Shown here: positions 1-55,952 of the stretch, one piece after another | Layout: the number at the start of each line of letters is the position of its first letter | How positions within the stretch are numbered: position 1 is the first letter of the stretch | From: Clostridia bacterium | GTDB taxonomy: Bacteria > Bacillota > Clostridia > UMGS1810 | Direction of reading: 5' to 3' | Assembly (NCBI GenBank): GCA_017397885.1 | Contig: JAFQHQ010000001.1 | Coordinates: forward strand, 1 to 55,952 | DNA length: 55,952 bases | Position numbers and translations under genes: made by a program | The notes under the pieces: model-generated | The model's input: only the letters and a program-made list of their open reading frames with translations | The model's database searches: none | What the model was told of the DNA's origin: nothing

Positions 1-3
1 AAG

Positions 4-117
4 GACCTCAAACGGATGAATTTTTGAGTAGCTTTTGGTGCGAAGGACGCAGGAAGGCTACTCGCCTTTCAAGGACGACAAGCCAAAAGATACCGAAAAT
101 TCACCGTTTGAGGCGTC
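4..117. repeat. Structured inverted-repeat element (MITE-like or RNA hairpin)
   Basis: The outer arms, 4-38 and 83-117, are near-complementary over about 35 bases with a few mismatches and one or two bulges; a shared core reads CTCAAACGG/CCGTTTGAG. Inside the arms two smaller hairpins are visible, TGCG/CGCA at 39-51 and a GAAGGC/GCCTTTC pair at 53-70, giving a branched fold. No reading frame fills it. It resembles non-autonomous palindromic repeats dispersed in clostridial genomes, but no second copy occurs in this window, so its mobility is an inference. It ends about 95 bases before the first gene. Confidence 0.6.
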
Positions 118-212
118 TTCAGTGTTGGTTGTTAAGGCTATAATTTAAAAACTTTTACAAGAAAAACTTAACGTAATTGATATATTATAAAAATTATTTC
201 AGGAGGTTTGTT

Positions 213-1271
213 ATGCAACCAAAAGTTCTTAAAACAGGAGTTGCTTATCACGGCAACAGAATTCTCAGACACGTTGAAGAAGATATGACCGATATTGTTC
301 GTCACAACATGGACATTGTTGTTCATATGTTTTCCCACAACGACTGGGACAGACACCTTGGCGTTATGAAAAACATTTTTGACATCTCAAAGGAAAGAGG
401 TCTTGAAGTGTGGGTAGACAACTGGGGGCTCGGAGGCCCTCCGGGAGATAAATCTCATTTTCTTCAGTACCATCCCGAAGCACATCAGGTTTATTCGACA
501 GGTGAAATAAATCCCGTCAGCGTGTGCTTCAACAGTCCTGCCTATGTTCAGTTTACCCGTGAATGGATTGATGCTGTAGCACAGTGCGGCGGAGACAAAA
601 TCTTTTGGGATGAGCCGCGTTTCTATGGTGTTAAAGCCGAAGGAGGCGACGAAAAGTTTACTTGTTGCTGTGAAACCTGCAAAAAGCTTTTTGAAGAAAA
701 ATACGGTAAAAAAATGCCAAATGAACTTACCGATGAAGTGGAAGAATTCCGTCAGCAAAGCATGGTAAATTATTTCAAAAATGTTGGAGCCTATGCAAAA
801 CTCAAAGGTCTTGAAAACATCGTTTGCACTATGCCTCACACCATAGGGCAAACAGAGGGACTTATGAGTGTTGACGAAATATGCGATCTCGGAATTGACC
901 CATACTGGTCTACCGGCAGAAACAAAAAAGACGGAAAATACATAAAAGAACCCTATGACTTTGTATATGACATCACAAAAGAATGTGTGGACGGTTCTGC
1001 AAAGATGGGCAAAGATTGTAACATATGGATTCAGGGGGTTGACCTCAGAGCAGGTCACGAAGCCGAAATTTTTCAGGCGGCAGATGCTGCATATGATGCC
1101 GGAGCAAGAACAATACTTTTCTGGAGCTTCCGTGGTGGTGAATCCAACACCTATAAATCTGATATATGTGAAAAGGTGTGGCACATTGCAGGCGAAGCAA
1201 TGGGTCGCATAAAAAACAGAAATCTTGATGAAATCAGAGATTATTATTACAATCGTAAAATGAACAAATAA
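213..1271 (+). CDS. TIM-barrel glycoside-hydrolase-like protein
   Basis: This is a 352-residue cytoplasmic protein with no signal peptide. The ATG at 213 is chosen because AGGAGG lies at 201-206; a longer frame starting at 177 has no ribosome site. The pattern suggests a (beta/alpha)8 barrel of the glycoside-hydrolase-like type: an early VVHMFSHND strand, VWVDNWG near residue 76, KIFWDEPRF near 130, a Cys cluster CCCETC at 151-156 followed by an F/Y-rich helix, IDPYWS near 229 and ILFWSFRGG near 300. A short Cys cluster after a DEP strand is common in GHL-type barrels, where it may bind metal. WDEP and the later acidic strands are plausible catalytic positions, but no family can be named. It precedes the LacI-galactosidase locus, which fits a sugar role. 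Substrate unknown. Confidence 0.7.
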   Translation: MQPKVLKTGVAYHGNRILRHVEEDMTDIVRHNMDIVVHMFSHNDWDRHLGVMKNIFDISKERGLEVWVDNWGLGGPPGDKSHFLQYHPEAHQVYSTGEINPVSVCFNSPAYVQFTREWIDAVAQCGGDKIFWDEPRFYGVKAEGGDEKFTCCCETCKKLFEEKYGKKMPNELTDEVEEFRQQSMVNYFKNVGAYAKLKGLENIVCTMPHTIGQTEGLMSVDEICDLGIDPYWSTGRNKKDGKYIKEPYDFVYDITKECVDGSAKMGKDCNIWIQGVDLRAGHEAEIFQAADAAYDAGARTILFWSFRGGESNTYKSDICEKVWHIAGEAMGRIKNRNLDEIRDYYYNRKMNK

Positions 1272-1339
1272 TTTTTATATTCTGAAAATAATATAATCTA
1301 AAATTTGATTTACAAGGGGGAAAATTTTTTCCCCTTGTA

Positions 1340-1368
1340 TTGACATATATAACTTTCTGTGTTATACT
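1340..1368 (+). promoter_or_regulatory. Promoter of the LacI-type regulator
   Basis: TTGACA at 1340-1345 and TATACT at 1363-1368 are separated by exactly 17 bases. This is a near-consensus housekeeping-sigma promoter, and its start point would fall inside the operator at 1371-1386. Confidence 0.8.
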
Positions 1369-1370
1369 TT

Positions 1371-1386
1371 GTGCAATCGGTTGCAT
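1371..1386. promoter_or_regulatory. LacI-family operator copy 1 (autoregulatory)
   Basis: GTGCAATCGGTTGCAT is a near-palindrome with a central CG, the classic LacI/GalR-type operator layout. It sits directly after the -10 box of the regulator's promoter, where bound repressor would block initiation. The reverse complement of its core matches the site at 2489-2506. Confidence 0.8.
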
Positions 1387-1400
1387 AAGGGGTGGATTTA

Positions 1401-2429
1401 TTGGCTGAAGTTACAATATATACAATTGCAAAAGAACTTAATATGACATCATCAATGGTAAGTCGTGCATTTAATCCAAATGCACGAATAGCCCCCGAAA
1501 AAAGAAAGATGGTTCTTGAACTTGCCGAAAAATATGGCTTTTCACCCAACAAACACGCTTCAAGGCTTTCCATGAAACCCATAAACATCGGCATAATATT
1601 AAGCTCAAGATTTGATGTTAACACCCAAAAAATGACCGAAGGCATAAAAAAGGCTCATTCAAGGCTCAAGGATTATAAAATAAATTATGATATAAGTGTT
1701 ATTGATAAAAGAAAAAACACAGACAAAGACTATGTTGATGCACTTGAAAAATATGTTAACTATGATGGCATCATAGTTACCGGAATGAGCTCTCCAAAGT
1801 GCTCCGAAGTTCTTAATTGTTTTTATGAAAAGAACAAAAACATTGTTCAGGTTCAGGCGGTAAATGAAAATACAAAATGTCTTTTTTCCTCAAAACATAA
1901 TGAAGAAACAGCCTCAGCACTTGCGGCAGAATTTTTGTCAAACTGTCTGCGTTTTTCAAAACGGAAAAATGTTTTTCTTTTCACAGGCGACCGTGAAAGT
2001 CGGCTTCATTCAAAAGCCGCAAACGCCTTTGAAAAAATGTGTAAATCATGTGGTCTAAACCTTGTCGGTTGTGCCGATATGGGAGACAGCGAAGATAAAC
2101 TTTCAAAGTTTTTGCCTACATTTAAAAGTGAGTATTTCGATAATGTAGACGGAATTTATACTACAAGCGGTATTTGTGAATCTCTTTGCAAGTTTCTCGA
2201 ATGTGAAAATGACAAACCTGTGTTTGTATCTTTTGACACTCATGATGTAATAAAAAAATATCTTGAAAATGGCATAATTTCCGCAACCATCGCACAGAAT
2301 GTTTCAAGACAGATGGAAATTGCATTTGAAAATCTTGCTCACTATATAATAGATTTCGTTGAATGTCCTGATATCGTTTATACTGATGTTCAGATTGTAA
2401 TGAAAAGTAATATGCATCAGTTTGATTAA
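1401..2429 (+). CDS. LacI/GalR-family transcriptional repressor
   Basis: DNA-binding repressor of 342 residues. An N-terminal LacI-type helix-turn-helix (about residues 5-35: IYTIAKELNMTSSMVSRAFN) and hinge region are followed by a periplasmic-binding-like effector domain (about 58-335), the usual family length. The TTG at 1401 is preferred over the GTG at 1392 because AAGGGGTGG lies five to six bases before the TTG and would overlap the GTG. Operators of one sequence lie in its own promoter and upstream of the next operon, so autoregulation and control of the permease, hydrolase and alpha-galactosidase genes are inferred. The effector is probably a galactoside or related sugar, which is not shown by sequence. 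The effector domain is divergent, so no specific orthologue is named. Confidence 0.9.
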   Translation: MAEVTIYTIAKELNMTSSMVSRAFNPNARIAPEKRKMVLELAEKYGFSPNKHASRLSMKPINIGIILSSRFDVNTQKMTEGIKKAHSRLKDYKINYDISVIDKRKNTDKDYVDALEKYVNYDGIIVTGMSSPKCSEVLNCFYEKNKNIVQVQAVNENTKCLFSSKHNEETASALAAEFLSNCLRFSKRKNVFLFTGDRESRLHSKAANAFEKMCKSCGLNLVGCADMGDSEDKLSKFLPTFKSEYFDNVDGIYTTSGICESLCKFLECENDKPVFVSFDTHDVIKKYLENGIISATIAQNVSRQMEIAFENLAHYIIDFVECPDIVYTDVQIVMKSNMHQFD

Positions 2430-2444
2430 TTTATTTAAGAGTGC

Positions 2445-2476
2445 AAATCCGAATTCAATTATTAGGATTCGGATTT
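2445..2476 (+). terminator. Hairpin after the LacI-type gene
   Basis: AAATCCGAAT (2445-2454) pairs with ATTCGGATTT (2467-2476), a 10-bp stem with a 12-base loop. There is no long U-tract after it, so it is a weak or attenuating terminator just before the second operator. Confidence 0.5.
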
Positions 2477-2488
2477 AAAATTAATAAC

Positions 2489-2506
2489 TGTGCAACCGAT
2501 TGCACA
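2489..2506. promoter_or_regulatory. LacI-family operator copy 2
   Basis: TGTGCAACCGATTGCACA is an 18-bp palindrome with one mismatched pair around a central CG. Its core is the reverse complement of the operator at 1371-1386. It lies 22 bases before the DMT permease start, so it should control the permease, MBL-fold and GH36 genes. Confidence 0.8.
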
Positions 2507-2527
2507 ATTTAAAAGGGTGAATTACCA

Positions 2528-3379
2528 ATGTTAGGTTTAACAGTTGCAGTTTCAATATCTTCCATGGTTTTTCAAAATTGTATTTTTAATAATGTAAGCA
2601 AAAAAGAACTGAAATCAAACGAAAGCATTTATAAGTACAATATATTTATATATTGTGTGTGTCTTTTGTTATTTGGAGTAATGATGATAAAAGAGGGAAT
2701 GTCTCTCTACACATTGACACTGGGTCTTGTTTTTGGTGTTGTAACTGCTCTGAGTAATTTCTATAAAGTTCTTTCACTTTCCAAAGGACCAATGCATATC
2801 ACACTTCTTGTCACCACCTCATCAATGATAATTCCCACGTTGTCGGGTGTTTTTTTCGGTGAAACATTCAGCATGACAAAACTGTGCTTTGTTTTCGTAC
2901 TCATATTTTTTGTGTATTTGTCTCTCGACAGAACATCGGACAAATCTATAAATAAATCATGGCTTATTTGTTGTATGATTGCATTTGTCATGCAGGGGAC
3001 AATTGGTGTACTTCAAAAAATACATCAAACATCAGATTGCAAAAATGAACTTAATTTCTTTTTGTTTGTATCTTTTTGTTGTTCGGCAATTTTCAACCGC
3101 ATAAGAATCAAAGGAAAATTTTCCGATATCAAACTTGGCAAAAAAACCATGCTTCTTGCACTTTTTTGCGGTGTATGTACATATCTCAATAACTTTCTTA
3201 ACCTAAAGCTTTCGGGGCTTATTCCATCGCAGGTTTTCTTTCCCCTCGTAAACGGAAGCACAATTGTCCTTTGCTCTCTGGCATCTGTTATTATCTTTAA
3301 AGAAAAGCTTACAAAAATACAGGTTATAGGGCTGTGCGGAGGAATATTATCACTTGTTGCTATTTGTATGGTAAAATAG
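2528..3379 (+). CDS. DMT-superfamily (EamA-like) permease
   Basis: Integral membrane protein of 283 residues with about ten hydrophobic segments arranged as two similar halves, the drug/metabolite transporter (EamA) architecture and length. The first half ends near residue 140, and the second contains FCGVCTYLNNFLNL and the terminal IQVIGLCGGILSLVAICMV. A GGTGA ribosome site precedes the ATG. It is the first gene after operator copy 2 and lies 9 bases before the MBL-fold gene, so it is probably co-transcribed with it and with the alpha-galactosidase. It may move a sugar or sugar derivative; DMT members are more often exporters or nucleotide-sugar/amino-acid carriers, so direction and substrate are open. 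Confidence 0.8.
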   Translation: MLGLTVAVSISSMVFQNCIFNNVSKKELKSNESIYKYNIFIYCVCLLLFGVMMIKEGMSLYTLTLGLVFGVVTALSNFYKVLSLSKGPMHITLLVTTSSMIIPTLSGVFFGETFSMTKLCFVFVLIFFVYLSLDRTSDKSINKSWLICCMIAFVMQGTIGVLQKIHQTSDCKNELNFFLFVSFCCSAIFNRIRIKGKFSDIKLGKKTMLLALFCGVCTYLNNFLNLKLSGLIPSQVFFPLVNGSTIVLCSLASVIIFKEKLTKIQVIGLCGGILSLVAICMVK

Positions 3380-3388
3380 GAGGTCATT

Positions 3389-4195
3389 ATGGAAAATATT
3401 TTTGAACTCAGTCGTGATTGGTTTGAACCGGTCAAAGTGTTTGGTAATTTGTATTTTGTGGGCACAATTCCTGCGTCTGTTCATGTTATTGACACGGGAG
3501 ATGGATTGATAATGCTCGACACGGGTTATCAGCAGTCTCTTTATGCAGTTATTGATAATATGTATAGAACAGGTCTTAATCCACATGACATTAAATATAT
3601 TTTGCTGACCCACGGTCACATCGACCACTTTGGAGCCGCAAAAGCTTTGCGAGAGCTTACCGGTGCAAAACTTGCCATCGGAAAAGAAGACAGAGACTAT
3701 GCAAACGGAAAACTTGATTTGTCTTATGCAAAAGAGCTTAATCTTGAATATAACGAAACGTTCGAGCCGGACATTTTGATTTGTGACGGAGATATTATTG
3801 AGCTTGGAAATACCAAAATCAAAGCTTTGGCAACTCCGGGTCATACACCGGGTGCTATGTCATATTTTTTTGACGTGACAAACGGGCAAGATATTTTCAG
3901 AGCAGGACTTCACGGCGGAATGGGTATTAATACACTTAGTCGGGAATTCTTGGATAAATACAGCCTGCCATATAGCCTGAGGGATGATTTCAAAAAATCT
4001 ATGATGAGACTTAACGACGAAAAAGTTGATATTTTTCTCGGAAACCATATGCAACACAATCACACTACCGAAAAAGCAAAACGTGTTAAAAACGGCGATG
4101 TATATGCATTTGTCAATAAAGATGAATGGACAAAATATAACTTGTGGTGTATTGAAAATCTAAACAATATGATTGTTACGGAGGAATATAAATGA
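3389..4195 (+). CDS. MBL-fold metallo-hydrolase (B3-like)
   Basis: A 268-residue metallo-beta-lactamase-fold enzyme. The metal-binding HxHxDH motif is HGHIDH at residues 75-80, followed by the third ligand in GHTPGA (H152) and a distal His in GNHMQH (about H220). The motif spacing and the absence of an Asp at the bridging position resemble the subclass B3-like branch, whose members include many hydrolases that are not lactamases. There is no signal peptide, so it acts in the cytoplasm and a lactamase role is unlikely. AGGAGG precedes the ATG, and its stop overlaps the ATG of the next gene (ATGA), indicating translational coupling to the alpha-galactosidase. The substrate is unknown. Confidence 0.85.
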   Translation: MENIFELSRDWFEPVKVFGNLYFVGTIPASVHVIDTGDGLIMLDTGYQQSLYAVIDNMYRTGLNPHDIKYILLTHGHIDHFGAAKALRELTGAKLAIGKEDRDYANGKLDLSYAKELNLEYNETFEPDILICDGDIIELGNTKIKALATPGHTPGAMSYFFDVTNGQDIFRAGLHGGMGINTLSREFLDKYSLPYSLRDDFKKSMMRLNDEKVDIFLGNHMQHNHTTEKAKRVKNGDVYAFVNKDEWTKYNLWCIENLNNMIVTEEYK

Positions 4196-6078
4196 AACCG
4201 AATTTTAGTTTTTTGTATTATGGAAAACAATATCGTGCAACAGATAACGGAATTACAAATCTTGGTAACGGCATTAGTGTCACAATGGCAAAAAAAGAAT
4301 ATCTCAAATATGATGCAACAGAATGGGTGCTTTGGTTTGAAAACAAATCAGATAAAAAAAGCGGAATATTTTCAGATATATCAGATTGCGACACGCTTCT
4401 TCCGCTTAGTATACCTCAAGGAAAAAGACCCGGCTATATGCCAAAAGAAGGCGATGCCTGTGTTATTACCATGAATGGTATGGTTTATGGTGGATATTAC
4501 TGGGAAAATGATAAAGTAAGTGCTTCTGAATATGGTTTTAATTATGAGTATTTGGATAAAGTGCCAAACAAGACAAAAAGCTTTGCAAACATCGGCGGAA
4601 GATCAAGTGAAGGAACAATGCCGTTTTTTGATGTGACAGCTTTGGATAACGGTTATATTGCAGCAATCGGCTGGACAGGAGACTGGAAAGCGGAATTTTC
4701 AAAACAGGATAACGGCATTCAGATTAAAACGGGGTTAAAAGAAACAAAGTTTTATTTGAAACCCGGTGAAAAATTCCGAACTTCTTCAATTCTCATTATG
4801 AAATATCATTCGAATGAAGATAAGTATAACAAATTCAGAAAGCTTATAAGAAATCATTTTTCACACAAAAGCTGTACCAATGCAACAAGAGAGGGGCTTA
4901 TGGCTTTTGAGCTGTGGGGCGGTCTTACAAGCGATGAAATGATAAAAAGAATCAATGAACTCAAAAAATATGATATTAAATTTGAGGATATATGGATCGA
5001 TGCAGGCTGGTATGGAAATTGCACAAAATGTGATGAAGCCTTTAGTGGTGATTGGGGAAAGCATACCGGAGAATGGGAAGTAAACAAGCGTGTGCATCCT
5101 CAGGAGTTAAAAGATGTTTCGGATTGTGCAAAAGAAGCAGGAATGCAGCTTATGCTTTGGTTTGAGCCGGAAACAGTAATAGAAGGAACACCGATAACAA
5201 AAGCGCATCCGGAATGGTTTATGGAATTACCGGACAGAAAAGATAAAATTCTCAATTATGGAAATGATGAGGCAACGAAATATGTGTGTCAGCTACTTGA
5301 GAGGTATGTAAAAAATCTCGGTTTGTCGTGCTACAGACAGGATTTTAATACAAAGCTTACCGAATATTTTCAAATGAATGACGAAGAAAACAGACATGGT
5401 ATTACTGAAATCAAACACATTACGGGAATGTATAATGTGTGGGATTATCTGCTTGAAAAATTCCCCGGTCTTATTATAGATAACTGTTCGTCCGGCGGAA
5501 GAAGAATTGATATAGAAACCTTAAAACGTTCCATTCCGTTCTTCAGAAGTGATTATCAGTGTAATTTCAACGAAAATCCTGAGGTTTTGCAGACGCACAA
5601 CTCTAACATATCATGTTATTTGCCATATAATGGATGCACAAGTAAAACAAAGAATGACACCTATTCTATAAGAAGTTCTTATTCTTCAAGTTGGGGCGGA
5701 GCGTTTTATAATGCCATATTCCAAAGCTTTGACGATGCAGATTTCAAATGGGCAAAAAGAATAGTTGATGAATACAAAAAAATTCGTCACTACTTCTCCT
5801 GCGATTTCTACAATCATGGTTCATCGGTGTTTGACGACACTTCATGGGCTATCTGGCAATATCACGATGCCGACTCAGGCAAAGGCATTGTTATGGCGTT
5901 CAGACGAAGCAATTCGCCTTTCGACAGAGTTGCAATTGAACTTCGGGGCATCGAAAAAGGCAAGGTGTGTGAAATAAAATCACTTGACAATCCTGAATTT
6001 AATGTTAAAACAAACAACCTCGAAATCATCCTCCACGAAAAAAGAACAAGTACCATATTTGAATATGAAGTAAAATAA
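4192..6078 (+). CDS. Alpha-galactosidase, GH36 family
   Basis: A 628-residue retaining glycosidase expected to release terminal alpha-galactose from oligosaccharides. An N-terminal beta-supersandwich (about residues 1-215) is followed by a (beta/alpha)8 barrel with WIDAGWYG near 265, LMLWFEPETV near 320, the nucleophile region YRQDFN (Asp384), CSSGGRR near 433-439, and the acid/base region FRSD (Asp454); a C-terminal beta domain closes the protein. It is somewhat shorter than the roughly 730-residue GH36 enzymes of lactobacilli, which fits the compact clostridial forms. It has no signal peptide, so it needs an imported substrate. Start: ATG after CGGAGGAA, overlapping the preceding stop. It is last in the operator-controlled operon and is followed by a strong terminator. 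Other alpha-glycosidic specificities within clan GH-D remain possible. Confidence 0.9.
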   Translation: MKPNFSFLYYGKQYRATDNGITNLGNGISVTMAKKEYLKYDATEWVLWFENKSDKKSGIFSDISDCDTLLPLSIPQGKRPGYMPKEGDACVITMNGMVYGGYYWENDKVSASEYGFNYEYLDKVPNKTKSFANIGGRSSEGTMPFFDVTALDNGYIAAIGWTGDWKAEFSKQDNGIQIKTGLKETKFYLKPGEKFRTSSILIMKYHSNEDKYNKFRKLIRNHFSHKSCTNATREGLMAFELWGGLTSDEMIKRINELKKYDIKFEDIWIDAGWYGNCTKCDEAFSGDWGKHTGEWEVNKRVHPQELKDVSDCAKEAGMQLMLWFEPETVIEGTPITKAHPEWFMELPDRKDKILNYGNDEATKYVCQLLERYVKNLGLSCYRQDFNTKLTEYFQMNDEENRHGITEIKHITGMYNVWDYLLEKFPGLIIDNCSSGGRRIDIETLKRSIPFFRSDYQCNFNENPEVLQTHNSNISCYLPYNGCTSKTKNDTYSIRSSYSSSWGGAFYNAIFQSFDDADFKWAKRIVDEYKKIRHYFSCDFYNHGSSVFDDTSWAIWQYHDADSGKGIVMAFRRSNSPFDRVAIELRGIEKGKVCEIKSLDNPEFNVKTNNLEIILHEKRTSTIFEYEVK

Positions 6079-6084
6079 AGTTGC

Positions 6085-6126
6085 AAAAAGCCACGTTATC
6101 GGTATATGTCGATAATGTGGCTTTTT
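6085..6126 (+). terminator. Rho-independent terminator of the galactosidase operon
   Basis: A 17-bp stem with one G-T pair, AAAAAGCCAC...TTATCG at 6085-6101 against CGATAA...GTGGCTTTTT at 6110-6126, with an 8-base loop and a terminal T-run. Confidence 0.85.
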
Positions 6127-6199
6127 GGTATAAATTGTATTGTATTTTAGATTTTTGTGTGTTAAAATGAGATTAAAAGATTATAGGTATATTTTTTAT

Positions 6200-6215
6200 C
6201 CGGTCTTGACAAAAG
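6200..6215. repeat. Left copy of a 16-bp direct repeat bracketing the helicase
   Basis: CCGGTCTTGACAAAAG matches CCGGTTTTGACAAAAG at 9728-9743 in 15 of 16 positions. The two copies flank the helicase gene and little else. This copy contains TTGACA, which could act as a -35 box, but no good -10 lies 17 bases downstream. Confidence 0.55.
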
Positions 6216-6277
6216 TCGAATTGTGTCGATGGATTGAGTTTGAAACTTTCGCTTAAATATAATGAGGTGATAAAGCG

Positions 6278-9200
6278 ATGAACGATTTGGAAAAACAAGT
6301 ATTAAAGATAATTGGAGAAAATCCTGGTGTCAAAGCAAAAGATATTGCTGATTTAATTGGTTGTGAGCGCAGAAATGTAAATTCTGCTCTATATGGATGA
6401 CTTAATAATCTCTGTTATCAGGACTCGTCTTATAAATGGTATCTTAATGGGAGCGAAAAACAACAACAGTCTACAGAACCTATAGTTGAACCAGATAAAC
6501 AACTGGCAGATATATGTAACTATTACTTAAACTGCTTGAGTTTAGAAGAAAATAATGGGATATCAGCTTATTTAACATCTAACTTTTCGCTTGATTATGC
6601 AGAATTATCCAGTTTAAATGTTGATGGTGCAGATGTAGATGTAGCAAAACTCGTTAATAAAGTATCAAATGGAAGAAATCTGACTGCTTATGTAGGATAT
6701 CCTGTTTCGATTAAAAAGTTTTTTTCAACAAGAACTAATCAGGAGTATTTTAAAATAGCCCCGGTATTCTTGTTTCCAGTAGAAATATGTGGTGGGTCAG
6801 TTAATGTTGCTAAAATTCCAAATGTGAACATAGAAATCATAAAGCAATATTCTTCACACGATATAAATAGTGTAGTTTATGATTTGATTGACCTTGAAAA
6901 TGAGTTAGGATTATCTGCAAAAGATGTAGACGTCGATTTAGATGAATTAGTTGCAAGATTACAAAATATTCGTCAATGGCAATGGAAAGAAACTTTAGAT
7001 CCTGCGATAATAAGTATCAAAGAATCTGTTCAGACTATTGAACAAGAAGGTATTTATAACAAAGCTATATTTATTGTAACAGAAAGGTCACCCTATACTG
7101 TAGGGCTTGAGTCTGAATTATCACAATTGGCTCAGTTAGATGAAGAATCGTATAAAAATACAGCTTTGTATGATTGGGTTCATTGTAATGATGAAACAGA
7201 TTCTATATTGTTTGTTGATGATTCGCCACTGTTAGAGGTTTTACCTATGAATTCAGAACAAGAACAGGCTGTAAGACTCTCTTTGAATAACAAATTAACA
7301 ATTGTAACAGGACCTCCGGGAACCGGAAAATCACAGGTTGTAACTAATTTGATGGTCAACGCAGCGTGGAACGGAGAAAACGTGCTATTTACCAGTAAAA
7401 ACAATAAGGCTGTCGATGTTGTTGAAACAAGAGTTAATTCGCTTGGGAAACGCCCCATTATGCTACGCATAGGAGGAAATCAATATGCATATCATTTGGC
7501 AGAGTTAATATCTGACCTGATATCAAATAGTGCAGATCAAAATGAACAATATGAATACAAAAGATATCATTCTTTATATCAAGAAAAAGTTTCAGAATAT
7601 CAAAAACTCAAAACTGTTAAAGAAGCAGCTGTTAATATAAGAAATCATGTTGATCATATGGAACAAAAGGTATGTGAATTACGTGATAAATGGAGCGAGT
7701 GGATCACTACTACTTCTACAAACGATGTTGAAGAATGCGAATTAGCAGTTAAGGAATATACTATAGCATATACCGAATGGTTTAAGGCGCAGAATTCTTT
7801 GCTTGGTAAATTGCTTTGGCCATTTATTGGAAAGAAAAAGGCTGGCTTTCTTGAAGATTGTTTAAAAAATTTAAACAAATACTTTGATAAATATAATTTA
7901 CAAACCGTTTCAGATGTTTCTTGTCTTGTTAACGATAAGTACCATGAGCAAAACAACAAAATCGGGGAACAATTATTATATGCGCTTCGTACGATCATGG
8001 AATATCGTGAGTCTTTGACAGAACTTATAGAAACAACTCATTTTGAGGAAATAGACCGTCAACTAATAAGTATAAAATCTGAATTGGCTGAAATATCGGA
8101 GAAACTATGGAATAAGTGGCTCCTAACAAGGCAGTTAGAAATAGATACACAATGTCGCAGAGAGATGAACGAATATGTTTCTGCTATGCGTTTGATTGGC
8201 GATGTTGATCTAGCTGACTACCCGGATATAAGATCGAAATTCAAGAAATTACAGCAAAAGATGACAGCTTTTTTGCCGTGTTGGGCTGTTACCTCTTTGT
8301 CTGCAAAGGGAAAAATTCCATTTCAGGCCGGAATATTTGATATGGTTGTTATTGATGAGGCAAGCCAGTGTGATATTGCATCTGTATTGCCTATGCTTTA
8401 TCGTGCAAAACGTGCTGTCATAATTGGCGACCCTAAACAGTTAAGTCATATCAGTACTGTTTCAAAAAGCCAGGATTTGAGTATGTTGCAAAAGTATGAT
8501 GTAAGTATGATGTGGTCGTATTCTGTTAACTCATTGTATGCAATGGCAAGTAGTTTAGCACAACCATCTCATATTATACAGTTAAGAGATCATCACAGAA
8601 GTTTTGGAGACATAATTGAGTTTTCTAATGCGGAATTCTATGATGGCAAATTACGAGTTGCAACTAATTATGAAAAGCTTAATTATCCTAAAAATCATGC
8701 AGCCGGAATTCGATGGGTGGATGTTGTTGGAGAAACAATCCGTCCCCAAACCGGTGGGGCGTATAATAAAAGTGAAATTACAGCCATTGTTAATGAAATT
8801 AGACATTTGGTAATTGATAATGGGTATGAGGGTTCTGTTGGTGTTGTTACGCCATTCAGAGTTCAAGCAGAACGCATAAATAAAGAAATTGAAAACGATC
8901 CTGAATTGGGAAGGGTTCTTTTAAAAAACGATTTCCTTGTTGATACCGTACATAAGTTTCAAGGCGATGAACGAGATGTTATGTTTTTTTCGCCGGTAAT
9001 CTCTCAGGGAACCAGTCAAGGAGCATTAGGTTTTTTGAAAAATACAGGAAATCTTTTTAATGTTGCTATTACACGTGCACGTGCCAGTTTGATTGTTGTA
9101 GGCGACGCGAAATATTGTTCAAAGTGTGGTATTTCCTATATGGAACACTTTGTTGAATATGTTAACCGCATTAAAGTGGAACAAAAATTCGAGCTTGAAT

Positions 9201-9556
9201 ATCCTGCTGATAGACAATATCCTAAGGTTTCTAATCCTGAACAAGTATCTGATTGGGAAAGATATTTCTACACTGCTCTTTATGACAGCGGTATAAAAAC
9301 TATGCCACAGTATCCTGCAGATAAGTATAAATTAGATCTTGCGATTATTAAAGGTGATCGTATGTTGGATATAGAAGTTGATGGGGAAATGTATCATAAA
9401 GATTGGAATGGAGAATTAAGCTACAGAGATCAACTTCGCAACCAACGTTTGTTTGAACTTGGTTGGGATGTTAAACGTTTTTGGGTATATGAAATTCGGG
9501 ATAATTTGCAAGAGTGTATAGAGAAAATTAAATTGTGGTTAGCTGAAAGCATATGA
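6278..9556 (+). pseudogene. SF1 helicase with winged helix and DUF559/Vsr-like nuclease, interrupted by TGA
   Basis: One frame runs from the ATG at 6278 (GAGGTGA ribosome site) to the TAA-less end at 9556, broken only by TGA at 6398-6400, codon 41. Before it is a winged-helix motif (KAKDIADLIGCERRNVNSAL); after it the same wHTH continues (LNNLCYQDSSYKWYL). The main body, 1006 residues from a TTG at 6536 that lacks a ribosome site, has Walker A GPPGTGKSQ near residue 260, a long coiled insertion, Walker B VVIDEASQCD, GDPKQL, and UvrD-type motifs VDTVHKFQGDERD and NVAITRAR. The C-terminal 100 residues (LDLAIIKGDRMLDIEVDGEMYH split as D...EVDG...RDQLRNQ...GWDVKRFW) are a Vsr/DUF559 nuclease fold. 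Intact relatives are typical defence-type helicase-nucleases. Codon use (TTA, ATA, GTA) is unlike neighbours, suggesting transfer. The truncated product could still be made by rare readthrough or reinitiation. Confidence 0.8.
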
Positions 9557-9773
9557 TAGACTCAGCGACATCCTAATCTAAGCTTTACTTGTATCAAGTC
9601 TATAAAATTTAAAAGAATAGTTTGTCGATAATAAATATTTACATATCGGGCAGGAAAATCTTATATTCCTGCGGGTTCTGATGAAAAATGTTCAGGTGAA
9701 AATAGTAGGTCTATTATTCACTGTTCGCCGGTTTTGACAAAAGAAAATTATATTTATTAAAAATTATAGGAGA
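9557..9773. other. Intergenic region with two hairpins after the helicase
   Basis: GCAGGAA/TTCCTGC forms a hairpin near 9651-9673, and GTGAAAATAG/CTATTATTCAC forms an imperfect one near 9696-9723. Neither is followed by a T-run, so they are not obvious terminators. The right copy of the 16-bp repeat follows. No open frame was recognised. Confidence 0.4.
9728..9743. repeat. Right copy of the 16-bp direct repeat
   Basis: CCGGTTTTGACAAAAG matches the copy at 6200-6215 with one substitution. Its TTGACA may also serve as a -35 element for the serine hydrolase gene at 9780, though the -10 is unclear. Confidence 0.55.
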
Positions 9774-9779
9774 ATGACA

Positions 9780-10919
9780 ATGTTTGAAAACTTAAAAAAA
9801 TTTTGCGATTCGTTTTTGACTCTCGGGGTTCCGGGAATTGATTTGGCAGTCTTCAAAGACGGAGAATGCATTCTTCGTTATATGAACGGTTACAGCGACC
9901 TTGAAAACAAGGTTAAAATGAGCGGCAAAGAAAGATATAACATCTATTCCTGCTCAAAGATTATAACCTGCACTGCGGCACTGCAACTTTTGGAAAAAGG
10001 CTTATATTCACTTGAAGATAAGCTTTCTGACTACATGAGCGAATTTGAAGAAATGACAGTCAAAACAGAAGACGGAGTAAAAAAGTGCGAAAAACCTATT
10101 TTAATTAAGCATCTGTTTGAAATGACAGCAGGTTTTTCATATGATTGTAATTCTCCTGAGATGAAAAAAGCTTTTGAAGAAACAGACGGCAGATGTCCTA
10201 CAAGGGAGACAATGAAATATCTTGCAAAAGACCCCCTTGATTTTGAACCCGGTGACAGATGGAACTATAGCCTGTGTCACGATGTACTTGCGGCTCTTGT
10301 TGAGGTTTTGTCGGGAGAAAAATTTGAAGATTATGTAAAGAAAAATATTTTCGATGCACTTGGAATGAACGATACAACGTTTATGCTTCCTGAATCTGAA
10401 ATTGGAACCATTGTTCCACAATACGCTTTTAAAGATGGAAAAGCCACCGACATCGGGAAGCCCATATTCAACTATAAAGTGGGCAGTGAATATGCATCGG
10501 GGGGAGCAGGTGGGATTTCCACTGTTGACGATTACATAAAATTCCTTGAAGGCCTCAGAACATATAAACTTCTCAAAAAAGAAACTCTTGAACTGATGAT
10601 GACTGACCGCCTGACAGAGCATCAGAAACGTACCTACTGGACAAGCAGAACTCATGGCTACGGTCTTGGTGTTCGTTGTCCAAAGGGTGACGACATATAC
10701 ATTGATTTTGGATGGGGCGGAGCTGCAGGAGCGTTTGCCGCTGTGGATATTAAAAACGGAATTTCCATATATTTCGGTTCTCACATTCTTGCTTCACCTG
10801 CCCAGGGAATCAGGTCAATGCTCTATCGCTTTGTAAGAGCGGAGCTTTTTGATAAGAGTGATTTTGATAATATATACAAAACCCTTGAGGAACTGTATGA
10901 TTACAAATTAACCTATTAA
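9780..10919 (+). CDS. Serine hydrolase, class-C beta-lactamase family
   Basis: A 379-residue penicillin-binding-protein/class-C beta-lactamase-fold hydrolase. The catalytic SxxK is SCSK (Ser57-Lys60). The second motif lies in WNYSLCHDV, where the usual Tyr-x-Asn reads Tyr-Ser-Leu, so the Asn is missing; the third motif region is FGWGGAAGA. No signal peptide is seen, unlike true periplasmic or secreted lactamases, so an intracellular esterase or peptidase role is more likely. The ATG at 9780 is preferred over the ATG at 9774 because AGGAG (9768-9772) is seven bases upstream of it. The gene at 48948 is a close paralogue of the same length and motif order. It stands alone, followed by an MFS permease with its own leader. 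Confidence 0.85.
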   Translation: MFENLKKFCDSFLTLGVPGIDLAVFKDGECILRYMNGYSDLENKVKMSGKERYNIYSCSKIITCTAALQLLEKGLYSLEDKLSDYMSEFEEMTVKTEDGVKKCEKPILIKHLFEMTAGFSYDCNSPEMKKAFEETDGRCPTRETMKYLAKDPLDFEPGDRWNYSLCHDVLAALVEVLSGEKFEDYVKKNIFDALGMNDTTFMLPESEIGTIVPQYAFKDGKATDIGKPIFNYKVGSEYASGGAGGISTVDDYIKFLEGLRTYKLLKKETLELMMTDRLTEHQKRTYWTSRTHGYGLGVRCPKGDDIYIDFGWGGAAGAFAAVDIKNGISIYFGSHILASPAQGIRSMLYRFVRAELFDKSDFDNIYKTLEELYDYKLTY

Positions 10920-11004
10920 TCTGCAAACCTTTTATAAAAGGCTTGATTTTTGCAGTGGAATGTAATATACTGTATCTGAAATCAGATAAATAAGGAGCTA
11001 ATTG

Positions 11005-12228
11005 ATGAATAATTCAAAAGAAAAGCTGAGCCTTCGGTGGGCTTATATGGTACTTGGCGTGGTTGCAATGCTTTTTGTAGGTATTTTGTATGCGTGGTCA
11101 ATTTTAAAATCACCATTGTCTGCAGAGTTTGGATGGGGGACATCGGACCTTGCGCTTAACTTTACCATAGCTATGACGTTTTTCTGCATAGGCGGTTTGC
11201 TTGGTGCCAAAATTTCCGGACGTGCAGGACATAGGATTGCACTTTTGACATCGGGCATTCTTTCGGCGTCAGGATTTATTCTGACCTCTGTTTTGACCGG
11301 TGGATCTGTACTGCCGCTTTATGTTACATACGGAGTTCTTGCGGGTCTTGGCATAGGAATTGCATATAATGTTATTATTTCAACAGTCAGTGTGTTGTTT
11401 CCGGATAAAAAGGGTTTGTGCTCGGGATGTCTCATGATGGGATTTGGGGCATCTGCCTTGCTTCTTGGTAATGTTGCGGACAGTATGTTCAATAGTGAAC
11501 TTGGCTGGCGCAAAACATACATAATCCTCGGAATTTCAATTTTCGTAGTTGTTTCACTGGCAGGGTTCCTGCTCAAAAAGCCGGAAGCGGATGTAACATT
11601 TCCACAACCGAAAAAAACGGGAAAAACTTCCGCTGAAGAATTTAAACCCGTCGAATTAACATCGGTGCAAATGCTTTGTCGTTCTTCGTTTTGGCTGGCA
11701 TTTATCTGCATATCATTTCTTGCTGCAGTGGGAAGCTCGGTTATAAGCTTTGCCAAGGATTTGGCACTGTCGGTTAATGCTTCCGAAGCACTTGCCGTTT
11801 CTCTTGTAGGTATACTTTCGGTGTGCAACGGAATAGGGCGTATTCCCACGGGTGTAGTCTACGATGTTTGCGGACGTCGCAAAACAATGCTTTGTGCAAA
11901 CATTCTCACAATTTGTGCCGCCGCAGTTACACTCATTGCTGTGTCGGTTGGCTCTTTGCCTCTTTGCATTGCGGGGCTTTGCCTCACCGGTATGTCCTAT
12001 GGTTCATGCCCGACAATTATGACTGCGTTTACTTCTTCATTTTTTGGAATGAAGCATTTTTCAAACAATGTTGCAATTATGACCTTTACCGTAATGATTG
12101 GTTCTTTTATTGCCACCGCATCAAATAAGGTTTTGGAACTTACCGGCGGCTACACCGGTTCCTTTGTGATGCTTTTGTCGCTGACGGTTGTTGCCCTTGT
12201 TTTGAATGTGTTTATTCGCAGACCATAA
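11005..12228 (+). CDS. OFA-family MFS transporter (oxalate/formate antiporter-like)
   Basis: A 407-residue, 12-segment major-facilitator permease. The opening RWAYMVLGVVAMLFVGILYAWS and the SAEFGW loop are typical of the oxalate/formate antiporter (OFA) branch. Segments fall in two six-helix halves joined by a hydrophilic stretch near residues 195-225 (KKTGKTSAEEFKP); a conserved GxGRIPTG loop occurs near 280 and RRKTM after the eighth segment. The ATG at 11005 is chosen over the TTG at 11002 because AAGGAG (10992-10997) is seven bases upstream. Such carriers move small organic anions across the cytoplasmic membrane; the actual substrate is unknown. The gene is convergent with the AraC-type regulator, with two hairpins between them. 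Confidence 0.85.
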   Translation: MNNSKEKLSLRWAYMVLGVVAMLFVGILYAWSILKSPLSAEFGWGTSDLALNFTIAMTFFCIGGLLGAKISGRAGHRIALLTSGILSASGFILTSVLTGGSVLPLYVTYGVLAGLGIGIAYNVIISTVSVLFPDKKGLCSGCLMMGFGASALLLGNVADSMFNSELGWRKTYIILGISIFVVVSLAGFLLKKPEADVTFPQPKKTGKTSAEEFKPVELTSVQMLCRSSFWLAFICISFLAAVGSSVISFAKDLALSVNASEALAVSLVGILSVCNGIGRIPTGVVYDVCGRRKTMLCANILTICAAAVTLIAVSVGSLPLCIAGLCLTGMSYGSCPTIMTAFTSSFFGMKHFSNNVAIMTFTVMIGSFIATASNKVLELTGGYTGSFVMLLSLTVVALVLNVFIRRP

Positions 12229-12320
12229 GTTTCTAATGACGAAGGTGTGTTTCTTATTAAACAACCTGATGCGTAAGTTTTGTGAGATAATAAGAAAGTA
12301 TATTTTTATATTAGATTATT

Positions 12321-12355
12321 ATGCCAACCGGATATTGTTGCCGGTTGGCATTTTA
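12321..12355 (+). terminator. Terminator after the MFS gene
   Basis: ATGCCAACCGG (12321-12331) pairs with CCGGTTGGCAT (12341-12351) around a 9-base loop, followed by a short T-run. It lies about 90 bases past the MFS stop. Confidence 0.75.
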
Positions 12356-12368
12356 AATGTATAAACAT

Positions 12369-12415
12369 AGCCATAACAACCGTTGCTGTAGAGTTGGTTG
12401 TTATGGCTACTTTTT
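12369..12415. terminator. Second hairpin between convergent genes
   Basis: AGCCATAACAACC (12369-12381) pairs with GGTTGTTATGGCT (12396-12408), followed by ACTTTTTG. It is suited to terminating transcription entering from the left and, less well, the minus-strand AraC gene. Confidence 0.7.
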
Positions 12416-12446
12416 GTTGATGATAATACGAGATTTTAATGCCGTA

Positions 12447-13262
12447 TCATATGCTTTTGATGTTCTTTCTGAGAGTATGTCCGGTGGCTTGCTTATATTT
12501 CCTGCAAAGATGTGCCGCATCATAAAAACCGAGTATTTCGGCAATTTCATTCAGTGAGCAAGGGGAGGAGTTGACAAGCTGTTCTGCTTGAGTAAATCTG
12601 ATATGATTGCGATATTGACTTGGGGTTAGTCCTCCGGTATATGCCTTGAACTTTCTTGCAAATGACGATGTGCTCATGTAGCATTTTTTTGCAAGCATTT
12701 CGTTTGATATGGCTTGTTCGGGATGCTTGTTTATAAAGTTTATAGCAGGATAAATATCTTTATAAATTGATTCAAATATGGTGTCCGAATTAGTTCCGGC
12801 GAAAAGCTTGTCAATGAGAGAGAACATTTCAGCTTTGAGCTTTGCCATGTTGGTGGATTTGTTGAGAAAACAGTAGTGAATCATCTGAAAGCTTTTGAGA
12901 ATACTGTTGTCGGCATCTTTCATAACGATTATGGGGTTTTCGTCTATGATAACCTGCGTGCCGTCGTGAAGATGTATATCAAAACATATTCCAAATCCCG
13001 TGGAGGTTTCATTAACCGGAACTGAGGTGTAGTTTGAATTGTCCGGGGCAAAGAAAATATCATTTTTGTTTATTGTAAGAAATTCAACACCCTTTTTAAA
13101 AAATCTTCTTTTACCTTCGGTATTAAAATATAAAAGATTGTTTTTGCGTTTGGTATGTTCATAGTTGTATGTGCCAAGGTCTGCGGTTGTCTGTATGCCA
13201 ACGTTCACGATTTTCAATATGTAGTCAAGCGAACACAAATCACTGCAACTTATTTTGAACAT
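12447..13262 (-). CDS. AraC-family transcriptional regulator
   Basis: A 271-residue regulator. An N-terminal cupin-like sensing region (about residues 15-140) is followed by a C-terminal pair of helix-turn-helix motifs: SNEMLAKKCYMSTSSFARKF near 190-210 and LNEIAEILGFYDAAHLCRKY near 235-255, ending in GHTLRK. AAGGAAGTGAG precedes the ATG. Family members usually activate nearby catabolic or transport genes when a sugar binds the cupin. It is divergent from the Gfo/Idh/MocA-like gene at 13424 and convergent with the MFS gene, so control of the divergent gene is the simplest inference. The effector is not recognisable. Confidence 0.9.
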   Translation of the reverse strand: MFKISCSDLCSLDYILKIVNVGIQTTADLGTYNYEHTKRKNNLLYFNTEGKRRFFKKGVEFLTINKNDIFFAPDNSNYTSVPVNETSTGFGICFDIHLHDGTQVIIDENPIIVMKDADNSILKSFQMIHYCFLNKSTNMAKLKAEMFSLIDKLFAGTNSDTIFESIYKDIYPAINFINKHPEQAISNEMLAKKCYMSTSSFARKFKAYTGGLTPSQYRNHIRFTQAEQLVNSSPCSLNEIAEILGFYDAAHLCRKYKQATGHTLRKNIKSI

Positions 13263-13287
13263 ATAAACTCACTTCCTTTTCAAATTC

Positions 13288-13316
13288 ATATTAGCATAAA
13301 ATCGAAATAATAACAA
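13288..13316 (-). promoter_or_regulatory. Promoter of the AraC-type gene
   Basis: On the minus strand, TTGTTA (13316-13311) and TAATAT (13293-13288) are separated by 17 bases, 26 bases before the ATG. Confidence 0.6.
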
Positions 13317-13423
13317 GTATATTTTCCAAATTTGAATTCAGCATACAATTTTGACAAAATTTTGTATAATGACTTTTTTGATTAGATTTTATATAATAAT
13401 AACATAAGAAAGAGGTGTTTACT

Positions 13424-14281
13424 ATGAAAATAGGACTAATTGACAAATATCTTGACGAATGGCACGCAAACAATCTTCCCACTTGGCTCAGAGATGAAAC
13501 AGATGACATTGAGGAGATATATGCCTATGAAATGATGCCCTCACCCAATGATGGCGGAATATCAGGAGAGCAGTGGGCAAAAGAACACGGGGCAATTCTG
13601 TGCAATTCAATAGATGAAGTTATAGAAAAGAGTGACGTACTCATTGTTCTTGCACCAAACTACCCCGAAATCCATGAGGAATTATGCGATAAGCCGCTAA
13701 GAAGCGGAAAGCTCACATATGTTGACAAAACCTTTGCTCCGGATGTTGAAGCCGCAAAAAGACTTGTTGCAAAAGCTAAAGAGCACAACACTCCAATGTT
13801 TACAACAAGTGCACTTCGTTTTTCAACTCAACTCAAAGCTCTCAACAAAGAAAATGTTGCAACGGTATCGTCACGAGGTCCCGGTCCCTTTGAAATGTAT
13901 TGTATTCATCAGATAGAACCTTCTGTTGTGCTTATGGGCAATTCTCCCGAAGCTGTTATGTTTATCGGAACCGAAGAAAAGCCTGCCTATGTAATACGCT
14001 TTTCGGGTAACAAATTTGTAACCTGTCATCAGTTCGGCTGGGAAGGTAAATTTGATATTGCTGTGGGCTACAGCGACGGAAAGAAATCGGTTTACACGGG
14101 AGAATGTACCGACTTTTTTGAAAACTTTACAACAGAGCTTGTAAAATTTTTCAAAACTGGTGAACCTCCGGTTGATTATAAAGATACATTAGCAGTAATT
14201 GCTATCCGAGAAACTCTTCTCAAAGCTAAGGATACTCCCGGAGTGTGGCTTGAAACTCCTGACCTTAGCGACCAACGCTAA
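13424..14281 (+). CDS. Gfo/Idh/MocA-like oxidoreductase-related protein
   Basis: A 285-residue protein whose middle resembles the nucleotide-binding half of Gfo/Idh/MocA dehydrogenases: SIDEVIEKSDVLIVLAPN near 65-80, a loss of the usual EKP in favour of VDKTFAPDVEAAKRLVAKAKEH near 100-120, and a C-terminal alpha/beta region. The N-terminus (MKIGLIDKYLDEWHANNLP) lacks the Gly-rich GxGxxG loop, and the protein is shorter than the 330-380 residues usual for the family, so NAD(P) use and even catalysis are uncertain. The ATG at 13424 follows AGAGGTG. Its TAA overlaps the ATG of a 34-codon frame. It is divergent from the AraC gene and probably controlled by it. Confidence 0.7.
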   Translation: MKIGLIDKYLDEWHANNLPTWLRDETDDIEEIYAYEMMPSPNDGGISGEQWAKEHGAILCNSIDEVIEKSDVLIVLAPNYPEIHEELCDKPLRSGKLTYVDKTFAPDVEAAKRLVAKAKEHNTPMFTTSALRFSTQLKALNKENVATVSSRGPGPFEMYCIHQIEPSVVLMGNSPEAVMFIGTEEKPAYVIRFSGNKFVTCHQFGWEGKFDIAVGYSDGKKSVYTGECTDFFENFTTELVKFFKTGEPPVDYKDTLAVIAIRETLLKAKDTPGVWLETPDLSDQR

Positions 14282-14385
14282 TGACACTCTTTGAACATAA
14301 TTCCGAGCTTGCTGAAAAGAGAATCATGCTACTCAAAGAGAAACCTATTTCCAATTATTATAATACCGGACGAAAGACAAAATAA
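14281..14385 (+). CDS. Short ORF coupled to the Gfo/Idh-like gene
   Basis: A 34-residue frame (MTLFEHNSELAEKRIMLLKE start, basic end with GRKTK) begins at the ATG that overlaps the preceding TAA (TAATG), the usual sign of translational coupling. It has no membrane segment and no recognisable domain. It may be a real small protein or the remnant of a longer gene. It ends about 90 bases before the start of the surface-protein gene. Confidence 0.35.
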   Translation: MTLFEHNSELAEKRIMLLKEKPISNYYNTGRKTK

Positions 14386-14475
14386 AAATAAGTTTTTTGA
14401 TTTCCTTAAAACATCAAGAGTTACATAATAAAAAAGGATTCAAATATATTAAAATTTTGAAAGGTGGAAAATTTA

Positions 14476-17355
14476 ATGAAAATCAAGAAAATCTTTTCGC
14501 TGATATTGAGCCTTGCTCTCATCATCAGCACATTACCCGGTGCCATTTCGGCAAATGCCGAAGTGAGTGCCAACACTCCCGAAACAGTGTACCCCGGTCT
14601 CACACTTAACTTCGATTCTCTCGAAGAGGCAACCGGTTCTGCTACAAACACTGAAATTGCATCATCAATAATAACCCTTGGCGGAAAAACAGGTTCGGGA
14701 ACTAACCAATGGGTTATGGGCGTTAATAATGTAAACTCTGCAGGAAGTGGGAAATACTTTGCAGACATAGTAAAAAACGGCACCGAAGAAAATTCAACTC
14801 CGGCTCTGCTTTTTAGGATGAACACCGGTGGTTCCAATTCCGGCCCGCAGATTCGTTTTATGGTTGAAAAAACATGGTACCGTAATCAGGGACAGACTGT
14901 TGGTGCTGTTCATAGCATCGAAATGGATGTTACTCCTCTTTCGGGTGCCTACATCCGTCTTGTTGCCGCTGCACGAACAACAAGACAAGAGCAGATTCCC
15001 TGGATATATATTTTTAACAACGGAAAAATCGCCAATACACAAAGCAAGTATACAATCGGTCACACCTATCATGTTAAACTTACCTTTGACACAGCTGCTT
15101 TAAAATACTATTTGTGGCTCGACGATGTTCTTTATGAAGAAAATTCATACACGCCAACTGCCGCTTCTCTTAATCCCAATACCATTTCATTTATTGAATA
15201 TACAATGGTAGATCAGTTTACAGACATTTCTGCGGAAAATGAAGCAAAGCTTCTTATTGATAATTACAAATCTTACTACACTTATGATGCTCCTGCTGCG
15301 GTTTCAGTCGGTTATACCGATTCTGAAGGAACGGCTGTTGAAGCAGACAGTGTTAAATATAATGCACAGTGTGTAAATGTTACTTTAAGCAGAGCAATTT
15401 CCAACACTGCAGGCAACATTAAACTTCGCAGAACCGGTGGGGCAGACGTTAGTGCAACAGTTGCAGTTTCCGATGATGGGAAAAATCTTACGTTGTCTCC
15501 TGCAGATACATTTTTGCCCGGAGCTTCCTATGAAATAGTTTTAGATTCTGACATTACATATGATGTATTGCATGCAAGCAGCTCCGAATACAGCACAACA
15601 ACAGAAACCAGAGCTCTTGGAAATAGTCTTGCGATTCCTTTCACAACTCAATCGGAAGTAATGATTTTATCTCCCGAAAACGGTGAAGAGATTTCTTCTG
15701 ATGCTCAGAGTGTAACACTCACAGCCTCGGTTGAAGATGATGTAACTCTTGTTGAATTCTATGTTGATGAAGAACTTGTTGGAAGTGCAGTACCCACAGA
15801 GAATAATCTTGCATCCCTGAATGCGTCGATTAAAGATATGGCTGTCGGCACAAAAGAAGTAAAAGCAATTTGCTACGGTGAGGACGTGTCGGTTCTTTAT
15901 TCATCATTCCTGCTGAACCACAAGGCTGTCTACAACATTAACACTAACTTTTCGTCAGATTGCGAAAACAGCAGTGCACTTTTTAATTCCGCATATATAT
16001 ACATTGCCGGAGATGCTTCGGACAAATCAATTGTTCCTTCAACGGACATTGTTGCCAAAGGTGAGCAGGCGGCAAAATTTGTGTATAAAAAGCCCGAAGG
16101 CTCAGTCGGAACAAACGGCAAACGTTATGCTTATCTTTATCTGAATGGCGAGAAGGTATACGGTAATAACAGAATGTGTGACGGAACACAGGTTGTTGAC
16201 ACTTGGATATACATTCCCAACAAAACAGACAGATACACTTTCGGAATGATGTGGAAATTTGTTTTTGGTGATGAAGTTCCTTATTCGGATGCAGAATGTA
16301 CACAAGCCATGGCTGTTACTGCTTCGGATAAAAAGCTTCGTCTTGAAATTGGTCAGGAAAACATTTTCAACAAAGGTCAGCTGGGAGATACCGGTATCGG
16401 CTATGAACCCGGTTGGCATCATCTCAGAGTAGAACTCGACTACGAAAACAACACCAAAAAGACTTTTGTAGATTGTAACGAAATCTCAACGGTTGACCTC
16501 AAACCTTTGTACAATAGTGTATATTATATGAAAGATGCTACAGGTAATGTTATTTGTGAAGAAGGTACAAGCACACCAAAAGCATTTGAAATGATAGACA
16601 GACCTGCAGAAATGGCATACCTTGCCATCAATCATTACGATTGCCACTCTGCAACCGAAGCAGACACAGAATATCAGACAGCATTTATTCTTGATGATTT
16701 CAGCTACTACAAGGAATATGAAATTCCTGAGATTGCCGATGTTTCATATGCGGTTGCAGACGGTGAAAATATAGCGGTTAATGAAGAAAGCTACGCAATA
16801 GATGCCAAAGCAACCGAAATTTCTGTAACACTTGAAGGTAAATATGCCCCCGAAGCTGTAAATTCCGACAATGTTAAGCTCTATGTTGACGGAACCGACA
16901 CTGCATATGACTCTGTAGTTTATGAGGGAGATGTGGTAACAATCACAAAAGCAGACGGTTTCAAAGAAAATCAGAAGCTTGAAATTGTTTTCGGTAAAAA
17001 TATGACTCTTGGCTATGCATATTGCATGGGCACAGTTGCCGGAATGGAAAATGCAGTTAAGCTTTACACTGCAAAAGATGGCTTATACTTTGATTCTTCC
17101 GTAGTTTCAAAAGAAGGACTTGCTGTGGCTTATGTTGACATCCGCACAATCAAAGAAGTGGTATGTCAGGCTCTCCTCGGAACCTACAATGACAAAACAA
17201 TGATAGGCATCAAGCCCTTTGATGTAACTGCAAACGGCAAAGAATGTTTTGTAGTCAGCACTCACGCAGTAGGTGCAGATGAAGCAAAAATAATGGTTTG
17301 GAACAATTTGTCAGAACTCACACCTCTTGGAGAGTCTGCATCCGTTATCATTCAA
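14476..17355 (+). CDS. Secreted LamG-like/Ig-like multidomain surface protein
   Basis: A 960-residue exported protein. The ATG at 14476 follows AAGGTGG and begins a clear signal peptide (MKIKKIFSLILSLALIISTL, cleavage near ANA). Module order: a concanavalin/LamG-like jelly roll (about residues 30-265) ending in LLIDNYKSYY, an SbsA-type Ig-like domain with LSRAISNTAGNI and VLDSDITYD (about 270-395), a bacterial Ig-like domain (TASVEDDVTLVEFYVDEE, about 400-485), a second jelly-roll-like region (500-755), and a final Ig/copper-amine-oxidase-like stretch. No catalytic motif and no SLH domain are seen. The first 400 residues closely match those of the next protein. It probably binds or presents a glycan. 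It heads a four-gene surface locus. Confidence 0.8.
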
Positions 17356-17446
17356 TAAAAGATTTTGACTCAGATCGTTACAAATGTGGTCTGAGTCAAA
17401 TTGCCTAAACACACATATTCAGACACATAAGAAAGGAACAATAATC

Positions 17447-20224
17447 ATGAAAAAACTGTTATGTGCCTTAATAATTTTAACACTAATTTTCCCCGTTGGG
17501 GTTTTTGCTTCGGGAGAAGTGAGCACAAACACTCCCGAAACCGTATATCCGGGGATGGAACTTGACTTTGATTCTTTAGAGGAAGCAACAGGCACACAAA
17601 CCGACACATCAATTGTCTCTTCCATAATCACTCTTGCAGGTGACACGGGATCAAGCGCCAACAAATGGGTTATGGGCGTTAATAATGTAAACTCTGCAGG
17701 AAGCGGAAAATATTTTGCCGACATTGTCAAAAACGGTACCGAAGAAAATCCGACATCGGCACTGCTTTTAAGAATGAATACCGGCGGTTCAAATTCCGGT
17801 CCACAGCTCCGTTTTATGGTTGAGAAAACCTGGTACCGTAATCAGGGACAGACAGTTGGTGCCGTGCACACAATCGAAATGGATGTTACTCCGCTTTCGG
17901 GCACCTACATCCGCTTGATTGCCGCCGCACGAACAACAAGGCAGGAGGGCCTTCCATGGATATATATTTTCAACAACGGAAAAATCGCCAATACACAAAC
18001 CAAGTATGCACTCGGACACACCTACCATGTTAAGCTCACCTTTGACACAGCTGCCTTAAAATACTATTTGTGGCTCGACGATGTTCTTTATGAAGAAAAT
18101 TCATACACTCCAACTGATGCTTCTCTTAATCCCAATACCATTTCCTTTATTGAATTTACAATGGTAGATCAGTTTACAGACATTTCTGCAGAAAATGAAG
18201 CTAAGCTTCTTATTGATAATTACAAATCCTACTACAACTATGACGCTCCTTTGGTTACATCGGTTAGTTATATCGATAAAGAGGGAAATAGTTTTGAGTC
18301 CGATTCTGTTAAATATAATGCAGGCTCTGTTAATGTTACATTGTCAAGAGTAATTGGCAATGTTGAGGGAAATGTTACCCTCAAAAACGAAAACGGTGAT
18401 GAAATTCCCGTAGCATCGGAGCTTTCGGAGGATGGTAAAACAGTTAGTGTGATACCAGACGATGAACTTTCTCCAAATGAGAATTATGAGATTGTCTTAG
18501 GCTCTGATGTGACATATGATGTGTTGCATGCAAGCAGCTCTGAATACAGCACCATAACAGAAACAAGATATCTCGGAACAGAAATTGTTGCAAAGTTTAA
18601 AACACAATCCGAAAATATTATAGTCCTTCCGAAAAGCGGCGATCATATTGCCGCAAAAGATGGTAAAATAACATTTTCAGCAAACGTGAAAGAGGATGTA
18701 ACCTCTGTTGATTTTTATGTTGACGACTATTTGATGGGCAGTGCAGTTCCCGATGATAATCTGACTGCAATCCTCGAAGCCTCGGCAGATGAACTTGCAA
18801 TCGGTCAAAAAGAACTTAAAGCTGTTTTTCATGGCACAGAGGATATTGAGCTTAAAACGGATTTCTGGCTTTCAAATCCCGAAAAAGCAAACAAAATTGT
18901 TGAAAAGCTCGGAGAAGATATTTCAAAGGAGGAATTCATTTCTCTTATCACCTCCAACGAAATTCTTTTGGAAATAAATAACGAAGATCGATTCTACAAC
19001 GATAACAAAGAAGAGATCCTTACACTTTTGTATAACGGTGTCGATTCCTTTGACGATGTGGAGCATTTCGGGGAAGAGCTTGGCAGAGCATATGCTCTCA
19101 CAGCACTTTCAAAAACTACACCCGAAGATGTTCCTTCATGTCTCGAGGTTAATGCAGAAAATCTCGGCATAGATTACGGCGCTGACTATGAAAATGAAGA
19201 AAGACTCGATTCCGAAGCAAAACAGGTGCTTTGTACATATCTTTCTTCCAAAGATTTTACAGAAAACTTTTCTGATTTTAAATCTGCATATTCGGAGCTT
19301 GTAATTCTTTCGGCAATCTCAACTGTCGATGTATGGTCCGAAATTGAAATTATTCTTACCAAAGATTTTGAAAATGAATTTGAAGCTATGCTTGAGGATA
19401 ATTCCAACTATAAAAAGCTTCCTTCAAAACAAAAAGTATATCAGTATATGATGAACTATGACTATGATGAATACACAGACATTGAGGAAAACTTTGAAAA
19501 AGCCGCCAAAAAAGCTTACGATGAATACAAAGACAAAAAATCCTCAGGTTCTTCCGGCGGTGGGGGAGGAAGCAAAGGCTCTTCTTCGGTTGTAATCGAC
19601 CCTGCAATCATAACTCAGCCAAATGTTCAGACTCCCGCCCCGAATGATGTTCCTGCACTATTAAATCAAAATGCCGTTTCATCCTTTGCAGATGTTCCTT
19701 CATCTCACTGGAGCTACAAGGCGGTGTCTGCACTTTCAGATGCCGGAATCATAAACGGATATGACAACAACACTTTTATGCCGGACAGTCCCATTACAAG
19801 AGCGGAATTTGCAAAGCTTCTTTCTCTTTCGTTCAACTTTAATAACGGTACTGCGAAGTTTGTCGATGTTTCTGACGTAGACTGGTTTGCATCGTCTGTA
19901 AAGGCTGCGGCATCCAGAGGAATAATTCAAGGCTATGAAGGAAGCTTTATGCCGAGCCGGAGCATCACACGTCAGGATGCGGCGGTGATGATATACAGAA
20001 CATTTGCATATCTTGGAAAAACCTTAAACGGCAGAGCGGAATATGACGATGCTATGGATATTGCTCTTTATGCTCTTCCGGCAGTCGGTGCTTTGAAGGA
20101 TAATTCCGTTATGGTTGGAAACAGCGGTAAATTTAATCCTGAAGCATCAATTTCAAGGGCGGAGGCATCTCAGCTTTTGTATAATGCAATAAACTTTATG
20201 AATCAAAATAAGGAGGCGAACTGA
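17447..20224 (+). CDS. SLH-anchored surface protein, paralogue of the preceding gene
   Basis: A 925-residue exported protein with signal peptide MKKLLCALIILTLIFPVG, cleaved near VFA. The ATG at 17447 is preceded by GAAAGGAAC. Residues about 25-400 repeat the LamG-like plus Ig-like modules of the upstream protein; the jelly roll is almost identical. An Ig-like domain (FSANVKEDVTSVDFYVDDY) and a helical acidic region (about 490-690) follow. A Gly/Ser-rich linker near 700-715 leads into three SLH repeats (about 743-925; SFADVPSSHWSYKAVSAL, SITRQDAAVMIYRTF, SISRAEASQLLYNAI), which bind pyruvylated secondary cell-wall polymer. It is therefore tethered to the wall. The SLH anchor at the end of this copy, absent from its paralogue, is the main difference. 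Overlaps the next gene start (TGATG). Confidence 0.88.
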   Translation: MKKLLCALIILTLIFPVGVFASGEVSTNTPETVYPGMELDFDSLEEATGTQTDTSIVSSIITLAGDTGSSANKWVMGVNNVNSAGSGKYFADIVKNGTEENPTSALLLRMNTGGSNSGPQLRFMVEKTWYRNQGQTVGAVHTIEMDVTPLSGTYIRLIAAARTTRQEGLPWIYIFNNGKIANTQTKYALGHTYHVKLTFDTAALKYYLWLDDVLYEENSYTPTDASLNPNTISFIEFTMVDQFTDISAENEAKLLIDNYKSYYNYDAPLVTSVSYIDKEGNSFESDSVKYNAGSVNVTLSRVIGNVEGNVTLKNENGDEIPVASELSEDGKTVSVIPDDELSPNENYEIVLGSDVTYDVLHASSSEYSTITETRYLGTEIVAKFKTQSENIIVLPKSGDHIAAKDGKITFSANVKEDVTSVDFYVDDYLMGSAVPDDNLTAILEASADELAIGQKELKAVFHGTEDIELKTDFWLSNPEKANKIVEKLGEDISKEEFISLITSNEILLEINNEDRFYNDNKEEILTLLYNGVDSFDDVEHFGEELGRAYALTALSKTTPEDVPSCLEVNAENLGIDYGADYENEERLDSEAKQVLCTYLSSKDFTENFSDFKSAYSELVILSAISTVDVWSEIEIILTKDFENEFEAMLEDNSNYKKLPSKQKVYQYMMNYDYDEYTDIEENFEKAAKKAYDEYKDKKSSGSSGGGGGSKGSSSVVIDPAIITQPNVQTPAPNDVPALLNQNAVSSFADVPSSHWSYKAVSALSDAGIINGYDNNTFMPDSPITRAEFAKLLSLSFNFNNGTAKFVDVSDVDWFASSVKAAASRGIIQGYEGSFMPSRSITRQDAAVMIYRTFAYLGKTLNGRAEYDDAMDIALYALPAVGALKDNSVMVGNSGKFNPEASISRAEASQLLYNAINFMNQNKEAN

Positions 20225-22926
20225 TGAAAATTAAAGCTTTAATTCTTGCATTTGTTTTAATCTTCGGATGTACTTGTGCATACGCTCAGGAAACACCCGT
20301 TGCAAAGAGCGAAGTTGCAGTTTCACCGGGCAATATTTTAGATCAGCTTGGAATTACAGACGGAATAAATTTTTCGGATGCTCAAAATAACATCACAAGA
20401 GCACAGTTTGCCTCAATGATTGTTAAAGCAATGAATGTGAGCAAAACATCCTATTCAACGGTTAATTATTTTTCGGATGTAAAATCGGGTGATGATTTTG
20501 CCGATGAAATTGCAACACTTTGCTATCTTGGTATTGCAGGAGGCACAGGTGAGGGAAGGTTTTCGCCCAATGACGGTGTTACTCTTGGTGCAGCCTATAA
20601 AATGATTACCACAGCTCTTGGCTACAACGAATGGGCGCTTGCATACGGCGGGTGGCCCACGGGTTATGTGCGTATGGCGGGCGAGCTTGATCTTGACAAT
20701 CTTACAAACAAGTCAACTGACGCATTCATTACCCTGTCAGATGCATGTGCTCTTATTGAAGAAATGCTGAAAACAAATCCTGCAGATGTTGGCTCTGTTT
20801 CCAAGGATGGCGTTGAATTTGTCAAGGCAGAGGAAACTCTCCTTGAACGTAGCCACAATCTTCATGCAATTGAGGGCGTGTGCGTGACCGCCGGTTCAGT
20901 TTCTGTGGATTCCGGTTTTGAATATGACAAAACAAAAACCATCACCTTGGACTATGCTCACACGTTTAAAACCAATGTCGAATATGTTGAAGAATTTCTT
21001 GGATATGAAGTTTTAGTGTGGTATGACAAAGATACCGATGTTGTTAAATGCATTGAAGCCACAGACAACAACACAACTGTTGAGCTTGATGCCGACGTTC
21101 TTTCGGGAATGACTGATTATTCTGTGTTAACATCAAATGAACAAACGGGAAAAGAAACAAAATACAATCTCGACAGAGGTTATTCATATGTTAAAAACGG
21201 CAGACTTTCCATTCCCGAAAAGGATGCATTTGACTTTGATAACGGAAAGCTTGTGCTCATTGACAACAACGGTGACAAAAAATATGATTTTGTCATTGCT
21301 CACAGAGCGGAATATTTTGTAGTCAGCTCTTTTTCCGAGTACGACCGCACAATATATGACAAAAATCTCGGTAATGTTCCCATTGTTTTTGAATCAAACG
21401 GAGACAATTATTGTGATATAACTGTTTTTGACAATGATGGAAATCCGATTTCCGAAACCGCTATGACAAGCATAAAGCAAAATATGATTCTCACGGTTTT
21501 CCGAAGTTCGGACGGAAAATATGTTAATGCCGATGCTTGCACTTCAACCGTTAAAGGAAGCATCAGCGAAATAGGTAAGGACTTTATTGTGATAAACGGA
21601 AATTCCTACAAAAAGAATTACTATTATGACCGCTATTACGGTGATATAGGTCTTGGTTATAACGGCGTGTTTCTCCTTGCACCCGACGGCACTGTTACGG
21701 CAGTTGATTCAACAGGTTACGGTGCAATGCAATATGGCTATTATCTTGACTTCAAGGTAGGTCCCGGATTGTCAACCACTGCAACAATAAAGCTTCTTTC
21801 AACATCATCCGAGATTTGTATCTATAATCTCGCATCAAAGATAAAGCTGAATGGTGTGAGTGTGGCAGCTACCGATTCATCACTTTTTGACGTGCTTTAT
21901 GTAAATGGCTATCCCAACTATCAGGCAATAAGATATTCGCTGAATGCTGACGGTCTTGTTAATGCCGTTGATACAGGCAAAAATATCGACGAAAGTGCAG
22001 ATGCGGTTCAAAAATACAGCGGAACTGTATATTCGGATGACAGCCTCACAAGATATGTTGACAAAACAGAAATTCACTATAAAATTACCGGACTTGCATA
22101 TCCCTATTTCAAATTCGGTTCCGGAGTTGTTTTTAAAGTTCCCAAGAATTTGACGGGCACTGTTACCGGCAGATATGATGACAATCTGTTTTCTGTGATG
22201 TCTTACACCGAGTTAAAAGATGATGATAAGCTTACAGTTGATGCCTATGATTACAACGAAAACTTCGAACCGGGAGTAGTTGTAGCCTACATAGGTCTTG
22301 GTACCGGCGGCAGGGTTTCTGCGGCAACTCCGCCAATGAATGCCACTGCATATGTGGTGGATTCGGTTGTTGATGCCATAGATTCTGATGGTGAAATAAC
22401 AAAAAAAGTTACATTGTATGATAACGGCAAATTCTTGTCCTACTACATCGATGAGAGAATTATTCCTACTCTTGAGGATGATAATCTTATTCCTGCCTCG
22501 GGTGATATTGTAAGAATAGTTTTGTCCGACGTGGATACTATTGGCGGAATAGCAAGAGATGTAATATACAATCCCGATACAAAAAAATCAAAAGTTCAGT
22601 ATGGCGGAGATGTTTCTGCAAATCCGGGATATATGAATACATATATAACCGGTAAGGTGTTTTCTGTATCTTCTTCAATGCTTACCGTAAAATATGAAGA
22701 CATAGGAACCGATTCGTCAAAATATTCACCGACAAAAGACGGCATATCTCCATATGCAATGACTTCGGTTCCTGTCATTGCAATTTATAATACCGATAAA
22801 GGTATTGTTGAACACGGAAGCTTTAATGACATACTCAGCATTCAGGCATCAGATGAAGCTGCGGCAAGCTATATTGCTCTTAAAACTTATTATCTGAGTC
22901 CGAGACTTTTGGTAATCTATAAATAA
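20224..22926 (+). CDS. S-layer-homology surface protein
   Basis: A 900-residue exported protein with signal peptide (MKIKALILAFVLIFGCTCA, cleavage near AYA). Two SLH repeats lie near residues 35-165 (NNITRAQFASMIVKAM; LCYLGIAGGTGEGRFSPNDG), so it is wall-anchored at its N-terminus. The remainder (about 200-900) is a long beta-rich region without a recognised catalytic motif, rich in Asp, Tyr and Val, with repeated short beta segments such as VKGSISEIGKDFIVINGNSY. S-layer and surface proteins of Clostridia often have this layout. AAGGAGG precedes its ATG, which overlaps the previous stop. Its role may be structural or in substrate capture for the downstream lyase. No close family is named. Confidence 0.85.
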   Translation: MKIKALILAFVLIFGCTCAYAQETPVAKSEVAVSPGNILDQLGITDGINFSDAQNNITRAQFASMIVKAMNVSKTSYSTVNYFSDVKSGDDFADEIATLCYLGIAGGTGEGRFSPNDGVTLGAAYKMITTALGYNEWALAYGGWPTGYVRMAGELDLDNLTNKSTDAFITLSDACALIEEMLKTNPADVGSVSKDGVEFVKAEETLLERSHNLHAIEGVCVTAGSVSVDSGFEYDKTKTITLDYAHTFKTNVEYVEEFLGYEVLVWYDKDTDVVKCIEATDNNTTVELDADVLSGMTDYSVLTSNEQTGKETKYNLDRGYSYVKNGRLSIPEKDAFDFDNGKLVLIDNNGDKKYDFVIAHRAEYFVVSSFSEYDRTIYDKNLGNVPIVFESNGDNYCDITVFDNDGNPISETAMTSIKQNMILTVFRSSDGKYVNADACTSTVKGSISEIGKDFIVINGNSYKKNYYYDRYYGDIGLGYNGVFLLAPDGTVTAVDSTGYGAMQYGYYLDFKVGPGLSTTATIKLLSTSSEICIYNLASKIKLNGVSVAATDSSLFDVLYVNGYPNYQAIRYSLNADGLVNAVDTGKNIDESADAVQKYSGTVYSDDSLTRYVDKTEIHYKITGLAYPYFKFGSGVVFKVPKNLTGTVTGRYDDNLFSVMSYTELKDDDKLTVDAYDYNENFEPGVVVAYIGLGTGGRVSAATPPMNATAYVVDSVVDAIDSDGEITKKVTLYDNGKFLSYYIDERIIPTLEDDNLIPASGDIVRIVLSDVDTIGGIARDVIYNPDTKKSKVQYGGDVSANPGYMNTYITGKVFSVSSSMLTVKYEDIGTDSSKYSPTKDGISPYAMTSVPVIAIYNTDKGIVEHGSFNDILSIQASDEAAASYIALKTYYLSPRLLVIYK

Positions 22927-22941
22927 CAGGAGGGAAGAACA

Positions 22942-25900
22942 ATGAAAAATAAAATAATTTCTGTAATTCTTTCTCTCGTTATGATTATCGGTTGCATGTC
23001 TTCTGTGGCAAATGCCGAAAATCAATACATGCTAAACGAAGATTTTGAAAGCTATTCAGACGGCGGTGCTCCGTCGGCATCCTTTAGCGTCAGCGCTCCC
23101 GGGGGGTATGCTGTCAAAGAAACAGAAACAGGCTCCAAGGTTCTTATCGCAAGAAGTACTCTTTCTTCTGCAAGCATTTCGGCACTTTTTCCCGAAACAG
23201 CTATGGAAACCGTGTTTTCGGCACAGGTGTTAATCGGGTCAGATATGACAAGCGGCTCCCTTTTCACCCTTGCAGATTCTTCCGGTCAGAGCTTTGACAT
23301 TATGAGGCTTTCCGATAAGGGCGCACTTACTCTTGCAGACGGAAAACGTCTCGGCAGCTTCAGATCGGGAGAATGGAAAAAGATTGCTGTTGCGGTAAAC
23401 TTTTTCGAAAAACGAATGGATGTATACATAAACGGTAACGCTGTTCTTTCTTCGTGGAGATTCAATTCTTTGCTTACCTCCGCATCACAGCTTAAATTTG
23501 AACTTGATGCTCCCGGTGGTGAGAAGGTATCAAATCTTGTTGTTGACAACGTAAAGGTGTATTACGGTGATAAACCCGAAAAAGCCGATCTTCAAAAAAG
23601 ATATCTTCCTTTGGCTCTTTGCACCGATTGCATATCCAAGGACATTGCCAAAGATGACACGAACTCATCTTCTTCCGATGCAAAGGGAACTGCCTATTTC
23701 TATCAGGATTTTACGGCAAAAAATATAGAAATGATTACAGCCAAAGAAAACATTCTTGAAATAGCAAGGATGCCTGAGGGCGATGAGCATCTTCATGCAA
23801 TGCATTTCAAACGTCTTGATAATTCAAATGATTTCCATTCGGATTTCAGCCTGTCCAATCAGAAGCTTTGGCAGGAGTCAAAATATATTATAGAATTTGA
23901 AACATATATTGTTAAAAATGAAGGGGAATTTGGGCTGTCAATCCGAAATGCCGATTCCACAAGAAGCACACTTGTATCTGTAGAGGGAAACAATATCAAA
24001 GTCAATTCATCAAAGCTTGCAACCATCGATTACGGAACATGGGCAAAAATTATTGTTGCCACAGATGTTACCAGTCAGACCTGCACCGTCTGGGTAAACG
24101 GTGAAAAGGCATGTACAAATCTGCCTGTCGGCAACACACGTACCACACCACGTTCCATGAGATTTCATGTGTATGCCGGCTCTGACACGGAAATGTATGT
24201 TGATAACGTACGTGTATATTCAGGCAATATACCTTTTGAAGTCGAATTATATGAGGGCGAAAACGGAATAGCCACATTGATGGAACCCAACAGCGTGGCG
24301 GAAAATTACATTGACGATGCCGCAGTTTTCATGACCGAATGTGATTCACTGTATTTTGGCGGCAAAAAATATAAGTACTCGGATCTGGGTGAAAATGTTG
24401 TTATTGATAACGATGAATTTATGATATCAGAAATGCTGTTTGAAAAAGTATTTCCCGGCACTTCAAAAAAGATAAGCGCCCACACAAGGAATATATCGGA
24501 TATAAATTATGTGGCGGTTGAAAAGGTATGCAAAGATGTACTTGGCTACAGTGTATATTCAGATGAACGTGGTTTTGTAATGGTTGATACCAACAGTCTC
24601 ATAACCTATACCAACTCCAATGATACTGCTCTTGAGCCGATTGATGAGGTATATCGCTATATCCAGTTTGACAGGGAAAGCGGAAAAGAGCTTCTTTCGC
24701 AGGTCGAGTCATATGTTGGTGCAAAAGGTCATCCGAGAATTCTCACCAATCAGACACAGCTTGCAAAGGTAAAGGCAAACGCCAACTCCGATGCTCTTGT
24801 TTCCAAATGGCTCAGAGATGTGCTTGATACGGCTAATGCATATGTTAATTCGCCAATTGTTGAATATAAATTTGAGGGGGGAACTCTTCTCAATGCGGCA
24901 AGAGCGGCGCAAGTGTCAATTGTAAACACATCCACTGCCTATCTTTTGACGGGTGACACAAAGTATGCCGAACGTGCATGGCTTGAGATGGAAAATGTTC
25001 TTTCGTGGCAAAACTGGAATCAGGGAGGTCACCACCTCGATTGCTCCGAGCTTTTGCACGGGGTTGCAATCGGCTATGATAATCTCTATTCATATCTGAC
25101 CGATGAGCAGAAGAAATTTGTTGTGGATAAAACCTATGAGCTTGTCCTTGAAGGATGCGTTATTCACTATTCACAGGAGATTCCCAAGCATGGCTGGCGA
25201 AAGAGTGTCGAAAACTGGGCAGTTGTGTGTTCGGGGTCTCTCATTGCAGCTTGTATAGCCTTTGGAACTGAGGGCTACTCTGAATATCAGGAGGAATTTG
25301 AATTTCTTTTGTCATCGGCAATGCGTACAATGGAATATCCGCTCATGTCATTCTTCCCCGATGGCGGTTGGTATGAAGGCTCAACCTATTGGAACTATAC
25401 CGTGAAGTTTCTTACTCAATCGGTTCTGGCTCCGCTGTATTACTCAACAGGCTCGGTGCATCAAATGTTAGATCCCAAAGGCGTAAGCACCACCCTTGAA
25501 TATATTCTTTATATGCAAGCAGGCAAGGGGGTTTCCTACAACTATTTTGATTCCCATGCAAGTCACCTGTCTACACAAGACGGATTTTTGATACCGACAA
25601 TTCTTGGTGATGAAGACTTGACAAATCTCTGGCTCAAAAACTGTCTTGACGGTTCAAAAACAGGAACAGTAACCGGACTTTTGTGGTATACACCGACTAA
25701 GAGTGATACATCATTTAACCTTCCTAATGATAAATTTTTTGAAAGCACAGGTACGGGACATATGATAGGCGAGTGGGGTAACACCGACAATTCATTTGCG
25801 GCATTCCGTTCGGGTCGAAATGATGTCACTCATGCTCACCTCGACAACGGTTCATTCATCTTTGATGCTCTTGGTGAAAGATGGGCTATGGATCTTGGAC

Positions 25901-27225
25901 CCGATGACTATAACATTCCCGGCGGCTATCACAACATTGATACCGGCTATCAGCTATACCGTAAGAGACCCGAAGGGCATAATACCGTGGTTATTAACTT
26001 CCGTGAGGATATTGCTTTTGAATATTACGGCGGCCAGGGTGTTTATTGCGAAAGTAATCTCATGGCTTCGGAAAGTAAGCCCAGAGGGGCATATATGGCA
26101 ATTGACCTCAGTGACATCTACAAACACGACACAAAAAGCTACCTCAGAGGCTACTATTTGGGTGACAACCGAACCAGTCTCATAGTTCAGGATGAAATCG
26201 AGCTTCTTGAAAACGGAAGTGACATCAATTGGTTTATGCACACCGAAGCGGATGTGAAAATTGCCGAAGACGGCAAGAATGCATCTCTTACAATTGGTTC
26301 AAAAGAGGTTAGGGTTGAGGCTGTTTGCAACGCAGATTCATGGTATTTTACCACAACCGAACCAAAGCCTCACGAAACTGCTCCGGTAAGACCGGGACAA
26401 CTTGAAGGAAACTATACAAATGCAGGAATAACACGACTTACACTCAAAGCCACCGGCTCCGGAAAGGTTAACATCACAGTTAAGCTCACTCCGGTTAAAA
26501 ACAGTAATTCGTCTCCTGTAGAATTTGTTCCCATATCTCAATGGACAATTCCCGATGGTGAAATTCCGGAAGCAATCACTCTTACGGGAATAAGTGCCTA
26601 TGGTGAAGTTATCGATGGCTTTGAACCCACGAAATATAACTACACCATAGATATTCCCTACGGTGAGGATGATCCTGTTATCACCGCAACCTCTGATGAG
26701 GGTACGGTTAGGGTAGAACAGTCTTCGGGTGATTTTGAACCTGCAAGGGTTTATCTTGCCGACGGTCAGGGCAATGAATATATCTACACCGTAAGCATCA
26801 ATCCTGTTTCAAGACACATTGGTATCATGGATGGTATGAAGGTTGTATACGGAACTGCATCTGCAAGTCACATACCTCAAAGTGAAAATCCACCCGAACA
26901 CATTGTTGACGGTAATTTGGAAACACGATGGGCGGCTCAGGGATCGGGACCGTGGTGTCAGACGGATCTTGGTAAAGTCACCGACATCGAAGGTGTTGCT
27001 CTTGCAATTTATGACGGTGAAAACAGAATTGCAAACTTTGAACTCTATATTTCCGAAGACGGGGAAAAATGGCAGAAGATATATGACGGAACTTCATCCG
27101 GAAAGACAAACGGATATGAGTCATATCTCATAAACGCCAAAGCACGCTACATCCGTTTTGTCGGATTCCAGAGCAATGTCGGCTCGTGGAATAGTGTACT
27201 TGAGCTTGGAGCTCTTGTTAAATAA
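22942..27225 (+). CDS. Heparinase II/III-like polysaccharide lyase, multidomain, secreted
   Basis: A 1427-residue exported enzyme, signal peptide MKNKIISVILSLVMIIGCMS, cleavage near ANA. Module order: LamG-like jelly rolls at about 30-210 and 245-435; a connector; an alpha-helical toroid (about 590-880) with NWNQGGHHLDCSELLHGVAI, KSVENWAVVCSGS and FFPDGGWYEGSTYWNY; a heparinase II/III beta-sandwich (about 950-1190) with DVTHAHLDNGSFIFDALGE; a cadherin-like beta domain (about 1215-1290); and an F5/8 type C (CBM32-like) domain (1300-1427) with ENPPEHIVDGNLETRW. The helical-plus-sandwich core is that of PL8/12/15/17/21-type lyases that cleave uronic-acid polymers by beta-elimination. The HxH and Tyr-rich motifs are the probable active site. 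AGGAGG precedes the ATG. It carries no SLH domain, so retention may rely on partner proteins. Followed by a strong terminator. Confidence 0.88.
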   Translation: MKNKIISVILSLVMIIGCMSSVANAENQYMLNEDFESYSDGGAPSASFSVSAPGGYAVKETETGSKVLIARSTLSSASISALFPETAMETVFSAQVLIGSDMTSGSLFTLADSSGQSFDIMRLSDKGALTLADGKRLGSFRSGEWKKIAVAVNFFEKRMDVYINGNAVLSSWRFNSLLTSASQLKFELDAPGGEKVSNLVVDNVKVYYGDKPEKADLQKRYLPLALCTDCISKDIAKDDTNSSSSDAKGTAYFYQDFTAKNIEMITAKENILEIARMPEGDEHLHAMHFKRLDNSNDFHSDFSLSNQKLWQESKYIIEFETYIVKNEGEFGLSIRNADSTRSTLVSVEGNNIKVNSSKLATIDYGTWAKIIVATDVTSQTCTVWVNGEKACTNLPVGNTRTTPRSMRFHVYAGSDTEMYVDNVRVYSGNIPFEVELYEGENGIATLMEPNSVAENYIDDAAVFMTECDSLYFGGKKYKYSDLGENVVIDNDEFMISEMLFEKVFPGTSKKISAHTRNISDINYVAVEKVCKDVLGYSVYSDERGFVMVDTNSLITYTNSNDTALEPIDEVYRYIQFDRESGKELLSQVESYVGAKGHPRILTNQTQLAKVKANANSDALVSKWLRDVLDTANAYVNSPIVEYKFEGGTLLNAARAAQVSIVNTSTAYLLTGDTKYAERAWLEMENVLSWQNWNQGGHHLDCSELLHGVAIGYDNLYSYLTDEQKKFVVDKTYELVLEGCVIHYSQEIPKHGWRKSVENWAVVCSGSLIAACIAFGTEGYSEYQEEFEFLLSSAMRTMEYPLMSFFPDGGWYEGSTYWNYTVKFLTQSVLAPLYYSTGSVHQMLDPKGVSTTLEYILYMQAGKGVSYNYFDSHASHLSTQDGFLIPTILGDEDLTNLWLKNCLDGSKTGTVTGLLWYTPTKSDTSFNLPNDKFFESTGTGHMIGEWGNTDNSFAAFRSGRNDVTHAHLDNGSFIFDALGERWAMDLGPDDYNIPGGYHNIDTGYQLYRKRPEGHNTVVINFREDIAFEYYGGQGVYCESNLMASESKPRGAYMAIDLSDIYKHDTKSYLRGYYLGDNRTSLIVQDEIELLENGSDINWFMHTEADVKIAEDGKNASLTIGSKEVRVEAVCNADSWYFTTTEPKPHETAPVRPGQLEGNYTNAGITRLTLKATGSGKVNITVKLTPVKNSNSSPVEFVPISQWTIPDGEIPEAITLTGISAYGEVIDGFEPTKYNYTIDIPYGEDDPVITATSDEGTVRVEQSSGDFEPARVYLADGQGNEYIYTVSINPVSRHIGIMDGMKVVYGTASASHIPQSENPPEHIVDGNLETRWAAQGSGPWCQTDLGKVTDIEGVALAIYDGENRIANFELYISEDGEKWQKIYDGTSSGKTNGYESYLINAKARYIRFVGFQSNVGSWNSVLELGALVK

Positions 27226-27247
27226 TGCAATATCGAATAAAATAATC

Positions 27248-27299
27248 AAAATCACCCCATATCCAAGCATGTAAAGCTTAGATATGGGGTGATTTTTGT
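27248..27299. terminator. Strong terminator after the surface-lyase operon
   Basis: A 16-bp perfect stem, AAAATCACCCCATATC at 27248-27263 with GATATGGGGTGATTTT at 27281-27296, followed by T and G. It closes the surface-protein operon. Confidence 0.9.
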
Positions 27300-27342
27300 A
27301 TTGGTATTTTCATAAGTTTAATAATAAACCTGTACATTTTTC

Positions 27343-27371
27343 TTGATTTTTTTTGTTATTTATGTTACAAT
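27343..27371 (+). promoter_or_regulatory. Promoter of the DRTGG/HydS-like operon
   Basis: TTGATT at 27343-27348 and TACAAT at 27366-27371 with a 17-base spacer. A short inverted repeat, TGTACATT near 27331 and AATGTACG near 27383, flanks it and may be an operator. Confidence 0.65.
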
Positions 27372-27408
27372 ATATACAAATTAATGTACGAAAAATCGGA
27401 GGCTTTAT

Positions 27409-27747
27409 ATGAAACTGAAAAAAGTTGTAGAATTACTCGATGCCAACATCTTAAACGACTGCTACTCACAAGATACCGAGGTGCTTTCTGCTTGCGGCTG
27501 TGACCTTATGAGTGATGTTCTTGCCTTTGTAAAAGATCAGGCACTTCTCCTTACGGGTCTTGTTAATCCCCAGGTTGTCCGCACTGCCGAAATGATGGAT
27601 ATGAAAGCCATTGTTTTTGTCAGAGGAAAGACTCCAGGTGAAGAAATAATCGACCTTGCAAATGAGGCGGGTATTGCCGTTTTGTCAACGCAGCATCCTC
27701 TCTATCATTCCTGCGGTGTGCTGTACAGCGAAGGTCTTTACAAATAA
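27409..27747 (+). CDS. DRTGG-domain protein
   Basis: A 112-residue soluble protein consisting of one DRTGG-type domain (CGCDLMSDVLAFVKDQALLLTGL, then GIAVLSTQHPLYHSCGVLY), a small alpha/beta module otherwise seen next to CBS domains and in phosphotransacetylase. It has no catalytic motif; it likely binds a nucleotide or a partner. It starts at an ATG after CGGAGGC. A second, diverged copy lies at 29503 in the same cluster. Single-domain DRTGG proteins of this kind are characteristic neighbours of HydS-like genes and bifurcating hydrogenases in Clostridia and Thermotogae. A regulatory role is therefore inferred. Confidence 0.8.
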   Translation: MKLKKVVELLDANILNDCYSQDTEVLSACGCDLMSDVLAFVKDQALLLTGLVNPQVVRTAEMMDMKAIVFVRGKTPGEEIIDLANEAGIAVLSTQHPLYHSCGVLYSEGLYK

Positions 27748-27762
27748 TTCGGAGGTGGTGCT

Positions 27763-28191
27763 ATGAATTCGTTTAAAGTTCAATATACCATCGACGGTGA
27801 AGATTTTTCTGTTGCCGGTGAAGCATCAAGAAAATTAAAAAAGGTGCTTCAAAGTCTTGGAGTTGACCCCCAGATTATCCGTAAGGCTACCGTTGCTATG
27901 TATGAAGGCGAAATCAATATGGTAATTCATGCCGACGGCGGTGTTATTGATGCGGAAATTACTCCCGAAAAAATTCATCTTTTCCTGCGTGACAAAGGTC
28001 CCGGAATCCCCGATATCGCTCTTGCAATGACCGAAGGCTTCTCCACTGCTTCGGATAATGTGCGTGAGCTTGGTTTTGGTGCCGGAATGGGTCTTCCCAA
28101 TATGGAAAAGTATACAGATTATATGAATATAACAACCGAAATAGGAGTAGGGACTACCATTGAAATGATAGTAAACACTTCTCTTTCTTGA
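27763..28191 (+). CDS. RsbT/RsbW-like ATP-binding protein (GHKL)
   Basis: A 142-residue single-domain GHKL ATPase of the anti-sigma/serine-kinase type. The helix QIIRKATVAMYEGEINMVIH carries the N-box acidic/Asn residues, FLRDKGPGIPD the G1 box and GFGAGMGLPNMEKY the G2 box, ordered as in RsbT and SpoIIAB. No sensor or dimerization domain is attached, so it depends on partners. It begins at an ATG after CGGAGGTGG, 15 bases after the DRTGG stop, and is 22 bases before the HydS-like gene. It may phosphorylate a Ser/Thr in a partner protein or act as a switch. Which partner is not evident; an anti-sigma role is only one option. Confidence 0.85.
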   Translation: MNSFKVQYTIDGEDFSVAGEASRKLKKVLQSLGVDPQIIRKATVAMYEGEINMVIHADGGVIDAEITPEKIHLFLRDKGPGIPDIALAMTEGFSTASDNVRELGFGAGMGLPNMEKYTDYMNITTEIGVGTTIEMIVNTSLS

Positions 28192-28213
28192 TTAAAATTC
28201 GGAGTTGATATAA

Positions 28214-29491
28214 ATGGATAAGATAATACATTCCGTAACCCTTGACACAGACAAGTGTAAGGGTTGCACCAATTGTATCAAAATGTGTCCCACTCAGGCA
28301 ATTCGCGTACGCAAAAACAAGGCAAAAATTATTAAAGAGCTTTGCATTGATTGCGGCGAGTGCATCAGAGTGTGTCCTTATCATGCAAAAAAGGCTGTCA
28401 CCGACAGCTTCGATATGATTAATAACTATAAATATAAAATCGCTCTTCCGGCTCCTGCATTCTACGGTCAGTTTGACAAAGCGACCAAAATCGAATCCAT
28501 ACTTCATGCCCTCATCAAAGCCGGGTTTGACGATGTTTTTGAGGTTGCATATGCGGCACAGCTTATTACAAAAAGAACAAAAGAGCTAATTGCAAGCGGT
28601 GAGCTTGAAACACCGATTATAAATTCTGCCTGCCCGGCGGTGGTAAATCTTATTTCCACCAAATATCCAAGCCTTTTGAATAATGTGATACCGCTTATTT
28701 CCCCAATGAATCTTGCGGCAATTATGGCAAGGAAAATAGCCGAAGAAAAAACTCCCTACAAGGGCAGTGAAATAGGCATCTTTTTCATCACTCCCTGTGC
28801 GGCAAAAGCTACCTGCACAAAGTTCCCTCTCGGTCTTCCCGAAAGCGTTATTGACGGGGCTTTTTCATTTAAGGATATGTACCTTAAGGTTGTGCCTCAT
28901 CTCAATGACAAAGAGTGTGAACAAGATCTTTCAAAAGCGGGATTCAAGGGCGTTTGCTGGGCAAATTGCGGCGGAGAGGTTGTGTCTCTCGAGCTTGACA
29001 ACTACATAGCCGTTGACGGCATACATAATGTAATTCATGTTCTTGAAGAAATAGAAAACGACAAGCTTTCCGATGTGGAATATGTTGAGGCACTTGCCTG
29101 CACCGGCGGATGCGTTGGCGGTCCTTTGGCTGTTGAAAACAATTTTGTTGCTCAGACCAGAGTCAAAAAAATGGCAAAAACAGCTCGCGGAAACGGTGAA
29201 GCTCCCGAATTCGACATGGATCTTGTGTGGCAGACACCAATAAAAATCCGCAAACAACGCAATCTCGACGATGATATGTTTGTTGCTATGGAAAAGCTTG
29301 CAAAAATAGATGAAATATATGACCGTCTTCCAAAGCTTGACTGCGGTTCGTGCGGTTCGCCAAGCTGCAGAGCTTTGGCAGAGGATATTGTACGGGGCTA
29401 TTCCAAGGAGTCCGACTGTATAATTAAATTCAAAGAAAAAATTGCTCTCTTTGCCAATGAGATGCTCGACGGCAGTGATAACGTAGAATAG
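28214..29491 (+). CDS. HydS-like putative sensory [FeFe] hydrogenase
   Basis: A 425-residue iron-sulfur protein. Residues 12-60 hold two CxxCxxCxxxC [4Fe-4S] motifs (CKGCTNCIKMCP, CIDCGECIRVCP). The following domain is the [FeFe]-hydrogenase large-subunit fold with altered H-cluster loops: L1 reads NSACPAVV (canonical TSCCPxW), L2 TPCAAK (canonical MPCxxK), L3 ACTGGCVGGP. All four H-cluster Cys ligands survive, but the proton-relay Cys is Ala, as reported for the putative sensor TmHydS of Thermotoga maritima. A C-terminal CGSCGSPSCRALAEDI binds another [4Fe-4S] cluster (near 375-390). It starts at an ATG after GGAG. Sitting between two DRTGG proteins and an RsbT-like ATPase, just upstream of hydCBA, it likely senses H2 or redox state. 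It might also be inactive. Confidence 0.85.
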   Translation: MDKIIHSVTLDTDKCKGCTNCIKMCPTQAIRVRKNKAKIIKELCIDCGECIRVCPYHAKKAVTDSFDMINNYKYKIALPAPAFYGQFDKATKIESILHALIKAGFDDVFEVAYAAQLITKRTKELIASGELETPIINSACPAVVNLISTKYPSLLNNVIPLISPMNLAAIMARKIAEEKTPYKGSEIGIFFITPCAAKATCTKFPLGLPESVIDGAFSFKDMYLKVVPHLNDKECEQDLSKAGFKGVCWANCGGEVVSLELDNYIAVDGIHNVIHVLEEIENDKLSDVEYVEALACTGGCVGGPLAVENNFVAQTRVKKMAKTARGNGEAPEFDMDLVWQTPIKIRKQRNLDDDMFVAMEKLAKIDEIYDRLPKLDCGSCGSPSCRALAEDIVRGYSKESDCIIKFKEKIALFANEMLDGSDNVE

Positions 29492-29502
29492 GAGTGACAA
29501 TC

Positions 29503-29832
29503 TTGAAAGTAAACGAATTGGTTCAAAACCTTGAACTTGAGGTTCTTTGTGAAGGCGAAAGTTTTTTCTCGGACATTGACGGTTGCTTTGCCGGTGACCT
29601 TTTAAGTCTTGCAATGTCCAATGTCAGAGCGGGAAATGTGTGGATTACCGTTCAGACAAACATGAATATTTTAGGTATTGCTTCTCTCACCGAAGCATCC
29701 TGTACAATTGTTGCAAACGGCATGAACATTCCCGATGCCGTAATCGAAAAGGCAAAGGAAGAAAATATTTGTCTTTTGCGTTCTGAAAAAGGAATGTATG
29801 AGCTTTGTCTCAGTGTTGGTGAACTCATATGA
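29503..29832 (+). CDS. Second DRTGG-domain protein
   Basis: A 109-residue single-domain protein matching the DRTGG fold of the protein at 27409 (GCFAGDLLSLAMSNVRAGNVWITVQ; later ENICLLRSEKGMYELCLSVG). The TTG at 29503 is chosen because AGGAG (29490-29494) lies eight bases upstream; the GTG at 29494 overlaps that site. Its stop overlaps the ATG of the PHP gene (ATGA). Two unlike copies in one operon suggest a heterodimer or two distinct ligands. Function is inferred from neighbours only. Confidence 0.75.
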   Translation: MKVNELVQNLELEVLCEGESFFSDIDGCFAGDLLSLAMSNVRAGNVWITVQTNMNILGIASLTEASCTIVANGMNIPDAVIEKAKEENICLLRSEKGMYELCLSVGELI

Positions 29833-30533
29833 ATTTGTATTACGATTTTCACATTCACACGTGCCTTTCGCCCTGCGGTGACGAGGATATGACACCCAAC
29901 AACATTGTCAATATGGCAATTATCAAAGGTCTCGATGTCATAGCCATAACCGACCATAACAGTGCCGGAAATGTGAAGGCGTGTATGGATGCGGCGAAGG
30001 AGACAGAACTTTTGGTTATCCCCGGAATGGAGGTCACAACCTCCGAAGAAATTCACGCAGTGGTGCTTTTTGATAACCTTGATTCTCTTAAGACGCTTGA
30101 AAAGCTTATATATGACTCCGTTCCGAATGTCAAGAACAAGCCCGATATTTTCGGCAGACAAATATTTATGGATTCCGAGGATAATGAGGTGGGGGAGGAA
30201 GAAAAGCTTCTCATCACTGCCTGCGGATTTGACATATTTTCTCTCTACAAAAAAGTGACGGAGCTTGGGGGTGTTATTTTCCCTGCGCATATTGACAAAT
30301 CTTCATTCAGTATTTTGTCTAATCTTGGTGCAATTCCGAGAGAACTGAAATTTCGTGCCGTGGAGATTAAAAACGCTCAAAAATGCACCGAATATGCCCT
30401 TGACTATAAGGTGATTCATTCGTCCGATGCACACTATTTGTGGGATATTTCGGAAAGAGAAAACTATATTTCCGCAGATGGAAAATCCATCTCCGATGTT
30501 TTGTACAAATTGCAACAAAAATCTACAATATAA
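29829..30533 (+). CDS. PHP-domain metal-dependent phosphoesterase
   Basis: A 234-residue protein of the polymerase-and-histidinol-phosphatase (PHP) family. Metal-binding motifs occur in order: DFHIHTCLSPCGDED at residues 5-19, ITDHN near 40, GMEV near 62, FPAHID near 155 and HSSDAH near 197, consistent with a two- or three-metal phosphoesterase. The length is that of a stand-alone TrpH/YciV-like form rather than a polymerase domain. The ATG overlaps the previous stop. Its presence beside DRTGG, GHKL and HydS-like genes recurs with bifurcating hydrogenase loci, so it may hydrolyse a nucleotide or phosphorylated signal in that regulation. The substrate is unknown. Confidence 0.88.
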   Translation: MNLYYDFHIHTCLSPCGDEDMTPNNIVNMAIIKGLDVIAITDHNSAGNVKACMDAAKETELLVIPGMEVTTSEEIHAVVLFDNLDSLKTLEKLIYDSVPNVKNKPDIFGRQIFMDSEDNEVGEEEKLLITACGFDIFSLYKKVTELGGVIFPAHIDKSSFSILSNLGAIPRELKFRAVEIKNAQKCTEYALDYKVIHSSDAHYLWDISERENYISADGKSISDVLYKLQQKSTI

Positions 30534-30562
30534 TTGTGCACATAAACGATTTTTTGATTTAA

Positions 30563-30580
30563 TTGTTAAATTTATAGCAA
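30563..30580. promoter_or_regulatory. Candidate Rex operator before hydC
   Basis: TTGTTAAATTTATAGCAA fits the Rex pattern TTGTTAA-N4-TTAACAA with a perfect left half and five of seven bases on the right. It covers the -35 region of the promoter whose -10 is at 30598-30603. Rex, an NADH/NAD+-responsive repressor, is known to control fermentation and hydrogenase genes in Clostridia; no rex gene lies in this window. Confidence 0.45.
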
Positions 30581-30597
30581 TCTTTTAAAAAGTATGT

Positions 30598-30603
30598 TAT
30601 AAT
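30598..30603 (+). promoter_or_regulatory. -10 box of the hydC-hydA operon promoter
   Basis: A perfect TATAAT with TAGCAA 17 bases upstream, a poor -35 that overlaps the candidate Rex site. The leader to the ATG at 30670 is about 60 bases and carries AAGGAGG. Confidence 0.6.
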
Positions 30604-30669
30604 GCTAAAGTTGAATTAGTTTTATAATTTAATATTAATTATATTATTACTACAAGGAGGTCTTTTAAG

Positions 30670-31164
30670 ATGGCTGAAATCAAAGCTCCGGCTTTTAAGG
30701 ACACAGCTGAGCAGAGTGCAAAACTTCAGGAAGTTATTGCAAAATTCAAAGGTACAGAAGGTGCTCTTATCCCTGTACTTCACGAAGCTCAGAGCATTTA
30801 CGGATATCTTCCGTATGAAGTTCAGAAAGCAATTTCTGAAGGTCTCGATGTTCCTATGGCCGAAATCTACGGTGTAGTTTCTTTCTACACACAGTTCTCA
30901 ATTTATCCCAAGGGTACCTACAATGTGGCTGTATGTCTCGGTACTGCATGTTACGTTAAGGGTTCCGGCGACATTATTGACAAAATCAAAGAAAAACTCG
31001 GTATCGAAGTTGGTCAGTGCACAGACGACGGCAGATTCTCTCTCGAAGCTACACGTTGTATCGGTGCTTGCGGTCTCGCTCCCGTACTCACAGTTAATGA
31101 CGATGTATACGGCAGACTCACAGTTGACGATGTTGACGATATCCTCAGTAAATATATGGACTAA
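30670..31164 (+). CDS. hydC: Bifurcating hydrogenase subunit HydC (NuoE-like)
   Basis: A 164-residue thioredoxin-fold [2Fe-2S] subunit. A helical N-terminal bundle (VIAKFKGTEGALIPVLHEAQ, YGYLPYEVQKAISEGL) precedes the cluster ligands CLGTACYVKG and CIGACGLAP, the NuoE four-Cys pattern. In HydABC it passes electrons between the flavin subunit and the hydrogenase. A strong AAGGAGG site is at 30655-30661. It is the first gene of the hydrogenase structural operon and lies 15 bases upstream of a GHKL ATPase gene. NuoE of a Complex I is excluded because no nuo membrane genes are near. Confidence 0.92.
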   Translation: MAEIKAPAFKDTAEQSAKLQEVIAKFKGTEGALIPVLHEAQSIYGYLPYEVQKAISEGLDVPMAEIYGVVSFYTQFSIYPKGTYNVAVCLGTACYVKGSGDIIDKIKEKLGIEVGQCTDDGRFSLEATRCIGACGLAPVLTVNDDVYGRLTVDDVDDILSKYMD

Positions 31165-31179
31165 TCGGAGTTTGTAATC

Positions 31180-31731
31180 ATGGTAGAAATTTCACTGCAT
31201 ATTCTTGACATTGCCCAGAATTCAATCAAGGCAAATGCCTCACTTATTGAAATCACCGTAGTGGAAAACATTGCCAAAAACATTCTTTCCGTCACGGTTA
31301 CGGATAACGGATGCGGCATGGCGCCCGATTTTTTGAAGGATGTTACAAATCCTTTCAGAACTTCCCGCACAACCCGTAAGGTCGGTCTTGGCATTTCGAT
31401 GTTTAAAAGTGCCGCAGAGCTTACCGGCGGAAGCTTTGACATAACGTCTGTGCAAGGGGAGGGGACAAGTCTCACTGCCGTGTTTGTTCACGACAGCATC
31501 GACCGTCAGCCTCTCGGTGATATGGCTTTGACAATTTCTGCAATCATTAATTCCAATCCCGAAATTGAATATGTGTATAAGCATGTGTTCAATGACAACG
31601 AATTTGTTTTTGACACCCGTGAAATCAAAAAGGTTCTCGGGGAAGAAATCAGTCTTTCGGAGTTTGAAGTGCTCCGCTGGATTGAACAGTATATTGAAAA
31701 TGAAACTGAAAATTTGTACGGAGGTGCATAG
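31180..31731 (+). CDS. GHKL ATP-binding protein of the hydrogenase operon
   Basis: A 183-residue protein with a histidine-kinase-type ATPase fold. The N-box is in HILDIAQNSIKANA (residues 7-20), the G1 box is VTDNGCGM (near 43-50) and the G2 box is KVGLGISMFKSAA (near 68-80). A helical C-terminus with LSEFEVLRWIEQYIENE follows. No phosphoacceptor His domain and no sensor are attached. It lies between hydC and a [2Fe-2S] protein, so it is co-expressed with the hydrogenase. Orthologues in the same position are widespread in Clostridia, but their role is not established. It is distinct from the RsbT-like protein at 27763. Confidence 0.85.
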   Translation: MVEISLHILDIAQNSIKANASLIEITVVENIAKNILSVTVTDNGCGMAPDFLKDVTNPFRTSRTTRKVGLGISMFKSAAELTGGSFDITSVQGEGTSLTAVFVHDSIDRQPLGDMALTISAIINSNPEIEYVYKHVFNDNEFVFDTREIKKVLGEEISLSEFEVLRWIEQYIENETENLYGGA

Positions 31732-31734
31732 AAT

Positions 31735-32109
31735 ATGAAAAGTTTAGCAGAACTCGAACAGCTCAGAAACAAAACTCTTGCAAGAGTTAATTTGAGAAAA
31801 GAAGATGACAGCAACATCAGAGTTGTTGTTGGTATGGCTACCTGCGGTATCGCTGCCGGTGCAAGACCCGTTATGAAAGCTCTTATGGACGAAATCGAAA
31901 AAAGAAACATTTCAAACTGTTTTGTTACTCAGACAGGATGCATTGGTGTTTGCCGTCTTGAACCTATTGTAGAGGTTTATATTCCCGGTTCCGAAAAAAT
32001 CACATATGTAAAAATGGATGCTGAAAAAGCTGTGAAAATTGTTAACGAAACAATCGTAAACGGTAAAGTTATCAACGAATATACAATCGGCGCAGCTGAA
32101 AATAACTAA
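31735..32109 (+). CDS. Thioredoxin-like [2Fe-2S] ferredoxin
   Basis: A 124-residue protein of the thioredoxin-fold [2Fe-2S] ferredoxin family. Ligand positions are MATCGIAAGARP (one Cys in the first loop) and TQTGCIGVCRLEPIVEVY (two), so only three of the usual four Cys are in standard places; the first loop has Gly-Ile-Ala-Ala-Gly where the second Cys is expected. Cluster binding may thus use another residue or be lost. The ribosome site overlaps the preceding stop region, and the gene is three bases downstream of the ATPase. A stand-alone homologue of the HydB N-terminal domain, it may be an electron carrier or assembly/regulatory partner. Confidence 0.8.
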   Translation: MKSLAELEQLRNKTLARVNLRKEDDSNIRVVVGMATCGIAAGARPVMKALMDEIEKRNISNCFVTQTGCIGVCRLEPIVEVYIPGSEKITYVKMDAEKAVKIVNETIVNGKVINEYTIGAAENN

Positions 32110-32123
32110 GGAGGTTTCTTCTG

Positions 32124-33920
32124 ATGGAATTAGCAAGAGGACACGTGCTTGTCTGCGGAGGTACAGGATGTACTTCTTCGGGAAGCGCTAAAATTATTGA
32201 AGAATTTGAAAACTGCCTTAAGGATAAAGGACTGGAAAATGAAATCAAAGTTGTACAGACAGGTTGCTTTGGTCTTTGTGCTCTCGGTCCCATCGTTATT
32301 GTTTATCCCGAAGGTGCGTTCTATAGCATGGTAAAACCCGAAGATGTATCGGAAATTGTTGAAGAACATCTTCTCAAAGGTCGTATCGTTAAAAGATTGC
32401 TTTATCAGGAAACAGTTGTTGACGAAGATAATGTTAAATCTCTTAACGAAGTTGATTTCTACAAAAAACAGCAGAGAATTGCTCTCGTAAACTGTGGTGT
32501 TATCAACCCCGAAAGCATTGACGAATACATCGCATTCGGCGGCTATACAGCTCTCGGTAAAGTTCTTACCGAAATGAAACCTCAGGAAGTTATTGACGAA
32601 ATCAAAGAATCCGGTCTTCGCGGAAGAGGCGGCGGCGGATTCCCCACAGGTCTCAAATGGCAGTTTACTGCTAACTCTCAGGGCGACAAAAAATATGTTG
32701 CATGTAATGCCGACGAAGGTGACCCCGGTGCATTCATGGACAGATCAATCCTCGAAGGTGACCCCCATAGCCTCATCGAAGCTATGGCAATTGCAGCTTA
32801 TGCTGTAGGTGCCGATCAGGGTTATGTTTATATCAGAGCAGAATACCCCATCGCAGTTAACCGTCTCAGAATTGCCATCGATCAGGCTAAAGAATACGGA
32901 CTCCTCGGCGAAAACATTTTTGAATCAGGTTTCAATTTTGACCTTGATATCAGACTTGGTGCCGGAGCATTTGTTTGCGGTGAAGAAACAGCTCTTATGA
33001 CTTCAATCGAAGGTCACAGAGGTGAACCCCGTCCCAGACCTCCTTTCCCTGCAGTTAAAGGTCTTTTTGGCAAACCCACACTTCTCAACAACGTTGAAAC
33101 CTATGCAAACATTACCGCTATCATCAACAACGGTGCTGAATGGTTCAAACAGATTGGTACCGAAAAGAGCAAAGGTACAAAAGTATTTGCTGTCGGCGGT
33201 AAAATTAAAAATACAGGTCTTGTTGAAATTCCCATGGGTACAACCCTTCGCGAAATCGTATATGAAATCGGCGGCGGTATCCCGGGCGGTAAAAAGTTCA
33301 AAGCTGCTCAGACAGGCGGACCTTCCGGCGGATGTATCCCTGCAGACCTTATCGATACTCCCATTGACTACGATTCTCTTATTTCAATCGGTTCAATGAT
33401 GGGTTCCGGCGGTCTCATCGTTATGGACGAAGACACATGTATGGTTGACATTGCTAAATTCTTCCTCGAATTTACAGTTGATGAATCCTGCGGTAAATGT
33501 GCTCCTTGCCGTATCGGCACAAAGAGACTTCTCGAAATCCTCGAAAAGATTACAAGCGGTAAAGGTACTCTCGAAGATATCGACAAACTCGAAGAACTTT
33601 GCTACAGCATCAAAAATGCTGCACTTTGCGGTCTCGGTCAGACTGCTCCTAACCCCATTCTTTCAACACTTCGTTACTTCAGAGACGAATACATTGCACA
33701 CGTTGTAGACAAGAAATGTCCTGCAGGCGTATGTAAGGCTCTTCTTTCCTATGTTATCGATCCCGATAAATGTAAAGGATGCAGCCTTTGTGCTAAAAAA
33801 TGTCCTGTTGGCGCAATTGAAGGTGTTGTTAAGAATCCGTTCACAATCGATACAAACAAATGTATTAAGTGCGGTGTTTGTATGGAATCCTGTAAGTTTG
33901 GCGCAATCAGTAAGAAATAA
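32124..33920 (+). CDS. hydB: Bifurcating hydrogenase flavin subunit HydB (NuoF-like)
   Basis: A 598-residue NADH-binding subunit. Order: an N-terminal thioredoxin-like [2Fe-2S] domain (VCGGTGCTSSG, QTGCFGLCALG), the FMN/NADH domain with GLRGRGGGGFPTGLKW near residue 165 and CNADEGDPGAFMDR near 195, an SLBB region, the [4Fe-4S] motif DESCGKCAPCRIGTKR near 455, and a C-terminal two-cluster ferredoxin (CKGCSLCAKKCP, CIKCGVCMESC) that Complex I NuoF lacks. This layout is that of HydB/HndC. It uses FMN to split electrons from H2 between NAD+ and ferredoxin, or combine them. Strong AAGGAGG before the ATG; 14 bases separate it from hydA. Cytoplasmic. Confidence 0.95.
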   Translation: MELARGHVLVCGGTGCTSSGSAKIIEEFENCLKDKGLENEIKVVQTGCFGLCALGPIVIVYPEGAFYSMVKPEDVSEIVEEHLLKGRIVKRLLYQETVVDEDNVKSLNEVDFYKKQQRIALVNCGVINPESIDEYIAFGGYTALGKVLTEMKPQEVIDEIKESGLRGRGGGGFPTGLKWQFTANSQGDKKYVACNADEGDPGAFMDRSILEGDPHSLIEAMAIAAYAVGADQGYVYIRAEYPIAVNRLRIAIDQAKEYGLLGENIFESGFNFDLDIRLGAGAFVCGEETALMTSIEGHRGEPRPRPPFPAVKGLFGKPTLLNNVETYANITAIINNGAEWFKQIGTEKSKGTKVFAVGGKIKNTGLVEIPMGTTLREIVYEIGGGIPGGKKFKAAQTGGPSGGCIPADLIDTPIDYDSLISIGSMMGSGGLIVMDEDTCMVDIAKFFLEFTVDESCGKCAPCRIGTKRLLEILEKITSGKGTLEDIDKLEELCYSIKNAALCGLGQTAPNPILSTLRYFRDEYIAHVVDKKCPAGVCKALLSYVIDPDKCKGCSLCAKKCPVGAIEGVVKNPFTIDTNKCIKCGVCMESCKFGAISKK

Positions 33921-33934
33921 GGAGAGAAATTACA

Positions 33935-35671
33935 ATGGAAATGATTAATATTAAAATTAATGATAAAGACTACAGTGTTCCTGCTTCTTATACCATACTC
34001 GACGCAGCCAGAGAAGCCGGAATCAAAATCCCCACACTTTGCTACCTCAAGGATGTAAATCAGATTGGTGCCTGCAGAATGTGTCTTGTTGAAATCAAAG
34101 GTGCAAGAGCACTTCAGGCAGCTTGTGTATATCCTGTCAGCGAAGGTCTTGAAATCTACACTAACAGTGCAAAGGTCAGAGAAGCAAGAAGAGACACTCT
34201 TGAACTCATCCTTTCAAATCACGATAAAAAATGTCTCACCTGTATCAGAAACAGAAACTGTGAACTTCAGACACTTGCTGATGAACTTGGTGTTGATGGT
34301 CTCAGATTCGAAGGTGAAAACATTCCCTATGAAATTGACAACACATCCACATCACTTGTAAGAGACAACAACAAATGTATACTCTGCAGAAGATGTGTTG
34401 CTGCATGTAACAATCAGGCAATCTCTGTTATCACTTGTGCAGACAGAGGTTTTGCAACTCACGTTACACCCACCTATGAAAAAGAAATCAAAGATGTTGG
34501 TTGTATCTTCTGTGGTCAGTGTATCGTATCTTGCCCTGTTGGTGCTCTTTCTGAAAAGAACGAAGTACCTGCAGTTATGAAGGCTATTGACAATCCCGAA
34601 AAACACGTTGTTGTTCAGACAGCTCCTGCTGTAAGAGCAGCACTCGGCGAAGAATTCGGTCTTCCCATCGGAACACCTGTTACCGGTAAAATGGTTGCAG
34701 CTCTTCGTCGTCTCGGCTTTGACAAAGTGTTCGACACCGATACCGGTGCTGACCTTACAATCATGGAAGAAGGAACAGAATTCCTCCAGAGATTCACATC
34801 CGGAGAAAATCTCCCCATCATCACTTCCTGCTCACCCGGTTGGGTTAAATTCTGTGAACATTACTATCCCGAATTCATCGGTAACCTTTCAACATGTAAG
34901 TCACCTATGGAAATGTTCGGTGCAGTAATCAAATCATATTATGCAGAAAAGAACAACATCAATAAAGATGACATCTTCTCGGTAGCTATTATGCCCTGTA
35001 CTTCCAAAAAGTATGAAGCAAGCAGAGAAGAACACTCCACCAGCGGTGGCCGTGACATCGATGTTTCTCTTACAACAAGAGAGCTTGCAAGAATGATTAA
35101 GCAGGCAGGTATTGACTTTAATTCACTTCCCGATGAAGAATTTGATTCTCCCTTCGGGGAAGCTACCGGTGCCGGCGTAATCTTCGGTACAACCGGCGGT
35201 GTTATGGAAGCTGCAATCAGAACCGTATATGAAATCCTCGAAAAGAAACCTCTTGAAAACCTCAATGTTGAACCTGTTCGTGGTCTCGACGGTGTTAAAG
35301 AAGCAACTCTCACAATTGCAGGCAAAGAAGTTAAAATCGCTGTTGTTCACGGCACTGCAAATGCAAGAATCATCCTTGACAAAATCAAAGCAGGCGAACA
35401 CTATGACTTCGTTGAAGTTATGGCATGTCCGGGCGGATGTATCAATGGCGGCGGTCAGCCTATTGTTGATGCCAACACAAGAGCAACCACAGACTTCAAA
35501 GCTCTCAGAGCATCTGCACTCTACAGTGAAGACGAAAAAGCTACCATCAGAAAATCTCATGAAAACCCTGTTATCAAACAGCTTTATGATGATTTCCTCG
35601 GTGAACCTTGCGGACACAAATCCCACGAGCTTCTTCACACTCACTATACAGATAAATCTGCAAATAAATAA
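33935..35671 (+). CDS. hydA: Bifurcating [FeFe] hydrogenase catalytic subunit HydA
   Basis: A 578-residue catalytic subunit. A plant-type [2Fe-2S] domain (residues 1-75, CxxxxxACRMC pattern) is followed by the His/Cys cluster HDKKCLTCIRNRNCELQ (about 97-113), two [4Fe-4S] motifs (CILCRRCVAAC, CIFCGQCIVSC), the H-cluster domain and a C-terminal small-subunit domain. H-cluster loops are L1 TSCSPGW (near 290), L2 MPCTSKKYE (near 350) and L3 EVMACPGGCINGGGQP (near 493). In L1 the residue after the first Cys is Ser where clostridial monomeric enzymes have Cys. It interconverts H2 and protons with HydB and HydC. Maturation genes hydEFG are not in the window. Terminator follows at 35680. Confidence 0.95.
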   Translation: MEMINIKINDKDYSVPASYTILDAAREAGIKIPTLCYLKDVNQIGACRMCLVEIKGARALQAACVYPVSEGLEIYTNSAKVREARRDTLELILSNHDKKCLTCIRNRNCELQTLADELGVDGLRFEGENIPYEIDNTSTSLVRDNNKCILCRRCVAACNNQAISVITCADRGFATHVTPTYEKEIKDVGCIFCGQCIVSCPVGALSEKNEVPAVMKAIDNPEKHVVVQTAPAVRAALGEEFGLPIGTPVTGKMVAALRRLGFDKVFDTDTGADLTIMEEGTEFLQRFTSGENLPIITSCSPGWVKFCEHYYPEFIGNLSTCKSPMEMFGAVIKSYYAEKNNINKDDIFSVAIMPCTSKKYEASREEHSTSGGRDIDVSLTTRELARMIKQAGIDFNSLPDEEFDSPFGEATGAGVIFGTTGGVMEAAIRTVYEILEKKPLENLNVEPVRGLDGVKEATLTIAGKEVKIAVVHGTANARIILDKIKAGEHYDFVEVMACPGGCINGGGQPIVDANTRATTDFKALRASALYSEDEKATIRKSHENPVIKQLYDDFLGEPCGHKSHELLHTHYTDKSANK

Positions 35672-35679
35672 GTTTTTTC

Positions 35680-35715
35680 AAATCCCCATGTGAACAAAAT
35701 CCGTGGGGATTTTTT
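35680..35715 (+). terminator. Terminator of the hydrogenase operon
   Basis: AAATCCCCATG (35680-35690) pairs with CGTGGGGATTT with one mismatch (35702-35712), followed by a T-run. Confidence 0.8.
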
Positions 35716-35766
35716 ATGAGGTGGGATAATTGAATTTGAGTTTATCGACCTGTTTAATACAAGGAC

Positions 35767-35915
35767 GAAAGGCTCCCCTGCCTAAGGGGAGCTGGCAGTG
35801 AGCGTAGCGAAACTGACTGAGGGGTATTGCTGAAAGCGTTGATACTTCAGCGTTTCGTACCCCTCCGTCTTTGCCTAACGGCAAATCCACCTCCCCTTAG
35901 GCAGGGGCGGCTTTC
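35767..35915. repeat. Multi-stem palindromic repeat element
   Basis: Terminal arms at 35767-35791 and 35891-35915 pair in 23 of 25 positions, with CCCCTGCCTAAGGGGAG shared exactly. Inside are GACTGAGGGGTA (35815-35826) against TACCCCTCCGTC (near 35859-35870), GCTGAA/TTCAGC, and TGCC/GGCA, so the whole folds as a long branched hairpin. It has no frame. Elements of this form are dispersed in some Clostridia and may be miniature transposable or RNA elements. A partial copy follows at 35979. Confidence 0.65.
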
Positions 35916-35978
35916 GCTTCAACCTCATTTGCACTTAGCCCTACAAACCCCAATTTATCTCTTGAGTTGACGATATCG

Positions 35979-35995
35979 CCTTAGGCAGTGGAGCC
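35979..35995. repeat. Partial copy of the palindromic repeat arm
   Basis: CCTTAGGCAGTGGAGCC matches the right arm of the element at 35767-35915 (CCTTAGGCAGGGGCGGC) at most positions, and the reverse complement of the left arm more closely. It looks like the remnant of a second copy. The rest of 35716-36075 holds no recognisable gene. Confidence 0.45.
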
Positions 35996-36075
35996 TCACT
36001 CCCTTGCTTCAAACACCACATCAAACTCCAATTAAAATTTAAAATCCAACTTTCCATTTTGTAATATTCAAACTG

Positions 36076-36104
36076 TTGATTTTTTCAGATAATTGTGTTA
36101 GAAT
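36076..36104 (+). promoter_or_regulatory. Promoter of the ThrE-like exporter operon
   Basis: TTGATT (36076-36081) and TAGAAT (36099-36104) with a 17-base spacer, about 80 bases before the ATG at 36188. Confidence 0.6.
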
Positions 36105-36187
36105 GTATCATGGTAGTTTTTGTAAACAATATAACTTTAACAACTTTCTTTTGAATTGCTCGTTAAAGCTGTTGCAAGGAGAATAAT

Positions 36188-36952
36188 ATGATTAATACTG
36201 CAACCGATTATAAAAAAATATTAAATACTATTCTCGATTTTGGTGAATTGATGGTTTCTGTCGGAGCAGAAATCAACCGTGTTGAAGATACGCTAACCAG
36301 ACTCGGATTGTCATACGGTGCAAAAAGAATGAACGTATTTGCTGTAACTAATAATATAATTGTAACACTAATTGTTGAAAACGGCACAATATACACTCAG
36401 TCGAGAAGATTTCAGTCAAATGCAGGCACCGATTTTACAAAGCTTGAAAAGTTAAACAGCCTGAGCCGAAAAAAATGTGGCGGTATTATTTCTCATGATG
36501 AATTTGAGCTTGAGATTTCTCAAATAAAATCGGAAAAATCAAATAAACTTAAAATATGTCTCGGTAGCATGCTGGCGGGTGGGGCATTCACACTCTTTTT
36601 CGGTGGTAACGTTTGTGATGCCGCAGCGGCTGTTGTTTTTGCGGTTGCAATCTATTTTTTGCAAGCCTATTTTCGAGCTTTTTGCCCGAATAATATAATT
36701 TTTAATCTGATATCGTCTTTCATTGTGGGAATAGGCATCTGTGCTGTATCACAGCTTGCGTCCCTGAACGCAGACAAGGTGATAATAGGTGATATCATGC
36801 TTCTTATTCCCGGAATTGCCTTCACCAATTCTATGAGAGATTTATTAAGCGGTGACACGGTAACGGGTATAATGCGATTGGTAGAAACAGTTATCTGGGC
36901 GGCAGCCCTTGCCATAGGATTTGTTTTGGCGATTCTTGCAATGGGGGTGTAA
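36188..36952 (+). CDS. Threonine/serine exporter family subunit (ThrE N-terminal half)
   Basis: A 254-residue membrane protein of the DUF1212/ThrE family. The soluble N-terminal part (about 1-110) has the family pattern GELMVSVGAEINRVEDTLTRLG; about five membrane segments follow (about 120-250; MLAGGAFTLFFGG, IGDIMLLIPGIAFTNSMRDLLSGD). Family members export amino acids such as threonine and serine. It lies two bases before the DUF3815-like subunit, and the pair corresponds to the two halves of the single-chain ThrE of actinobacteria. Ribosome site AAGGAG. Cargo is not proven. Confidence 0.9.
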   Translation: MINTATDYKKILNTILDFGELMVSVGAEINRVEDTLTRLGLSYGAKRMNVFAVTNNIIVTLIVENGTIYTQSRRFQSNAGTDFTKLEKLNSLSRKKCGGIISHDEFELEISQIKSEKSNKLKICLGSMLAGGAFTLFFGGNVCDAAAAVVFAVAIYFLQAYFRAFCPNNIIFNLISSFIVGIGICAVSQLASLNADKVIIGDIMLLIPGIAFTNSMRDLLSGDTVTGIMRLVETVIWAAALAIGFVLAILAMGV

Positions 36953-36954
36953 TC

Positions 36955-37416
36955 ATGAGTCAGGATGTTATTCAGGTTATTTCTGCTTTTGCCGGTGCCG
37001 CGGGTTTTGCACTGGTATTCAATATTCGAATTAAACATTTGCTTTTGGCATCTGTAGGAGGTTTACTCAGCTGGGTAATTTATCTGTTGGTACAGACCTC
37101 GGTTGAGAATTATTTTATTTCATGTTTTGTTTCATCGGCTTTTTGTGCAATATATGCCGAGGTTATGGCACGAATCTATAAAACTCCTGCAACCGTATTT
37201 TTTATACCTGCCGTTGTTGCTCTTATTCCCGGAGGTTCTCTTTATTATACAATGAGCTATCTTATTCAGGGTAATTCCGAACTTTTTGGTCAATACGGAA
37301 GAACAACCGGTCTCTATGCCATGGGAATAGCTTGCGGAATCAGCCTTGCGTGGGCACTGTGGTATATGATTCAAAAAATGATTACGGATATTGCAAAAAA
37401 AATAAAAGAAAAGTGA
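36955..37416 (+). CDS. Threonine/serine exporter family subunit (ThrE C-terminal half)
   Basis: A 153-residue membrane protein of about four segments (DUF3815/ThrE-type), including GAAGFALVFNIRIKHLL, FIPAVVALIPGGSLYYTM and a last segment before the basic tail. Start: ATG after GGGGGTG at the end of the preceding gene, so the two subunits are translated together. It completes the exporter with the 36188 product. The proline-rich GG motif after the third segment is typical of the family. Confidence 0.9.
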   Translation: MSQDVIQVISAFAGAAGFALVFNIRIKHLLLASVGGLLSWVIYLLVQTSVENYFISCFVSSAFCAIYAEVMARIYKTPATVFFIPAVVALIPGGSLYYTMSYLIQGNSELFGQYGRTTGLYAMGIACGISLAWALWYMIQKMITDIAKKIKEK

Positions 37417-37430
37417 ATTGAAAACGTGTT

Positions 37431-37877
37431 ATGAAAAAGTATATATATTTAACATTAACTATTGCTTGGATGGCTGTAATCTATATGTTTTCAGCACAAA
37501 CCTCGGAAGTTTCAGGTGCAGAGAGTGTTTTTCTAACCGAGAAGATTCTGAGATTATTTATTGATAATCCTTCCGAGATGCTTCTCGATGTGACTGAAAC
37601 AGTATTCAGAAAATTGTGCCATTTTGGTGAATATGGTGTTTTGGCAGCTTTTTGGTATATAACGCTCAAATCATTTGGGTTAAGCTCAAAAAAACTATGG
37701 TTAACTGTTTGCATATGCGCATTCTACAGCATTACAGACGAAGTTCATCAGTTTTTTGTTCCGGGAAGAGCGTGCCGAGTTTATGATATTGTTATTGATA
37801 CTTTGGGGTCGACAGTAGGATATTTCTTGTGTCGGTTTGTCGATAAAATAAGAATGAAAAAATTTACAAACCGCTAA
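37431..37877 (+). CDS. VanZ-family membrane protein
   Basis: A 148-residue, four-segment membrane protein with the VanZ pattern: an N-terminal WMAVIYMFSAQ segment, KLCHFGEYGVLAAFWYI near 65-80, and SITDEVHQFFVPGRACRVYDIVIDTLGS near 100-130. The VanZ-like domain confers teicoplanin tolerance in enterococci, but most family members occur outside resistance loci and their role is unknown. It starts at an ATG 15 bases after the exporter stop, with a weak ribosome site. It may be the third gene of that operon. Confidence 0.9.
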   Translation: MKKYIYLTLTIAWMAVIYMFSAQTSEVSGAESVFLTEKILRLFIDNPSEMLLDVTETVFRKLCHFGEYGVLAAFWYITLKSFGLSSKKLWLTVCICAFYSITDEVHQFFVPGRACRVYDIVIDTLGSTVGYFLCRFVDKIRMKKFTNR

Positions 37878-37928
37878 ACAAAGTATATTTTTTACTTTAT
37901 CACCAATACTTAATTATGGTGATAAAAT

Positions 37929-39176
37929 TTGTCCAGATTAATAATAAATTCAAGTAAACCAATTGATGGTGAAGTTTCGGTTTCAGGGTCCAAAAACTCT
38001 GCGTTGCCAATCCTTTCGGCATGCCTTTTGACGGAGGGGAATGTTATTCTTTCCAACATACCCGATTTGAGCGATATTGATGTAATGATACAAATACTTT
38101 CAAATCTCGGATGCAAAATTACATTTGAAAATTCAACGCTTACTGCAAATGCAAAAAATATAACAAATATCTGTCTTCCGTATGATTTGACGGGACGAAT
38201 AAGAGCATCGTTTCTTGTTGTCGGACCGTTGCTTGCTCGTTTTGGGCATGCTTCTGTATCACTCCCGGGCGGATGTACAATAGGTACAAGACCTGTTGAT
38301 CTTCATCTCAAGGGATTTAAGTCTCTTGGTGCTAAATATACTATCAGTGACGGGAAAATTGATATTGAATGCAAATCGCTGAAAGGCGCAAGAATATATC
38401 TCGACTTTCCGTCGGTTGGCGCAACTCAAAACATTATGATGGCGGCTTCTCTTGCCGAAGGAGAAACTATAATTGAAAACTGCGCGTCCGAACCCGAAAT
38501 ATCGGATCTTGCTGATTTCATTAACAAATGCGGAGGCAGAATAACCGGTGCGGGGAGTGACAAAATCATCATAAACGGTGTCAAATCCCTTGGTGGATGT
38601 TCACACACAGTCATCCCGGACAGGATAGAGGCAGGCACGTTCATGATTGCGGCGGTTGCATCGGGCGGGAAAATCCGTGTTAAGAATATAAATCCGTCTC
38701 ATCTTACTTCCGTTTCTTCCAAACTAACGGAAATAGGTGCGCAAATCACAGAATTTGGTGACGAACTATCAATTTTTTCACCAAAAATCAAAAAAAGTAC
38801 AGATATAAAAACAATGCCTTATCCCGGTTTTCCTACAGATATGCAATCTCAGTTTGCATCGCTTCTTTGCTTGGTGGGCGGCACATCGGTAATTACCGAA
38901 ACAATTTTTGAAAACAGATTTATGTATGTACCCGAGCTTGTAAGAATGAATGCAAAAATTAAAGTTGACGGCAGATGTGCTGTGATTGACGGAAGCGGCG
39001 AGCTTGTCGGGGCAGAGGTAAATGCTACAGACCTTCGTTCCGCCGCGGCTCTTGCCATTGCGGGAATATGTGCTAAAGGTAAAACAGTAATAAACAATTC
39101 GGAATTTTTAAACCGTGGCTATTCGGATTTTTGCAAAAAAATGAGTATGCTCGGTGTTGATATATATCAGGAATAA
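37929..39176 (+). CDS. murA: UDP-N-acetylglucosamine 1-carboxyvinyltransferase MurA
   Basis: A 415-residue cytoplasmic enzyme that transfers enolpyruvate from PEP to UDP-GlcNAc, the first committed step of peptidoglycan synthesis. The start LIINSSKPIDGEVSVSGSKNSALPIL matches MurA in split form, GSKNSALPIL carrying the PEP/Lys motif; the catalytic Cys, the fosfomycin target, is Cys116 in GGCTIGTRP; PSVGATQN and ATDLRSAAALAIAG are also conserved. An in-frame TAA at 37923 forces a TTG start at 37929, supported by GGTGA six bases upstream. Low-GC Gram-positives often have two MurA paralogues; which one this is cannot be told. Confidence 0.94.
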   Translation: MSRLIINSSKPIDGEVSVSGSKNSALPILSACLLTEGNVILSNIPDLSDIDVMIQILSNLGCKITFENSTLTANAKNITNICLPYDLTGRIRASFLVVGPLLARFGHASVSLPGGCTIGTRPVDLHLKGFKSLGAKYTISDGKIDIECKSLKGARIYLDFPSVGATQNIMMAASLAEGETIIENCASEPEISDLADFINKCGGRITGAGSDKIIINGVKSLGGCSHTVIPDRIEAGTFMIAAVASGGKIRVKNINPSHLTSVSSKLTEIGAQITEFGDELSIFSPKIKKSTDIKTMPYPGFPTDMQSQFASLLCLVGGTSVITETIFENRFMYVPELVRMNAKIKVDGRCAVIDGSGELVGAEVNATDLRSAAALAIAGICAKGKTVINNSEFLNRGYSDFCKKMSMLGVDIYQE

Positions 39177-39213
39177 CAATTTTTTACACAAGCCAAAGTC
39201 AGGAGTGGTATCT

Positions 39214-39867
39214 TTGACAGATAATATTAATTACAATCATATAGTGGATTATCTTAATATAACGTTACCCGATACATCGGGGCTTCTTCGCGAAATGGAG
39301 CTTTATGCACAAGAAAACACTGTTCCTATTATACAAAAAGAGGTCAGATGTTTTCTCGGTACGCTTCTGCGTCTCATAAAACCTGCTTCAATTGCAGAGC
39401 TTGGTACTGCAATCGGTTATTCTTCACTGTTTTTCTCTCATTATCTTCCTGATGACGGTAAAATTGTCACTTTTGAGCGTGAAGAAGATTATTATCAAAT
39501 TGCTCTCGAAAATATAAAAAAAGCAGGAAAAGAAAACATGATTAAAATCATGTTTGGTGATGCATTTGATAATGTAAAAAAACTTGACGGAAAATTCGAT
39601 GTTATTTTCATGGATGCAAACAAATCCATGTACCGTTATTACTTTGACACACTTTTTCCGCTTCTTAATGTCGGGGGAGTGATAATATGTGATAACATTC
39701 TGTATAAGGGCATGGTTTCAAATGATGAACTTTGTCCTCGTAAACAAAATACAATAATTACAAATTTGAGAGAGTTTCTTGATTTTATCTCACATCATCC
39801 AAAGCTCGAAACTTCAATAATTCCAATCGGTGACGGAGTGTCGGTTTCTGTTAAGCTGTCCGATTGA
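39214..39867 (+). CDS. trmR: tRNA 5-hydroxyuridine O-methyltransferase (TrmR-like)
   Basis: A 217-residue SAM-dependent O-methyltransferase of the class I COMT-like family. SAM-binding motif IAELGTAIGYSSLFFSHYLP (near 60-80), metal/acidic motif VIFMDANKSMYRYYF (near 133-148) and GGVIICDNILYKGMV (near 160-174) follow the family order. Start: TTG at 39214 with AGGAG nine bases before. It is followed 13 bases later by a U32-family gene; in Bacillus subtilis the trmR-trhP1-trhP2 locus makes 5-methoxyuridine in tRNA wobble position 34, so the same role is inferred. Caffeoyl-CoA-type specificity is unlikely in this context. Confidence 0.85.
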   Translation: MTDNINYNHIVDYLNITLPDTSGLLREMELYAQENTVPIIQKEVRCFLGTLLRLIKPASIAELGTAIGYSSLFFSHYLPDDGKIVTFEREEDYYQIALENIKKAGKENMIKIMFGDAFDNVKKLDGKFDVIFMDANKSMYRYYFDTLFPLLNVGGVIICDNILYKGMVSNDELCPRKQNTIITNLREFLDFISHHPKLETSIIPIGDGVSVSVKLSD

Positions 39868-39880
39868 AAGGAGAATACCA

Positions 39881-41113
39881 ATGAATAATAAGCCCGAACT
39901 GCTTGCTCCGGCAGGCAGTCTTACAAAATTAAAATATGCAATTGAATACGGCGCCGATGCCGTATACATAGGCGGTGAAGCATTTTCCCTTCGCGTTGCT
40001 GCAAAGAATTTCAGCATCGAAGAAATTCGTGAGGGTATTGAATTCGCTCATGCAAGAGGGAAAAAGGTTTATATCACCGCAAACATTATTCCTCACAATG
40101 AAGATTTGGTTGAATTTCCGGATTTTGTGCGTGAAGTTGACTCCCTTGGTGCTGATGCAATAATAGTCTCGGATTTGGGAGCTTTTTCCATTGTAAGAGA
40201 GGTTGCGCCAAATCTTGACATCCACATCAGCACTCAAGCAAACAACACAAATTATATGAGTGCAAAAACCTGGTATAAAATGGGTGCTAAAAGAGTTGTT
40301 ATTGCCCGTGATTTGTCTCTTAAAGAGGTTGGAGAGATAAGAGAGCACATAGCTCCCCATGAAGAGCTTGAATGCTTTGTTCACGGGGCAATGTGTGTTT
40401 CTTACAGCGGTCGATGTCTCATCAGCAATTTTCTCACTCACCGTGATGCCAACAAAGGAGCTTGTTCCCATCCTTGTCGTTGGAAATATTATCTCATGGA
40501 AGAAAAACGTCCCGGTGAATATATGCCCGTGTTTGAGAATGAAAGAGGAACATTTCTGTACAATTCAAAAGACTTGTGCATGATAGAACATATTCCTGAG
40601 CTTATTAAAAACGGTGTTAACAGTTTCAAAATTGAGGGCAGAGTAAAAAATGAGCTCTATGTTGCAACCGTTGTCGGGGCATACAGACGTGCCATTGATG
40701 CATATTACGAAGACCCGGATAATTTTAAAGTTGATCCCGAGATTCTTGAAGAGCTTGAAAAAGTCAGCCACCGTGAATATACCACCGGATTTTATTTCGG
40801 TAAACCCGACGAAAACAATCAGCTCTACACCAGCAATACCTATATTCAGGATTATACAATTGCAGGTGTAATAACCGATTACAATCCAATCACAAAAATT
40901 GCAACGGTTGAGCAAAAAAACCGCTTCTTCAAAGGTGAAAAACTTGAAGTCATTTCGCCTTATCGTCCGTCATTTGCTTTTACATCGGATTATATGAAAA
41001 ACGAAAATGACGAAGATATTGAATCTGCGCCTCATCCTCAAATGATTGTTAAGCTTAAAATTGAAAATGAAGTTGTTCCCTACAGCATTATCAGAAAGGA
41101 AAATATTTCCTGA
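39881..41113 (+). CDS. trhP: U32-family tRNA hydroxylation protein (TrhP-like)
   Basis: A 410-residue protein of the peptidase U32 family. ELLAPAGSLTKLKYAIEYGAD begins the barrel, and the signature ECFVHGAMCVSYSGRCLISN near 165-185 and CSHPCRW supply conserved Cys residues that bind an iron-sulfur cluster in the tRNA-hydroxylating members. ATG at 39881 follows AAAGGAG. With the upstream TrmR-like methyltransferase this is the hydroxylation step for mo5U34 formation. B. subtilis has two U32 genes here; this locus has one, of the longer kind. Originally annotated as a protease, a role now doubted for the family. Confidence 0.88.
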   Translation: MNNKPELLAPAGSLTKLKYAIEYGADAVYIGGEAFSLRVAAKNFSIEEIREGIEFAHARGKKVYITANIIPHNEDLVEFPDFVREVDSLGADAIIVSDLGAFSIVREVAPNLDIHISTQANNTNYMSAKTWYKMGAKRVVIARDLSLKEVGEIREHIAPHEELECFVHGAMCVSYSGRCLISNFLTHRDANKGACSHPCRWKYYLMEEKRPGEYMPVFENERGTFLYNSKDLCMIEHIPELIKNGVNSFKIEGRVKNELYVATVVGAYRRAIDAYYEDPDNFKVDPEILEELEKVSHREYTTGFYFGKPDENNQLYTSNTYIQDYTIAGVITDYNPITKIATVEQKNRFFKGEKLEVISPYRPSFAFTSDYMKNENDEDIESAPHPQMIVKLKIENEVVPYSIIRKENIS

Positions 41114-41472
41114 TATTTAAGGAATATTTAAAAGAGATCTGCACATAATATAACCGTAATCAAAAGATTATAAGTGCAGATGAACACAATAACTGTTTAA
41201 ATTAATCGAGGATGTATATTTTGAGATAAATATATTATTAATTTAAATACCGGTGTTATTGACATTGTCTTTAAAACTTATAGTAACATTGATTACATTT
41301 TCAAAGCATATATTTATAATATGCCGAAACCAAAAAAGCGATGTAATCTCAGGATGACATTGCTTTTTTGTGTGTAATAATAATTCAGGGTTAATATTTC
41401 GTTTACAATTTGTTAATTAAGAGTTTTTTATTTTGATTTATTATAAATATAAATATACTATAGGAGATACAT
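41114..41472. other. 359-base intergenic region with hairpins
   Basis: An ATCTGCAC/GTGCAGAT hairpin lies near 41138-41180 without a T-run, and a terminator lies at 41332-41369. Between them is AT-rich DNA with no recognisable gene or tRNA. Confidence 0.5.
41332..41369 (+). terminator. Terminator before the mscS-like gene
   Basis: AAAAAAGCGATGT (41332-41344) pairs with ACATTGCTTTTTT (41357-41369) with one G-T pair, ending in a T-run. It likely ends the MurA-TrmR-TrhP transcript. Confidence 0.8.
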
Positions 41473-42267
41473 ATGTTTAGTTGGGACAAAATCAAAATTT
41501 ATGCTAATCCTCTCATAAAGATGTTTTTAATCATTGTGATAGGACACATTATAGCCAGAATATTAATAAGAATATTCAGAAAAGCTTTTGAGCGTTCAAA
41601 GATAGAACAGTCGCTTGCAAAATTTTTGCTTAAAACAATTAACATTGTTTTCCATGTTCTCATATTTATGTCTGCACTTTCAAGCATAGGGGTTTCAACA
41701 AGCGGTGTTCTTGCAGCACTTTCGGCAGCGGCTGTCGGTGTTGCAGTGGCACTCAAAGATTCTCTCAGCAATGTTGCCGGAGGTATTTTGCTTCTTGTTT
41801 CACCAAGATTTGTTACCGGTGATTACATTGAGGTTCAAGGCGATTCGGGAACAGTTATCAGTGTGGATTTGCTTCACACTACAATACGCACTCCCGATAA
41901 CAAGCAAATCAGCATTCCAAACGGTTTGCTTTTGAACAATCACATAACAAACTACACCAGTGAACCTCTTCGTCGTCTTGATATAACCGTTCCTGTTTCT
42001 TATGAAGCAGACATAGACAAGGCTAAAACAATAATCGAAAAAGTTATTCTTGCAAATGAACTTGTACTTTCAGAACCCGAAAAACCCGTTGTAAGGGTGA
42101 TTGGCTACGGAGAAAGCAGTGTTAACATTGTAGCAAGAATTTGGTGTAACAAGGATGATTATTGGTCTATTCATTTTTATCTTATGGAAAACATAATGAC
42201 TTCACTGAAAAAAGACGGTATTGAAATTCCGTTTAACCAACTTGATGTACACATAAAAAACAATTAA
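41473..42267 (+). CDS. Small-conductance mechanosensitive channel (MscS family)
   Basis: A 264-residue membrane protein. Three N-terminal segments (about 10-95) end in the pore-lining TM3 (LAALSAAAVGVAVALKDSLSN), followed by the beta domain (GILLLVSPRFVTGDYIEVQGDSGTV, about 98-160) and a mixed alpha/beta C-terminus. Length and motif order are those of MscS/YkuT. The channel opens on membrane tension and releases solutes during hypo-osmotic shock. ATG after AGGAG. It lies 21 bases upstream of htpG and could be co-transcribed. Confidence 0.92.
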   Translation: MFSWDKIKIYANPLIKMFLIIVIGHIIARILIRIFRKAFERSKIEQSLAKFLLKTINIVFHVLIFMSALSSIGVSTSGVLAALSAAAVGVAVALKDSLSNVAGGILLLVSPRFVTGDYIEVQGDSGTVISVDLLHTTIRTPDNKQISIPNGLLLNNHITNYTSEPLRRLDITVPVSYEADIDKAKTIIEKVILANELVLSEPEKPVVRVIGYGESSVNIVARIWCNKDDYWSIHFYLMENIMTSLKKDGIEIPFNQLDVHIKNN

Positions 42268-42288
42268 CATAATTAAGGAGCAGAAAAA

Positions 42289-44181
42289 ATGGCAAAAAAA
42301 CAATTTAAAACAGAATCAAAAAAATTACTTGACATGATGATCAATTCCATCTACACTCACAAAGAAATTTTTCTTCGTGAGCTCATTTCAAATGCAAGCG
42401 ATGCAATTGACAAACTCTATTTTAAATCACTGACCGATGACAGCATTTCTGTAGCACACAGTGATCTTGAAATCAGAATCACAGCCGACAAAGATGCGAA
42501 AGTTCTGAAAATTTCCGATAATGGTATCGGTATGACAAAAGAAGAGCTCGAAAATAACCTCGGAACAATTGCCAAAAGCGGTTCATATGATTTTAAACAT
42601 AATCCGGAAAATGAAAATAAAGATGATATTGACATCATAGGACAGTTTGGTGTTGGTTTTTATTCGGCATTCATGGTAAGCGACAAAATTACGGTTGAAA
42701 CCCGTGTGTGCGGAAGCGATGAAGCATGGTGCTGGCAGTCTTCGGGTGCAGACGGTTACACTGTTTCAGAATGCGAAAAAGAATCCTGCGGAACAACAAT
42801 CACTCTTGAAATAAAACCGGATACCGAAGATGAAAACTACTCCATTTATCTTGAAGAATTCAAAATACGTGAGCTCATCAAAAAATACAGCGACTATATC
42901 CGCTATCCCATAAAAATGCTTGTTTCGCACGAACAGCCAAAAGAAGGCAGTAAAAACGAAACTGAAACTGTTGTTTCTGATGAAACATTAAACAGCATGG
43001 TTCCTCTTTGGAAAAAGAACCGGTCTGATGTGACTGACGAAGAATATGCAAATTTCTACAGAGACAAATTCTATGACTATCAGCCGCCGCTTAAAACCAT
43101 TCGCCAAAAAGCAGAGGGTACAAGTGAATATACAGCTCTTTTGTTTATTCCGTCTCATGCTCCTTTTGACTATTACAGTCGTGATTTTGAAAAAGGTCTT
43201 CAGCTCTATTCCAGCGGTGTTATGATTATGGATAAATGCAAAGACCTTTTGCCCGATTATTTCAGCTTTGTAAAAGGTCTTGTGGATTCGTCCGATCTTT
43301 CTCTCAATATTTCACGAGAAATGCTTCAGCATGACCGTCAGTTAAAAACAATAGCCAAGGCTCTTGAAAAGAAAATATCTTCCGAGCTTGAAAAACTCCT
43401 TGAATCAGACCGTGAAAAATATGAACAATTCTATTCTGCATTCGGAATGCAACTTAAATGGGGCGTATACAATGATTACGGAATGCATAAGGATTTGTTG
43501 CAGAATTTAATAATGTTTAAATCGTCTTTTGAAGATAAAAACGTTACACTAAAAGAGTATGTCGGACGCATGAAAGATGATCAAAAGAATATCTATTATG
43601 CAACAGGTGACAGTGTAGACAAAATCAAATTACTTCCGCAGGTTGAATCTGTAACCGGACGTGGCTTTGAGGTGCTGTATCTTTGCGAGGATGTTGACGA
43701 ATTTGCACTTCAGATGCTTCGCAGCTTTGACGGAAAAGATTTTCTCAATGTTTGTACCAACGATCTTGATCTTTCATCAGATGAAGAAAAAGAAAGTCTC
43801 AATGATGAAAACAAAAAAGCAGAAGATATGTTTGCATTCATCAAAGAGAGCATCGGTGACGGTGTAACAAAGGTTCGATTTACAAATAAACTTCAAAACC
43901 ATCCGGTATGTCTCACAACCGAGGGCGCGGTTTCAATGGGTATGGAAAAAGTATTAAACAAAATGCCGGGTGCCGAAAACAACATGGTGAAAGCTGAAAT
44001 TGTTCTTGAAATTAATGTTAATCATGATCTTGCAAAGCGTTTGATTAATCTCTTTGAAGATGACAAAGACAAGCTTGCATCATACAGTAAGGTCCTTTAT
44101 GCTCAGGCTCGTTTAATAAGCGGTCTTTCAATTGAAAACCCTGCCGAAATAAGCGAACTTGTATGCAACATGATGCTTTAA
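42289..44181 (+). CDS. htpG: HtpG, bacterial Hsp90 chaperone
   Basis: A 630-residue cytosolic chaperone ATPase. The N-terminal GHKL domain has ELISNASDAIDKL near 26, ISDNGIGMTKEEL near 78 and GQFGVGFYSAFMVSD near 118; the middle domain carries SREMLQHDRQLKTI near 340; the C-terminal dimerization domain completes the usual length. AAGGAG precedes the ATG, and a strong terminator follows. It assists folding of client proteins under stress. No CIRCE or other heat-shock operator is evident upstream. Confidence 0.96.
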   Translation: MAKKQFKTESKKLLDMMINSIYTHKEIFLRELISNASDAIDKLYFKSLTDDSISVAHSDLEIRITADKDAKVLKISDNGIGMTKEELENNLGTIAKSGSYDFKHNPENENKDDIDIIGQFGVGFYSAFMVSDKITVETRVCGSDEAWCWQSSGADGYTVSECEKESCGTTITLEIKPDTEDENYSIYLEEFKIRELIKKYSDYIRYPIKMLVSHEQPKEGSKNETETVVSDETLNSMVPLWKKNRSDVTDEEYANFYRDKFYDYQPPLKTIRQKAEGTSEYTALLFIPSHAPFDYYSRDFEKGLQLYSSGVMIMDKCKDLLPDYFSFVKGLVDSSDLSLNISREMLQHDRQLKTIAKALEKKISSELEKLLESDREKYEQFYSAFGMQLKWGVYNDYGMHKDLLQNLIMFKSSFEDKNVTLKEYVGRMKDDQKNIYYATGDSVDKIKLLPQVESVTGRGFEVLYLCEDVDEFALQMLRSFDGKDFLNVCTNDLDLSSDEEKESLNDENKKAEDMFAFIKESIGDGVTKVRFTNKLQNHPVCLTTEGAVSMGMEKVLNKMPGAENNMVKAEIVLEINVNHDLAKRLINLFEDDKDKLASYSKVLYAQARLISGLSIENPAEISELVCNMML

Positions 44182-44195
44182 TAATATTATTAAAT

Positions 44196-44236
44196 GAAGA
44201 TATGCTTGCAAAAGAAGCATATCTTCTCTTTTTTTT
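44196..44236 (+). terminator. Terminator of htpG
   Basis: GAAGATATGCTT (44196-44207) pairs with AAGCATATCTTC (44215-44226), followed by TCTTTTTTTT. Confidence 0.9.
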
Positions 44237-44307
44237 GAAAATAGCATTGATTTTATTTTGTGTTTGATGTATAATAATAACAATAATAAATCGAAAGGAA
44301 GTATAGC

Positions 44308-46035
44308 ATGAATTATCTTGAAAACTACAAAAGATGGATAGAGAGCGACTTCGTTGATGAAAAAACAAAAGCAGAATTACTTTCAATTAAAGACGATGAC
44401 AATGAAATAAAAGAAAGGTTTTACAAGGACCTTGAATTTGGTACGGCAGGGCTTCGCGGAATAATTGGTGCGGGAAGTAACCGTATGAACATCTACACTG
44501 TTCGCCTTGCCACCCAGGGGCTTTGTGAAGACATTAAAAACAGCGGTGAAGAAGCTGTTAAAAAAGGCGTTGCAATTGCCTATGACTGTCGCAGAATGTC
44601 CTATGAATTTGCCCTTGAGAGTGCACTTGTTCTTGCGGCTAACGGCATTAAAGCATATTTGTTTGATGAACTTCGTCCAACTCCCGAGCTTTCGTTTGCA
44701 GTGAGATACCTGGGTTGTTCAAGAGGTATTGTGATTACCGCAAGCCACAATCCGAAAGAATATAACGGCTACAAAGCCTATGGCGAAGACGGCGGACAGC
44801 TTCCCCCTGAATCTTCGGACTATGTTATTTCAATCATTTCAAAGACAGATATTTTTAACGATGTTAAAACAATATCCGAAGATGAAGCAAAAAAATCAGG
44901 ATTGCTTGAAATTATTGGCGAAGAAATTGACAAGGCATACCTTGAAAACGTAAAAAAACAATCTGTTAACAGCCGGGTTATAGATGAGCTTGGTGACGAT
45001 TTCAGTGTAATTTATTCTCCGTTCCACGGCACAGGCAACAAACCTGTCAGAAGAATTCTTGAAATGTCGGGTGTTAAAAATCTTCGTATTGTAAAAGAAC
45101 AGGAGCTTCCGGATTCCGAATTCAGCACAGTTAAGTCACCAAACCCCGAAGAAAAAGCAGGATTTTCATATGCCATTGAAATGGCAAAAGAGCAAAAAGC
45201 TGACCTTATTTTTGCAACAGATCCCGATGCCGACAGAATAGGGGTTATTGTTACCGATACAAACGGCGAATTTATTCCGCTCACCGGTAACCAGGTTGGT
45301 GTGCTTCTTTCCGAATTTATTCTCAGAAACAAAAAAGAAAACGGTACACTCAAATCAAACGGTGCTCTTATAAAAACCATTGTAACAACATCAATGATTT
45401 ATCCGATAGCTAAAGAATATGGTGTTCATGTTCATGATGTTTTAACCGGATTCAAATATATTGCCGAACTCATTAAGGATTTTGAAGAAAACGATTATTA
45501 CAATGAATTCCTTCTCGGTTTTGAAGAAAGCTATGGTTATCTTTCGGGTACATATGCCCGTGACAAGGACGCTGTTGTGGCTTCAATGCTCATTGCCGAA
45601 ATGGCGGCTGATTACAAATCAAAAGGCATGACGTTGTATGACGGTCTTGTAAATCTTTATGAAAAATACGGATATTATCTTGAAGGTGTTAAACAACTTA
45701 CCTTTGCAGGTATCGACGGTGCAGAGAAGATTAAATCCATAATGGAAATGTTTCGTTCCAACCCACCCAAAGAGCTTGCCGGAATGAAGGTAACCAGAAT
45801 GTGGGATGTTAAAAACGGTGTCATAAAGAGCTTTGACGGCGGTGAGGATGTTGCGTTAACACTTCCAAAATCAGATGTTTTCCGTTATGATCTTGAAAAT
45901 GATGCCTGGTTTGCTGTAAGACCCTCCGGCACGGAGCCGAAAATCAAGTTTTATTTTGGTGTTTGTGAGAATTCTTATTCAAAAGCACAGGCTAAATTGG
46001 ATGAATGTATAGCAGAAATATCCAAAATTTTGTAA
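44308..46035 (+). CDS. Phosphoglucomutase/phosphomannomutase
   Basis: A 575-residue alpha-D-phosphohexomutase, probably interconverting glucose 1- and 6-phosphate in glycogen, galactose and cell-envelope metabolism. GTAGLRGIIGAGSNRMN near 48 opens domain 1, the phosphoserine loop is TASHNPKEYNGYKAY near 148, the metal loop is TDPDADRIG near 308, the sugar loop GFEESYGYL near 408 and the phosphate loop RPSGTEPKIKFY near 540. Length fits the PgcA-type rather than the shorter GlmM. ATG follows AAAGGAAG, and a TTGATT/TATAAT promoter is plausible upstream. Confidence 0.92.
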   Translation: MNYLENYKRWIESDFVDEKTKAELLSIKDDDNEIKERFYKDLEFGTAGLRGIIGAGSNRMNIYTVRLATQGLCEDIKNSGEEAVKKGVAIAYDCRRMSYEFALESALVLAANGIKAYLFDELRPTPELSFAVRYLGCSRGIVITASHNPKEYNGYKAYGEDGGQLPPESSDYVISIISKTDIFNDVKTISEDEAKKSGLLEIIGEEIDKAYLENVKKQSVNSRVIDELGDDFSVIYSPFHGTGNKPVRRILEMSGVKNLRIVKEQELPDSEFSTVKSPNPEEKAGFSYAIEMAKEQKADLIFATDPDADRIGVIVTDTNGEFIPLTGNQVGVLLSEFILRNKKENGTLKSNGALIKTIVTTSMIYPIAKEYGVHVHDVLTGFKYIAELIKDFEENDYYNEFLLGFEESYGYLSGTYARDKDAVVASMLIAEMAADYKSKGMTLYDGLVNLYEKYGYYLEGVKQLTFAGIDGAEKIKSIMEMFRSNPPKELAGMKVTRMWDVKNGVIKSFDGGEDVALTLPKSDVFRYDLENDAWFAVRPSGTEPKIKFYFGVCENSYSKAQAKLDECIAEISKIL

Positions 46036-46060
46036 TTTGTAAAAAAGTTTTAAAAAGTGC

Positions 46061-46089
46061 TTGCATTTTGACATTTTTTGTGATACAAT
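46061..46089 (+). promoter_or_regulatory. Promoter of rpmE
   Basis: TTGCAT at 46061-46066 and TACAAT at 46084-46089 with a 17-base spacer, 55 bases before the ATG. Confidence 0.65.
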
Positions 46090-46144
46090 ATTTTAGGTTT
46101 AATACGAAAAGTAATTTTTATCCGTTGAAAGAGGTGAACATACA

Positions 46145-46348
46145 ATGAAAGAAGCAATTCATCCTGATTACAAGCCCACTACAATTAAGTGTGCATGTGG
46201 TGCTACTTTTGAAACAGGCTCTACAAAAGAGAACATTACAGTTGAAATATGTTCAAACTGCCATCCCTTCTACACAGGTAAGCAGAAGCTTGTTGATACA
46301 GGCGGTAGAGTAGAAAAGTTCAGAAAGAGATTTGGCATGGACAAATAA
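46145..46348 (+). CDS. rpmE: 50S ribosomal protein L31, zinc-binding form
   Basis: A 67-residue ribosomal protein of the large subunit, bridging toward the small subunit. Four Cys (C16, C18, C36, C39; KCACG and [11 protein letters not shown]) make a zinc-binding site, the C+ form as opposed to the zinc-free paralogue. The ribosome site is GAGGTG. Single gene with its own promoter and terminator. Confidence 0.97.
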
Positions 46349-46358
46349 TGTCGCTTTT

Positions 46359-46385
46359 AAACCCCTTCCACAGAAGGGGTTTTTT
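46359..46385 (+). terminator. Terminator of rpmE
   Basis: AAACCCCTT (46359-46367) pairs with AAGGGGTTT (46374-46382), followed by a T-run. Confidence 0.9.
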
Positions 46386-46426
46386 GATGTACTTTACATA
46401 AATTAATCGGAACCGAGGTAGAAATT

Positions 46427-48244
46427 ATGTCAGTTAGAGAAAATTTGAGAAATATCGCAATCATTGCCCACGTTGACCACGGTAAAACAACACTGGTTGA
46501 CGGACTTCTGAAGCAGAGCGGTATTTTCAGGGAAAATCAGCAGGTTGATGAACGTGTTATGGATAATAATGACCTTGAAAAGGAAAGAGGTATAACAATC
46601 CTTTCCAAAAACACATCACTCGAATACAATGGTATCCGTATAAATATTATTGACACTCCGGGACATGCCGATTTTGGCGGTGAGGTTGAACGAGTGCTTA
46701 AAATGGTTGACGGTGTTCTTGTTTTGGTAGACAGCTTTGAAGGGTGCATGCCTCAAACCCGTTTTGTTCTCAAAAAAGCACTTTCACTTAATCTCAAACC
46801 AATTATTGTCGTAAACAAAATTGACCGACCAAACGCACGTCCCTATGAAGTTGTCGATGAAATTCTTGAACTTTTCCTTGAGCTCGAAGCCACAGATGAT
46901 CAATTTAATTCTCCTGTTGTATATGCATCCGGAAGAGATGGATATGCAACGCTCAATCCCGAACAACCCGGTGCCGATCTCAAACCTTTGCTTGATATGA
47001 TTATCAATCATGTACCTGCACCCGAAGGCGATGAAGATGCCCCGCTTCAGCTTCTCATTTCTAACATCGACTATGATGAATATGTGGGTTCGATTGCTGT
47101 GGGTAGAGTTGAGCGTGGCAGAGCAAAAGTCGGGCAAAGTGCAATCATTTGCAAGGCAGACGGAACCACTTCTACAATCAGACTTACAAAAATGTTTATG
47201 TATGACGGATTAAAAAGAGCAGATGCAGAAACTGCAACAGTAGGGGACATTGTTCTGGTGTCCGGTGTTGCAGATGTCAAAATCGGTGAAACAATTTGTG
47301 ATGTGGATTGCCCCGAACCGCTTCCCTTTGTGGATATTGACGAACCAACCATTTCAATGAATTTCAGTGTTAACAATAGCCCCTTTGCAGGCAGAGAAGG
47401 CGAGTTTGTAACAAGCCGTCATCTCCGTGACAGACTTTTCAAAGAAATGGTTACAAATGTCAGCCTCAATGTTGAAGAAACCGATTCTGCCGAAACATTC
47501 AAGGTTTCAGGAAGAGGCGAACTTCATCTTTCAATTCTTATCGAAACCATGAGAAGACAAGGCTATGAATTTCAGGTTTCAAAACCTCAGGTTATTAACA
47601 AAGTTATTGACGGTGTTGTTATGGAGCCGATGGAGCTTCTTATCATTGATGTTCCCGATGAATACACAGGAACGGTAATTCAGACCCTAAATGAACGAAA
47701 GGCCCAAATGATTAACATGCATGCAGGTAATGCAGGTTTTACCCGTGTTGAATTTAACATTCCTTCACGAAGCCTCATTGGTTATCGTTCACAGTTTTTA
47801 ACCGATACCCGTGGAAATGGTATAATGAATTCCATTTTAAACGGCTATGAAGAATTTAAGGGTGAAATACCCGTTCGTCAGCGTGGTTCTCTTGTTGCCT
47901 TTGAAGATGGTGAAACAGTGACCTACGGTCTTTTTAATGCTCAGGAAAGAGGAAATCTCTTCCTTGGTGCCGGCGAAAAGGTATATATGGGCATGGTTGT
48001 TGGCGAAAACAACCGTGGCGGTGATATTGACGTTAATGTTTGCAAGAAAAAACATGTTACAAACATGCGTGCTTCCGGTTCGGATGAAGCTCTGCGTCTT
48101 GTTCCGCCCGTTGTGATGTCACTTGAAAACTGCATAGAGTTTCTTGCAGACGACGAACTTTTGGAAGTGACGCCCAAGAGTCTTAGAATCAGAAAACAAA
48201 TTCTCGATAAAACCCTCAGAGCAAAAGCAAATTCTAAAAAATAA
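46427..48244 (+). CDS. typA: Translational GTPase TypA/BipA
   Basis: A 605-residue ribosome-associated GTPase of the EF-G superfamily. G1 HVDHGKTTL near 15, switch [15 protein letters not shown] near 73-87, G4 NKIDRP near 127, then EF-Tu domain 2, EF-G domains III and V, and the BipA C-terminal domain with [17 protein letters not shown] near 448. It aids ribosome assembly and stress translation. ATG after CGAGGT, followed closely by ung (17 bases) and the serine hydrolase (11 bases), so the three form an operon. Confidence 0.97.
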
Positions 48245-48261
48245 TTTTTTGGAGTGGTATT

Positions 48262-48936
48262 ATGGTACAATTCGGAAACAAATGGGATGAAATTCTTTCC
48301 GATGAATTTTCCCAGGGCTATTATCTAAAGCTTAGAGCATTTTTGAAAGAAGAGTATTCCACAAGGACAATCTATCCTTCCATGTATGATATTTTTAATG
48401 CTTTCAAATACACCGACTATGATGATGTAAAAGTTGTAATTCTCGGTCAGGATCCGTACCACGGTGAAGGGGAGGCTCACGGTCTTTCTTTCTCTGTAAA
48501 GCCGGGGATTGCAATTCCGCCCTCTCTTCGCAATATCTACAAAGAGCTTCATGATAGTCTTGGTTGTTATATTCCAAATAACGGCTATCTTGAAAAATGG
48601 GCAAAACAGGGAGTGCTTCTTTTAAACACTTCTCTCACCGTGCGCAAAGACATTGCAAATTCACATCGAAATATTGGCTGGGAAATTTTTACCGACAAAG
48701 TTATTAAACTTCTAAATGAACGCGAAAAGCCGGTTATTTTTCTGCTTTGGGGAAGCAATGCCAAATCAAAATCAATGCTAATTGACCAAAGCAAACACAT
48801 TTGTCTCATGAGTGTTCATCCAAGCCCCCTTTCAGCGTCCAGAGGTTTTTTTGGTTGCGGTCATTTTAAAACTGCAAATGAAAAATTAATTCAAATGGGT
48901 GAGACTCCCATCGACTGGCAGATAGAAAATATTTGA
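48262..48936 (+). CDS. ung: Uracil-DNA glycosylase (family 1)
   Basis: A 224-residue cytosolic DNA-repair enzyme that removes uracil from DNA. The catalytic water-activating motif is [18 protein letters not shown] near 61-78 and the minor-groove/leucine loop [17 protein letters not shown] near 187-203; length is that of Ung. It starts at the ATG after TTGGAG and is co-transcribed with typA and the serine hydrolase. Confidence 0.97.
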
Positions 48937-48947
48937 GGTAAATTAAT

Positions 48948-50129
48948 ATGGATTTCGGAAATCTTAAAGCCTTTCTTGACAATTGGGCAGATGAATTCAC
49001 TCCCGGATGTCAGATTGTAATATATAAGGATAACAAAAAGGTATATTCGTACCACACAGGTTTTTCTGATGTTGAAAGCAATATAAAGCTTTCGGGTAAT
49101 GATCTTTTTAATCTATACTCTTGTTCAAAGGTTGCAACCGTAACTGCGGCACTTCAACTTTATGAAAAAGGTGTATTTTTGCTTGATGACCCTCTTTATG
49201 AATACATTCCCGAATTCAAGGAGATGTATATTAAAGACGAGTACGGAAATACAAGGAAGGCTACAAGACCAATAACCATGCGTAACCTTTTTACAATGAC
49301 TGCAGGTTATACATATGATTTCAATACCCCGGGTTTTAGAAAAGCCAACGAAATTACAAATGGTAAAAACGACACTCTCACAGTTATGAAATCAATAGCA
49401 TCCGATTCGCTTCATTTTGAACCCGGCGAAAAATGGAGTTACAGCATTTGTCACGATATTTTGGCAGGCGCTGTTCAGGCGATGACAGGCATGAGTTTTT
49501 CCGAGTATGTAACAAAAAATATTTTTGAGCCCCTCGGAATTAAAGATGCATATTATCACGTTCCCGAAACTGAAAAGGGAAGAATTGCTCAACAGTATCA
49601 GTTTGACCCCGATGGCATTATTACTGATGATATTACGGAAAATCTTGGAAAAAAACAGCCGGAAATCGGTGTTATGCGACGTATTGACAAAGAAGTTGCT
49701 CATATACTCGGTGATGAATATGATTCGGGTGGTGCCGGTGTTACTGCATCTTGTGAGGATTATGCTCTTTTTGCTCAAGCTCTTGCAAACGGTGGTGTTG
49801 GATTAAACGGTGAGCGTATTCTCTCGTCAAATACAATTGACCTTATGCGCACTAACCATCTGACCGATAAACAAATGACAACTTATAACTGGGGCGATTT
49901 ACTTGGCTACGGTTATGGACTTGGTGTCCGCACGCAAATGAAAACAGCCGATTCGTGTACGATTTCAAACCTCGGAGAATTCGGATGGAGCGGTGCCGCC
50001 GGAGCTGTTCTGATTGCCGATCCAAAAGAAAACCTCGCTGTATTTTTTACACAGCATGTCATTAACTCACGTTGGTCGTATTTCGGTCCGAGACTTTTTA
50101 ATGTGATATATTCTTGTTTAAACAAGTGA
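48948..50129 (+). CDS. Serine hydrolase, class-C beta-lactamase family (second paralogue)
   Basis: A 393-residue hydrolase. The SxxK motif is SCSK (Ser58-Lys61), the second motif WSYSICHDIL again has Tyr-Ser-Ile instead of Tyr-x-Asn, and the third region is FGWSGAAGA. It lacks a signal peptide. It matches the protein at 9780 across its whole length (LFNLYSCSK/YNIYSCSK; LRNLFTMTAGYTYDFN/HLFEMTAGFSYDCN; GYGLGVR), so the two are paralogues of one cytoplasmic subfamily. Expressed after typA and ung. Substrate unknown; peptide or ester hydrolysis rather than lactam resistance is likely. Confidence 0.87.
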   Translation: MDFGNLKAFLDNWADEFTPGCQIVIYKDNKKVYSYHTGFSDVESNIKLSGNDLFNLYSCSKVATVTAALQLYEKGVFLLDDPLYEYIPEFKEMYIKDEYGNTRKATRPITMRNLFTMTAGYTYDFNTPGFRKANEITNGKNDTLTVMKSIASDSLHFEPGEKWSYSICHDILAGAVQAMTGMSFSEYVTKNIFEPLGIKDAYYHVPETEKGRIAQQYQFDPDGIITDDITENLGKKQPEIGVMRRIDKEVAHILGDEYDSGGAGVTASCEDYALFAQALANGGVGLNGERILSSNTIDLMRTNHLTDKQMTTYNWGDLLGYGYGLGVRTQMKTADSCTISNLGEFGWSGAAGAVLIADPKENLAVFFTQHVINSRWSYFGPRLFNVIYSCLNK

Positions 50130-50171
50130 CATTTAAGGAGCTTTCCAACTGTCATATAAAATAATTAATTA

Positions 50172-50201
50172 AACATCGGATTTGAAAGTCCGGTGTTTTT
50201 T
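50172..50201 (+). terminator. Terminator of the typA-ung-hydrolase operon
   Basis: AACATCGGA (50172-50180) pairs with TCCGGTGTT (50189-50197) with one G-T pair, followed by a T-run. Confidence 0.85.
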
Positions 50202-50253
50202 TATACACTTCATATTGTTTTTCGGAATATATTAAGAGTGGGGAGGAATCTGA

Positions 50254-50499
50254 ATGGACTTTTGTCTTGTGGTTTTTGCCTCTGCTACAACAGTCAATCG
50301 TGTTAAAAGCGTACTTTTAAAAAAGTTTCAAATAAACAGCGAAATTGTTCAAACCCCAAAAGCAATTCCTGCCAAAGGATGTAGCTACAGTCTTAAAATT
50401 AAAACGGAATATGCAGATGTAGTCTGGAATCTTATTAAAGAAAACGGTTTATCGTCAAAAGGTATTTTCCGTGAATCAAATTTTGAAAAAATCAAATAA
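50254..50499 (+). CDS. Se/S carrier-like protein (DUF3343)
   Basis: An 81-residue protein matching the DUF3343 (putative selenium/sulfur carrier) family. The pattern is a beta strand (FCLVVFASATTVNRVKSVL), a helix, TPKAIPAKGCSYSLKI with a single conserved Cys near position 47, and a closing strand-helix. ATG after GGGGAGGAAT. It lies 11 bases before a class-V aminotransferase, the partner expected to load sulfur or selenium onto that Cys. The pairing is known in clostridial selenium loci; no selD or yedF gene is in the window. Confidence 0.85.
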   Translation: MDFCLVVFASATTVNRVKSVLLKKFQINSEIVQTPKAIPAKGCSYSLKIKTEYADVVWNLIKENGLSSKGIFRESNFEKIK

Positions 50500-50510
50500 G
50501 GAGTGGGAGT

Positions 50511-51638
50511 GTGATATATTTTGACAATGCCGCTACCACTTGGCCAAAGCCTGCGAGCGTAGTCAGAGCAATGGATGAATGCATGAATGAGTTTGCCGCC
50601 AATCCGGGAAGAAGTGCTCATTCTCATGCAATAAAATCTTCGGAAAAGGTATATGAATGCAGAGAAGAAATTGCCGAATTTTTTGGCATTGATAATCCCG
50701 GAAATGTTATATTCACCTCTAATGCCACACATTCATTGAATATTGTTATAAACGGTGTACTAAATGAAGGTGATCATGTAATTTGTACAGTTATGGATCA
50801 CAATTCTGTTTTGAGAACAACTTTTTCAAAAACCAAAAAAATCGAACTTTCTTTTTCTAAGGCTAACCCTGACGGAAGCCTAAATTTAACGGAATTTGAG
50901 TCTCTTATAAAAACAAATACAAAACTTGTTGTGATGACTCATGTTTCAAATGTGTGTGGAACGGTTATGCCTGCAAAAGAAGTTGCCGACATTTGCAAAA
51001 AAAGAAATATCTTGTTTTTGCTTGATGCTTCTCAAAGTGCCGGAATTGTTCCGATTAACATTACTGAAATGGGAATAGATTATCTTGCTGCTCCGGGACA
51101 TAAAGGGCTATATGGGCCCATGGGAACCGGAATTCTTGTTATAAATTCAAAGGTAATACCAAAACCTTTAATTTTTGGCGGAACCGGAAGCTATTCAAAG
51201 GAATTGTCACAGCCGTTTGAATTGCCCGACAGACTTGAAAGCGGCACATTGAACGTTCCCGGGATTTGCGGATTGCTGGAAGGTGTCAGATTTATAAAAG
51301 CAGTTGGAATACAACAAATCTCCAAACATGAAAAAGAGCTTACTTCTTGGCTTCTGGACGGACTTGAAGAAACAAAAAATATTTCTGTTGTCGGCAAAAA
51401 AAATACTGTAGGTCGCACAGGCGTTGTCTCTTTTGTTCATTCTTCGATGGATTGTACCGCTGTGTCAGCTTATCTTGATTCGGAATTTGCCATTGCTACA
51501 CGTTCAATGTATCACTGTGCATATCCTTCGCATGTAGCACTCGGTACAAAAGATAGCGGAACTGTCAGAGTAAGTTTTAGTTTGTTTAATACAATTCCGC
51601 AGGTGAAATTGCTGTTGTATGCTTTGAGCAAAATATAA
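50511..51638 (+). CDS. Class-V aminotransferase, cysteine-desulfurase-like
   Basis: A 375-residue PLP enzyme. MIYFDNAATTWPKP opens the fold, VVMTHVSNVCGTVMP near 142-156 and FLLDASQSAGIVPI near 172-185 carry PLP-contact residues, and the Schiff-base Lys is in APGHKGLYGPMGTG near 198. Near the C-terminus MYHCAYPSHVALGT carries a Cys at the usual desulfurase/selenocysteine-lyase position. The GTG at 50511 follows AAGGAG. Adjacent to the Se/S carrier, it probably supplies sulfur or selenium. It differs from IscS/SufS in length and lacks linked Fe-S scaffold genes. Confidence 0.88.
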   Translation: MIYFDNAATTWPKPASVVRAMDECMNEFAANPGRSAHSHAIKSSEKVYECREEIAEFFGIDNPGNVIFTSNATHSLNIVINGVLNEGDHVICTVMDHNSVLRTTFSKTKKIELSFSKANPDGSLNLTEFESLIKTNTKLVVMTHVSNVCGTVMPAKEVADICKKRNILFLLDASQSAGIVPINITEMGIDYLAAPGHKGLYGPMGTGILVINSKVIPKPLIFGGTGSYSKELSQPFELPDRLESGTLNVPGICGLLEGVRFIKAVGIQQISKHEKELTSWLLDGLEETKNISVVGKKNTVGRTGVVSFVHSSMDCTAVSAYLDSEFAIATRSMYHCAYPSHVALGTKDSGTVRVSFSLFNTIPQVKLLLYALSKI

Positions 51639-51652
51639 TTAAATTATATATT

Positions 51653-51698
51653 TAAGGGGATGCAAAACATTTATTGGAAATTTTTGCATCCCCTTAAT
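51653..51698. terminator. Terminator after the aminotransferase
   Basis: TTAAGGGGATGCAAAA (51653-51668) pairs with TTTTGCATCCCCTTAA (51683-51698), a 16-bp perfect stem around a 14-base loop; it can serve both strands. Confidence 0.85.
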
Positions 51699-51792
51699 TA
51701 TATATAGAATTAATATTTCAACATTGTGTCAATAATTGACAAACAAATTATGCTATGATATAATATTTAAAAAATTATATGGAGAGATGGTT

Positions 51793-52794
51793 ATGTTTTG
51801 TAAAAATTGTGGCAGGGATGTAGGGTACGGTCATACCTATTGCCCATATTGCGATACCAAGCTTGATTACGGTTCCTCCTACGAATCATATGAGAGCCGT
51901 CCGGCATATTCAGAGCCCACACCGCTTGCTAAAAGTATCAGAGGGCTTCTTAAAGGTCCGCTTATGATTGTTTTGATTATCTCTATCGGGTTAAATGCTT
52001 TTCTTTCTCTTTTTTCAATGGGATGGATGGGTTCAGGTTTGATAGGCGTTGGAGCAGGCGGTTTGTTGCTTGTTATTTCAATGATTATGATGGTGCCTTC
52101 AATTCTCAATTTCATTGGTCTTATGGTTATTCGGGGAACATCTGCATCATCGAGAGATGTAGGAGGTTTTGGTCCAATTAAAGCTACAAACATTATTTAC
52201 ATAGTTTGTATGGCAATAGTTACTGCATTTTTAACGATTGGATTTATAGGAGTGTTAGGCGGTGCAGGTCCGCTTTTGGAATATGTTGATAGCGAAGAAA
52301 TTATTGTTTTGTTGATACCGTTATTTTTTATTGTTCTTTTTATTGTTGGTGTATTTATATATTTTGCCAAGGTAATCGCTACACTCAACATATTGAGAGA
52401 TGCCGCAAATAATCGTAATCCTTATGGCAACCCTTCGGTGTATGTTGTGGTTATAAATTTTATAATGGTGTTTGGTTATATTATAAATTTCTTTGTAAAC
52501 AACTTTATCCTGCTAAGCGTTAAAATTGCTCCGTATTATGTGATTACATCTCTTTTAAGCACGGTAGTGAGCTGTTTGATATGCATCATTTCTTCTGTTA
52601 TGATAATTAAAGCTCGAAGCATTATAAATTATGAAAGAACAGTTGCAATGAAAAAAAGAGAACCAAGTCCCGTTGCTGTTTTTCGTGATACACCGACTTA
52701 TGATGGAGGTTCGGCTCCTTCAGCAAATTCAGGAACACAGAATAATTATTTTCATAAAACCGGCGGTTCTGATTTTGAAGATCCGTTAAAATAA
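51793..52794 (+). CDS. Zinc-ribbon multi-pass membrane protein
   Basis: A 333-residue protein of unknown role. An N-terminal zinc ribbon (MFCKNCGRDVGYGHTYCPYC, four Cys) is followed by about six hydrophobic segments (about 55-85, 95-120, 140-165, 175-205, 235-265, 275-295) and a Ser/Asn-rich cytoplasmic tail (SAPSANSGTQN). ATG at 51793 is taken because GGAGA is eight bases upstream; a longer frame from 51736 has no ribosome site. It stands alone between two palindromes. Many Bacillota have zinc-ribbon membrane proteins of this layout without known function. Confidence 0.75.
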   Translation: MFCKNCGRDVGYGHTYCPYCDTKLDYGSSYESYESRPAYSEPTPLAKSIRGLLKGPLMIVLIISIGLNAFLSLFSMGWMGSGLIGVGAGGLLLVISMIMMVPSILNFIGLMVIRGTSASSRDVGGFGPIKATNIIYIVCMAIVTAFLTIGFIGVLGGAGPLLEYVDSEEIIVLLIPLFFIVLFIVGVFIYFAKVIATLNILRDAANNRNPYGNPSVYVVVINFIMVFGYIINFFVNNFILLSVKIAPYYVITSLLSTVVSCLICIISSVMIIKARSIINYERTVAMKKREPSPVAVFRDTPTYDGGSAPSANSGTQNNYFHKTGGSDFEDPLK

Positions 52795-52800
52795 AATTTG

Positions 52801-52855
52801 ACGAGGCTGTCATAAATTAGGTTACAATACCCTTAATTTATGACAGCCTCGTTTG
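52801..52855. terminator. Long perfect hairpin after the zinc-ribbon gene
   Basis: ACGAGGCTGTCATAAATTA (52801-52819) pairs perfectly with TAATTTATGACAGCCTCGT (52834-52852), followed by a short T-run. It may terminate the upstream gene; the 19-bp perfect arms also suit a small inverted-repeat element. Confidence 0.7.
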
Positions 52856-52875
52856 TTATTCCATAAATATGTTGA

Positions 52876-52971
52876 CTATTTGCTGAATATAAATTTTGTT
52901 CCTCCGTCATCGTTATAATAAACGAGAGTGAATTTTAATCCGCTTTCTTTGGCTATTACGTACAAGATAAA
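52876..52971 (-). pseudogene. Decayed C-terminal gene remnant
   Basis: On the minus strand an open frame of 31 codons reads ...VIAKESGLKFTLVYYNDDGG, then a few residues and a TAG stop; an in-frame TAA lies just upstream. No start or ribosome site exists. It has protein-like composition and looks like the tail of a deleted gene. The parent family is not recognised. Confidence 0.35.
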
Positions 52972-53059
52972 TTAATAAAAAACAGAAAAGCCTATTGCAT
53001 TAATGAATAAAATATTCTATAATATTGTTTAATGAAATTATTATAAGAGAGGTAAAAAC

Positions 53060-53809
53060 ATGATTCATTCATTTTTGCTAATAGGTCAGTCTAATATGGC
53101 GGGCAGGGGATTTCGTGATGAGGTTGAACCAATTGTTAATGATAAGATTGTTTTGTTGAGAAATGGTTTATGGAGAACGATGTATACTCCTTTTAATCCC
53201 GACAGGTCAACTGCAGGAGTAAATCTTTCCGAATCTTTTGCTGACCGCTATGCCAAAGAAAAAGGGGTTGAGGTTGGCATAATTCCTTGCGCTGACGGAG
53301 GAACATGCATTGATCAATGGGCTGTTGGCGGACAACTTTTTGACCATGCTCTTTATATGTGTGAGCTTGCTACACGAACTTCAACAATTGCCGGAGTGCT
53401 TTGGCATCAAGGTGAATCCGACTGCACCGATGAGCTATATCCATATTATGAAGAAAAATTATCTGTTATAATGGAAGCTTTCAGAGAAAAACTCGGTCTT
53501 TATGATGTACCGTTTTTACTTGGCGGTCTCGGAGATTATCTGTTGGAAAATACCGGGTGGTATGGAGCTAATTACGGTAAAATTAATCAGGCACTAGAGA
53601 ATTATGCTTCTAAAACGCCAATGACAGGTTTTGTATCAGCAAAAGGTTTGACATCAAATCCGGATAAACTTCATTTCAATGCCGCATCTTTGCGCGAATT
53701 CGGCGAAAGATACTATGAAGAGTTTTTAAAGCTTGAAGACAAAAACAAAGTCTTTAAAGAAAAACCCATGCAGGGGAACTCAATTGTTACAGGTATTGAG
53801 AATTTATAA
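53060..53809 (+). CDS. SGNH-type carbohydrate esterase (CE6/sialate O-acetylesterase-like)
   Basis: A 249-residue hydrolase with no signal peptide. Block I is SFLLIGQSNMAGRG (nucleophile Ser12), block III is VLWHQGESDCTDELY near 113-127, and the Asp-x-x-His region is LTSNPDKLHFNAASLREFG near 197-215, the order of family CE6 and sialate acetylesterases. It likely removes acetyl groups from sugars inside the cell. ATG after AGAGAGG. It is convergent with the dehydrogenase gene, sharing a bidirectional terminator. Confidence 0.88.
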   Translation: MIHSFLLIGQSNMAGRGFRDEVEPIVNDKIVLLRNGLWRTMYTPFNPDRSTAGVNLSESFADRYAKEKGVEVGIIPCADGGTCIDQWAVGGQLFDHALYMCELATRTSTIAGVLWHQGESDCTDELYPYYEEKLSVIMEAFREKLGLYDVPFLLGGLGDYLLENTGWYGANYGKINQALENYASKTPMTGFVSAKGLTSNPDKLHFNAASLREFGERYYEEFLKLEDKNKVFKEKPMQGNSIVTGIENL

Positions 53810-53816
53810 TTAAAAA

Positions 53817-53870
53817 AACGGTAATATCTTTTCCTCTTTCACAGAAGTAAAGATATTACCGTTATTTTTT
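53817..53870. terminator. Bidirectional terminator between esterase and dehydrogenase
   Basis: AACGGTAATATCTTT (53817-53831) pairs perfectly with AAAGATATTACCGTT (53849-53863); A-run before and T-run after serve both strands. Confidence 0.9.
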
Positions 53871-53891
53871 GTTATTATATAATATTTACTA

Positions 53892-54962
53892 TTATTTTTC
53901 TTCGTTCATAATTCTTATAATTTCATCTCCGACCTGTGAAGTTGTCGCACTTCCGCCAAGGTCAGGGGTAAGAACTTTTTTGTCTGTAAGAATTCTCTCA
54001 ATATAATCAATGAGTTTATTTGCCCATTTTTCATGTCCGAAAAAGTCAAGCATTTGACCGGCTGACCACACTGTTGCAAGGGGATTTGCCATTCCTTTTC
54101 CCGCAATGTCCGGTGCAGAACCATGAATCGGTTCAAACATTGACGGAAATTCTTTGTCGGGGTTCAGGTTTGCGCCTGCCGCAAGCCCCATTCCGCCGGC
54201 AATTGCAGCACCAAGGTCAGTGAGTATATCTCCAAACAAATTTGATGTAACGACAATTTCAAATCTTTTCGGATCCTTAACCATAAACATACTTGCCGCA
54301 TCAACAAGATATGAATAGGTTTTAACTTCGGGAAAATCTTTGCCCACTTCTTCAAAAATCTGATCCCAAAATACCATGGAATAATTAAGGGCATTTGCTT
54401 TGCTAATGCTTGTCAAACTCTTGTTTTGTGCTTTTGCAAGTTCGTACGCGTAGCGTATAACTCTTTCACAACCTTTTCTTGAAAATACACCGTCTTGGAT
54501 GACAACTTCATTGGGCTTTCCTTTAAAAAGCCAGCTTCCGCTTCCCGCATATTCACCCTCGGTGTTTTCGCGAACAAATATCATGTCAATGTCTTCCGGT
54601 TTCGAATCTTTCAAAACAGTGGGTGCACCTTTTAAAAGTTTTACGGGACGAAGATTAATATACTGATCGAAACTTTTTCTTATAATTAAGAGAAGATCCC
54701 AAAGTGAGATATGATCAGGTACCCCGGGAGCACCAACAGCTCCGAGGAAAATAGCATCAAATTTTTTCAAAGTTTCAATTCCGTCATCTGCCATCATTTT
54801 TCCGTTTTGTTTATAATATTCGCATCCCCAGGGGAAATGTGTAAATTCAAAACAAAAACTTCCGTCAAGCTTTGCAGCTTCATTTAAAACTTTTATACCC
54901 TCATTAATTACTTCCGGCCCAATGCCGTCACCGGCAATTACAGCAATTTTATGTGTTTTCAA
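53892..54962 (-). CDS. Isopropylmalate/tartrate/D-malate dehydrogenase family
   Basis: A 356-residue beta-decarboxylating NAD-dependent dehydrogenase. IAVIAGDGIGPEVI near 6-19, the substrate-Arg loop INLRPVKLL near 103, FVRENTEGEYAG near 129-140, the conserved Tyr/Lys region with KANALNYSMVFWDQIFEEV near 190, and GDILTDLGAAIAGGMGLA and FEPIHGSAPDIAGKG. The FVRENTEGEYAG form with DLLLIIRKSFDQY suggests the tartrate/D-malate branch rather than LeuB, and no other leucine gene is near. A TTG at 54962 is used, eight bases after GAGGTGAT; GTG at 54971 overlaps that site. Divergent from a LysR gene, which probably regulates it. Confidence 0.88.
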   Translation of the reverse strand: MKTHKIAVIAGDGIGPEVINEGIKVLNEAAKLDGSFCFEFTHFPWGCEYYKQNGKMMADDGIETLKKFDAIFLGAVGAPGVPDHISLWDLLLIIRKSFDQYINLRPVKLLKGAPTVLKDSKPEDIDMIFVRENTEGEYAGSGSWLFKGKPNEVVIQDGVFSRKGCERVIRYAYELAKAQNKSLTSISKANALNYSMVFWDQIFEEVGKDFPEVKTYSYLVDAASMFMVKDPKRFEIVVTSNLFGDILTDLGAAIAGGMGLAAGANLNPDKEFPSMFEPIHGSAPDIAGKGMANPLATVWSAGQMLDFFGHEKWANKLIDYIERILTDKKVLTPDLGGSATTSQVGDEIIRIMNEEK

Positions 54963-54980
54963 TACAATCACCTCATAAAT

Positions 54981-55009
54981 ATTATATCATTTTTTAATTC
55001 ATTTGTAAA
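54981..55009 (-). promoter_or_regulatory. Promoter of the dehydrogenase gene
   Basis: On the minus strand TTTACA (55009-55004) and TATAAT (54986-54981) have a 17-base spacer. Confidence 0.75.
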
Positions 55010-55021
55010 ATACATATTTCG

Positions 55022-55050
55022 TTGACAAATATAGCAAAAAACTATATAAT
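55022..55050 (+). promoter_or_regulatory. Promoter of the LysR gene with embedded LysR box
   Basis: TTGACA (55022-55027) and TATAAT (55045-55050) with a 17-base spacer, a full consensus. The spacer holds the dyad ATATAG-N7-CTATAT (55029-55047), a T-N11-A type LysR site. Binding there would block the LysR promoter and could activate the divergent one. Confidence 0.8.
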
Positions 55051-55068
55051 AAGTATGGGGATGATATT

Positions 55069-55944
55069 ATGAACTTAAATCAAATTAAATATTTTATTGA
55101 AATATGCAAAAATGAGTCTGTTTCGGAAGCTGCCAAAGTTTTAAACATATCTCAACCTTCGCTGTCAAACAGTGTCAAAGATTTGGAAAATGAATTTGGA
55201 GTGTCTCTTTTTAAAAGGCATCACAAAGGAATGTCTCTTACAACTGAGGGCGAAAAGTTTTATGAAATGGCACTGGATATATACGAAAGAACAATTCTTG
55301 CCGAGAATATAATGACAGATATGGGGAAGGCTCGAAAAAAACTGAGACTTGGTGTGCCTCCGATGATAGGATCGCTGGTAATGTCAGAAATATTTGGGAA
55401 ATTTGTTTCTGATAATGCTGACATAGACCTTGAAATCATTGAAGACGGAAGCAATAATCTTATAAATAAACTTTCGGATAATTATATAGATTTAGCCTTT
55501 GTATCTCACAATAGTCCTGTTGACACCGCATTTGAATCACATCTGATTGAAAGGTTGGAAGTTGTTTGTTGTGTTTCCGCTTGTAACAGTTTGTCTCAAC
55601 GGGAATTCATTAAAGCCGATGATCTTTTGAAAGAGCCTCTCGTGCTTTTTCAAAACAGCTATTTTCAAACCGGAGAAATTAAAAAATGGTTCAAGTTGTC
55701 AAACGTTGTTCCCAACATCCTCTTACAAACAAATCAGCTTTCTACAATGCTTGGACTGATTTCGCAAAATTTGGCATCGGGGTTTTTGTTTAAAAAGCTT
55801 GCCGAAAGGCAAAAAGAACTTATTTGTATTCCGCTTTATAATCGTATTTTTATAGATGTCAGTCTTGTCAGCAAAAAGAATAATTATCCTTTTTCGATTG
55901 TTGAGAGATTCAAAAAATTTGTAAGAAACAATCTTTCATTGTAA
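55069..55944 (+). CDS. LysR-family transcriptional regulator
   Basis: A 291-residue regulator. The N-terminal winged helix MNLNQIKYFIEICKNESVSE through SQPSLSNSVKDLENEFGVSLF (residues 1-50) is typical of LysR, followed by a type-2 periplasmic-binding effector domain (about 90-290) of usual length. It is transcribed divergently from the dehydrogenase gene across a 106-base gap holding face-to-face promoters and a LysR-type dyad; control of that gene by its substrate, such as tartrate or malate, is inferred. The ATG has a weak GGGGATGA ribosome site. Confidence 0.92.
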   Translation: MNLNQIKYFIEICKNESVSEAAKVLNISQPSLSNSVKDLENEFGVSLFKRHHKGMSLTTEGEKFYEMALDIYERTILAENIMTDMGKARKKLRLGVPPMIGSLVMSEIFGKFVSDNADIDLEIIEDGSNNLINKLSDNYIDLAFVSHNSPVDTAFESHLIERLEVVCCVSACNSLSQREFIKADDLLKEPLVLFQNSYFQTGEIKKWFKLSNVVPNILLQTNQLSTMLGLISQNLASGFLFKKLAERQKELICIPLYNRIFIDVSLVSKKNNYPFSIVERFKKFVRNNLSL

Positions 55945-55952
55945 CATTAATT

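Follow-up and report, generated by a model that had tools for sequence, protein, structure and literature searches.

That this stretch of DNA from an uncultured gut Clostridia bacterium (the window, 55,952 nucleotides) encodes a wall-tethered lyase unit is well supported, because a block of four genes, here termed P1 to P4, is kept between different flanks in a sister species and in the same order in a congener, because the genome has a CsaB-like gene and no Omp85 match, and because the catalytic residues of the lyase are in place. We further consider it probable that the locus serves as a wall-held unit for breaking down uronate polymers, in which P2 and P3 would form a general pair for docking or capture, with the lyase, P4, as its cargo. 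An earlier note had likened the locus to a Gram-positive counterpart of surface glycan-utilisation loci; the wall-tethered lyase unit stands, but P2 and P3 appear as a general pair and not as this lyase's own partners.

The four-gene block and its lyase

P1 (14476–17358), P2 (17447–20224), P3 (20224–22926) and P4 (22942–27225) are open reading frames on the forward strand, each with a single N-terminal hydrophobic segment of the signal-peptide type, which bears out the note's four consecutive exported proteins; for P1 and P2 the starts given (14476 and 17447) are the likely ones. Packing is tight, with 88 bp between P1 and P2, a 1 bp overlap of P2 and P3 (the P3 start sits within the P2 stop codon) and 15 bp between P3 and P4, and to judge from this spacing the four may be co-transcribed. 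The strong terminator noted at the shared operon end is also found, as a hairpin 3′ of P4 (27249–27295), the stretch 27226–27310 having a folding energy of −31.9 kcal/mol (z −6.5). A blastn comparison of the window with the sister species (locus L042) delimits the conserved block, on the forward strand, to 14287–27225, at 94.8% nucleotide identity over 12953 columns; homology stops at these two positions, with different flanks on both sides. A scan of genome contigs returned the sister MAG only, and in the congener the gene order is likewise P1′-P2-P3-P4, at 36–44% identity.

Upstream of the block, a Gfo/Idh/MocA-like oxidoreductase gene (13415–14281, forward strand) is missing from the sister species' flank, and a 67%-identical copy lies immediately 5′ of another P2-P3-lyase locus (L024). 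An AraC-family gene on the reverse strand (12447–13262), divergent from 13415 and likewise beyond the reach of the block shared with the sister species, is, from its position, a possible regulator of the locus. The nearest transporter, a major-facilitator gene (11002–12228), lies outside the block, and a Pfam scan of the window found neither an ABC transporter nor a SusCD pair alongside, as the note had held. Its remark that uptake lacks an explanation also holds, with no transporter in the block and a single CUT1-type binding protein detected in the MAG, which is incomplete; MFS_2 was considered as a genus-wide uptake route and rejected, with one match in the bacterium's own genome and none in the sister's.

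P1 and P2 have an N-terminal portion of ~480 residues in common (68% identical, with Big_5 and Big_7 Ig-like domains). P1 has no SLH domain, and its C-terminal module of ~70 amino acids is also present in about 45 proteins from the fetched own-genome loci. P2 is the ‘anchor’, in which the shared module and Big_5 are followed by a pre-SLH domain (PSD, 18878–19543), a Gly/Ser linker and three C-terminal SLH domains (19685–20200). LamG as well as Ig-like modules had been assigned to two of the proteins: the Ig-like part stands for P1 and P2, but LamG has no Pfam match in either (hhalign probability <6%) and is carried by P4 instead. The PSD, of ~222 residues, is all-alpha (AF2 pLDDT mostly 84–96), and Foldseek of the AF2 model gave no match in the PDB; the SLH triplet (Pfam PF00395 x3, E 1e-36; Foldseek 3pyw, E 1e-7) resembles the trimers of Sap and SpaA.

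P3 has a single Pfam match to SLH (E 2e-8), and profile matches and the model together reveal a full N-terminal trimer (20332–20769) resembling SpaA-SLH (7sv4 and 6cwc, Foldseek probability 1.00). Two SLH-anchored proteins are thus present, as previously claimed, with the triplet C-terminal in P2 and N-terminal in P3. Structure prediction, which the note had proposed for the SLH protein, places after the P3 trimer a beta body of ~700 residues (20782–22923) with no PDB match by sequence, no meaningful fold match and no NCBIfam family; matches to the DDB1 fold (TM 0.09) are meaningless, and internal repeats (best hhalign probability 39%) were dropped.

P4, of 1427 residues, is a predicted exported, PL35-like lyase of the heparinase II/III superfamily. 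Two tandem LamG-like modules (23020–24246; PF13385 above cut-off in two stretches), related to one another (hhalign probability 99%), precede a core with DUF4962 and Hepar_II_III_C (24697–26547) and an F5/8C, CBM32-like module (26860–27207; PF00754, E 6e-20) that resembles the AlyQ CBM32 (7d29). The lyase domains and F5/8C proposed earlier are therefore in place, but the cadherin-like domain falls under its cut-off (16.6 vs 24.2 bits). Against PL35 structures, phmmer gave 8khv (4.3e-44), 9o3q (9.9e-43) and 8khw (7.4e-41), and N758 (25213–25215), Y816 (25387–25389) and H964 (25831–25833) align with N192, Y246 and H401, the catalytic residues of GAGase II (PMC12088678). The likeness to the PL35 GAGases (8KHV, 8KHW, 9O3Q; DUF4962 + Hepar_II_III_C) thus extends over a core of ~600 residues with the catalytic Asn/Tyr/His; P4 differs as a distant homologue with added LamG-like and CBM32-like modules, SLH-protein partners, and Glu at the Asn191/His188 position (Asn191 in GAGase II). 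Because Glu replaces Asn191, the substrate is not readable from the residues. On sequence grounds, P4 would be a PL35 lyase, a neighbouring family of the superfamily being possible given its distance from the characterised enzymes, and with these residues it would be expected to cut a uronic-acid polymer by beta-elimination.

Recurrence of the P2–P3 pair

The pair occurs ~30 times in the bacterium's own genome, beside many different enzymes. There are 36 P3-family genes, and 30 of the 35 that could be evaluated start between 17 bp overlapping and 28 bp after a triple-SLH gene. Anchors with a PSD were followed by a P3 gene in every detected case (23/23), as against 7/29 SLH proteins lacking the PSD (Fisher 8e-9), and removal of the PSD training members left 15/15 vs 7/29 (p 1.5e-6). 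Across 30 own-genome pairs, PSD-region and P3-body distances co-vary (rho 0.51, p 3e-4; 0.45 after the SLH signal was removed); the correlation of P3 with P4 distances is modest (rho 0.38, p 0.004) and that of P2 with P4 not significant (p 0.07). Pairing is not universal: because 5 of the 35 evaluable genes have no SLH partner directly upstream, and because single-copy forms are frequent in relatives (and occur in the own genome, C42 and C155), P3 can act alone.

At three other loci a fusion ORF combines the anchor, three SLH domains, a DUF4962 lyase and F5/8C, and a fourth has the same layout with no lyase match detected; in each case a P3 gene comes next. Of the heparinase-superfamily matches, about 42 in all, 29 have a P3 gene no more than 12 kb away, and 20 of 38 P3 genes are near such a match (p 1e-4, vs 23% of the genome), with the lyase at some loci several genes off or on the opposite strand. 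The pair extends to other families of the Clostridia class and to relatives with zero or few P4-like lyases, where it often adjoins an ABC sugar importer; its recurring neighbours are CAZymes and such importers. The note's view that the lyase and its partners lack a description as a unit fits the titles and abstracts retrieved from an open-access library, none of which describes such a pair; a gut Oscillospiraceae pangenome with high SLH transcription has been reported (PMC12871809).

A model for the locus and its alternatives

SLH anchoring needs a CsaB-type pyruvyl-transferase, and one CsaB-like PS_pyruv_trans gene (E 3e-44) provides genetic evidence for a pyruvylated wall polymer. Since Omp85 had no match in 16 genomes, an outer membrane is apparently missing. 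Alongside its heparinase-superfamily matches the genome has 18 for GH88/105, in proteins without a signal-like segment. Of the substrates suggested earlier, the sulfated ones (heparin, chondroitin-sulfate and ulvan) are less likely because sulfatase matches are few (one Pfam family, incomplete genome).

Synthesising these observations, we propose that the SLH triplet of P2 would bind pyruvylated secondary cell-wall polymer, with the PSD and binding modules facing outward, and that P3 would likewise be wall-bound, its large beta body projecting. The genome-wide pairing and co-varying sequences suggest that the two form a matched surface pair, and the fused anchor-lyase genes suggest that exported P4 may dock on it, there to cleave its polymer through Asn758, Tyr816 and His964. 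P1, as the N-terminal half of P2 without the anchor, probably supplies extra binding modules. Unsaturated fragments would then be imported by a transporter encoded outside the block and reach cytoplasmic GH88/105 enzymes encoded elsewhere. Since the same pair would carry other enzymes at other loci, it may be a general docking or capture unit.

One alternative would make P2 and P3 components of an S-layer, P3 being a much-duplicated bulk array protein whose operons the lyases share only for co-export, with no capture role for the pair. The P3 anatomy of SLH trimer plus beta body is S-layer-like, the single-copy forms without an adjacent upstream SLH partner occur across the class as well as in this genome, and the family is widespread (74 of 196 genomes of the class); nonetheless, 36 diverged copies, mostly one-to-one with PSD anchors, are unlike a single abundant lattice protein, and the anchor-lyase fusions preceding P3, with CAZymes and sugar importers as recurrent neighbours, also make us regard this reading as unlikely.

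It is quite improbable, in our judgement, that this is an ordinary Gram-positive polysaccharide locus with SLH proteins as passive tethers or CBM carriers and P3 as an accessory: SLH-tethered CAZymes are already known in Firmicutes, and the AraC and major-facilitator genes are nearby, but the PSD-to-P3 pairing, the co-variation and two domains unmatched in the PDB would go unexplained. We give very little credence to the idea that the lyases trim a uronate-containing capsule or wall polymer of the cell itself or a neighbour rather than food; the few sulfatases, the one CUT1-type protein and the lack of a transporter in the conserved block would fit, whereas the numerous heparinase-superfamily and GH88/105 matches, the latter without signal segments, point to catabolism of imported fragments.

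Relation to known systems

Returning to the docking-pair model, the locus resembles a gpPUL in its polysaccharide-degrading enzyme (P4), in the downstream GH88/105 enzymes encoded in the genome and possibly in the nearby AraC-family gene, which lies beyond the conserved block. The gpPUL definition includes a transport system in the locus (PMC9067506); the block at 14287–27225 has none, and adds a repeated two-protein SLH pair outside that definition. The same review of GAG utilisation states that Firmicutes have no SusC homologs and that no GAG gpPUL of a gut Firmicute has been characterised. With SusC/SusD of Bacteroidota the likeness is one of logic only, namely an adjacent pair of surface-protein genes in many diverged copies, each beside different CAZymes; P2 and P3 have no homology to that pair (no SusC/SusD Pfam match), no Omp85 is matched, and as wall-bound proteins neither can be a transporter. 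We speculate, tentatively and with some doubt, that P2–P3 could do in Gram-positive bacteria the work that SusCD does in Bacteroidota. It would then be a widespread two-protein unit for glycan capture, built from two undescribed domains (the PSD and the P3 beta body), whose copies have multiplied across Clostridia and become specialised for particular substrates; in most lineages it would hand fragments on to ABC importers, whereas in this genus it would operate with few binding proteins of the CUT1 type.

The SLH trimers match those of S-layer proteins (Sap, SpaA) in fold and sequence, and the CsaB-like gene is a further likeness; S-layers, however, use one or two abundant proteins, whereas the diverged pairs here number in the dozens and bring new domains, the PSD and the beta body. 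SLH-bearing cellulosome scaffoldins (e.g. of Pseudobacteroides cellulosolvens) similarly display tethered enzymes, but Pfam detected no cohesin or dockerin in the proteins scanned here.

How enzymes and glycans are held at the surface is far less understood in Gram-positive gut bacteria than in Bacteroidota. That CUT1 binding proteins seem nearly absent from a genome with ~40 lyases poses a concrete question about uptake, and the PSD and P3 body offer two domains, unmatched in the PDB, for structure solving. The two-gene signature of a PSD-SLH anchor followed by P3 allows gene order to reveal such loci in many Clostridia, even where the enzymes have no Pfam domain.

A conserved four-gene unit

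The genes of the lyase locus, P1 (14476-17358), P2 (17447-20224), P3 (20224-22926) and P4 (22942-27225), all on the forward strand, form a single run by ORF, Pfam and spacing data (88 bp between P1 and P2, 1 bp of overlap between P2 and P3, 15 bp between P3 and P4), with a strong hairpin after the last gene; these data bear out the earlier note's four consecutive exported proteins, which are presumably co-transcribed. The note's LamG label suits P4 instead of P1 and P2. The window corresponds to contig C149 in a genome of 3.06 Mb (77% complete), and 14287-27225 is shared as a single block, at 94.8% identity (blastn), with a sister species represented by a goat-caecum MAG (96% protein identity). 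Homology ends at both edges, the flanks being a creatininase, GH20 and other genes in the sister and a Gfo/Idh oxidoreductase and AraC gene in the window. The P1-P4 unit is real. A congener (G003) retains the order P1-like, P2, P3, P4 at 36-44% identity, with a GH88/105 enzyme and an ABC binding protein preceding the P1-like gene. The oxidoreductase at 13415 may belong functionally to the locus, since a 67%-identical copy sits immediately upstream of a second lyase locus, L024.

P1 and P2 carry a tandem duplication (14560-15809 and 17516-18762); their DNA identity is 85% over 740 bp as against about 75% over the longer stretch that the species comparison shows, such that partial gene conversion is possible. 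Residues 887-955 of P1 (about 17122-17328) make up a ~70-residue module, also found in about 45 proteins of loci from the same genome, which is mostly C-terminal, ends in an ‘FLWD...PL’ motif and seldom co-occurs with SLH; it may be a further module for sorting or docking. In two genomes the same creatininase-like gene, near-identical at its N-terminus, lies upstream of an SLH-P3 locus, a different one in each (15194-16036 of the sister-species locus L042, with GH20 nearby, and 12851-13690 of locus L087).

An SLH anchor and its P3 partner

A P3 profile recovers 36 full members in the fetched loci of this genome (38 with two partial copies), scoring well apart from proteins that share only SLH repeats. 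Directly 3' of an SLH-triplet gene, with an overlap of ≤17 bp or a gap of ≤28 bp, lie 30 of 35 evaluable P3 genes. The pre-SLH domain (PSD), a ~250-residue stretch N-terminal to the SLH triplet of P2, is present in 23 anchors whose downstream context can be read; P3 comes next after all 23, compared with 7 of 29 other SLH proteins (Fisher 8e-9; 1.5e-6 with PSD training members removed). Distances among PSDs and among P3 bodies are correlated over 30 pairs (rho 0.51; 0.45 once SLH signal is removed) and, as all pairs belong to one genome, species history is not the cause. P2 and P3 may be in contact.

AlphaFold predicts the PSD, with high confidence, as an all-helical domain that has no match in the PDB; a disordered Gly/Ser stretch links it to SLH repeats matching Sap and SpaA. 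P3 is modelled (mean pLDDT 78) as an SLH trimer with a long beta body, the latter giving no meaningful PDB match. Both proteins would thereby be attached to the wall.

The P3 family occurs in 74 of 196 sampled genomes of the class (E ≤1e-30). Twenty P3 loci from other genomes show two arrangements: in one, no SLH gene stands immediately before P3; the other, seen in several other families, is the tight SLH-P3 pair. Unpaired P3-family genes (loci L104-L114 and L094) are seen in many Clostridia, and may represent an ancestral surface protein.

Lyases are enriched near P3 genes: 29 of 42 heparinase-superfamily matches in this genome lie ≤12 kb from a P3 gene. Such a match is near 20 of 38 P3 genes, where the expectation is 23% of the genome (p 1e-4). 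Three fused ORFs (1842-2105 residues) combine Ig/CBM modules and SLH x3 with a DUF4962 lyase plus F5/8C. A fourth ORF is arranged likewise, though no lyase match was detected in it, and P3 comes next after each of the four. Co-variation of P3 with P4 is modest (0.38, p 0.004), and that of P2 with P4 is not significant. The pair also occurs in family members where the P4 search gave no or few lyases, its neighbours there being GH39- or GH5-like enzymes, often with CUT1 ABC permeases and binding proteins. P3 may instead be an S-layer protein, a reading that its SLH trimer would suit. We suggest, as the simplest account, that the pair is wall-bound and of general use, holding or feeding exported enzymes, and that P4 is its cargo here; P4 would then dock on the pair, which might also capture glycans. 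The missing description of such a pair is not proof of novelty, because our literature search covered open access only.

Lyase, substrate and uptake

P4 aligns with the solved PL35 lyases 8KHV, 9O3Q and 8KHW over about 600 residues. Residue mapping places its Y816, H964 and N758 as counterparts of Y246, H401 and N192, the general acid/base and neutraliser residues of GAGase II (PMC12088678). Its Glu757 occupies the position of Asn191 in GAGase II and of His188 in the alginate-active GAGase III, and the substrate is therefore not readable from sequence. We favour an unsulfated uronate polymer, because the genome holds about 42 heparinase-superfamily and 18 GH88/105 matches and at most three sulfatase matches, one of them clear (as counted with a single Pfam family, the genome being incomplete).

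The ~40 lyase and 18 GH88/105 matches suggest heavy oligosaccharide import, presumably of the lyase products. No CUT1 permease was found in 59 stretches of this genome (the window and 58 fetched loci). A genome-wide search for binding proteins, covering the SBP_bac_1 family, returned one here and none in the sister (both MAGs <80% complete), and 11 in a family member without a P4-like lyase.

Elsewhere in the window, an Fe-hydrogenase cluster with DRTGG, HATPase and PHP genes (27409-35671) lies directly downstream of the hairpin, and 6536-9556 encodes a defence-like SF1 helicase of 1006 aa with a C-terminal MTES_1575 endonuclease domain.
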